Assembly (NCBI GenBank): GCA_022827945.1
Contig: JAJEIT010000046.1
Location: 1 to 32,868 of the forward strand
Source: Dehalococcoidia bacterium
Lineage (GTDB): Bacteria; Chloroflexota; Dehalococcoidia; Tepidiformales; Tepidiformaceae
DNA: 32,868 nt
Direction of reading: 5' to 3'
The notes under the pieces are model-generated. The model ran no database searches and was not told where the DNA came from. It worked only from the letters and a program-made list of their open reading frames with translations. The translations under genes were made by a program, and so were the position numbers. This document shows, one piece after another, positions 1-32,868 of this stretch (the stretch's first letter is position 1; each line of letters opens with the position of its first letter).

Positions 1-1
1 G

Positions 2-1234
2 CTCGTGCGCGAGGGCATCGAGGCCGGCGCGCTCGGTGTCTCCACCTCCCGCACGATCGTCCACCGCGCCATCGACGGCGTGAACGTCCCCGGCACCTTC
101 GCCGATGAGGACGAGATGATGGCCTTCGGCGAGGCCCTCGCCGAAGCCGGCACCGGCGTCTTCGAGCTGGCGCCCGCCGGCGTCACCGGCGACGACATGA
201 ACCTCCCCGATCTCGAGGTCGCCTGGATGCGGCGCGTCTCCGCTGCCACCGGCCGCCCCATCACCTTCGCCCTTGTCCAGCTCGACGCCGAGCCCGACCA
301 CTGGAAGCGCATGTTCGACCTCTCCGAGGAGGCCGTCGCCGAGGGCGCCGACCTCTACCCGCAGGTCACGGCGCGAGCGCCGGGCGTCCTGCTCGGCCTC
401 CAGACGAACCACCCCTGGGTGAACGCACCGACCTTCCAGGAGATCAGCGGGCACTACAAGCTCGGCGCCGGCGACGCCCACCACCTCCGCCGCACCCCCA
501 TCGAGGAGATCGCGGCCGAGATGGGCAAGCCCGAGGTCAAGGCGAGGCTCATGGAGGAGTTGGGCGAGGCCCGCCAGGACATCGCCTTCATCGACCTCGC
601 GCGCGTCTTCCCCATGGAAGAGCCGCTCGACTACGAGCCTCGCCGCGAGGATAGCGTCGCCGCCATCGCCGAGCGCGAGGGCCGTGATGCCTACGACCTT
701 CTCTACGACCTGATGCTCGAGGACGAGGGCAAGCGGATGTTCTTCGCCCCCACCCTCAACTACACCGAGTTCGACTACGAGGTCGTGCGCAAGATGCTGA
801 CCCACCCGCGCGCTGCCCTCGGCCTCGATGACGCGGGTGCGCACTGCGGCGTCATCTGCGATGCGAGCATGCCCACGTTCATGCTCACGCACTGGGCCCG
901 CGACCGCTCCCGCGGCGAGGGACTGCCCCTCGAGTTCGCCGTCAAGAAGATGACGCAGGACACGGCGCGCCTCTACGGCCTCAACGACCGTGGCGTCCTG
1001 CGCCCCGGCATGAAGGGCGACGTCAACGTCATCGACCTGGAGCGCCTGCAGCTGCGCGCTCCCGAGCTCGCCCACGACCTCCCCGCCGACGGCCGCCGTC
1101 TCATCCAGAAAGCGGAGGGATTCGTCGCCACGATCGTCAGCGGCGAGGTCATCATGCGCGACGGCGAGGACACCGGCGCCCGGCCCGGCAAGCTCGTCCG
1201 CGGCGAACAGCAGCCTGCCGCCAGCGTGAGCTAG
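2..1234 (+). CDS. N-acyl-D-amino-acid deacylase-type amidohydrolase, 5' truncated by window
   Basis: This is the C-terminal part (about 410 residues) of a large amidohydrolase. The frame is open to the window edge, and the GTG at base 5 is an internal Val, so the true start lies upstream. The text fits the amidohydrolase 3 / D-aminoacylase group: an N-terminal barrel segment, then GRPITFALVQLD, a GLDDAGAHCG block (residues about 276-285 of the visible part) where this family carries its conserved catalytic Asp region, and a C-terminal GVLRPGMKGDVNVIDLERL segment that rebuilds the small beta-sandwich domain. Such enzymes hydrolyse N-acyl-D-amino acids or related amides in the cytoplasm. The substrate cannot be named from sequence, and the metal-binding HxH motif lies outside the window. 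A terminator-like hairpin follows the stop. Confidence 0.8.
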   Translation, partial: LVREGIEAGALGVSTSRTIVHRAIDGVNVPGTFADEDEMMAFGEALAEAGTGVFELAPAGVTGDDMNLPDLEVAWMRRVSAATGRPITFALVQLDAEPDHWKRMFDLSEEAVAEGADLYPQVTARAPGVLLGLQTNHPWVNAPTFQEISGHYKLGAGDAHHLRRTPIEEIAAEMGKPEVKARLMEELGEARQDIAFIDLARVFPMEEPLDYEPRREDSVAAIAEREGRDAYDLLYDLMLEDEGKRMFFAPTLNYTEFDYEVVRKMLTHPRAALGLDDAGAHCGVICDASMPTFMLTHWARDRSRGEGLPLEFAVKKMTQDTARLYGLNDRGVLRPGMKGDVNVIDLERLQLRAPELAHDLPADGRRLIQKAEGFVATIVSGEVIMRDGEDTGARPGKLVRGEQQPAASVS

Positions 1235-1257
1235 CCACGCCTCGCGCTGGACACCTC

Positions 1258-1290
1258 AGGCCCGGGCGACCTCCGTCGTCCGGGCCTCCT
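1258..1290 (+). terminator. Intrinsic terminator-like hairpin after the deacylase gene
   Basis: A 13-bp stem with one G.U pair forms between 1258-1270 (AGGCCCGGGCGAC) and 1275-1287 (GTCGTCCGGGCCT), with a 4-nt loop. It is followed by CCTTTCGG, a weak T tract. It lies 23 bases after the deacylase stop and 51 bases before the RidA start. Confidence 0.6.
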
Positions 1291-1338
1291 TTCGGCCCCG
1301 TTGCACATGGGCCGAGCGCAATCGAGAAGGGAAGCGCC

Positions 1339-1740
1339 ATGACCATCACCCCTGTCAACCCGGAGACGCTCCACCGCAACCCTGCCTTCTCCCAGGCGAT
1401 CGCGGTCGAGGGCCCCTACCGCACCGTCTACGTCGGCGGCCAGAACGCCGTCGATGTGGACGGAAACGTGGTCGGGCAAGGGGATATCGAAGCCCAGGCC
1501 GAGCAGGTGGCCCGCAACCTCCAGGCCGCCCTCGAGGCGGCGGGCGCGACGCTGGACGATGTCGTGAAGCTCACCATCTACCTGGTCGAGCCGCACTCCG
1601 CCTTCCCCGCCTACGGAGCCTTCCAGCGCGTCTGGGGCATGCCCGCTATCCCGCCCACAATCAGCCTCCTCTACGTTTCCGGCCTCTTCCAGCCCGATTT
1701 TCTGGTGGAGGTGGATGCAGTGGCGGTCATCGCCGAGTAA
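1339..1740 (+). CDS. ridA: RidA (YjgF/YER057c/UK114) family protein
   Basis: The 133-residue product has the length and layout of a RidA-fold protein, a homotrimeric cytosolic enzyme that hydrolyses reactive enamine/imine intermediates from PLP enzymes. The N-terminal half carries YVGGQNAVDVDGNVVGQGD. It is followed by the helix AEQVARNLQAALEAAGATLD and the strand DVVKLTIYLVE. The C-terminal PPTISLLYVSGLFQPDFLVEVDAVAVI is typical. The usual catalytic Arg of the archetypal subgroup (in a C-terminal R-x-x-V motif) is not obvious here; SGLFQPDFLVEVD stands where it would be, so it may belong to a divergent Rid subgroup. The ATG is preceded by GAGAAGGG. It follows the deacylase terminator and ends about 110 bases before the P450, which has its own -10 box. 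Confidence 0.88.
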   Translation: MTITPVNPETLHRNPAFSQAIAVEGPYRTVYVGGQNAVDVDGNVVGQGDIEAQAEQVARNLQAALEAAGATLDDVVKLTIYLVEPHSAFPAYGAFQRVWGMPAIPPTISLLYVSGLFQPDFLVEVDAVAVIAE

Positions 1741-1775
1741 TCGTCGAAACAGTCCCCCAAGCCCACGCCGCGCGG

Positions 1776-1781
1776 TATGCT
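1776..1781 (+). promoter_or_regulatory. Putative -10 box (TATGCT) upstream of the P450
   Basis: TATGCT lies 70 bases before the P450 ATG and would give a leader of about 63 nt. No good -35 is visible. It matches the TANNCT form seen upstream of many genes here. Confidence 0.4.
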
Positions 1782-1851
1782 TAGCCCCAAGATGCGAGGT
1801 CGCCCCCGCGTGGGCGGAGCGTGCGGCCAGTCGAGAACACGGGAGAGCCTC

Positions 1852-3171
1852 ATGACCGAGACGATGTACCAGGACATGATCGACGCCGTCGCCGAGTGTC
1901 CGGTGAATCTGGAGGAGATCGACCTCTTCAAAGCCGGCCAGCAGGAGCACTGGTTCGAGTCCTACAAGATCCTCCACGAGGAAGCGCCCGTCATGCGCAT
2001 CCCCGGCGAGGGGACGACTCCCGGCACCGATGGCTTCATCATCACCAAGTACGACGACATCGCGATGATCATTCGCGACCCGTACACGTTCCCCCAGCCC
2101 TCCTACGGTGGGGCCGGCCTCGAGGTCGAGGAAGAGGACGACCACTCCGTCCTGCTCGACGCGATGGCCCGCAACACCCTCCGCCCCAACATGGAGCTGC
2201 ACAAGCAGCACCGTATCCAGCTCACCGACCCGTGGGTCGGTGCGACCGGCGCCCCTCGCCACCGACCCATGGTCACGCGCTTCGTTGATGAGCTCATCGA
2301 TAACTGGATCGATCGCGAGCCCGCCGAGATCGACTTCGTCGAGGAGTTCGCTGCCCCCCTCCCCCAGATGGTGATGACCACCATCCTCGGCTTCCCCTTC
2401 GAGGACATGCCTCAGCTCCGCATCTGGGGCCAGGCGCAGGTTCGCCGTTTCGTCTACGGCAAGGGCCACCGCAACCTGATGAGTGACGAGGAGGAGGCGG
2501 ACAACGCCCGCGACCTCGGCGACTTCATGCAGTACGTCCAGAGCCACGTCACGAAGAAGCGCCAGGACCCCAAGGACGACATGACCTCCTTCCTGACGCA
2601 GGTGGAGTACATGGGCCGCAAGCTCACCGACTCCGAGGTCGTTGGTGTGGTCTTCGGCATGCACATCGGCGGCCTGGAGACGACCCAGTACGCCATCGCC
2701 GCCGAGGCCGAGCTCCTCGGTCGCGATCCCGAACTGTGGGACACGCTCAAGGCGGACCGCTCGAAGATCCGCTTCTTCGTCGAGGAGGGCATGCGCATCC
2801 AGGCCCCCACCCAGGGCCTCTCGACCCGCATGACCGCGAAGGACGTGGAGCTCCGGGGCGTCACGATCCCGAAGGGCTCGATCCTGCACCTCCGCTACGG
2901 GGCCGCCAACCACGATCCCGAGGAGTACCCCTGTCCCGCCGACGTCGACCTTTCGCGGCCAAACACCGGCCGCCACATGACGTTCTCCCAGGGCATCCGC
3001 GTCTGCCCCGGGGCCGGGATTTCCCGCCTCGAGCAGAACATCGCCTGGGAGCGGCTTTTCGAGCGCCTGGACGGCATCTCGTTCACGCCCGGGAAGAACG
3101 ACTTCCGCCACCAGCCTGGCATCATGCTGGGTCTGTGGGACCTCCACCTCAACTTCGAGAAGGCGAAGTAG
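1852..3171 (+). CDS. Cytochrome P450 monooxygenase
   Basis: The 439-residue soluble bacterial P450 inserts one oxygen atom into an unidentified organic substrate using electrons from a ferredoxin or flavodoxin chain. The I-helix oxygen-binding motif is GGLETT (residues 273-278, Glu replacing the common Asp of the acid-alcohol pair). The ExxR pair is E312/R315, and the heme loop FSQGIRVCPG places the thiolate ligand at Cys385. The start at 1852 is chosen because GGGAGAG stands 5 bases upstream; the in-frame upstream GTG/ATG codons lack such a site. A 76-residue ORF follows after 15 bases. No ferredoxin gene is adjacent; the nearest candidate reductase is the flavoprotein at 23480-24694. Confidence 0.95.
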   Translation: MTETMYQDMIDAVAECPVNLEEIDLFKAGQQEHWFESYKILHEEAPVMRIPGEGTTPGTDGFIITKYDDIAMIIRDPYTFPQPSYGGAGLEVEEEDDHSVLLDAMARNTLRPNMELHKQHRIQLTDPWVGATGAPRHRPMVTRFVDELIDNWIDREPAEIDFVEEFAAPLPQMVMTTILGFPFEDMPQLRIWGQAQVRRFVYGKGHRNLMSDEEEADNARDLGDFMQYVQSHVTKKRQDPKDDMTSFLTQVEYMGRKLTDSEVVGVVFGMHIGGLETTQYAIAAEAELLGRDPELWDTLKADRSKIRFFVEEGMRIQAPTQGLSTRMTAKDVELRGVTIPKGSILHLRYGAANHDPEEYPCPADVDLSRPNTGRHMTFSQGIRVCPGAGISRLEQNIAWERLFERLDGISFTPGKNDFRHQPGIMLGLWDLHLNFEKAK

Positions 3172-3186
3172 CACGCGAGGAAGGCC

Positions 3187-3417
3187 GTGGCCGAATCCGA
3201 TTCCGTGAAGGAGCTTGCGCGATTCGCCCGTGAGGCGGCGAAGGTGCGCTGGGGCCCGGAAGATACCGGCGCCGCTCCCGTCCTGCCCGGCAAGGAGAAG
3301 CGCAGCGAGGAGCCCGACCCCGAGCGCATGTCCGGCGACCAGGAGCGTGAGGTCCTGAAGGCGCTCGACCCCTTCTGGACCCGCGGCATCGTGAAACCCG
3401 AGGACGGCGAGAGCTAG
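3187..3417 (+). CDS. Small hydrophilic protein of unknown function, downstream of P450
   Basis: A 76-residue charged product starts at GTG 3187 with GAGGAAGG a few bases upstream, 15 bases after the P450 stop, so the two are probably co-transcribed. It has no cysteines, so it is not a ferredoxin, and no membrane segment. The C-terminal half ends with DQEREVLKALDPFWTRGIVKPEDGES, which looks like a short helix plus a tryptophan-containing tail. I do not recognise the family. Reality is supported by the good ribosome-binding site and operon position; a role tied to the P450 is only inference. Confidence 0.6.
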   Translation: MAESDSVKELARFAREAAKVRWGPEDTGAAPVLPGKEKRSEEPDPERMSGDQEREVLKALDPFWTRGIVKPEDGES

Positions 3418-3454
3418 GCCGCGCCGGCCTGCGCCATCGTGTAACTCGCCACTA

Positions 3455-3484
3455 TTGACAACGCGTACAACCTAGCGGCATACT
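3455..3484 (+). promoter_or_regulatory. Near-consensus sigma-70-type promoter
   Basis: TTGACA (3455-3460) is followed by an 18-base spacer and CATACT (3479-3484). It is the best -35/-10 pair in the window. Transcription would start near 3491 and run straight into two hairpins; no ORF follows on this strand. Confidence 0.65.
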
Positions 3485-3490
3485 CTCCGT

Positions 3491-3550
3491 ACCCCCCCAG
3501 TTGCCTAGGTGGCTGGGTGCGAAGCCCGCTTCGGCGGGCTTCTGCGTTTC
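3491..3550 (+). ncRNA. Candidate small RNA of about 60 nt (two hairpins)
   Basis: The predicted transcript starts after the TTGACA/CATACT promoter. Its first hairpin pairs 3496-3505 (CCCAGTTGCC) with 3508-3517 (GGTGGCTGGG); every opposed base can pair if three G.U pairs are allowed, though the innermost pair must open to form a loop. The second hairpin is a perfect 9-bp stem (3521-3529 with 3534-3542) with a TTCG tetraloop, followed by TGCGTTTCT. There is no start codon with a ribosome-binding site inside. The alternative is that the second hairpin is only the terminator of the P450 operon and the promoter is fortuitous. Confidence 0.4.
3521..3550 (+). terminator. Intrinsic terminator with UUCG tetraloop
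   Basis: GAAGCCCGC and GCGGGCTTC form a perfect 9-bp stem around TTCG, then TGCGTTTCT. It can end the P450 transcript and the candidate small RNA. On the other strand it sits just after the NYN gene stop but lacks a T tract there. Confidence 0.75.
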
Positions 3551-4170
3551 TACCAGTTCTTCGGTTTCCGAATGACGCCATTCCGGTCGTGGAGCGTCGT
3601 TGGCAACTGGCACTCCGCGAGGATCTTCCTGCGGAACTGCTTGAAGAATGTCCCCTCAAGTCGCCGAGAGCGCTTTCTTGATCGATGCGGGTTGATCACG
3701 CCCACCGGAATGCCGCACTCCACACGAACCATGCGGACCGGCTCCGCGAGGTCCGAGTCGTTGGTTATCACGACGGCCGTCGTGCAGCGGCCCGTGAACG
3801 CGTCGGCCAGCAAATGCGACGCCAGGTTGACGTCGGAACCCTTCTCCTCGGTTCGTAATACGGTGACGACCTGTTCCGGGCCCGTGGGGTTTTCGAGGGG
3901 AAGGCGGGTGGGCCGCGTGACGAAGTGCCCGTAGTGAATCTTGATGAGTGGATTCGTTGCCATAGCGCGCAGGTAGGCCGCCTGCCGAACCGGGCGCTGG
4001 GGATCGTCCGGACGCTCAGTCACCCGTGCGGTGAAGTAGCGGATCTTCGCCATGTCGTCGCGGGGTAGCAGGCGGCGGCAGACCGCCTCCAGATCGACCC
4101 ACTTGTGAGCTGTGCCCTTGACAGCGCCGTAGTAGAAGTTGAAACCGTCGATGTAGACAATCGTGGCCAC
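3550..4170 (-). CDS. NYN-domain (PIN-like) nuclease
   Basis: The 206-residue protein is a NYN domain of the LabA/DUF88 type, a PIN-fold metal-dependent ribonuclease class. Expected acidic residues are visible: D8 and N11 in YIDGFNFYYG, K110/D113 in EEKGSDVNL, and N137-D138-D140 in VVITNDSD. The tail (about residues 155-206) is basic, with RSRKRSRR, and could bind nucleic acid. The start is GTG 4170. A TATACT box ends only 9 bases upstream and no ribosome-binding site is present, so the mRNA is likely leaderless or nearly so. The target RNA is unknown. Its stop abuts the terminator of the opposite-strand unit. Confidence 0.87.
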   Translation of the reverse strand: MATIVYIDGFNFYYGAVKGTAHKWVDLEAVCRRLLPRDDMAKIRYFTARVTERPDDPQRPVRQAAYLRAMATNPLIKIHYGHFVTRPTRLPLENPTGPEQVVTVLRTEEKGSDVNLASHLLADAFTGRCTTAVVITNDSDLAEPVRMVRVECGIPVGVINPHRSRKRSRRLEGTFFKQFRRKILAECQLPTTLHDRNGVIRKPKNW

Positions 4171-4179
4171 GAGGAAGCA

Positions 4180-4185
4180 AGTATA
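4180..4185 (-). promoter_or_regulatory. Putative -10 box (TATACT) of the NYN gene
   Basis: On the minus strand TATACT ends 9 bases before the GTG start. The -35 region is poor. The spacing implies a start site at or within a few bases of the start codon. Confidence 0.5.
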
Positions 4186-4216
4186 CGTCCTCGGGCGTCA
4201 GGTGCTCCGCCGCCGC

Positions 4217-5347
4217 TCAGCCCCACTCCAGCGCGAGCTCGTCGCCGAAGAAGGCCGCGAGGCGCTCTGCCTCGGCTTCTGCCCCCTCCCGCGTCTCGTC
4301 GGGAAGGTCTCCGAATGGCTCGATCGTCAGCGAGAGCCGTCCGCGCGCCCGCTCGTGCGACCACACCCCCTTGATGCGCCCGTCGACCAGCAACACCGGC
4401 GAGATCCAGCCCTGTGGACGGTGCACCCGTGTCTTGTATTCCGGCGACAGGATCGCCGGGACGTCCCGGGCGGAACCGATGACGTAAGGGTCGAACGCGG
4501 GCAGGAGCCGCACGGCCCCCGACGCCGCTGTGCCTGCCATCTCCGCAACCTGGGCTGAGAGCGCCCAGTGCGGTTCGCCCTCGATGTCGACCTCAACCGC
4601 CTCGTCCTCGAGCGCGCGGAAGTATCTGGTGGCCTGTGCAGGGCGGCGCGGACCCCACCAGCGCGAGTACTCCGCGGCGGTCGCCGGTCCGTAGGCGCCG
4701 AGGTAGCGGCGCGTCACCTTCGCGAGCGCCTCCTCCGGCGGGGGACCGGGCTCCGCCTCGATCCACGCGGCCGGACTGACAAAGGTCACGTGCCGGCCGC
4801 TGTTTGGACCGAAGCAGAGGCTGCCCCGGAACGAGGCCGGCTTCAGGTACGCGCCCCAGCTGTCCCCGAGCTTCTCCCCGAGCGCTCGCGAGCCCGAAGC
4901 CTCCGCCACCGCCTCGGCCAGCTCGTCGCGCGTCAGCGCCTCCCCGCCAAGCACCTCCCGGACCGTGTCGAGCAGCAGGTCGCGCTCCTCGGCGGTGATC
5001 TTGAAACCCCGCAGCCAGGCGCCCTTCAGGTAGTGGTCGTACGTGTCGAGAGCCGCCTGCCAGAGGCCGTACTCGGCTGCGGGCAGCAGATGGAGCGTGC
5101 CCCGCATCGCCCACGTCTTCACGAGGCTGCGGCGTTCCCACAGCTCCGCGTCGAGGTCGCCCGGAAGCACCCCGTCGACCCTGGCCCATGCCGCCAGCTC
5201 GGCGCTGGAGGCTATCTGCGCCTGCAGTCCACCCACTGCCCCCACCACCGCGAGCAACTCATCGCGAGGGCGCCTGGAGACGAGATGCTGCTGCTGCATG
5301 CGCCAGGCGAGGACGCTGGCCCAGCTGAGGTCCGCGCGCGCCGCTAT
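4217..5347 (-). CDS. AlkZ-like winged-helix protein (HTH_42 / DUF1006 family), possible ATA start
   Basis: The product matches the HTH_42 family, which includes the DNA glycosylases AlkZ and YcaQ that excise bulky or crosslinked alkylated bases. Reading from ATG 5299, the segment GGLQAQIASS holds a Q-x-Q pair (Q26/Q28), the motif AlkZ uses for catalysis. SLVKTWAMRGTLHLL, GAYGPATAAEYSRWWG and a C-terminal FDPYVIG / VHRPQGWISPVLLVDGR block are family hallmarks. The family's conserved N-terminal stretch (LSWASVLAWR) is encoded upstream of ATG 5299, in frame and without any ATG, GTG or TTG. Only an ATA at 5347, preceded by GGAGAGG, gives a sensible N-terminus (376 residues). That ATA overlaps the TAG stop of the upstream oxidase gene. 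If the start really is ATG 5299, the protein is 360 residues with a shortened first helix. Confidence 0.85.
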   Translation of the reverse strand: MAARADLSWASVLAWRMQQQHLVSRRPRDELLAVVGAVGGLQAQIASSAELAAWARVDGVLPGDLDAELWERRSLVKTWAMRGTLHLLPAAEYGLWQAALDTYDHYLKGAWLRGFKITAEERDLLLDTVREVLGGEALTRDELAEAVAEASGSRALGEKLGDSWGAYLKPASFRGSLCFGPNSGRHVTFVSPAAWIEAEPGPPPEEALAKVTRRYLGAYGPATAAEYSRWWGPRRPAQATRYFRALEDEAVEVDIEGEPHWALSAQVAEMAGTAASGAVRLLPAFDPYVIGSARDVPAILSPEYKTRVHRPQGWISPVLLVDGRIKGVWSHERARGRLSLTIEPFGDLPDETREGAEAEAERLAAFFGDELALEWG

Positions 5348-6456
5348 TGGTCCTCTCCGAACCGGGCCGGGTCGAACGGCGTCAGGTCGACCTCGCTGCT
5401 ACGCCCCGCCGTGATCAGCTCGGCCATCGCCTCCCCCGTCGCGAGCGAGAGGATGATGCCCTTGCGCCCGTGCCCGGTGGCCACGTACGCACCCTCGCGC
5501 CCCGGCGCCGCGCCGATAATGGGCAGACCGTCGCCCGACACGGGACGGAGGCAGGCCGTCTGGTTGACGACCCGCATCCCCTCGAGTCTGGACGTTAACC
5601 GTGACAGCGTGGCGAGTACGTAATCGCGCGCGGCCTCCGTCGGCTCCGCGTCGAATCCCTCTTCTTCCTCCGTTGCGCCGATGTGCACCAGGCCGGTCGG
5701 ACGGGTCACGACGTAGTGCCCGTGCATGTCCGAGAAGCCTCCCGGTGGCGGCTCGACCGAAGGCTCCAGGTGCACGATCTGGCCCTTGAGCGGACGCACC
5801 GGTATGGGGAGGTCCAGCCACGCCGCGGCACGCAGTGACCACGGGCCCAGGGCAATCACCGTCGCGTCGGCTGTGACGATGCCATCCTCCAGCTCCACGC
5901 CGTCCACGTAGTCCGCTCCCCCCACGAGCCCCACCGCCCGTCCCATGCGCAGAGAGGCTCCCATGCTCTGTGCGCTCTCGAGGAGCCGTGCGGTGAACTT
6001 GGCCGAGTCGATCTGGGCCGTGGGCTGCGCGAGAGCTCCCGAGACGGGCCTGTCCAGCCACGGACAACGCTCGGCGATCTCCGCGTGTGGGATGGGCTCG
6101 GCGCTCAGGTGCTCGGCGCGAGCAAGCAGGTCGGCCGCCTCGTGGTCGTCCTGCGCGACGAGGCAGGTCGTGTACGGCGTGTAGTCGTAGGTTCCGGGCC
6201 CGTCGAGCAGCTCCGACACAGTCCGGTGGAGCGCCACGCTTCGTGCGAGGAGTGGGGGAAGCGCCCCCGTCCGGTCATCGTCGTGGGGCAGGCCCGGCGA
6301 CAACAGCCCCGCCGACTTCCCGCTCGCGCCGTAGGCAACCTCGGTGCCCTCGATGACAAGCGGCTGCGCGCCCCGCTGCGCGAGGAAGTACGCGATCGCC
6401 GCCCCGATCACGCCCCCGCCCACGATCGCGACATCAACGTGCTGGTTCGGTGACAT
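5344..6456 (-). CDS. FAD-dependent amino-acid oxidase/dehydrogenase of the DAO family
   Basis: The 370-residue flavoprotein has an N-terminal Rossmann motif (VAIVGGGVIGAAIAYF, residues 9-24) and the substrate-domain and C-terminal motifs of the D-amino-acid oxidase superfamily: YGASGKSAGLLSPG, ALGPWSLRAAAWLDLP, RPLKGQIVHLEP, and LRPVSGDGLPIIGAAPG ... ATGHGRKGIILSLATGEAMAELI. It would oxidise a secondary amine or amino acid such as glycine, sarcosine, proline or a D-amino acid; the substrate is not resolvable. No signal peptide or membrane segment is seen. ATG 6456 is preferred over the earlier in-frame codon at 6507 because the flavin fold begins within a few residues and GGAAGGAG lies upstream. 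Its stop overlaps the proposed start of the AlkZ-like gene. Confidence 0.88.
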   Translation of the reverse strand: MSPNQHVDVAIVGGGVIGAAIAYFLAQRGAQPLVIEGTEVAYGASGKSAGLLSPGLPHDDDRTGALPPLLARSVALHRTVSELLDGPGTYDYTPYTTCLVAQDDHEAADLLARAEHLSAEPIPHAEIAERCPWLDRPVSGALAQPTAQIDSAKFTARLLESAQSMGASLRMGRAVGLVGGADYVDGVELEDGIVTADATVIALGPWSLRAAAWLDLPIPVRPLKGQIVHLEPSVEPPPGGFSDMHGHYVVTRPTGLVHIGATEEEEGFDAEPTEAARDYVLATLSRLTSRLEGMRVVNQTACLRPVSGDGLPIIGAAPGREGAYVATGHGRKGIILSLATGEAMAELITAGRSSEVDLTPFDPARFGEDQ

Positions 6457-6479
6457 CCTGACGGCGGCTCCTTCCCCCG

Positions 6480-6507
6480 AGTGTGTCACGCGTGGGACTG
6501 GTTGCAA
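6480..6507 (-). promoter_or_regulatory. Putative promoter of the DAO-family gene
   Basis: On the minus strand TTGCAA (6507-6502) is separated by 16 bases from CACACT (6485-6480). The start site would be near 6473, followed by GGGGAAGGAG and the ATG at 6456. Confidence 0.45.
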
Positions 6508-6542
6508 GAGGTTGTCCCGGGCGCGCGCGGGCCCGGAAGTGA

Positions 6543-6570
6543 AGAAGCCAGGGCATTTGCCCTGGCTTCT
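6543..6570 (-). terminator. Intrinsic terminator of the secreted repeat protein gene
   Basis: A perfect 12-bp stem (6543-6554 with 6559-6570) with a 4-nt loop lies 27 bases beyond the stop at 6598. On the minus strand it runs into CTTCTTCACTT. It separates this gene from the downstream oxidase transcription unit. Confidence 0.8.
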
Positions 6571-6597
6571 CGGTGCGCCCTTGCCGGCTGGGACTCG

Positions 6598-7347
6598 CTA
6601 TTGCAGGTCCACTTCCACCGTCACGGGGCTGCCCTGGTAGAAGTTCCCGCTGCCGCTCAGCTGCGACAGGTCAATCGGCGTGTTGAACGTGGTCCAACCC
6701 GCGCCCTCGGGACGAGTGCTGACGAAGTGGTTGCCCGTCCGCACCGAACGCCAGACGGTCACGTCGATGTTTACGGTCGTACCTCCACCGAGATCGACCG
6801 CGACTGGCACAGCGGTGCCCTGGTAGAAGTTCCCGCTACCGCTTAGCGCGGACAGGTCGACGGGCGTGTTGTGCGTGGTCCAGCCCGCGCCTTCAGGGCG
6901 CGTGCTCACGAAGATGTTCCCCGTCCGCAGCGACTGCCACACCGTGACGTCAACTGTGACTGACTCCGGCGCCGCTGTTGCGAGTGTCAGGTTCAGCCTT
7001 GTGAGGGCAGATCCGCCGTGGCTGGCGGTTTGCGTTGCGGCGCGGCCTCCGATCTCGAAGCGAATGTCGCCGTCGCAGCCGCGCGAAGCATCATTGAGGA
7101 CAGTGACAAAGTACTCGGTCACGCCAGAGGTAGTCGAGTAAGTCTCCGTACTCCTGTTGTTGCAGAGCGTCTCTCCGACATACGCCTCGACGGCCAGCCC
7201 TGTTGCGACTGGCCCGTCGGGGCTCGTCACGGTTCCCCGGAATGCCGACGGAGGGTTCGACGGCCCCTGCGCCGACACCGCGCTGATAGCAGATACCGTC
7301 AGTGATACTGCCAGCGCCACGATGATCAGAGGTTTCAGTTGGTTCAT
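6598..7347 (-). CDS. Secreted protein with a signal peptide and two 62-residue repeats
   Basis: The 249-residue product starts with a clear Sec signal peptide (K5, then LIIVALAVSLTVSAISAV, predicted cleavage after SAVSA at residue 26). A beta-rich domain follows (about 35-128), containing FRGTVTSPDGPVATGL, which resembles a carboxypeptidase-regulatory-like or Ig-like fold, plus two cysteines (C62, C91) that could form a disulfide. Two near-identical repeats follow, beginning near residues 131 and 193. Both carry VDVTVW-x-S-x-RTGN, VSTRPEGAGWTT and SGSGNFYQG. The repeats resemble surface modules I associate with Chloroflexota; no function is known to me. ATG 7347 is chosen because the signal peptide begins there; the longer frame upstream would bury it. 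Confidence 0.8.
   Translation of the reverse strand: MNQLKPLIIVALAVSLTVSAISAVSAQGPSNPPSAFRGTVTSPDGPVATGLAVEAYVGETLCNNRSTETYSTTSGVTEYFVTVLNDASRGCDGDIRFEIGGRAATQTASHGGSALTRLNLTLATAAPESVTVDVTVWQSLRTGNIFVSTRPEGAGWTTHNTPVDLSALSGSGNFYQGTAVPVAVDLGGGTTVNIDVTVWRSVRTGNHFVSTRPEGAGWTTFNTPIDLSQLSGSGNFYQGSPVTVEVDLQ
6604..6957 (-). repeat. Tandem in-gene repeat, period 186 bp (two copies)
   Basis: The copies cover about 6604-6771 and 6790-6957. The common string CCTGGTAGAAGTTCCCGCT recurs at an offset of exactly 186 bases, giving two 62-residue protein modules. Differences are scattered, many at third codon positions, so the duplication is maintained at protein level. Confidence 0.85.
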
Positions 7348-7390
7348 GGGTGTGGTCGACTCCTGCGTGAGTTTGGCCGCCGGTGTGCGT

Positions 7391-7396
7391 AGATTA
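7391..7396 (-). promoter_or_regulatory. Putative -10 box (TAATCT) of the secreted repeat protein gene
   Basis: On the minus strand TAATCT overlaps the TAA stop of ctaB. It would give a leader of about 37 nt containing AGGAGT. Confidence 0.4.
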
Positions 7397-8299
7397 CCCG
7401 AGGATCGCCACGTCAATGGCCATAACGATGAAGATCGCCGCAAGATATGCGAGCGAAAACGTGTAAAGCCGGATTGACGGCACCCGATCTGGCCACTTCC
7501 AGAGCCCGAACGCGAGCGCGACGAAGCCCAGACCGGCTGCTCCCGCAACCGCTCCGTAGAGCCAGCCGACCTCGCCGGTCAGCAGCAGCGAAAGCGTGAG
7601 CGGGAGGAGCACAATCGAGTAGGCGAGTATCTGCCGTCGGGTCGCGACCTCGCCGGCCTCCACCGGGAGCATCGGGACGCTCGCCTCGCGGTAGTCGGGC
7701 GCGATGCGCAGGGCCAGGGCCCAGAAATGTGGAGGCGTCCAGAAGAAGATGATGGCGAACATGATCACCGGCGCCCAGGAGAGATCCCCGGTGACCGCCG
7801 CCCAGCCCACCATTGGCGGAAAGGCTCCGGCCGCGCCCCCGATGACGATGTTCTGCGAGGAGCGCCGCTTCAGCCACACCGTGTAGATGAACACGTAGAA
7901 AAGGAACGCCGTCCACGCCAGCACGCCAGCCAACAGGTTCGTGGTCGCCCAGAGGAAGGCGAACGCGCCAACCCCGAGCGCAAGTCCGAAGAGGAACGCG
8001 TTGAGCGGCGGGATCTCCCCTCGCACGAGCGGTCTGGACTGCGTCCGGCTCATCAGCGCATCGATGTCGCGGTCGTACCAGCAATTGACCGCGTTGGCCC
8101 CCGCGGCCGAGGCCGTCCCGCCCACCAGCGTCGCGAGTACGAGCGCTGTCGAGGGCCAACCGCCTTCGGCCACCACCATCGCCGGCACCGTTGTGATCAG
8201 GAGCAGCAGGATGATGCGCGGTTTCGTGATAGCGACATAACTGCGAATGGTCGCCGATGCCCGGCTCGACTCCCGCAGCGCCACGGCCAGCGCCGTCAT
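7394..8299 (-). CDS. ctaB: Protoheme IX farnesyltransferase (heme O synthase)
   Basis: This integral membrane prenyltransferase attaches a farnesyl group to heme B to make heme O, the step before heme A for cytochrome c oxidase. The 301-residue product has the UbiA-superfamily diagnostic motif N72-x3-D76-x3-D80 in ANAVNCWYDRDIDALMSRTQ and SRPL following it. It also has the second conserved loop, YTVWLKRRSSQNIVIGGAAG, and the family motif FFWTPPHFWALALR. Eight to nine hydrophobic helices are visible. ATG 8299 is chosen because it forms an ATGA overlap with the ctaA stop and the family start lies here; the longer reading frame translates ctaA sequence. Confidence 0.96.
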   Translation of the reverse strand: MTALAVALRESSRASATIRSYVAITKPRIILLLLITTVPAMVVAEGGWPSTALVLATLVGGTASAAGANAVNCWYDRDIDALMSRTQSRPLVRGEIPPLNAFLFGLALGVGAFAFLWATTNLLAGVLAWTAFLFYVFIYTVWLKRRSSQNIVIGGAAGAFPPMVGWAAVTGDLSWAPVIMFAIIFFWTPPHFWALALRIAPDYREASVPMLPVEAGEVATRRQILAYSIVLLPLTLSLLLTGEVGWLYGAVAGAAGLGFVALAFGLWKWPDRVPSIRLYTFSLAYLAAIFIVMAIDVAILG

Positions 8300-9231
8300 G
8301 CCGGCGCCTCCACCGGGGCCGCCGGGGCGCGCGCGCGCGGCGCCGCCTGCGCGGAGTATCCCAGGAGCGCTGCTGCCGACAGGGCGAGCCACAGCACGGA
8401 GGCTAGCACGGTATGCGTTACGGTGAGCGCGTCCGGGAACGTGTAGAGCACGTTCAGGGCGCCGATCGCCACCTGCGCCGCGTAGACGACCGCTGCCGTG
8501 CGGGCGACGTGCATCCCCCAGCGGAGCGTCCCGCGCTCACGCCAGGCCGCGATGACCAGCCACACCAGGGGAATCAGCAGCAGGGCCGCCAGGTAGCGAT
8601 GCACCATGTGCGTGATCTGCTGGTCGTCGGCCCCGGGGAAGACGCCGCCGCTGCAGAGGGGCCAGCCCTCGCAGGCGGTCGAGCCGCCGCTCTCGCCGAG
8701 GTAGCCCCCTATCCATACCACCGCGGCAAACAGCGCCAGGGTCACGATTGCCCGCTGCCCGACGCGCCAGGCCGCGGCACGCTGTTCGGGCGGGATGCCG
8801 CCCCGCACCTCGTTGAACATCGCGAGCGCCGTCGCCGCCACCACTGTCAGGATCGCCATCGCCAGCAGCAGGTGGGTCGCCACGATCTCGGCGGGAAGCT
8901 CCTCCCACACCGTGATCGCCCCGATCACGCCCTGGATGCCGACCAGGGGCACGGCCGCGATCGCCGGCCAGAGCACCGCTGGCGCTCCGCGGTAGTGCCG
9001 CCAGGCGAGGACCGCGGTCGCGATCACGAGGATCCCGACGAAGGCGGCCACGAAGCGGTGCGTCGACTCGATCAGCGCTTCCTGCTCGTGCGGGGGCACG
9101 ATCCCGCCGTGACAGGTCGGCCAGTCGGGGCAGCCAAGCCCCGACCCCGTCGCGCGCACATACACCCCGACCCCGATCAGGATCAGCGTGGCGGCACAGG
9201 TGATGAAGGCGAGGTTGCGGGTGGCTCTCAT
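8296..9231 (-). CDS. ctaA: Heme A synthase (COX15/CtaA)
   Basis: This 311-residue membrane protein oxidises the C8 methyl of heme O to the formyl group of heme A. Eight transmembrane helices form two homologous four-helix halves. Each half has heme-ligand histidines (H58 in ESTHRF and H120; H211 in HMVHRY and H273 in VTHTV) and an extracytoplasmic cysteine pair (C34/C40 in LGCPDWPTCHG; C187/C193 in ACEGWPLCSGG). The Ala/Pro-rich tail includes a 13-base alternating GC run at 8327-8339. The ATG at 9231 has no obvious ribosome-binding site. The stop overlaps ctaB by ATGA, so the two are translationally coupled and jointly serve aa3-type oxidase assembly. Confidence 0.96.
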   Translation of the reverse strand: MRATRNLAFITCAATLILIGVGVYVRATGSGLGCPDWPTCHGGIVPPHEQEALIESTHRFVAAFVGILVIATAVLAWRHYRGAPAVLWPAIAAVPLVGIQGVIGAITVWEELPAEIVATHLLLAMAILTVVAATALAMFNEVRGGIPPEQRAAAWRVGQRAIVTLALFAAVVWIGGYLGESGGSTACEGWPLCSGGVFPGADDQQITHMVHRYLAALLLIPLVWLVIAAWRERGTLRWGMHVARTAAVVYAAQVAIGALNVLYTFPDALTVTHTVLASVLWLALSAAALLGYSAQAAPRARAPAAPVEAPA

Positions 9232-9266
9232 CGACTTGGAGGGCGCCCCGGGAGGCGCCGGTTCTC

Positions 9267-9272
9267 AGCGTA
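9267..9272 (-). promoter_or_regulatory. Putative -10 box (TACGCT) of ctaA
   Basis: On the minus strand GTACGCT ends 35 bases before the ctaA ATG. The same TACGCT stands upstream of the tRNA-Pro gene at 13735-13740. Confidence 0.4.
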
Positions 9273-9303
9273 CGGTGCGATGCCCGGAGGCGCCAGATTC
9301 CGG

Positions 9304-9309
9304 TAGGCT
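9304..9309 (+). promoter_or_regulatory. Putative -10 box (TAGGCT) of a leaderless sirtuin mRNA
   Basis: TAGGCT is followed by exactly six bases and then the ATG at 9316, so transcription would begin at the start codon. There is no ribosome-binding site. The MFS gene at 13786 has the same arrangement. Confidence 0.55.
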
Positions 9310-9315
9310 CGCGCC

Positions 9316-10074
9316 ATGAGCGAGACCGACGTCGAAACCGTCGCCTCCTGGCTCCGGGAGGCCCGCTCAGTCGCCATCCTGACCGGCGCGGGTATCTCGA
9401 CCGAGTCCGGGATTCCTGACTTCCGCGGCCCCGACGGCGTCTGGACGAAAAACCCCGCCGCCGAGCGCACCGCCACCATCCAGCACTACGTTGCCGACCG
9501 CGACCATCGCATTCGTTCCTGGGCGAGTCGCGCGGACAGCCCCATGCACAACGCCGAGCCGAACGCCGGTCACTACGCCCTCACCGCCCTGGAGGGGAAG
9601 GGGAAGCTCGACACGCTGGTCACGCAGAACATCGACGGCCTCCACCACGCCGCCGGCACCTCCCCCGAGCGCATCGTCGAGATCCACGGGACCGTGCGCG
9701 ACTACGCCTGCCTCGGTTGCGGCGATCGTGGCCCCATCGAAGTCGTGCTGGACCGCGTCCGCAACGGCGACGAGGACCCGCACTGCGAGCAGTGTGGCGG
9801 CCTCATCAAGTCGGCGACCATCTCCTTTGGCCAGGCGCTCATCGCCGAGGACCTCGAGCGCGCCCAACTCGCCGCCGCCACCTGCGACCTCTTTCTTACG
9901 ATCGGCACCTCGCTCACGGTCTATCCCGTCGCCGCGCTCCCCGAGATCGCGCTCCAGAGCGGGGCGCGCCTCGTCATCCTCAACGCGCAGGAGACGCCGT
10001 ACGACCCGACCGCGGCCGCCATCCTGCGGGACGGTATCGGGAGCGTGCTCCCCCGGATCGTCGAGCTGGTCTAG
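9316..10074 (+). CDS. cobB: NAD-dependent protein deacylase (sirtuin, CobB/Sir2)
   Basis: The 252-residue protein removes acetyl or other acyl groups from lysines using NAD+, for example reactivating acetylated acyl-CoA synthetases. Visible motifs are GAGIST (24-29) with IPDFRG (33-38) for NAD binding, TQNIDGLH (103-110), the catalytic His124 in EIHGT, and GTSLTVYP near the C-terminal Rossmann half. Four zinc-ligand cysteines are C132/C135 and C157/C160. The gene starts directly after a TAGGCT box and seems leaderless. Its stop codon shares a CTAG with the convergent nitroreductase gene. Confidence 0.95.
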   Translation: MSETDVETVASWLREARSVAILTGAGISTESGIPDFRGPDGVWTKNPAAERTATIQHYVADRDHRIRSWASRADSPMHNAEPNAGHYALTALEGKGKLDTLVTQNIDGLHHAAGTSPERIVEIHGTVRDYACLGCGDRGPIEVVLDRVRNGDEDPHCEQCGGLIKSATISFGQALIAEDLERAQLAAATCDLFLTIGTSLTVYPVAALPEIALQSGARLVILNAQETPYDPTAAAILRDGIGSVLPRIVELV

Positions 10075-10778
10075 CGGCCCGACTCGGGCGCGTCCCGCTG
10101 CTCGCCCCAGCGGTCCCAGTGAACCACTTCTCCCAGCGGCTTCCGTCGCGCCTGTGAGAAGCGCCCCCGCTCCAGGTAGCCGAGCGGGATCAGACCCATG
10201 ACGAACGAGTTCTCCGGAAGCCCGAGCAGGTCCCGGAAGAACGTGCCCTCGTCCAGGGTCCACGTCAGCACGCTGCCGATGCCGAACGCCCGCGCCGCGA
10301 GCATCAGATTCTGCATCGCGCCGTAGATCGATCCGCCCAGCCCGGCTCCCGCGCGCCGCGTGTTGTCATCCATGCGCGCTGCCGTCTGCATGACAGGCGC
10401 GACGATCACGGGCACCTCGGCGTAATACTCGGCCAGGTGCACCACCCCCCGCCGGTTGCGCTGGTCGATCCCGACCTCGCCCTCCGCGACCCCGCCCCGC
10501 GTGATCCGGGCCGTGCCGAGCTCTTCGTCGCTCACCCGTCCGTACCCGTAGGCCGAGAGGAGGCGCTCCGAGTAGACCTCAGCGATCTGCTGCTTGATCG
10601 CCGGGTCGCGGATCACGACCCAGCCCCAGCCCTGCTGGTTGCCGCCGGTCGGGCCGCGGATGGCGGCGTCGAGAATCTGCCAGAGGACGTCCTCCGGAAT
10701 CGGGTCGGGCTTCAGGTAGCGTTGCGCGCGCGTCGTGTGGATCGCATCGAGCACGTCGAGGGGTTCACGGTCCGGCAT
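10071..10778 (-). CDS. Nitroreductase family flavoprotein
   Basis: The 235-residue protein has the FMN-dependent nitroreductase fold: TTRAQRYLKPDPIPEDVLWQIL at the N-terminus (Arg near the FMN phosphate), AIRGPTGGNQQGWGWVVI for the FMN pocket, an inserted middle region, then GGSIYGAMQNLMLAARAFGIGS and a C-terminal GLIPLGYLERGRF. Members reduce nitroaromatics, quinones, flavins or halogenated aromatics with NAD(P)H; the actual substrate is unknown. ATG 10778 is preferred over 10826 because GGGAGG stands 5 bases upstream. A TAGACT box lies at 10811-10816. The stop is shared within the CTAG of the sirtuin stop. Confidence 0.9.
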   Translation of the reverse strand: MPDREPLDVLDAIHTTRAQRYLKPDPIPEDVLWQILDAAIRGPTGGNQQGWGWVVIRDPAIKQQIAEVYSERLLSAYGYGRVSDEELGTARITRGGVAEGEVGIDQRNRRGVVHLAEYYAEVPVIVAPVMQTAARMDDNTRRAGAGLGGSIYGAMQNLMLAARAFGIGSVLTWTLDEGTFFRDLLGLPENSFVMGLIPLGYLERGRFSQARRKPLGEVVHWDRWGEQRDAPESGR

Positions 10779-10810
10779 GGGGCCTCCCGGCACGGCTGGT
10801 CGCCACTCCG

Positions 10811-10845
10811 AGTCTACCTGCCCCAAGCGATCGGGCGCGTATCAT
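10811..10845. promoter_or_regulatory. Divergent -10 boxes between nitroreductase and LLM genes
   Basis: On the minus strand TAGACT (10816-10811) serves the nitroreductase gene. On the plus strand TATCAT (10840-10845) serves the LLM gene at 10878, giving leaders of about 26 nt each with good ribosome-binding sites. No convincing -35 boxes are seen. Confidence 0.4.
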
Positions 10846-10877
10846 CCCGCCGGACGCGCGCGCTCGGGAGGAAGGCG

Positions 10878-11747
10878 ATGAAGATCGGGCTCTACGGCAT
10901 CAATGCAGGCTTGAACTCAGACCGCGAGGCCGTCCTGCGCTACGCACGCACGGCCGAGGCGGCCAACTTCGAGTCGCTCTGGACGGGGGAGCACGTCGTC
11001 GCCATCGACCCCCAGCGCCCGCCCTCCCCCGTCGTCCCCGACACCCCCATCGTCGACACCGTCGCGACGCTCGCGTTCGTCGCCGGCGCCACGGAGCGCA
11101 TCAGGCTCGCGAGCGGCATCCTCCTCCTCCCCCAGCGCAACCCCGTCGTCCTCGCCAAGGAGCTCGCGGGCATCGACGTCCTCTCGGGCGGGCGGCTTAT
11201 CTTCGGCGTGGGCGTCGGCTACGTGAAGGAGGAGTTCGACACCATGAGCGTCCCCTTCGAGGAGCGCGGCCCCCGCACCTCCGAGCACATCGAGGTCATC
11301 CGCACCCTCTGGACATCGGACAAGCCCGAGTTCTCGGGGAGCTTCACCTCCTTCTCCGGCATCCAGTCGTACCCCCACCCCGTGCAGCAACCGCATCCCC
11401 CGATCGTCATCGGCGGCTCCTCCCCGCCCGCCCTCCGCCGCACCATCACGCAGGGCAACGGCTGGTACGGCTTCATGCTCGATGTCGACGGGGCGAGCGC
11501 GGTCATCCAGGCCCTCGAGCAGACCGCCGAGCAGGTCGAGCGCCCGGACGGCCTCGGGCCGCTGGAGATCACCATTACGCCTCGTGGCCGCCTCGACCGC
11601 GAGGCGGTCGAGCGTTTCGCCGAGGCCGGCGTCCACCGCCTGGTCCCCATGCCGCGCGGCCTCATGGTCCCCGCCGACGACCCCGACGCCACCCGCGACG
11701 AGATCATCGCCTCCGTCGAGGCGCTCGCGGAGTCGCTGGGGCTGTAG
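10878..11747 (+). CDS. LLM-class (luciferase-like) flavin/F420-dependent oxidoreductase
   Basis: The 289-residue TIM-barrel protein belongs to the luciferase-like monooxygenase / F420-dependent oxidoreductase superfamily. Family marks are FESLWTGEHVVAI near residue 35, RIRLASGILLLPQRNP at about 76-91, and the GGRLIFGVGVGYVKEEF signature near 107-122. RTLWTSDKPEFSGSF and QQPHPPIVIGGSSPPALRR complete it. The latter block is typical of the F420-binding subgroup, but FMN use cannot be excluded. The ATG has GGGAGGAAGG upstream. The superfamily acts on very diverse substrates, so no specific reaction is proposed. Confidence 0.92.
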   Translation: MKIGLYGINAGLNSDREAVLRYARTAEAANFESLWTGEHVVAIDPQRPPSPVVPDTPIVDTVATLAFVAGATERIRLASGILLLPQRNPVVLAKELAGIDVLSGGRLIFGVGVGYVKEEFDTMSVPFEERGPRTSEHIEVIRTLWTSDKPEFSGSFTSFSGIQSYPHPVQQPHPPIVIGGSSPPALRRTITQGNGWYGFMLDVDGASAVIQALEQTAEQVERPDGLGPLEITITPRGRLDREAVERFAEAGVHRLVPMPRGLMVPADDPDATRDEIIASVEALAESLGL

Positions 11748-11754
11748 CCAGGGC

Positions 11755-11786
11755 TTGTTCACTGTACCGGTACACGGTACAGTGAA
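11755..11786 (+). promoter_or_regulatory. higBA promoter embedded in a palindromic operator
   Basis: TTGTTC (11755-11760) and TACAGT (11778-11783) are 17 bases apart. The latter is followed by six bases and the GTG of higB, implying a leaderless mRNA. A perfect inverted repeat with 12-base arms (TTCACTGTACCG at 11758-11769, CGGTACAGTGAA at 11775-11786) spans the promoter. A second palindrome, TGTACCGGTACA, lies at 11763-11774. CGGTACA occurs twice in tandem (11768-11774, 11775-11781). This is the expected geometry for autorepression by a toxin-antitoxin complex. Confidence 0.8.
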
Positions 11787-11789
11787 ATT

Positions 11790-12068
11790 GTGCTCCGCTC
11801 GTTCCGCCACCGCGGGCTCCGGCGGCTGTGCGAGCGTGAGGACGCACGTCGGCTGCCGCCCGATCAGGTGGACCGGATTTCGCTGGTGCTGGCGGACCTG
11901 GAGTCGGCGAGGGAGCCAGCCGACATGAACGTTCCCGGGTACAGGCTCCATCGGCTGAGAGGTGACTTGCGAGAGTTCTGGAGCGTCTCCATCTCCGCCA
12001 ACTGGCGGCTCATTTTTCGTTTTGAGGAAGGCGATGCGTATGACATCGACCTCGTCGACTATCACTAG
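11790..12068 (+). CDS. higB: HigB-type toxin (RelE superfamily mRNA interferase)
   Basis: The 92-residue basic protein matches the HigB/RelE toxin fold, which cleaves mRNA in the ribosomal A site. Family landmarks are HRGLRRLCE near the N-terminus, the middle LHRLRGDLREFWSVSIS (about 53-69), and the C-terminal strand NWRLIFRFEEGDAYDIDLVDYH. The start is GTG 11790, placed six bases after the TACAGT box, so it probably is translated from a leaderless mRNA. The antitoxin gene follows after 12 bases, in the toxin-first order typical of higBA. Confidence 0.93.
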   Translation: MLRSFRHRGLRRLCEREDARRLPPDQVDRISLVLADLESAREPADMNVPGYRLHRLRGDLREFWSVSISANWRLIFRFEEGDAYDIDLVDYH

Positions 12069-12080
12069 CAGGAGCGCTAC

Positions 12081-12374
12081 ATGGCTATGAAGAATCCACC
12101 CCACCCTGGCCTCGGGATCAAGCTGAACTGCCTGGAGCCCCTGGGCCTCAGCGTGACCGAGGCCGCCGAGCTGCTTGGTGTGGCCAGGCACACCCTCTCG
12201 CGTGTCCTGAACGGGCATGCCGCCATCTCCCCGGAGATGGCCATTCGTCTCGAGAAGGTTGGCTGGTCGAACGCCGAGTTCTGGCTCCGCCGCCAGACGG
12301 CCTACGACCTCGCGCAGGCTCGCTTGCATGAGGATGCCATCAAGGTCGAGCGCTACGAGCCTGCGACCGCCTGA
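12081..12374 (+). CDS. higA: HigA-type antitoxin (XRE-family helix-turn-helix)
   Basis: The 97-residue protein is an addiction-module antitoxin. PPHPG at residues 6-10 and [21 protein letters not shown] (19-39) lead into the recognition helix [20 protein letters not shown] (38-57). The C-terminal [16 protein letters not shown] is a HigA hallmark. It would neutralise HigB and bind the palindromes at 11758-11786. ATG 12081 follows CAGGAG by 6 bases; a second in-frame ATG stands two codons later. The usual HPGEIL start of this family reads HPGLGIKL here, a small divergence. Translation from its own site lets antitoxin outpace toxin. Confidence 0.94.
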
Positions 12375-12413
12375 GCGCACCCGCTGCCGAGCACAGGTTC
12401 GCGAGAGGGCGGG

Positions 12414-13502
12414 TCACTCCTCGCAGACGACTCCGTCGCTGTCCCCGTCCCGAGCGCTGGGCACCATTTCCGCCGGGAATCCCCTGCCCCCGCCGGGACA
12501 GGTTCCCCGACTGCAGCCCTGCTGCCTGCGCTCCCCAGCCGCTTCTGCTGCGTCACACGATGGGTAGGTGCGCTGCGTCTGCGTGCTGGAGTCCTGCGTG
12601 GGATTGGGGTCCGAACTCGAGCTCGAGGTGTCGGTCGACGAGCAAGCCTCGCTGAGGGAGCGCGTCTCGGCCGAGCTGAGGACGTGGCCGTAGCGGCTGG
12701 CCGTGTCCCAGTAGCGCGTCGCGTACTCGCATGCGTTTGCGTCGTGGCCCTCCGCGTCGAGCGACCGCCATCGCGGCAGCCACTCGTGCGCGAGGTCGTC
12801 CGACTTGGCGATGTTGACGCTCGCGACCGTCGGGACGAGGTTGCGAAGGTCGCTGTAGGCCGCCCTCGCCTCGGCCTCGCTGTCCACCAGTTCGCAGAGC
12901 ACCGACCAGGGGAGGACGTGGTCTCGATGCCCGTCGCCGTTCAGCGAATCGAGGCTGTAGAACCCCCTCGCCCCGTCCAGCAGGTCGCGCGCCTCCCCCG
13001 ACCACGAAGGGCGGTCGTCGCACCACTCCGGCTCCTCCGACGACTCCCGCGTGACGCGCGTCGCGGTTGCCCGCGCCGTCGCTGTAGACGTGGTGGCGGC
13101 CTCCTCCTGAGCGGAGCCCGCCCCGCCGGTTCCGGGAATGACGAGCTCCCATCCCACCCTGAGGTTGCTGCAGTTCTGGTCGATCCGGGGGTTCGCTTCC
13201 AGCAGCCGCGACGTGGAGATGCCGAAGTCCTGCGCGATGCGCCAGCACACGTCCCCCGCCCGCACGATGTAGGTCGTCGCCACAGCTGCAGCCCGCGTTG
13301 CCCGTGACGTTGGGGTTGAGGCGGGAGCAGGGGTTGCGGCGGATGTCGGGGTGCGAGTCGCTGGCTCGGAAGCCTCGGTCTCCGGGGGCGTGTTGGCGGT
13401 CGGGGTCTCTGCCGAGAGACGCGCCCCTTCCTCTGCCTCACACGCGGCAGAGCCGCCCACGACCACGACGGCGACCAGCACAACCAATAGGAGGTATCTC
13501 AC
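12414..13502 (-). CDS. Lipoprotein-like secreted protein: LysM + HNH-nuclease-like + Excalibur domains
   Basis: The 362-residue protein starts with a hydrophobic signal ([15 protein letters not shown]) ending SAAC at C21, a possible though imperfect lipobox. A Thr/Pro/Ala-rich linker (30-75) leads to a LysM domain (77-124: [20 protein letters not shown] ... ANPRIDQNC ... VGWELVIPG), which binds peptidoglycan. Residues 160-262 look like the DUF1524/GmrSD-type HNH fold: [11 protein letters not shown] (H195), [14 protein letters not shown] (N221, N230) and K233 in AKSDD. The C-terminus (313-362) is an Excalibur domain ending [11 protein letters not shown], a calcium-binding DxDxDGxxCE motif. It is probably a cell-wall-anchored, metal-dependent nuclease. 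The start is GTG 13502 with no clear ribosome-binding site. Confidence 0.82.
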
Positions 13503-13509
13503 CGAGGAG

Positions 13510-13555
13510 CTCTATTCCCTGATAGAGGAGCGCTCCCGGTTTACCTATGGGAGCG
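13510..13555. promoter_or_regulatory. Two inverted repeats upstream of the LysM-HNH gene
   Basis: CTCTAT (13510-13515) and ATAGAG (13522-13527) form 6-base arms. CGCTCCC (13531-13537) and GGGAGCG (13549-13555) form 7-base arms around an 11-base loop. A perfect palindrome GGAGCGCTCC bridges 13527-13536. They lie 8-53 bases before the GTG start and could be operators or leader hairpins. Confidence 0.4.
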
Positions 13556-13644
13556 TGACGTTTAGTGGCTCGTAATCGACTGTTTCTCGCCTGGCCCGGA
13601 AAGGCTGGGCGGCGAAATTCGCTATACGGCGTATGGGGTTTTGC

Positions 13645-13721
13645 TGGTCGGGGCGACCGGATTTGAACCGATGACCTCTTGACCCCCAGTCAAGTGCGCT
13701 ACCAGGCTGCGCCACGCCCCG
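13645..13721 (-). tRNA. tRNA-Pro (anticodon GGG), CCA encoded
   Basis: On the minus strand the acceptor arm CGGGGCG (13721-13715) pairs with CGCCCCG (13655-13649), followed by discriminator A and encoded CCA. The anticodon stem CTTGA/TCAAG encloses the loop CTGGGGG, giving anticodon GGG. The T-loop GGTTCAAATCC is present. The D-loop contains AGCCTGGTAGCGC. Length is 77 nt with CCA. A TACGCT box lies upstream at 13735-13740. Confidence 0.97.
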
Positions 13722-13734
13722 ACAAGGCCTTCGA

Positions 13735-13740
13735 AGCGTA
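13735..13740 (-). promoter_or_regulatory. Putative -10 box (TACGCT) of tRNA-Pro
   Basis: On the minus strand TACGCT ends 13 bases before the mature tRNA 5' end, so a short 5' trailer would be removed by RNase P. It matches the ctaA -10 box. Confidence 0.45.
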
Positions 13741-13773
13741 CACGATCCCCCTCCTACCCTCGCCCCGCCCGCG

Positions 13774-13779
13774 TAGGCT
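13774..13779 (+). promoter_or_regulatory. Putative -10 box (TAGGCT) of a leaderless MFS mRNA
   Basis: TAGGCT is followed by exactly six bases and then the ATG at 13786. There is no ribosome-binding site. The arrangement is identical to that of the sirtuin gene. Confidence 0.55.
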
Positions 13780-13785
13780 TCCCCA

Positions 13786-15015
13786 ATGCGCGTCATCCCC
13801 GGTCAGGCGCAGTCGTTCGACCTGCGTTCGCTGATCGGCGGCATCTACCTGCCCGCCCTCTTCTTCGGAATCGGCCAGTGGATGATCATCCCGGCCATCC
13901 CCCAGTTCGCCGACGAGCTCGGGGCGAGCGTCTTCCTCAGCGGCATCATCTTCGCCGCCCGCGGCGCCGGCTCGATGATCGGCGATGTCCCTTCGGGGCT
14001 CCTCACCAGCCGGCTCGGCGGCCGCCTCACCATGACCACCGGTGTCGTGCTGACGGCGGTTACGGCGGCGGCCATGGGGTTCAGTACTGGTCCTGCCACC
14101 CTCGGCCTCTTCACGTTGCTGAACGGCGTCGCCTTCGCGCTCTGGCACGTCTCCCGCCTCGCCTACATGACCGAGACCGTGCCCGTCGAGTACCGCGGAC
14201 GCGCCCTCTCGCTCGTCGGCGGCGTGACGCGTGTCGGCTTCTTCGCGGGCCCCATCGTCGGCGGCGCGATCGCCCAGTTCGGCGGGTTGGAGACCGTCTT
14301 CTTCGCGCAGGCAGTGGTTGTCGGCGTCGCCGCCCTGCTCGTCGCGACCCGCCTCCCCGAGGTTCGCGTCGGCGATGCCGGAACCCCGGAGCGCGCTCAC
14401 GTGAGCCTCCGCAGCGTGGCCCTGGCCGAACGCCGCAGCCTCATCGTCGCGGGGTCCGTCGCCATCACCCTTGTCCTCATCCGCCACGGACGCCAGTTCC
14501 TCATTCCCGTCTGGGGCCGGGAAGCCCTCGACCTCGATCCCTTCGAGATCGGCCTGATCTTCGGGCTCGCCTCAGCCATCGACATGGTCATGTTCTATCC
14601 CGTGGGCATGGTCATGGACCGCTGGGGACGGAAGTGGGTCATCGTGCCGAGCCTGCTCGTGCTCTCCGCCAGCCTGCTCTTGATGCCGCTCACCGCCGGC
14701 TTCGTGTCGTTCCTGCTGGTGGGACTGCTTTCCGGCTTCGGCAACGGCCTTGGGAGCGGCGCCGTCATGACCCTCGGCGCCGACCTTGCCCCGCCCGATG
14801 CCGCGGGGGAGTTCCTCGGGCTCTGGCGCTTAGTTGGGGACGTGGGAGCGGTCGCCGCGCCGCCCGCGATCGGCGGCCTCGAAGACCTTTTCACGCTCGA
14901 CGCCGCAGCCGCGGTGACCGGCTCCATCGGGCTCGCCGGCGGCGTCATCATGCTCCTGCTGGTGCGCGAGACGCTGAGCCGGTCCCGGGACGAGACCCGC
15001 GCCTCCCCCGGCTAG
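13786..15015 (+). CDS. MFS transporter
   Basis: The 409-residue protein has about twelve hydrophobic helices in two halves, typical of the major facilitator superfamily. The conserved loop 2-3 motif reads GSMIGDVPSGLLTSRLGGR (about residues 64-82), and VPVEYRGRALSLVGGVTRVG resembles the loop after helix 4 of drug/H+ antiporters. PVGMVMDRWGRKWVIVPS in the second half is the repeated motif A. A multidrug or small-solute exporter is plausible, but the substrate is unknown. The ATG lies six bases after TAGGCT. The stop shares a CTAG with the convergent exonuclease III gene. Confidence 0.92.
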   Translation: MRVIPGQAQSFDLRSLIGGIYLPALFFGIGQWMIIPAIPQFADELGASVFLSGIIFAARGAGSMIGDVPSGLLTSRLGGRLTMTTGVVLTAVTAAAMGFSTGPATLGLFTLLNGVAFALWHVSRLAYMTETVPVEYRGRALSLVGGVTRVGFFAGPIVGGAIAQFGGLETVFFAQAVVVGVAALLVATRLPEVRVGDAGTPERAHVSLRSVALAERRSLIVAGSVAITLVLIRHGRQFLIPVWGREALDLDPFEIGLIFGLASAIDMVMFYPVGMVMDRWGRKWVIVPSLLVLSASLLLMPLTAGFVSFLLVGLLSGFGNGLGSGAVMTLGADLAPPDAAGEFLGLWRLVGDVGAVAAPPAIGGLEDLFTLDAAAAVTGSIGLAGGVIMLLLVRETLSRSRDETRASPG

Positions 15016-15785
15016 AGCTCCAGCTCGATCCCCACGGGGCAGTGGTCGGACCCCAGTTGCTCGTGCTCGATGAATGCGTTCCGCACCGACGGCAGCAGGT
15101 CCTCGCTCACGAACACGTAGTCGATGCGCCAGCCGATGTTCCGCTTGCGGCGTTCCCGCCACGGGTCCCAGTAGCTGTACGCGTCCACCTGGTCCGGGTG
15201 CAGCGCCCGGAACGTGTCGACGAAACCGCTCTCGATCACGCGGTCGACCCACTCGCGCTCGACCGGCAGGAAGCCGGTCTCCTTCTCGTTCGGGCGGGCG
15301 ACGTCGATCTCGCCGTGGGCAACGTTCAGGTCCCCCATGAAGACGACGCTCCGGCCCTCGTCCCGGAGCGCGACGACGCGCTCCAGGAAGGCCTCGTAGT
15401 AAGCCAGCTTGAAGTCGAGCCGCGCGAGCTTCCGCCCCGCGTTGGGGAAGTACGACGTCAGCAGCACGAAGTCCCCGTAGTCCGCCTCGATGACGCGGCC
15501 CTCGCGTTCGAACTCCGGCGTCTCCAGCCCGAGGCGCAGGTCGGCAGGAGCTTGCTTCGTCAGGAGCAGGGCGCCGCTATAGCCCGGTTCCTCGGCCGGA
15601 TGCCAGGTGGCCTCGTAGCCCGCCTCGAGCCAGGGCTGTTCCTTGACCTGCTCGGGGCGCGCCTTCACCTCCTGTAGCCCGGCGATGTCCGGCGCGGTCT
15701 CCTCGAGCCATGCCGGGAAGGCCCCCGAACGCAGCCCCGCGCGGAGGCCGTTTACGTTCCAGGAGCAGATGCGCAGCGTCGCCAC
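15012..15785 (-). CDS. xth: Exodeoxyribonuclease III
   Basis: The 257-residue protein is a Mg2+-dependent AP endonuclease and 3'-5' exonuclease of base-excision repair. It has the full set of EEP-fold residues: N10 in SWNVNG, E39 in GLQEVK, Y112 in SYFPNAG, D152/N154 in GDLNVAH, IDYVFVS (about 221-227), and D247/H248 in the C-terminal GSDHCPVG. Length matches the ExoA/XthA family. The start is GTG 15785, three bases after the TAA of the membrane-protein gene, so translation is probably coupled. No separate promoter is visible. Confidence 0.96.
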   Translation of the reverse strand: MATLRICSWNVNGLRAGLRSGAFPAWLEETAPDIAGLQEVKARPEQVKEQPWLEAGYEATWHPAEEPGYSGALLLTKQAPADLRLGLETPEFEREGRVIEADYGDFVLLTSYFPNAGRKLARLDFKLAYYEAFLERVVALRDEGRSVVFMGDLNVAHGEIDVARPNEKETGFLPVEREWVDRVIESGFVDTFRALHPDQVDAYSYWDPWRERRKRNIGWRIDYVFVSEDLLPSVRNAFIEHEQLGSDHCPVGIELEL

Positions 15786-15788
15786 CGC

Positions 15789-16583
15789 TTACAGGTACTG
15801 CCGTGCAATCACGACGACCGCGGTGCTCACCCCGGCCACGACGAGGTACTCGACTATCGTCGACGGCGTCAGGTCGTCGTCGAGCAGGTGGTGGACCAGC
15901 CCGGTCGCGACGTAGAACCCGACGATCATGAGCGCGCCCGTCAGCAGGTCGTCGAGCGGGAAGTAGTAGAGCGCGATGCGCAGCTCCGCCAGCGAGATGC
16001 CGATCGCCAGCGCCGCCAGCAGCGACGATGCGCCCCGCCCCCGGCTCTCCCGCAGCAGATCGAGCGCCAGCGCGAAACTGAGGACCCCGACGGCCGCGGC
16101 CGATGCGGGCAGGTTCAGGTCGTGCGTGAAGAACACGGTGAAGAGGGCCAGCGCGACCAGGTACGTGACCACCGCCAGCACGAGCCGCATCGGTCCGAAG
16201 AGCGGCCGGGTGGGGGAGACCGCGTGGTACTCCGCGTACAGCAGCAAGCCCGTCCCGGCGCCTGCCGCCAGCCCCGCCGCTAGCCGCGCGTACCCACTGA
16301 CCGCTTCGTCGATGAAGAGACCCGCGCCCAGCACTCCCAGCAGGGGCAGCAGCGCGTAGCTCAGGGAGCCGAAGGCGCTTCCGCGCCAGTCGGGGTGGGA
16401 GCGGACCGCGCTCTCGACGCCCGCCGCCGCGATAAGCGCCGTGAGGGCCAGGATCCAGTGCTGTTCCGGCCGGAAGTTGAGGTAGGCGGCGAGACCCGCC
16501 ATGGCCAGTGCCCCCAGCACCACGGCGCGGCCCGTAGCGCTCAGAGGGGCGATTCGTGGCTCGGCCCGGGCTTCCGCTTCCAG
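15789..16583 (-). CDS. Multi-pass membrane protein of unknown function, probable CTG start
   Basis: The protein has about eight hydrophobic segments (for example VLGALAMAGLAAYLNF, ILALTALIAAAGVESAV, MRLVLAVVTYLVALALFTVFF and the C-terminal VVAGVSTAVVVIARQYL). Conserved-looking short loops include LLLYAEYHAVSPTRPLFGP and LRIALYYFPLDDLL. I do not recognise a characterised family. The first canonical start is GTG 16523, but it has no ribosome-binding site. The frame stays open for 20 more codons to a CTG at 16583, placed 6 bases after GGAGGAG and 3 bases after the amidohydrolase stop. That CTG gives a 264-residue product with a polar N-terminus. The gene lies between an amidohydrolase and exonuclease III in one transcription unit. 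Confidence 0.75.
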   Translation of the reverse strand: MEAEARAEPRIAPLSATGRAVVLGALAMAGLAAYLNFRPEQHWILALTALIAAAGVESAVRSHPDWRGSAFGSLSYALLPLLGVLGAGLFIDEAVSGYARLAAGLAAGAGTGLLLYAEYHAVSPTRPLFGPMRLVLAVVTYLVALALFTVFFTHDLNLPASAAAVGVLSFALALDLLRESRGRGASSLLAALAIGISLAELRIALYYFPLDDLLTGALMIVGFYVATGLVHHLLDDDLTPSTIVEYLVVAGVSTAVVVIARQYL

Positions 16584-16586
16584 CGC

Positions 16587-17468
16587 CTACTCCTCCGCGA
16601 GTGTGGGCTCCTCGAAACCGTAGATCTCCGCCGCGTTTCGCCACCAAAGGCGCTCGCGGTCCGATTCCGACAGCTTCAACTCGTCGTAGATCGCCTCGAA
16701 GCGATCGATGTGCTCGCGAATGTCGTCCATGCCGCAATCCGACCCGAACACCAGCTTCTCGATGCCGATCTCGCCGCCGATCAGATTCAGCTCGACCGCG
16801 TGCCGCTCGATCGTCTCCCCGCCGCTCATGTCGAAGGCGACGTTCGGGCGCCAGCGCGCCACGGACGTGGCGTACTCGTAGTTGCCCTGGTTCCCCAGAT
16901 GCGCGCCGATGATGCGCAGGTCGGGGAAGCGCTGCGCGATCGTGTCCAGGTGCACCGGCGACATGCGATCCGCGGAGACGTCGCGCGTCGGCCAGCGGCC
17001 TCGCATCTCCTGCATACGGCGGTACATCGCCGCCGCCTGTGGGTCCCTCCGGGGATGCGTGATCGAATAGTCAATCCCGCCCCCGATGACGCCCATGTGG
17101 TACAGGATCGGCATCCCCAGCCGCTCGGCCGCCGCGTAGGTAGGCAGGTAGTCGGGCTCGTCGTAGCGGCGCGCCACGCCGATCAGCTTTAGGCCGCGGT
17201 AGCCCATCGCGTGGAGCTCCTCGACCTCGTCGCGGCCGATCACCTCCGGGTCGATCATCGCCACCGGCACGAACAGGTCGGGATACCCCTGCAGGATCTC
17301 GATGCCGCGTTCGTAACCCGGCCCGAAGCGCCCGCCCGTGAGGACGCAGCCCTTCGTGATCCCTGCAGCCGTCGCAACCTCAGCGAGGCGCTCGATCATC
17401 GGAGCCGGGTCTTCGTCCGGCTTCTCCCAGTTGCGCGGGAAGTGGATGTGAACGTCGAAGATCTTCAT
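16587..17468 (-). CDS. Amidohydrolase 2 family metal-dependent hydrolase/decarboxylase
   Basis: The 293-residue TIM-barrel protein belongs to the amidohydrolase-related family that includes ACMSD and gamma-resorcylate decarboxylases. Metal and catalytic residues are visible: H7 and H9 in DVHIH, K94 in GLKLIG, H124 in ILYHMGV, H190 in GAHLGN, and D244 in FGSDCG. Length matches the family. It may hydrolyse or decarboxylate a ring-cleavage or lactone-type intermediate; the substrate is not determinable. ATG 17468 follows a TACACT box (17497-17502) with a leader of about 22 nt and no strong ribosome-binding site. The C-terminal codons GAGGAG also form the ribosome-binding site of the next gene. 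Confidence 0.9.
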   Translation of the reverse strand: MKIFDVHIHFPRNWEKPDEDPAPMIERLAEVATAAGITKGCVLTGGRFGPGYERGIEILQGYPDLFVPVAMIDPEVIGRDEVEELHAMGYRGLKLIGVARRYDEPDYLPTYAAAERLGMPILYHMGVIGGGIDYSITHPRRDPQAAAMYRRMQEMRGRWPTRDVSADRMSPVHLDTIAQRFPDLRIIGAHLGNQGNYEYATSVARWRPNVAFDMSGGETIERHAVELNLIGGEIGIEKLVFGSDCGMDDIREHIDRFEAIYDELKLSESDRERLWWRNAAEIYGFEEPTLAEE

Positions 17469-17496
17469 CGTGGGGCCGCGGGGTGGCGCTTGCCAG

Positions 17497-17502
17497 AGTG
17501 TA
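17497..17502 (-). promoter_or_regulatory. Putative -10 box (TACACT) of the amidohydrolase-membrane protein-xth unit
   Basis: On the minus strand TACACT lies in the 67-base gap between the upstream LLM gene stop (17536) and the amidohydrolase ATG (17468). No good -35 box is seen. Confidence 0.45.
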
Positions 17503-17535
17503 GCACGAGGCCCCCCTGGCTCCGTTTGGACCGTT

Positions 17536-18378
17536 CTACAGCAACCTCTCTGCGAATTCCTCGAGGGCCGGGATGGCGTCGCGGGAGGAACGCCACAGCG
17601 TCACGACGATGCGGTTCACCCCCGCTTCCTCCAGCGCCTCGACTTCCTCCCGCGTCATCGAAGGCGAACCGTTTACCGTCACGTCGAACGGCTCGTCCGC
17701 GCGGCCGTACTGCTCGCGCAGTTCCGTCAGCTTCGCGACGTGCTCGCGGGCGCTCTCGGGGGTGTGGCGAAGGGCGTACCAGCCGTCCCCCAGGCGGGCG
17801 GCGCGGCGCAGGGCCGCGGGCGTCTCGCCCCCCACGAGGATGGGCGGGTGCGGCTTCTGGAAGGGCTTCGGCTCGAACGCGGCGGGGCCGAGATCGTAGT
17901 GCTCGCCGTGGAACTCGGGCTCCTCTTCCGTCCAGAGCGCCCGCAGCACGCCGATGCACTCGTCCATGCGCGCCCCTCGCGTGTGGAAATCGAGCCCGAC
18001 CATGTCGAACTCCTCCTCCAGCCAGCCCGCGCCCACCCCGAAGAGGATGCGCCCCCGGGTCAGATAGTCGATGTCGGCGACGGTCTTCGCCGTCGACACC
18101 GGGTCGCGCAGGGGCAGGATGTAGACCGCCGTGCCGAAGCGGATCGTCGTCGTGTGCGAGGCGATGTACGTGAAGACCGTGAGCCCGTCCATGAACGGCC
18201 AGTGCGGGTCGAGCGGCGCCTGCCCGTCCTCCGCGTAGGGGTAGGTCGAAGGCATGTCCGTCGGGAAGATGAGGTGGTCGGGCCGCCAGAGGGACTCGAA
18301 ACCGAGCTCCTCCGCCTTCTGCGCCGCCGCGATCAGCGCCTCGCCCCGGATGCCGTGGATGACCGTGCCGAACTTCAT
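17536..18378 (-). CDS. LLM-class flavin/F420-dependent oxidoreductase
   Basis: The 280-residue barrel protein carries the luciferase-like signature set. FESLWRPDHLIFPTDMPSTY begins near residue 27, and TTTIRFGTAVYILPLRDPVS is typical of TIGR03619-like F420 enzymes. RGRILFGVGAGWLEEEFDMVG follows, then KPHPPILVGGETPAALRRAA. ATG 18378 has GGGAGG upstream and forms an ATGA overlap with the stop of the Ltp-type gene; the longer open frame upstream is that gene in another frame. It is the last gene of the six-gene acyl-CoA operon, where it could hydroxylate or reduce the CoA-linked or free substrate. It is distinct from the LLM protein at 10878. Confidence 0.92.
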   Translation of the reverse strand: MKFGTVIHGIRGEALIAAAQKAEELGFESLWRPDHLIFPTDMPSTYPYAEDGQAPLDPHWPFMDGLTVFTYIASHTTTIRFGTAVYILPLRDPVSTAKTVADIDYLTRGRILFGVGAGWLEEEFDMVGLDFHTRGARMDECIGVLRALWTEEEPEFHGEHYDLGPAAFEPKPFQKPHPPILVGGETPAALRRAARLGDGWYALRHTPESAREHVAKLTELREQYGRADEPFDVTVNGSPSMTREEVEALEEAGVNRIVVTLWRSSRDAIPALEEFAERLL

Positions 18379-19562
18379 GCCCGCGCCTCCCTGCTGAAGA
18401 TGAGCCCACCGCTGGCGAGCGTCCCCGCGCCCACCGTGGCGATGGTGTGGGCCGCGCCCTCGATCTGGCGCGCGCCCGCCCGCCCGGTGACCTGCAGGAC
18501 CGCCTCGCTGATCTGCGCCATCCCGTGCAGGCGCCCCTCGCCCAGCGAGCAGCCCGACGTGTTCAGTGGCAGCTCGCCGTCGAGCGCCGTCGCTCCGGAG
18601 GCGATGTAGCTCGCCGCCTCCCCCCGCCCCACGAACCCGAGCGCCTCCAGCCACACGTACAGGAAGATGCTGAAGCCGTCGTACAGCATTGCCACGTCGA
18701 TGTCGTCCGGCCCCAGGCCCGCCGAAGCCCAGAGCTTCTCGCCCATCGCCGCCCCGCCCTCCCACATGTTCTCCGAGTCGGTGAAGCCGCCCCGCGTTGG
18801 CCAGGTCGTCTGCGCGTGGCCCGTGATGTAGGCGGGCGGCTGCCGGAGGTCACGCGCCCGCTCGGCGCTCGCCAGCACGACCGCCACGCACCCGTCCACG
18901 GGAATGTCGCAGTCGTAGAGGCAGAACGGGTCCGCCACCATGGGCGCCTCCAGGTAGTCCTCAACGGTCAGGGGCGTGCCGTGCCAGTACGCCTTCGGGT
19001 TGAGCTGCGTGTTTTCGCGGTTCTGCACCACGAACGCCGCCATGTCCTCGCGCGTCGAGCCGTGGTCGTGCATGTACTTCCGCAGGGCGACCGACTGCCA
19101 GGCGGCCGGCATGTTGAACCCGTAGGGCGCGCGAAACTGGTTGCCGCCGTACGCCTTCTCCCGCGAGAAGTCGCTGTAGCGGCCCTTCGGCACGTTCACG
19201 GCTCGCCACACCAGAGCGTACGTGCACGCGCCCGAGGCGACCGCCGCCCCCGCCGCCATGATCGTGTCGGGACAGAGGCCCGGCGTCTGGACGTGCCAGC
19301 GAATGTCGTGCTCCAGCCCCAGCATCTGCACCATGTTGGGGACCGTCACAATGTCGATGCCCTCGAGGTCACCGGTGTTGCCGTAGGCGGCGATGTTGGG
19401 GATCGTGCCCAGCCCGTCGATGTCCTCCACTTTGAGCCCCGCGTCCGCGACTGCGGCCTCCGCCGCCTCGCGGGCGAAGTGCGCCAGTGGTCGCGGCGAG
19501 CGCCGCTCCAGCTTCGAGTACCCGAGCCCCACGATCGCCGACCGTCCAGAGAATTCGTCCAT
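18375..19562 (-). CDS. Ltp-type thiolase-fold protein (lipid-transfer protein / retro-aldolase class)
   Basis: The 395-residue protein has the thiolase fold of the lipid-transfer-protein group. AREAAEAAVADAGLKVEDIDG sets the N-terminal half, and LYDGFSIFLYVWLEALGFVG with NTSGCSLGEGRLHGMAQI marks the C-terminal half (His in RLHG). The usual catalytic Cys in a CxSG motif is not found where expected; the segment reads QTPGLCPDTIMAAG, with C97 about three residues out of register. This fits Ltp-type proteins such as Ltp2, which act as retro-aldolases with a DUF35 partner rather than as classical thiolases. The DUF35 gene lies 2 bases upstream, supporting a complex. The exact CoA-ester substrate is unknown. 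Confidence 0.9.
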   Translation of the reverse strand: MDEFSGRSAIVGLGYSKLERRSPRPLAHFAREAAEAAVADAGLKVEDIDGLGTIPNIAAYGNTGDLEGIDIVTVPNMVQMLGLEHDIRWHVQTPGLCPDTIMAAGAAVASGACTYALVWRAVNVPKGRYSDFSREKAYGGNQFRAPYGFNMPAAWQSVALRKYMHDHGSTREDMAAFVVQNRENTQLNPKAYWHGTPLTVEDYLEAPMVADPFCLYDCDIPVDGCVAVVLASAERARDLRQPPAYITGHAQTTWPTRGGFTDSENMWEGGAAMGEKLWASAGLGPDDIDVAMLYDGFSIFLYVWLEALGFVGRGEAASYIASGATALDGELPLNTSGCSLGEGRLHGMAQISEAVLQVTGRAGARQIEGAAHTIATVGAGTLASGGLIFSREARA

Positions 19563-19564
19563 GC

Positions 19565-19996
19565 TCAGGCCTCCTCGGGCTCGAACTGGGGCAGTGCGAT
19601 GTCGTCCGTCAGCCGCTCGAACGTGACCCGCAGCGGCATCCCGATTTCGACCTCCTCCGGCGTCACGCCTACGACGTTCGCGACCAGCACCAGCCGCTCC
19701 TGCTCGACCAGTTCGATGATGCCGATCACGTACGGCTCGCCCTCGGCGAAGCCGCGCGTGATGTTGTCCCGCACGACCGTGTGCGTGTAGACGCGCGCCC
19801 GGCCGCTCACCTGGCGAAACGACAGTTCCTGCGCCTGACAGTAGGGGCAGACGGCCTCCGGGGGGTGGATGTAGCGCTCGCAGGCTGCGCAGTGCTGGAT
19901 CGCGAGCACGCCCCGGTTCGCCGCTTCCCAGAACGGCGCCGTCAGCTCGTCCGGGACCGGTATGGGCTTCGTGACCGCCGCCTCGTTTGCGCTCAT
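19565..19996 (-). CDS. DUF35 OB-fold protein with rubredoxin-like zinc ribbon
   Basis: The 143-residue protein has an N-terminal helix (TAPFWEAANRGVLAIQHC), a zinc ribbon with C36/C39 and C50/C53, and a C-terminal OB-fold (VYTHTVVRDNITRGF ... YVIGIIELVEQERLVLVANV). DUF35 proteins bind acyl-CoA and partner with thiolase-fold proteins, for instance ChsH2 with Ltp2 in steroid side-chain removal, or in archaeal HMG-CoA assembly. The adjacent Ltp-type gene is the obvious partner. AGGAGG precedes the ATG, which overlaps the CoA-transferase stop by ATGA. Confidence 0.95.
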   Translation of the reverse strand: MSANEAAVTKPIPVPDELTAPFWEAANRGVLAIQHCAACERYIHPPEAVCPYCQAQELSFRQVSGRARVYTHTVVRDNITRGFAEGEPYVIGIIELVEQERLVLVANVVGVTPEEVEIGMPLRVTFERLTDDIALPQFEPEEA

Positions 19997-21171
19997 GCCT
20001 GGTCCTCCTGCTGGCGGACGGCATCACCGTGCTCGTCGAGGTGGGGCGCCCGCCGCCGCGGTCGCACCTCCGAGTTCTGCGCCACGAAGGCGCTCCCCGC
20101 GTAGCGCAAGGCGCCGTCCGGCTCGCCGTGGTCCAGCTCGATCCAGAAGTCGCGCGCCGCCAGGTGGGGGTCGTCGAGCAGGTCTTTGGGATAGAGGATG
20201 GAGCTGAAGATGAGCGCCCGCGCCTGCGCCCCATGGAAGATCTCGTCCGCCGTCTTCGTCGCCACGAACCTGCCGATCACCTCCGAGATGTGGTCCGCCT
20301 CCTCGCGGAAGATCTCCGGCACGAAGTACTTCGGGTCGGTCAGATCCTCGGCCATTCCGTGCTCGTCGAGCCACGAGACCAGCCCTTCCCAGGCGCGCGG
20401 ACTGACGTTCACGAGTTGCGCGTTGATGTAGCGGCCGTCCGCCGCCCGGTGCTGCCACGCGGGTGTCGGCGCGATGCTCGCGTGGCGCCCCGTCCGTCGC
20501 GTCACCACTTTCCCGGTGTAGTCGAACTGGGGCAGGGCGTTCTCCGTCATGCCCGCGCAGGCGTCGTGGACGGAGAGGTCGATGAACGTGCCCTTCCCCG
20601 CCTGCAGCGCCGTCAGCGCCGCGATGAAGGCCCAGCTCCCTGCCATGTGTCCGGCCTGGTTCCCCTGCCCGTTGACCGGCGGGCTCGCGGGCATGTCGTC
20701 GTACCCGTTCATCATCAGCTGCCCGCCGAGCGCCTGGTGGACGAGGTCGCTGCCGAGCCATGAGGCCATCGGCCCTTCCTGCCCGAACGGCGTCAGCGCG
20801 ACGTGGACAAGCCGGTCGTTCGCCTCCTCGATGGCCTCGCGTGTCACCCCCAGCCCCTCCAGGCCGCCCGGTTCGCCGCCGTCGAGCAGTACGTCCGCCG
20901 CCGCCAGCAGCCGCAGGAACGCCTCGCGGCCCTCTTCGGTGTGCAGGTCGAGGACCGTGCTCTCCTTGTCCGTGTTGTAGTGCCAGAAGTGCAGGCTCGA
21001 CTCGCCGTCCCGACGCTCCCGAAACCACGGCGCGTAGCCCCGCGTCTCCGCCCCGCCCGGCGGCTCGACCAGCACCACCCGTGCCCCCGCCTGCGCGAAC
21101 AGCTTGCCGCACCACTCCGTGCGCGGCCCCGCCAGTTCCACCACCGTCAGGTGCTCGAGCGTCCGGCTCAT
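19993..21171 (-). CDS. Family III CoA-transferase (CaiB/BaiF), catalytic Asp present
   Basis: The 392-residue protein moves CoA between carboxylic acids through an enzyme-bound anhydride. The start LTVVELAGPRTEWCGKLFAQAGARVV is the CoA-binding Rossmann-type segment. HFWHYNTDKESTVLDL and LVHVALTPFGQEGP follow. The nucleophile motif reads TFIDLSVHDAC, with D203 at the position of Asp169 in formyl-CoA transferase. The C-terminal tail is Arg/His rich. It follows a second family III protein with ATGA overlap; the two may form a heteromer as SmtA/SmtB do in Chloroflexus. It would activate the acid feeding the Ltp/DUF35 step. Confidence 0.93.
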   Translation of the reverse strand: MSRTLEHLTVVELAGPRTEWCGKLFAQAGARVVLVEPPGGAETRGYAPWFRERRDGESSLHFWHYNTDKESTVLDLHTEEGREAFLRLLAAADVLLDGGEPGGLEGLGVTREAIEEANDRLVHVALTPFGQEGPMASWLGSDLVHQALGGQLMMNGYDDMPASPPVNGQGNQAGHMAGSWAFIAALTALQAGKGTFIDLSVHDACAGMTENALPQFDYTGKVVTRRTGRHASIAPTPAWQHRAADGRYINAQLVNVSPRAWEGLVSWLDEHGMAEDLTDPKYFVPEIFREEADHISEVIGRFVATKTADEIFHGAQARALIFSSILYPKDLLDDPHLAARDFWIELDHGEPDGALRYAGSAFVAQNSEVRPRRRAPHLDEHGDAVRQQEDQA

Positions 21172-22427
21172 ACCGCCTCGGCCTCCTCCAGCGTGATTGC
21201 GTCGTCGATGACTGCGTCGGCCTTCAGTTGCTCAAGGCGCTCTTCCGGGTAACCCAGCAGGTCGCGCAGCACATCGCGCGTGTCCGCTCCCAGCCACGGC
21301 GAGGGGCTGCTGACCCCCACGTCGAAGCCGCTCATCGTCACGGGGACGTCCTCGTATCGCTTCTCCCCGAGCACCGGGTCGTCGAGCGTCGTGTAGAGCC
21401 CGCGGAAGGCGAGCTGCGGGTCGCGATGCACCTTGTCCTCGACCGTCTGCGCGACCCCGGCCGGCACGCCTGCCTCCTGCAGGGCCACCATCGTCTCGCG
21501 CGCGTCCCGCTCCCGCGTCCACGCCCCGATACGCGCGTCGATCTCGTCCTCGTGCGCGACCCTTCCCTCCAGCGTCGCAAGGTCCGGCCGCGCCGCAAGG
21601 TCGTCCGCGCCGATGACCTGGCACAGGGCCGCCCACTCGCTCGGCTCCCGCACCGAGATCGCGAGCCACGAGTCCTCGCCCCGGCAGCGGTAGGCGTTAT
21701 TCGGGCAGAAGTTGCCGTACAGGTCGCGGTTCCCCTTCGGGCGCACCTGCGCGCCGTTCAGGGAGACGTCCAGCAGCATCGGCCCGAGGAGCGCGCAGCC
21801 GTGCTGGCTCTGCCCTGCGTCGAAGAACTCGCCTTCGCCCGTCGCCCGCCGCCGTTCGAGGCCCATCAGGATGGCGGCTGCGTTCATCACCGCGCCCATG
21901 TGGTCCATGTAGGAGAAGCCCCAGCCGGCTGGCTCGCGGTCGGGCAGGCCCGAGGTTGCGGTCAGGCCGCTGTACGCCTGCGCCGTCGGACCCACTGATC
22001 GGTAGCCCGCGTACGGACCCGTCTGCCCGAATCCCGAGGCCGAGAGGTAGATGATGTCGGGCCGGATCGCGCGCACGGCCTCGTAGTCCAGCCCCCAGCG
22101 CTTCATGACGCCTGGCGAGAAGCTCTCGGCGAGCACGTCGCAGTGCGGGATCAGCTCCCGCGCGATGTCCTTCCCCGCGTCCGTTGACATGTCGATGGCG
22201 ACGCTCTTCTTGCCCACGTTGACCTGCGCGAAGAACCCGCCCCGGTTCATCCCCGGTCTGCCGCCGGCGTGTGGCCCCGAGAGCCGCAGAAAGTCGAGGG
22301 CCGGCGGGTGCGGCCACTCGATGCGCAGGATCTCCGCGCCCAGCGTCGCGAGGATGCGGGTCGACCCCGCCCCCGCCAGGTGGCGCGTGAAGTCGAGCAC
22401 GCGGATGCCTTCGAGCGGGCCTGGCAT
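21168..22427 (-). CDS. Family III CoA-transferase paralog, nucleophile position occupied by Gln
   Basis: The 419-residue protein opens with MPGPLEGIRVLDFTRHLAGA and ILATLGAEILRIE, a textbook CaiB/BaiF start. NVGKKSVAIDMSTDAGKDIA, LAESFSPGVMKRWGLDYEAV and IIYLSASGFGQTGPYAGYRS also fit. At the nucleophile motif it reads FFDAGQSQHG (201-210). By hand alignment Q208 stands where Asp169 of formyl-CoA transferase should be, so it may be a non-catalytic or altered partner of the 19993-21171 protein. ATG 22427 is chosen because the family start matches there; the much longer open frame translates the kinase gene. The stop overlaps the next gene by ATGA. Confidence 0.92.
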   Translation of the reverse strand: MPGPLEGIRVLDFTRHLAGAGSTRILATLGAEILRIEWPHPPALDFLRLSGPHAGGRPGMNRGGFFAQVNVGKKSVAIDMSTDAGKDIARELIPHCDVLAESFSPGVMKRWGLDYEAVRAIRPDIIYLSASGFGQTGPYAGYRSVGPTAQAYSGLTATSGLPDREPAGWGFSYMDHMGAVMNAAAILMGLERRRATGEGEFFDAGQSQHGCALLGPMLLDVSLNGAQVRPKGNRDLYGNFCPNNAYRCRGEDSWLAISVREPSEWAALCQVIGADDLAARPDLATLEGRVAHEDEIDARIGAWTRERDARETMVALQEAGVPAGVAQTVEDKVHRDPQLAFRGLYTTLDDPVLGEKRYEDVPVTMSGFDVGVSSPSPWLGADTRDVLRDLLGYPEERLEQLKADAVIDDAITLEEAEAV

Positions 22428-22432
22428 GGCGC

Positions 22433-23428
22433 CTACCCCCCGTCGAGCAGTTCGAGGGCGCGCCGCATCAGGAACGGCGCCGAGAGGGCGGTGTCCTCCC
22501 ACGACTCGTCCGGGCGCTTCCCCGTCCGGTGAAGGTACAGGTTGAAGCCGCTGATGATGGCGAACTTGTAGGCGCCGAGGGCGCGGTACCAGGCGATGTC
22601 GCCCGGGTCGCTCCCGTAGGTGTCCACGTATTCGGCGATGAGATCGTCGGGGCTGGGCAGCTTCAGCCGCAGCCCGTGCTTCCACGCTGCCGCGTCCGCG
22701 AACGTGATTACCCAGCCGATGTCGTTGAGCGTCGCCCCCACGCCCCACAGCTCCCAGTCGATGACCGCCTGCAGCGTCCCGTCGAAGCTGTAGAGGACGT
22801 TCGACCACTGGAAGTCCCCGTGGAAGATGCCCGCCCGCGGCGTCTGCGGCAGCCGTTCCAGCAGCTTCTCCCGGACCGCCGGCCCCAGCGCCACCAGATC
22901 CATGTCGCCCGAGCGTTCGTAGAAGCGGTCCCAGCGCGTCACGTCCGGTTCCAGCTCGAGCGGCGGGCCGTCGTCGGGCACGTACTCCCGCCAGTCGAGC
23001 AAGTGCAGCGACGCCAGCGCGCGCATCGCCTGGGCCGCGACGGGACGCATCTGCTCGTACGACAGCGACTGCCCCCACTCGTTCCGCAGCACGTCGCCCT
23101 CGAACTTGTTCACGATGAAGTAGGGCGACCCGAACCAGCGCTCGTCCTCGCCCGACCAGATTACGCTCGCCACCGGTACGTCCGTGTCCCGGATCGCGTC
23201 GACCACGCGCGCCTGCCGGATCACGTCGGCGGTGCCGACCCGCCGCACGTTGGGGGGCGGCACGCGCAGCACGTACGACTTCGACTCGCCCTTCGACGTG
23301 GCCGTGAACCCGAAGGAGAAGCCGGCGTGTCCCGCCATCGTCTCGACATCGGAGACGACCACGTCGGGGTCGCCGAGGTGCTCGTGGCAGAACGGCATGA
23401 GGCGTTCGGAGAGCTCAGCGAGGTCCAT
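22433..23428 (-). CDS. APH-fold kinase of the ACAD10/ACAD11 type
   Basis: The 331-residue protein has the aminoglycoside-phosphotransferase fold. YVLRVPPPNV (52-61) is the nucleotide-binding strand as found in ACAD10/11-like kinases. IFHGDFQWSNVL (201-212) carries the catalytic D205 and N210, and VIDWELWGVG (222-231) carries the Mg-binding D224. Kinases of this type, such as the ACAD11 domain and Pseudomonas LvaA, phosphorylate hydroxyacyl-CoA so that the hydroxyl can be eliminated. Leading an operon of CoA-transferases and Ltp/DUF35, a hydroxyacyl-CoA kinase is more likely than antibiotic resistance. ATG 23428 has GGGAGG upstream and a TATCAT box at 23453-23458. Confidence 0.9.
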   Translation of the reverse strand: MDLAELSERLMPFCHEHLGDPDVVVSDVETMAGHAGFSFGFTATSKGESKSYVLRVPPPNVRRVGTADVIRQARVVDAIRDTDVPVASVIWSGEDERWFGSPYFIVNKFEGDVLRNEWGQSLSYEQMRPVAAQAMRALASLHLLDWREYVPDDGPPLELEPDVTRWDRFYERSGDMDLVALGPAVREKLLERLPQTPRAGIFHGDFQWSNVLYSFDGTLQAVIDWELWGVGATLNDIGWVITFADAAAWKHGLRLKLPSPDDLIAEYVDTYGSDPGDIAWYRALGAYKFAIISGFNLYLHRTGKRPDESWEDTALSAPFLMRRALELLDGG

Positions 23429-23452
23429 GCCCGGCCTCCCGGTGGCGTCGCG

Positions 23453-23458
23453 ATGATA
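23453..23458 (-). promoter_or_regulatory. Putative -10 box (TATCAT) of the six-gene acyl-CoA operon
   Basis: On the minus strand TATCAT lies 24 bases before the kinase ATG in the 51-base gap after the flavoprotein gene. It is the only promoter-like signal before the operon, though readthrough from the flavoprotein gene is possible. Confidence 0.4.
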
Positions 23459-23479
23459 CTCGCGCCGTCGCGACCCTTC

Positions 23480-24694
23480 CTACCCCATCGCCTGGGCGTG
23501 CTCCAGCACGGCCTCCCAGGGCGTGCGCTGCTCGATGAGGGGGCGGTACGAGGAGAGCTGCTGCGGCATGTTGAACGTCAGGCCGCCCACGATGATCCCG
23601 TTCCGCTGATAGCCGGCCACGAACTCAAGGCTCTCCAGCGAGCCGTGCAGCACCTCGACCTTGTCGTCGGCCCTGGGGTGGCCCAGCGACTGGATACTCG
23701 CGTCGTACTGGTCCGACCAGACGTACGGCACCGAGGCGAACGGTCGCGCCTCGCCCGGCTCGGCGAGCAGGTTGCGCGCCACCTGGCGGCTCTGGTGGAT
23801 CACGTTCGTCCAGTGCTCGACCCGCATCTCCTCCTCGAAGACGGGGTTGTACCAGCGGCACACATCCCCGATGGCGTAAACGCCGGGCGCCGCCGCCAGG
23901 GTGGCGTCGCAGACGACGCCGTCGCGCAGCTCCAGCCCCGACCCCTCCAGCCAGCCCGTTTCCGGCACGACCCCGATGCCGACCACGACCAGGTCCGCCT
24001 CGACCGTCGAGCCGTCGGCGAGCAAGAGCCGCTCGACGCGCTCGCCGCCCTCGAAACCGGACACGAGCGTGTCGCAGCGCACGTCGACGCCGTGGCTCCG
24101 GTGCATCGCCGCGCAGGCCTCCCCAACCTCCACCCCTGCCGCCTGCGCCAGCGGCGCCGGCAGCGCCTCGATGAGCGTGACCTCCAGCCCGGCGCCGCGG
24201 GCCACGGCCGCTACCTCCGCCCCGATGAACCCCGCTCCCACCACCGCCACCCTCGGCCCGTTCGCGAGCTCGGCGCGGATTCGCATCGAGTCGTCGATCG
24301 TGCGGAGCGTGTGGATGCCGGCCAGGTTGGGCGTGTTCGGGAGTGTTCGCGGCGTTGCGCCCGTCGCGATGATGAGCGAATCGAATCCGACGCGCTCGCC
24401 GTCGCTCAGCGCGACCTCGCGCGCCTCCGGGTCGAGTCCCTCGGCGCGCGCACCGAGCCGCAGGTCAAGCCCAAGCTCGTCGACCTTGTCGGGCGGGTCC
24501 AGGAGGGTGCGTTCGGGACCCCACTCGCCTGCCAGCACCTGCTTCGAAAGGGGTGGGCGGTCGTAGGGGTAGTGGGGCTCGGCGCCGATGAGGGTGATCG
24601 TCCCCTCGAACTTGCCCCGCCCGCGCAGCGCCTGCGCGGTGCGAAGGCCGCCCAGGGAGGCGCCCACGATGGCGATTCGGTTGGGGTGAGGCAT
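23480..24694 (-). CDS. NAD(P)H:ferredoxin/rubredoxin reductase-like FAD protein
   Basis: The 404-residue flavoprotein matches the reductases of ring-hydroxylating dioxygenase and P450 chains. RIAIVGASLGGLRTAQALRG (6-25) binds FAD, PYDRPPLSKQVL follows, and a second Rossmann motif (PRVAVVGAGFIGAEVAAVA) binds NAD(P)H. IGDVCRWYNPVF and VEHWTNVIHQSRQVARNLL are typical of the FAD-binding C-terminal part. It would pass electrons from NAD(P)H to a ferredoxin. No ferredoxin gene is adjacent; the P450 at 1852 is a conceivable end user. It begins at ATG 24694, six bases after a GAGAAT box, so it seems leaderless. Confidence 0.92.
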   Translation of the reverse strand: MPHPNRIAIVGASLGGLRTAQALRGRGKFEGTITLIGAEPHYPYDRPPLSKQVLAGEWGPERTLLDPPDKVDELGLDLRLGARAEGLDPEAREVALSDGERVGFDSLIIATGATPRTLPNTPNLAGIHTLRTIDDSMRIRAELANGPRVAVVGAGFIGAEVAAVARGAGLEVTLIEALPAPLAQAAGVEVGEACAAMHRSHGVDVRCDTLVSGFEGGERVERLLLADGSTVEADLVVVGIGVVPETGWLEGSGLELRDGVVCDATLAAAPGVYAIGDVCRWYNPVFEEEMRVEHWTNVIHQSRQVARNLLAEPGEARPFASVPYVWSDQYDASIQSLGHPRADDKVEVLHGSLESLEFVAGYQRNGIIVGGLTFNMPQQLSSYRPLIEQRTPWEAVLEHAQAMG

Positions 24695-24699
24695 CGGGC

Positions 24700-24729
24700 G
24701 ATTCTCAGAATCACCGGCGGGACCGTCAA
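24700..24729 (-). promoter_or_regulatory. Leaderless promoter with overlapping 13-base palindrome
   Basis: On the minus strand TTGACG (24729-24724), a 17-base spacer and GAGAAT (24706-24701) are followed by six bases and the flavoprotein ATG. GATTCTCAGAATC (24700-24712) is a perfect palindrome lying over the -10 box, a good operator candidate. Confidence 0.6.
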
Positions 24730-24734
24730 CTCCG

Positions 24735-24789
24735 TATGCTGGCGTCCGCTGCGTCCAGCCCCCAGAATTAATCGAACGTCTAATAGTCT
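24735..24789 (+). promoter_or_regulatory. Putative -10 boxes of the DinB-like gene
   Basis: TATGCT (24735-24740) and TAGTCT (24784-24789) both fit the TANNCT form upstream of the ATG at 24809. The surrounding 24763-24790 stretch is the most AT-rich in the window. CAGGGG at 24795-24800 is the ribosome-binding site. Confidence 0.35.
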
Positions 24790-24808
24790 CGTGTCAGGGG
24801 ATTCGTAG

Positions 24809-25294
24809 ATGGCGACTCGTGAAGCAATTGTCCAGGCAATCCGGAACGCCGACGCCCGCGGCGAGGCCCTGCGCGGCCGTATCATCGCGAGCCCCGAGGC
24901 CCCTCTCGCCGAGGGCGACTGGAACGTCCGCGATACCCTCAGCCACCTCGCCGCCCGCGCCAATCCCCTCCCCCTCATCGAGATGGTGACCGCCATGGCG
25001 GAGTCCGGCGCCGAGCCGCCGCCCGCCGACGAGGGCGAGGCGATGAACGCCCAGCAGATCGCCGAACGCGCCGGCATGTCCGCTGCCGAAATCCTCGACG
25101 AGATGCACGCCGCCTACGAAGAGGCGGTCACCGGCATCGACCGCCTCGACGACGAGACGCTGGCGCGGCCCGTCAAGCTCCCCGTCATGCCCAACGAGAT
25201 CCAGATGTCGGACCTCGTTCTGATGTCGATGACCATGCACGTCGAGGCCCACCTCGGCGAGATCGAGGGAGCGCTCGAAGCAGCCGGCGCCTGA
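24809..25294 (+). CDS. DinB / maleylpyruvate-isomerase-N-like four-helix protein
   Basis: The 161-residue protein is a probable DinB-superfamily four-helix bundle, which includes mycothiol-dependent enzymes and metal-dependent hydrolases. The diagnostic GDWNVRDTLSHLAA places H46, and the C-terminal helix SMTMHVEAHLGEIEG supplies H144 and H148, the expected metal-binding triad. It may act with a low-molecular-weight thiol in detoxification; the substrate is unknown. It ends one base before the stop of the convergent kinase gene (TGA-C-TCA). Confidence 0.8.
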   Translation: MATREAIVQAIRNADARGEALRGRIIASPEAPLAEGDWNVRDTLSHLAARANPLPLIEMVTAMAESGAEPPPADEGEAMNAQQIAERAGMSAAEILDEMHAAYEEAVTGIDRLDDETLARPVKLPVMPNEIQMSDLVLMSMTMHVEAHLGEIEGALEAAGA

Positions 25295-25295
25295 C

Positions 25296-26399
25296 TCAGT
25301 TCGGCAGGGTCGAGACGGCGTCCAGGTCCGCGATCGCCGTGAAGCAGCGCCGCGAGACCTCGGTGGCCAGCTCGAGGTGGCGCTCGCTGTCCCCGGCCAG
25401 CCCCCCGCCCATCCCGATCGGGTAGACCGCGCACCAGAGGGTCGCCAGCCGGTAGTCCTCGAAGCAGTCGTCAAACGAGTAGTCCCCGACGCCCGCTGCC
25501 ACGAGCGTGTCGTGGTAGTGACGCACGAGCTCGCGCTCGGTCGCCCGGCGCTGCTCCACGTCGAGGCTCTGGCTGGCGAAGTAGGCGATGTCGTACGGAC
25601 CGCGCCCGCGCGCCATCAGCTGGAAGTCGATGACGGTGATGGGGTCACCCTCGCGATCGGGAAAGAACATGTTGTCGAGCCGGTAGTCGCCATGGATGAC
25701 GGTGATCGGGGGCGTCGCGAAGCGCTTGAAGACCCAGTCCATCTGCGCCCACGTCCGCTCCACCGCCGAGATCAGGTCGGGCGTGAGCATATGCCCGAAG
25801 TTCTGCCGGTACACCGGCCAGAAGCCCTGCAGCGTCGCCGGCGCCATCGCCCACACGGGGCCGTCCGTCTTCGGAATCCAGGCCAGATCGTCCGTGTCCG
25901 CCTTGCCCCACCAGGTCGCGTGCAGTCCTGCCGACTGCTCGACGATCTTCAGGGCCTCAGCGTGCGGGGGCGAAACCATCTGGTCCCCGATCCGGAGCTT
26001 CCCCTGCAGGTCCTCGAGCATCGTCACGCCGTCCCCCGCCGCGGAGTCATGGGCGGTATAGAACGCGCGGACGGTTGGCATCGCGGTCAGCGAGGGTTGC
26101 AGGTCCTGAAAGAAGCGCGCCTCGGTCACATAGATGCCGTACTGGCGCGCGAACGCGCGGTTCATCTCCGCGCCCGCCGCGAACTTCGCGATCAGCGTCG
26201 CCGGAGCGCCTTCCCGCGGCTGGTCGTAGGTCAGCGACAGCCGCACAAGCGACCCGAGGAAGCCGAACTCCTCGCCCATCGGGTTCGCCTCGACCGCGAC
26301 GATCCGCTCGTCCTGGATCGCTCCGGTTGAACGCAGGGCGGCAGTCAGCCAGTCCGGGGTGAAGTCCTCCGCCGAGAGGGGGATGGGCAGGTCACTCAT
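25296..26399 (-). CDS. Ecdysteroid-kinase-like (EcKL) phosphotransferase, copy 1
   Basis: The 367-residue kinase-fold protein resembles the EcKinase/DUF1679 group and bacterial APH-like phosphotransferases. ATLIAKFAAG supplies the ATP Lys (K72). The catalytic loop is VIHGDYRLDNMFF (H236, D238, N243), and VIDFQLMARGRGPYD (D258) is the Mg-binding motif. DYSFDDCFEDYRLATLWC closes the helical lobe. Substrates of bacterial members are largely unknown and could be alcohol groups of lipids or sterol-like compounds. GGAGCG precedes the ATG. It is a tandem paralog of the gene at 26451-27551, probably in one transcript (51-base gap). Confidence 0.87.
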   Translation of the reverse strand: MSDLPIPLSAEDFTPDWLTAALRSTGAIQDERIVAVEANPMGEEFGFLGSLVRLSLTYDQPREGAPATLIAKFAAGAEMNRAFARQYGIYVTEARFFQDLQPSLTAMPTVRAFYTAHDSAAGDGVTMLEDLQGKLRIGDQMVSPPHAEALKIVEQSAGLHATWWGKADTDDLAWIPKTDGPVWAMAPATLQGFWPVYRQNFGHMLTPDLISAVERTWAQMDWVFKRFATPPITVIHGDYRLDNMFFPDREGDPITVIDFQLMARGRGPYDIAYFASQSLDVEQRRATERELVRHYHDTLVAAGVGDYSFDDCFEDYRLATLWCAVYPIGMGGGLAGDSERHLELATEVSRRCFTAIADLDAVSTLPN

Positions 26400-26450
26400 G
26401 GGGAACGCTCCGATACAGGTGGGTGGGTTGTGGCGTCCGGCTTGGGGCCC

Positions 26451-27551
26451 TTAGCTCGGGAGCAGTGAAGCCGCGTCCAGGTCCAGGATCGTGTTGAACG
26501 AGCGCTTCGAGACCTCGGCCGCGATCTCCACGGCGCGCTCGTTGTTGGCCATGCCGCCGCCCATGGCGACTGGATACATCACGCACCAGAGCGCAGCCGT
26601 GCGGTAGTCCTCGAAGCAGTCGTCGAAGGAGTAGTCACGCACGCCCCCGGCCACTAGGCCGTCGTGGTAGCGGCGCACCAGCGACTGCTCGGCCTCGCGC
26701 CGCAGCTCCACGTCGATGCTCTGGCTCATGAAATAGGCAACGTCGTAGGGGCCGCGTCCGCGCGACATCAGCTGCCAGTCGATGATCGTGATGGGGTCGC
26801 CCTCGCGCTCCGGGAAGAACATGTTGTCCAGCCGGTAGTCGCCGTGGACGAGCGTCATCGGTCCCCGGCTGAGCTGCTGACCCAGCCAGATGAGCCCATC
26901 CCAGGTCCGCTCGATGATCTCCGCCATGCCCGGGAGCAGGAGGTGGGAGGACAGCTCCTGGTAGGTGGGCCAGAGGCTGGGGAGCGTCTGCGCCGTCATC
27001 GCCCAGACCGGCCCGTCGAAAGCGGGCACCCACGCGATGGTCTCCTCGTCCGCCCGGTCCCACCAGGTCGCGTGCAGGTCGGCGATCTGGGTCATGAGCT
27101 GCTCCGCCTCCTTCAGCGAGGCGCCGGCAAGCTGGTCGCCCACCCGGAGCTTCCCGTCGAGGTCCTCGAGCAGGATCACGCCGTTGCCCGTGTCCGGCTT
27201 GATGTCGACGTAGTAGGCCTCGGGCGTCGGCATGGCCGTGATGGTCCGTTTGATCTCGTTGAAGAAGCGAGCTTCCCGTTCGTACACCTGGTACTGGAGC
27301 GCGAGCTCCCGGTTCATCTCCACGAGCGCGGGAAACTTCGCCACAACCGTGGCGGGCGCCCCCGCGCGTGGCCGGTCGTAAGTGACCGCAAGCCGCGCCA
27401 GCGACCCGAGGAATCCCGCTCCCTCGCCCACCGGGGTCGTCTCGATGGCCGTCACGCGCTCGTCCTGGAGCGTCCCGCTGGAGCGCAGGGCATCGGTCAG
27501 CCAGTCCGGCGTGAAGTCCTCGGCGGTCATCGGAATTGGCAGATCGGTCAT
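26451..27551 (-). CDS. Ecdysteroid-kinase-like (EcKL) phosphotransferase, copy 2
   Basis: The 366-residue protein is collinear with copy 1. The first 30 residues differ at seven positions, and all active-site residues keep the same numbers: K72 in VVAKFPA, H236/D238/N243 in LVHGDYRLDNMFF, D258 in IIDWQLMSRGRGPYD. The strong divergence elsewhere (for example 110-125 and 190-235, the likely acceptor-binding lobe) suggests the copies recognise different substrates. GGAGGGG precedes the ATG. It is the first gene of the pair; a TAGCAT box lies at 27572-27577. Confidence 0.87.
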   Translation of the reverse strand: MTDLPIPMTAEDFTPDWLTDALRSSGTLQDERVTAIETTPVGEGAGFLGSLARLAVTYDRPRAGAPATVVAKFPALVEMNRELALQYQVYEREARFFNEIKRTITAMPTPEAYYVDIKPDTGNGVILLEDLDGKLRVGDQLAGASLKEAEQLMTQIADLHATWWDRADEETIAWVPAFDGPVWAMTAQTLPSLWPTYQELSSHLLLPGMAEIIERTWDGLIWLGQQLSRGPMTLVHGDYRLDNMFFPEREGDPITIIDWQLMSRGRGPYDVAYFMSQSIDVELRREAEQSLVRRYHDGLVAGGVRDYSFDDCFEDYRTAALWCVMYPVAMGGGMANNERAVEIAAEVSKRSFNTILDLDAASLLPS

Positions 27552-27571
27552 CGGGTCCCCTCCAGCCCGGC

Positions 27572-27633
27572 ATGCTAGGACGCCCCCACCTTGCGGGCCA
27601 CGCCTTGCCTTCCCTCCGCGGACCTCGTATCCC
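27572..27633. promoter_or_regulatory. Divergent promoters between EcKL and HpcH/HpaI genes
   Basis: On the minus strand TAGCAT (27577-27572) fits the kinase gene. On the plus strand TTGCCT (27605-27610), 17 bases and TATCCC (27628-27633) fit the aldolase gene, with a leader of about 22 nt that includes GGGAGG. Confidence 0.4.
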
Positions 27634-27661
27634 TATGCGACCACCAACCGGGAGGCTGCGG

Positions 27662-28489
27662 ATGAACGGCGCAGAGCTGAAGGAGAAGACCCGCGCCGGA
27701 GGCATCGTCTATGGCACGATGCTCTCCGTCGCGCGCAACCCCCGCTGGGCCACGACCATCGCCGGCCTCGGGCTCGACTACGTCATCATCGACAGCGAGC
27801 ACGCCCCCCGCGGCCGCAGCGAGATCGCCGACCTCCTCGCCGGACTCACGAGCGTCGACGTCGTCCCCATCGTGCGTGTCCCCATCCCCAGTTCGCACTA
27901 CATAACCATGGCCCTGGACGCAGGCGCCCAGGGCATCCTCGCCCCCTACTGCGAGACCCTCGACGAGGTCCACGAGGTCGTGGGCGCCACCAAGTGGCGG
28001 CCCCTCAAGGGCGAGCTCGTCCGCCGCGTCGTCGAGCAGGGTGAGTTCCCCAGCGATGCCTCCCGCGAGTACCTCGAGCGGCGCAACCGCAACAGCGTCT
28101 GCATCGTCGGTATCGAGAGCGTGCCCGCCATGGAGGCCCTCGCCGACATCGTCGCGATCGATGGCGTCGACGCGATCTTCGTCGGCCCGAATGACCTCAG
28201 TATCTCGCTCGGCGTTCCCGACCAGTACGACCACCCCGACTACGAGGCCGCCCTGCGCACCATCATCGCCACCTGCCGGGCGGCGAATGTGCCGGTGCTG
28301 ATCCACCACCAGACGCCGGACCTGTCGGCCAAGTGGCTCCGCGAGGGCGCCCGCTTCGTGCTGCACTGCACCGAGACGCGCGCCGTGCACAACGCCTTCC
28401 GCCAGGAGTTCGGCGCCATCCGCGCCGTGGGCGAGGAGATCGGCGGCGGCGATACCGCCGATGTCGGAGAGTCGGAGGAGACGATCTGA
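27662..28489 (+). CDS. HpcH/HpaI aldolase / citrate-lyase beta-like protein
   Basis: The 275-residue TIM-barrel protein is a class II metal-dependent pyruvate or acetyl-type aldolase. IIDSEHAPRGRSEIADLL (E46, H47), PIVRVPIPSSHYI (R72), the metal ligands E152 in VGIESVPAME and D178 in FVGPNDLSISLG are conserved. It would cleave a 4-hydroxy-2-oxo acid or a malyl-type compound to pyruvate or a related fragment plus an aldehyde. ATG 27662 follows GGGAGG; the longer frame runs back over the divergent promoter. The acidic C-terminal tail (GGGDTADVGESEETI) is an extension beyond the usual family end. Confidence 0.93.
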   Translation: MNGAELKEKTRAGGIVYGTMLSVARNPRWATTIAGLGLDYVIIDSEHAPRGRSEIADLLAGLTSVDVVPIVRVPIPSSHYITMALDAGAQGILAPYCETLDEVHEVVGATKWRPLKGELVRRVVEQGEFPSDASREYLERRNRNSVCIVGIESVPAMEALADIVAIDGVDAIFVGPNDLSISLGVPDQYDHPDYEAALRTIIATCRAANVPVLIHHQTPDLSAKWLREGARFVLHCTETRAVHNAFRQEFGAIRAVGEEIGGGDTADVGESEETI

Positions 28490-28522
28490 GCTGTCGTCGC
28501 TCCGGTGCGTATTCGAGGCGCG

Positions 28523-28528
28523 TATACT
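28523..28528 (+). promoter_or_regulatory. -10 box (TATACT) of the crotonase gene
   Basis: TATACT lies 30 bases before the ATG, with CGGAGGG between as ribosome-binding site. No TTGACA-like box is seen at 17 bases. Confidence 0.5.
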
Positions 28529-28557
28529 CACCCCACTTCCACGGAGGGTAGCCCCCC

Positions 28558-29424
28558 ATGCCTGAATACCAGACCGTCCTCTACGAGAACCTGACGCCCG
28601 AGATCGTGCGCGTCCGCATGAACCGCCCCGAGGCCCGCAATGCCCAGGACCTGCGGCTCACGCGCGACCTGAACGACGCCTTCGACCACGCCAACCAGGA
28701 CGACCAGGTGAAGGTCATCATCCTCAGCGGCGAGGGTCCCCACTTCAACTCCGGCCACGACATGCGCGGCGGCACCGGGCTCGGCTTCAACGATGTCCGC
28801 CCCGTCGGCACGTGGGCCAACTTCGACCTGGAAGGCGCTGAGGGCGCGATGGCCAAGGAGGAGGAGATCTACCTCCAGATGTGCCGCCGCTGGCGCAACC
28901 TGCCCAAGCCGATGATCGCCGAAGTGCACGGCAAGACCATCGCCGGCGGCCTCATGCTCGCCTGGGTCTGCGACATCATCATCGCCTCCGAAGACGCCGA
29001 GTTCCGCGACCTCGTCGTGGGCTGGGGCATCCCCGGCGTCGAGTACTTCGCGCACCCGTGGGAGTTCGGCCACCGGCTCGCCCGCCAGATGCTCTACACC
29101 GGCGACTGGGTGAGCGCGCAGCGCGCCTACGAGGCGGGCATGGTGAACGAGGTCGTGCCCCGCGAGGAGCTGAGCGAGTACGTCGAGAACCTTGCGCGCA
29201 AGATCGCGGAGAAGCCGTCCTTCGGTCTGAAGATTACGAAGGAAGCGGTGAACCAGACGCAGGATGCGCAGGGTCTGTGGACGGCTCAGCAGGCCGTGTT
29301 CATCATGCACACGCTCGCCCACACCCACTGGCGCGAGGTCAGCGGCGCCGGCATCTACCAGGGCGAGGGCGCGGCCCCGAGGCCCGGCGGCGGCGCCCGC
29401 AGGGAAGCCTCTGCGGCCAACTGA
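28558..29424 (+). CDS. Crotonase-superfamily protein (enoyl-CoA hydratase/isomerase-like)
   Basis: The 288-residue protein has the crotonase fold: RVRMNRPEARNAQDLRL (18-34), the oxyanion-hole segment HFNSGHDMRGG (62-72), VHGKTIAGGLMLAWVCDII (123-141) and AEFRDLVVGWGIPGV (147-161). By hand alignment the two glutamates used by classical hydratases (Glu144 and Glu164 of rat crotonase) are Met133 and a non-Glu residue near D151-L152. It thus should not be a standard hydratase; isomerase, hydrolase, decarboxylase or dehalogenase-type chemistry is possible. The strong TATACT promoter and CGGAGGG site suggest good expression. The last 15-20 residues (GGGARREASAAN) are a low-complexity tail. Confidence 0.9.
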   Translation: MPEYQTVLYENLTPEIVRVRMNRPEARNAQDLRLTRDLNDAFDHANQDDQVKVIILSGEGPHFNSGHDMRGGTGLGFNDVRPVGTWANFDLEGAEGAMAKEEEIYLQMCRRWRNLPKPMIAEVHGKTIAGGLMLAWVCDIIIASEDAEFRDLVVGWGIPGVEYFAHPWEFGHRLARQMLYTGDWVSAQRAYEAGMVNEVVPREELSEYVENLARKIAEKPSFGLKITKEAVNQTQDAQGLWTAQQAVFIMHTLAHTHWREVSGAGIYQGEGAAPRPGGGARREASAAN

Positions 29425-29448
29425 CCCAGCCGTACGGCAACCAGCACA

Positions 29449-29474
29449 AGCGGGCGGCTTTCGGGCCGCCTGCT
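29449..29474 (+). promoter_or_regulatory. Hairpin between the crotonase and Ddn-like genes
   Basis: A 10-bp stem (29449-29458 with 29465-29474, one G.U pair) encloses a 6-nt loop. No T tract follows. The ribosome-binding site of the next gene begins about 8 bases later, so it may act as a leader or processing hairpin as well as a weak terminator. Confidence 0.4.
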
Positions 29475-29495
29475 CCGTTCCCGGGAGGCTGACTC

Positions 29496-29948
29496 GTGCT
29501 CTTCAATATCCTCACCCGCCTCAACATCCTGCGCCCGGTCGAGAGTTTCCTCGTGCGATTCCTCGGCTTGTCGGTCGTGAGCTGGCACATCAGCCGCCAG
29601 AGCGGCGTTCCCTACGTGCCCACGGCCATGCTCACCACCATCGGCCGCACCAGTGGCGACCTTCGCTCCGTGCCCCTCTTCTACTTCCGCGACGGTCGCG
29701 ACTTCGTGCTCATCGGCTCGAAGGGAGGCGCGCCCGCACACCCCGCGTGGTTCCCCAACCTCGTCGCCAACCCGCAGGCGTGGCTGCGCGTGAACACCCG
29801 CCGCATCCCCGTCACCGCCGAGGTCGTCGAAGGCGAGGACCGCGACCGCCTCTGGGCGATCGCTGCCGCCGCCTACCCGCCCTACATCGAGTACCAGGAG
29901 CGCGCCACCCCCCGCCAGATCCCGGTGGTCCGCCTCCGGAGGCGGTAG
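29496..29948 (+). CDS. Ddn-like F420-dependent nitroreductase-family protein
   Basis: The 150-residue split-barrel protein belongs to the deazaflavin-dependent nitroreductase (Ddn) family, which uses reduced F420. Diagnostic segments are AMLTTIGRTSGDLRSVPLFYF (Arg/Ser phosphate contacts), FVLIGSKGGAPAHPAWFPNL and ANPQAWLRVNTRRIPVTAEVV, followed by AAYPPYIEYQERA. An amphipathic N-terminal helix may associate with the membrane, as in Ddn. GTG 29496 has GGGAGG upstream. The stop lies inside a palindrome shared with the convergent dehydrogenase gene. Confidence 0.93.
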   Translation: MLFNILTRLNILRPVESFLVRFLGLSVVSWHISRQSGVPYVPTAMLTTIGRTSGDLRSVPLFYFRDGRDFVLIGSKGGAPAHPAWFPNLVANPQAWLRVNTRRIPVTAEVVEGEDRDRLWAIAAAAYPPYIEYQERATPRQIPVVRLRRR

Positions 29949-29959
29949 GGACCTACCGC
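29930..29959. terminator. Two overlapping perfect palindromes at a convergent gene junction
   Basis: CCGCCTCCGGAGGCGG (29930-29945) is self-complementary. GCGGTAGG (29942-29949) and CCTACCGC (29952-29959) are perfect arms with a GA centre, and contain both TAG stop codons (plus strand 29946-29948, minus strand 29955-29953). They could be a bidirectional terminator, but no T tracts follow. Confidence 0.5.
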
Positions 29960-30714
29960 GGGGCCAGCCGCAGCGCTCCGTCCAGCCGGATCGTCTCGCC
30001 GTTGATCATCGGGTTCTCGATGATCGAGCAGGCCAGTTGCGCGTACTCCTCCGGCTTGCCCAGGCGCGTCGGGAAGGGGGTCACGCTCGCGAGCGCCTCC
30101 CTCGCGGCGTCGGGGAGGCCGAGCAGCATCGGCGTCAGGAAGAGCCCCGGCGCGATCGTGTTGTTGCGAACGCCGTCGCGCGCGAGGTCCCGCGCGATCG
30201 GCAGGGTCATCCCCACGACGCCGCCCTTCGAAGCCGAGTAGGCAGCTTGCCCAACCTGCCCCTCGAACGCCGCCACCGATGCGGTGTTGATCATGACCCC
30301 GCGCTCGCCGTCTTCAGTTGGCTCGTTCTTGACCATCTCCGCCGCGGCCACCCGGATCGCGTTGAACGTCCCGATCAGGTTGATGTTCACCGTCCGCGTG
30401 AAGAGCTCAAGGTTGGCCGGCCCTTCCCGCCCGACCGTGCGATCGGCGGTCGCGATGCCGGCGCAGTTGATGAGGATGTGGACGCCGCCGTGCGCGGCTG
30501 CGGCGGCCGCCACCGCCTGCGTGACCTGCTCGTCGCTGGTCACGTCCGCCTCGGTGAAGATGCCGCTCAGGCTTGCCGCCACCTCCGCGCCGTTCGAACT
30601 CCCCAGGTCGAGGATCGCGACCTTCGCGCCCCGCGCGTGTAGCTCGCGCGCCGTCGCCTCGCCCAGTCCCGAACCGCCGCCCGTCACGATCGCGCTCAAT
30701 CCGTTGATGTCCAT
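29953..30714 (-). CDS. SDR-family 3-hydroxyacyl-CoA dehydrogenase-like protein
   Basis: The 253-residue classical short-chain dehydrogenase has TGGGSGLG (11-18) for NAD binding, INCAGIA (82-88), S146 in NTASVAAF, and the YxxxK pair Y159/K163. It resembles 17-beta-HSD10 (3-hydroxy-2-methylbutyryl-CoA dehydrogenase) in the LFTRTVNINLIGTFN and RNNTIAPGLFLTPML stretches. An acyl-CoA substrate is therefore a reasonable inference. ATG 30714 follows GGAGAG by 6 bases. The divergent acyl-CoA carboxylase gene and shared operator-like repeats suggest joint control. Confidence 0.93.
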   Translation of the reverse strand: MDINGLSAIVTGGGSGLGEATARELHARGAKVAILDLGSSNGAEVAASLSGIFTEADVTSDEQVTQAVAAAAAAHGGVHILINCAGIATADRTVGREGPANLELFTRTVNINLIGTFNAIRVAAAEMVKNEPTEDGERGVMINTASVAAFEGQVGQAAYSASKGGVVGMTLPIARDLARDGVRNNTIAPGLFLTPMLLGLPDAAREALASVTPFPTRLGKPEEYAQLACSIIENPMINGETIRLDGALRLAPR

Positions 30715-30730
30715 GTCAGCTCTCCGCAGC

Positions 30731-30759
30731 CGTGGTAGTGCCGGATGCGTTCTACCACG
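30731..30759. promoter_or_regulatory. Inverted repeat in the SDR/carboxylase divergent promoter region
   Basis: CGTGGTAG (30731-30738) and CTACCACG (30752-30759) are perfect 8-base arms separated by 13 bases. The position, 17-45 bases upstream of the SDR start, fits an operator. Confidence 0.5.
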
Positions 30760-30798
30760 TACGCCGTCGCGGGGCGATTCCGGGGGCGGCGTGCGGCG

Positions 30799-30837
30799 TA
30801 CACTGCGCGAGGGTCGAACGCCCTGAAAGAGCGTTCG
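30799..30837 (+). promoter_or_regulatory. -10 box and leader hairpin/operator of the carboxylase gene
   Basis: TACACT (30799-30804) is a -10 box. CGAACGC (30815-30821) and GCGTTCG (30831-30837) are perfect 7-base arms around CCTGAAAGA. They lie between the predicted start site and the ribosome-binding site GGGAGGTG (30838-30845), so they could form an mRNA hairpin or a TetR-like operator. Confidence 0.5.
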
Positions 30838-30848
30838 GGGAGGTGACG

Positions 30849-32441
30849 ATGGCCACCGACGCCGAGTCCCGCAAGGAAGCATCCGCGTCCTGGTCCGACT
30901 CCGTCGACGAGATTGAGCGGCGCCGCGAACTGGCGGGCCGAATGGGCGGCGAGGAACGCGTCGCCCGCCAGCGAGCCCAGGGCAAGCTCACCATCCGCGA
31001 ACGCATCGACGGCTTTCTCGACCCCGGTTCCTTCTTCGAGGTCGGGGGCATGGCCGGAACGGGCGAGTACGACGCCGACGGCCGCCTCACCGACTTCATC
31101 CCTGCCGGCTACGTGCTCGGCCTTGGCACCGTCGATGGCCGCGAGGTCTGCGTCGGCGGCGAAGACTTCACCGTACGCGGCGGCTCTGGCGGGGGCGGCA
31201 AGGGGCCCGGGCGCTGGCTGCAGCCCGCCGCCCTCCAGCGCCGCATCCCCCTCATCCAGTTCGCCGACGGCGCCGGCGCCTCCGCTCGCAGCTACGACGA
31301 CGCCGGCCGCATGCACCTCCCCGACGGGAACCAGTGGGCGCGCGACGCGGAGCTCCTCTCGAAGGTGCCGGTCTGCTCCGCGATCGTCGGCCCATCCGCC
31401 GGCCACGTCGCCGGACGCGCCGTGCTCTCGCACTTCAGCGTCATGGTGCGCGGGCAGGGACAGGTGTTCGCCGCCGGGCCGCCCGTCGTGAAGCGCGCCA
31501 TCGGCGAGGACCTGACGAAGGAGGAGCTTGGCGGCGTCGGCGTGCACGTCCGCACCAGCGGCGTCGTCGACAACGAAGCGGAGGATGAGGAGGACGCCTT
31601 CCGCCAGATCCGCGCGTTTCTCAGCTACATGCCCAGGAACGTCTGGGAGGTGCCGCCGCGCACCCCGACTGGCGACCCCGCCGACCGTCGCGAGGAAGCC
31701 CTCCTCTCCATCGTCCCCCGCGACCGCACGCGCTGGTACGACATGCGCCGGCTCATCGAGCTCGTCGTCGACAACGGCGAGTTCTTCGAGATGCGCCGCT
31801 CCTTTGGTCGAAGCCTTATCACCGGCTTCGCCCGCTTCGACGGCTACCCCGTCGGCGTCATCGCCAACGACCCCAAGGTCTACGCCGGCGCCATGACCGC
31901 CGATTCCGCCGACAAGCAGACCCACTTCGTCGATCTCTGCAACACCTTCAGCATTCCCGTTGTCCTCTTTGTCGATGTGCCCGGCTTCATGATCGGCTCC
32001 CGTTCCGAGCGTGAGGGCGTCATGCGGGCCGGGATGCGCGCGGTCGTAGCAGGGTCCAGCGCGACCATCCCCTCGATCGCGATCCAGGTGCGCAAGTCGT
32101 ACGGCATGGCCGGCGATGCCGCCGCCTGCCTCGGCGGCCCCGACGCCCTCAAGATGCGTTTCGGCTGGCCCTCTGGCGAGTGGGGCTCGATTCCCATCGA
32201 GGGCGGTGTCGCCGCTGCCTACCGTCGCGAGATCGAGAACGCCGACGACCCGGAGGCCCGGCGCGCCGAGATCGAGGAGCGACTGTTGCAGGGCCGCTCC
32301 CCCTTCAAGGTGGCCGAGGCGTTCGAGGTCCTCGACATCATCGATCCGCGCGAGACGCGCCCCATCATCTGCCGCTTCATCGAGAGCGCCCAGGAGACCC
32401 TGCGGCGCAACCTCGGGCCCAAGGGCCCCGTTCGCCCCTGA
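30849..32441 (+). CDS. Acyl-CoA carboxylase carboxyltransferase (beta) subunit
   Basis: The 530-residue protein is the biotin-dependent carboxyltransferase subunit of the propionyl/methylcrotonyl-CoA carboxylase or methylmalonyl-CoA decarboxylase group. The N-terminal ARQRAQGKLTIRERIDGFLD and the paired crotonase-like halves are typical. The first half has GRAVLSHFSVMVRGQGQVFAAGPPVVK and the second half has DVPGFMIGSRSEREGVMRAG and PSIAIQVRKSYGMAGDA. Its specificity is unresolved. No biotin carboxylase or BCCP gene is visible downstream in the window. ATG 30849 follows GGGAGGTG; the earlier GTG in frame at 30732 would run through the promoter. A CoA-transferase gene follows by 4 bases. Confidence 0.93.
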   Translation: MATDAESRKEASASWSDSVDEIERRRELAGRMGGEERVARQRAQGKLTIRERIDGFLDPGSFFEVGGMAGTGEYDADGRLTDFIPAGYVLGLGTVDGREVCVGGEDFTVRGGSGGGGKGPGRWLQPAALQRRIPLIQFADGAGASARSYDDAGRMHLPDGNQWARDAELLSKVPVCSAIVGPSAGHVAGRAVLSHFSVMVRGQGQVFAAGPPVVKRAIGEDLTKEELGGVGVHVRTSGVVDNEAEDEEDAFRQIRAFLSYMPRNVWEVPPRTPTGDPADRREEALLSIVPRDRTRWYDMRRLIELVVDNGEFFEMRRSFGRSLITGFARFDGYPVGVIANDPKVYAGAMTADSADKQTHFVDLCNTFSIPVVLFVDVPGFMIGSRSEREGVMRAGMRAVVAGSSATIPSIAIQVRKSYGMAGDAAACLGGPDALKMRFGWPSGEWGSIPIEGGVAAAYRREIENADDPEARRAEIEERLLQGRSPFKVAEAFEVLDIIDPRETRPIICRFIESAQETLRRNLGPKGPVRP

Positions 32442-32445
32442 ACGC

Positions 32446-32868
32446 ATGGCGGACGGTGTCACCGTAGTCGAGCTCGGAGGCGGTGTCGCCTCCGCGTACT
32501 GCGGGCGGCTCCTCGCGGGCGCTGGGGCGGATGTCGTGACCTGCGAGCCAGACGCGGGAAGCCCCCTCCGCTCCGCCCATCCCCTGCTTCCCGACGGGCG
32601 CTCGGCTCTCTTCGAGTATCTCGGAATGTACAAGCGCTCCGCCGTCCTTGCGGACGACGATGTGGAGCGTCTGGTCGCCAGGGCCGACATCGTCATCGAT
32701 GAGGTCGACGTCGAAGCCGGCAAGACGCCCGAAGCGGTCGCCGTCCGCATCGCACGCTTCCGGGCGCTGAATCCGCGCCTGGTCGCGGTCGTCTGCGGCC
32801 CCTTCGGACTGACCGGGCCGTATGTGGAACGGCGCTCGTCCGCCCTCGTGGACTGGGCCATGAGCGGC
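32446..32868 (+). CDS. Family III CoA-transferase, 3' truncated by window
   Basis: Translation from ATG 32446, 4 bases after the carboxylase stop, gives 141 residues and the frame is open to the window end. The segments VTVVELGGGVASAYCGRLLAGAGADVV, ADIVIDEVDV and RFRALNPRLVAVVCGPFGLTGPY are the N-terminal CaiB/BaiF signature. No ribosome-binding site is visible before the ATG, so translation is probably coupled to the carboxylase gene. The catalytic Asp region is outside the window. It would be the third family III CoA-transferase here. Confidence 0.85.
   Translation, partial: MADGVTVVELGGGVASAYCGRLLAGAGADVVTCEPDAGSPLRSAHPLLPDGRSALFEYLGMYKRSAVLADDDVERLVARADIVIDEVDVEAGKTPEAVAVRIARFRALNPRLVAVVCGPFGLTGPYVERRSSALVDWAMSG

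Follow-up and report, generated by a model that had tools for sequence, protein, structure and literature searches.

The locus described here raises the question of whether six adjacent genes, encoding a kinase, two CoA-transferases, a DUF35 protein, a thiolase-fold protein and an LLM oxidoreductase, form one operon and serve one pathway. The window, a stretch of 32,868 nucleotides, comes from a Dehalococcoidia genome (Chloroflexota) of an uncultured bacterium, and its relatives are mostly sponge MAGs. An earlier note on this DNA had read the six genes as a single unit that activates a carboxylic acid, phosphorylates or removes a hydroxyl and cleaves a side chain. We consider it somewhat probable that the locus is a genus-specific catabolic operon, which arose from two joined older units and serves one pathway, with reactions and a substrate class that we infer below.

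All six genes were recovered by gene calls and Pfam/NCBIfam matches, and all lie on the minus strand. KIN (22433..23428) encodes an APH-superfamily kinase (Pfam APH, 81 bits). It is followed by two class III CoA-transferase genes (both Pfam CoA_transf_3), CAI1 (21168..22427) and CAI2 (19993..21171), by D35 (19565..19996), a ChsH2-type DUF35 protein with a Cys4 zinc ribbon and an OB fold (Pfam zf-ChsH2 and OB_ChsH2_C), and by LTP (18375..19562), an Ltp2-like thiolase-fold protein (Pfam Thiolase_C_1). The last of the six, LLM (17536..18378), is an F420-dependent-type LLM oxidoreductase, which clears the curated cut-off of NCBIfam TIGR03619 (260.1 versus 166.9 bits); an F420 ligase is encoded in the same genome. 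From KIN to LLM, the junctions are a gap of 5 bp (KIN-CAI1), two ATGA overlaps (CAI1/CAI2 and CAI2/D35), a gap of 2 bp (D35-LTP) and a third ATGA overlap (LTP/LLM). Four such overlaps had been claimed and only three exist; the same three were found in five congeners.

The six genes do belong to one minus-strand gene train, but the unit is probably longer at both ends. On the upstream side, a FAD/NAD ferredoxin reductase of the HcaD/AndAa-like type (23480..24694, minus strand; Pfam Pyr_redox_2 and Reductase_C) ends 51 bp before the start of KIN and is probably the first gene of the train. Its score against the NCBIfam HcaD model, 268 bits, is under the model cut-off. On the downstream side, an Amidohydro_2 family hydrolase gene (16587..17468, minus strand; Pfam Amidohydro_2) starts 67 bp after the end of LLM and is possibly the last gene. 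The divergent DinB/MDMPI gene (24809..25294, plus strand) is the likely upstream border, and the promoter likely lies within the 114-bp gap between it and the reductase (24695..24808). A promoter and terminator scan returned about as many sites as shuffled sequence and was not used. A minus-strand ORF (25474-24794), located between EcK2 and the ferredoxin reductase, was rejected as a gene because, read on the plus strand, the substitutions are at wobble positions of the DinB/MDMPI ORF.

Both CoA-transferases resemble benzylsuccinate CoA-transferase. The best PDB match of CAI1 is 9fn0_B (206 bits), and that of CAI2 is the other chain, 9fn0_A (187 bits). Asp175 of CAI1 aligns with the Asp of 9fn0_B. 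In the same catalytic column, CAI2 has Gly and 9fn0_A has Tyr; the Asp is also missing in CAI2 orthologs. CAI1 and CAI2 are thus two dissimilar subunits, one Asp-bearing and one Asp-less, as in BbsEF, where the Asp-less role of chain A is read from our own alignment of 9fn0. The match to two different chains of one enzyme favors the acid activation that had been proposed. The genome contains 49 class III CoA-transferase matches, many of them tandem or fused, and pairing as such is common; several of its tandem or fused CaiB pairs have one Asp-less partner, as in BbsEF.

For LTP, the best PDB match is 6ok1_A (Ltp2, 198 bits), and for D35 it is 6ok1_B, the ChsH2(DUF35) partner. A side-chain cleavage by the Ltp/DUF35 pair, as suggested in the earlier note, is supported by this match to the Ltp2-ChsH2 steroid side-chain aldolase, with which the pair shares the thiolase fold, the separate and adjacent DUF35 gene, the Cys4 zinc ribbon and the tyrosine of the YDxF motif. 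In LTP this motif is YDGF, and its Tyr294, the candidate base, was invariant among the homologs surveyed. Ltp2 uses Tyr294 as base, His296 in the oxyanion hole and Tyr344 as general acid, whereas the bile acid aldolase Sal uses YDCY, Cys304 and Gln352 (PMC12329534). LTP and all 22 homologs compared at these sites have Gly296 and Arg344, the latter in a GRLHG motif, instead of the His and the second Tyr of Ltp2, both residues are invariant among 12 aligned homologs, and no MaoC domain is present here. Sal-Shy is likewise a thiolase-fold/DUF35 complex in which only the first Tyr is kept, but LTP has Gly296 at the place of Cys304 and Arg344 in contrast to Gln352, and D35 is of the Cys4 type while the Shy-side DUF35 is Cys3His. 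Judged from these residues, the LTP active site is of neither the Ltp2 nor the Sal type. Its aldolase activity is not assured because Arg344 and Gly296 replace residues used by Ltp2. The genome is rich in Ltp paralogs.

KIN carries the active-site motifs HGDFQWSN and IDWE, which are conserved across its orthologs, and thus has the APH fold with the HGDxxxxN and DWE motifs of the ACAD10/ACAD11 and LvaA kinases. Its scores against PDB entries were 68 bits for 3dxp and 51 bits for ACAD11. Another kinase of this genome, KIN2 on contig C57, scores 165 bits against ACAD11, and KIN is therefore not the closest ACAD11 relative; KIN2, and not KIN, was taken to be the ACAD11 kinase ortholog of this genome. 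The window contains no acyl-CoA dehydrogenase gene of this type. The ACAD11-type dehydrogenase (best match ACAD11, 303 bits) lies outside the window, beside KIN2, and carries an HHCMR motif; the HCMR region is needed by ACAD11 (PMC12440821). Outside the genus, KIN orthologs stand directly behind an ACAD11-type dehydrogenase at 16 of 26 loci, and one genome of another family has the dehydrogenase, KIN2 and KIN in series. An ACAD10/11-type role for KIN finds support in gene context only, because the orthologs in sister genera directly follow the HHCMR-bearing dehydrogenase. By sequence, KIN is only a distant ACAD11 relative in a divergent subfamily, which weakens this assignment. A fold model of moderate confidence, poorest near the catalytic loop, matched 3dxp (Z 19.1) and then 25-hydroxysteroid kinase of Sterolibacterium denitrificans (Z 18.7 over 310 residues), with which KIN is only about 21% identical. 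In that side-chain degrading pathway, the steroid kinase phosphorylates a tertiary hydroxyl ahead of elimination (PMC8449060). KIN is predicted to be a divergent hydroxyl kinase.

The gene order is common to seven of the nine genus members, including one with a contig break inside LTP, and the position of the Amidohydro_2 gene after LLM is kept in congeners. Across all genes of the unit dN/dS was 0.05-0.36, which indicates purifying selection. Because of this conservation and these ratios, the arrangement is more than chance. However, all six genes in this arrangement occur in a single genus, and a conserved unit across the whole taxonomic order was rejected. Outside the genus, the CoA-transferase/LTP core and KIN were never found together in any locus examined, and KIN was near LTP homologs in 0 of 75 loci in named genomes. 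At 64 of these 75 loci, a DUF35 gene lies within 4 kb of the LTP homolog. The core without KIN occurs in G011 as D35-LTP-CAI1-CAI2, with 50-65% identity and LLM on the opposite strand, and in other Chloroflexota as CAI2-CAI1-D35-LTP or D35-LTP-CAI2-CAI1. The ferredoxin reductase adjoins KIN in every congener with a KIN locus, including G035, which has these two genes without the core. The unit is a composite of two parts with separate histories: CAI1, CAI2, D35 and LTP with LLM would form one, and the ferredoxin reductase with KIN the other. In this genus alone, KIN, which elsewhere is partnered with another enzyme, now precedes the acid-cutting genes.

The two parts may be mere neighbours, co-transcribed through an accident of insertion and belonging to different pathways. 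We regard this as unlikely, but it has some weight: no locus examined outside the genus has both KIN and the core, the reductase and KIN of G035 adjoin unrelated convergent genes, and chance adjacency becomes likelier since the genome holds many CoA-transferases and Ltp paralogs. On the other side, the junction between KIN and the core measures 3-5 bp with unchanged order in all congeners that have the core, and purifying selection is comparable on both units.

A bbs-like beta-oxidation module is improbable. Here, a succinate-type dicarboxylate would be activated, and LTP-D35 would act as a BbsAB-like thiolase releasing succinyl-CoA. The toluene bbs operon does join the same two heteromeric enzymes, paired class III CoA-transferases (BbsEF, one subunit Asp-bearing) and a DUF35/thiolase-fold pair (BbsAB) (PMC10818641), and BbsEF chains are the best matches of CAI1 and CAI2. 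However, the identity to these chains is only about 33%, the unit lacks BbsCD, BbsG and BbsH and has a kinase and LLM in addition, and LTP is nearer to Ltp2 (198 bits) than to BbsB (90 bits). The curated NCBIfam models were not passed (BbsA, 22.8 of 250 bits; BbsB, 89.7 of 750 bits), and LTP-D35 as a BbsAB thiolase was rejected on these scores, which are far too low. Furthermore, Gly296 occupies the place of the Sal cysteine common to SCP-2 thiolases, and no conserved cysteine was found in the homologs in three surveyed active-site stretches. Even less probable, to the point of being hardly credible, is a role of KIN outside acyl-CoA metabolism, as an APH- or Mph-type phosphotransferase that modifies antibiotics or small molecules. 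Its Pfam family is APH and it matches the NCBIfam models APH(3') and Mph(F), but far under their cut-offs (30.9 of 205 and 20.8 of 650 bits); in the PDB it is most similar to kinases linked to acyl-CoA dehydrogenases and to a steroid kinase, and its orthologs adjoin the ACAD11-type dehydrogenase.

Returning to the catabolic operon, CAI1, CAI2, D35 and LTP resemble a widely distributed gene set with which an organic acid is activated and cut. CAI1 and CAI2 would form one heteromeric CoA-transferase, with the catalytic Asp on CAI1 only, which activates a carboxylic acid with the CoA of a second acyl-CoA, for example succinyl-CoA. The D35-LTP heteromer may cut a beta-hydroxyacyl-CoA by a retro-aldol reaction, with Tyr294 as the base, to a ketone or aldehyde and a short acyl-CoA. 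LLM may catalyse a redox step, dependent on F420 or flavin, that precedes or follows the cleavage. KIN would phosphorylate a hydroxyl that blocks the pathway, and the phosphate would then be eliminated, the likely lyase being the ACAD11-type dehydrogenase on contig C57. No hydratase or acyl-CoA dehydrogenase gene was found in the unit; therefore, genes outside it must provide for the formation of the beta-hydroxyacyl-CoA and for the elimination. The likely substrate class is a branched, terpenoid- or sterol-derived, or alicyclic hydroxy acid. That KIN works together with the LTP module in a single pathway not yet described, with CoA-transferase activation, hydroxyl removal via phosphorylation and elimination, and a third aldolase type (Tyr294/Gly296/Arg344), is a tentative proposal that we think rather doubtful. 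Counting against the joint catabolic operon, the link between KIN and the core is limited to a single genus, and G035 has the reductase and KIN alone.

The earlier note knew no described pathway with this set. A literature search found no description of all six genes, which is not proof of absence, but the bbs operon already combines the CoA-transferase pair with DUF35/thiolase. The combination is new, and its parts are known. In SAR202 and sponge-associated Chloroflexota, the CaiB and flavin-oxidoreductase families are expanded, with their use unassigned (PMC5395668, PMC6306507). The locus provides a concrete, testable unit for the CaiB expansion: its BbsEF-like pair goes together with a thiolase-fold/DUF35 enzyme whose active site is conserved but uncharacterised. 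Should LTP prove to be an aldolase, the thiolase fold would have one more way of cleaving C-C bonds. If KIN feeds LTP, the hydroxyl phosphorylation used by ACAD11 and 25-hydroxysteroid kinase would extend to a new pathway.

Our comparisons show the anatomy of the unit, its subunit types, its active-site residues and separate histories for its two halves. The window corresponds to contig 94 in a genome assembly of 2.85 Mb and 99 contigs. The six genes were found where the earlier note had read an acyl-CoA operon (17536-23428), on the minus strand: KIN, an APH-type kinase (23428-22433), the class III CoA-transferases CAI1 (22427-21168) and CAI2 (21171-19993), D35, a ChsH2-type DUF35 protein (19996-19565), LTP, a thiolase-fold protein (19562-18375), and LLM, an oxidoreductase (18378-17536). 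A ferredoxin reductase gene (24694-23480) precedes them and an Amidohydro_2 gene (17468-16587) follows, both also on the minus strand. From the reductase to the Amidohydro_2 gene, the junctions were 51 bp, 5 bp, ATGA, ATGA, 2 bp, ATGA and 67 bp; three ATGA overlaps were present, not the four claimed. Since a plus-strand DinB/MDMPI gene (24809-25294) diverges from the reductase gene across 114 bp, this arrangement suggests that the reductase is the first gene of the unit.

Two EcKL (ecdysteroid-kinase-like) kinases lie in tandem just upstream (25296-26399 and 26451-27551, minus strand), and with KIN they make three APH/EcKL kinases in 5.2 kb. On the plus strand, the window also encodes a cytochrome P450 (1777-3171), a second luciferase-like monooxygenase (10437-11747), an HpcH/HpaI-type aldolase (27536-28489), an enoyl-CoA hydratase (28558-29424), a carboxyltransferase (30732-32441) and a further class III CoA-transferase, incomplete at the contig end (32452-32868). 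Homologs of the carboxyltransferase (48-49%) occur 3-6 kb from D35-LTP in L133, L135, L136, L138, L140 and L147, mostly from Candidatus Binatia.

The named contigs of the nearest relatives belong to Dehalococcoidia and Chloroflexi MAGs, most of which we take, from their isolate names, to be sponge-derived. Conservation of the gene order held for six of the eight other genus members and failed outside the genus, where the core (CAI1, CAI2, D35 and LTP) and KIN lay apart in the loci examined. Most of the six congeners keep the arrangement from the two EcKL kinases through an exonuclease III gene; one ends at a contig break inside LTP, and another has the upstream part displaced by about 1 kb. 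Three ATGA junctions were identical in five congeners. The dN/dS values were low (0.05-0.17 for every unit gene except DUF35, 0.25-0.36); therefore, every gene of the unit is functional. As these close relatives share the entire neighbourhood, the retained order is not by itself proof of a functional link. The most diverged member (G035) carries the first EcKL kinase, the reductase and KIN, followed by unrelated convergent genes, and the CAI/LTP module was not found in it. In G028, neither a KIN nor an LTP ortholog was found.

Outside the genus, the core occurs without the kinase. In a genome of a different genus (G011), the order is D35-LTP-CAI1-CAI2 (50-65% identity); LLM (62%) is encoded on the other strand, and the 20 kb examined contained no kinase. 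A LysR regulator follows this module (L097, 13132-17214), and its LLM gene adjoins a molybdopterin-binding hydroxylase subunit. More distant Chloroflexota have the orders CAI2-CAI1-D35-LTP or D35-LTP-CAI2-CAI1. At the 75 loci examined around LTP homologs of named genomes, DUF35 lay within 4 kb in 64, the CAI1-CAI2 pair in seven and KIN in none; EGRLHGM and LYDGF were the seed motifs, so the scan is uninformative on the frequency of other motifs.

KIN orthologs (46-59% identity) are widespread in the family, with some in a few further families. Of the 26 loci outside the genus, 16 have the ortholog starting directly behind an acyl-CoA dehydrogenase, whose best PDB match is ACAD11 (303 bits). 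This dehydrogenase has an HHCMR motif, which falls in a region reported to be needed for ACAD11 activity (PMC12440821). In the window's genome, contig C57 carries the dehydrogenase ortholog (79%), adjoining another kinase, KIN2, which matches ACAD11 with 165 bits, versus 51 bits for KIN. KIN is therefore a divergent ACAD11-kinase relative; it normally partners an ACAD11-type dehydrogenase, from which it has become separated in this genus. The kinase beside the dehydrogenase on C57 (L064, 8515-9555 and 9571-10785) is other than in sister genera, as if one partner kinase had been swapped for another. In a genome of another family (L211, contig C96 of G092), the dehydrogenase and homologs of KIN2 and KIN are consecutive genes. 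The structures nearest to the KIN fold model were 3dxp (Z 19.1), 25-hydroxysteroid kinase (Z 18.7) and Rv3168 (Z 17.8). With a mean pLDDT of 75, and the model weakest at about residues 200-234, this is moderate evidence. The substrate group of 25-hydroxysteroid kinase is a tertiary hydroxyl on the side chain, and its phosphorylation precedes elimination by a separate lyase (PMC8449060).

The best matches of CAI1 and CAI2 were the two chains of benzylsuccinate CoA-transferase, 9fn0_B (206 bits) and 9fn0_A (187 bits), respectively. Asp175 of CAI1 aligns with the Asp of 9fn0_B, and this column holds Gly in CAI2 and Tyr in 9fn0_A. The genome has 49 CoA_transf_3 matches, mostly tandem pairs or two-domain fusions in one reading frame, in the window and on contigs C2, C9, C15, C26, C37, C38, C47, C49, C54, C55, C57, C58, C73 and C92 (L220-L236). 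Among the separate pairs, the Asp was present in one member and absent in the other in L220, L221, L222, L225 and L226, as in BbsEF, and present in both members in L223 and L231; in the fusions, one domain was read. From this survey, pairing of CaiB genes is an ordinary arrangement in this genome.

LTP (198 bits) and D35 (77 bits) best matched the Ltp2-ChsH2(DUF35) aldolase complex; LTP matched BbsB with 90 bits. In Ltp2, the base is Tyr294, His296 serves the oxyanion hole and the acid is Tyr344, whereas Sal uses Tyr302 and Cys304, with Gln352 present (PMC12329534). LTP has Tyr294, Gly296 and Arg344, unlike both. YDG and Arg344 were kept in all 22 homologs examined, and YDG and GRxHG were invariant in a 12-sequence alignment of the lineage (window 18375-19562, homologs L097-L113). 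No cysteine was conserved outside the genus in the three active-site stretches surveyed. From these residues, we read LTP as a third active-site type; it is probably an aldolase, and thiolysis is unlikely.

Since LLM is above the cut-off of the F420-dependent model TIGR03619 and the genome encodes an F420 ligase, its use of F420 is plausible. The genome has 23 Rieske matches, none of them within the window.

We infer a joint pathway of KIN and the core, with its reactions and substrate, as follows. CAI1/CAI2 would load an acid with CoA, enzymes encoded elsewhere would make the beta-hydroxyacyl-CoA, and LTP-D35 would cut it. KIN would phosphorylate another hydroxyl for elimination, most likely by the C57 dehydrogenase, and the ferredoxin reductase may supply one of the Rieske oxygenases.

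Among known operons, the bbs operon of toluene degraders comes closest, with BbsEF and BbsAB encoded together (PMC10818641); the earlier note does not mention it. The Ltp2, Sal, ACAD10/11, LvaA and 25-hydroxysteroid kinase systems each have single parts in common with the locus. The earlier note knew of no described pathway with this gene set, and none was found in the literature searched. Because known systems share parts but none has the set, it is a variant assembled from known kinds of parts, in a combination that is new as far as this literature shows.
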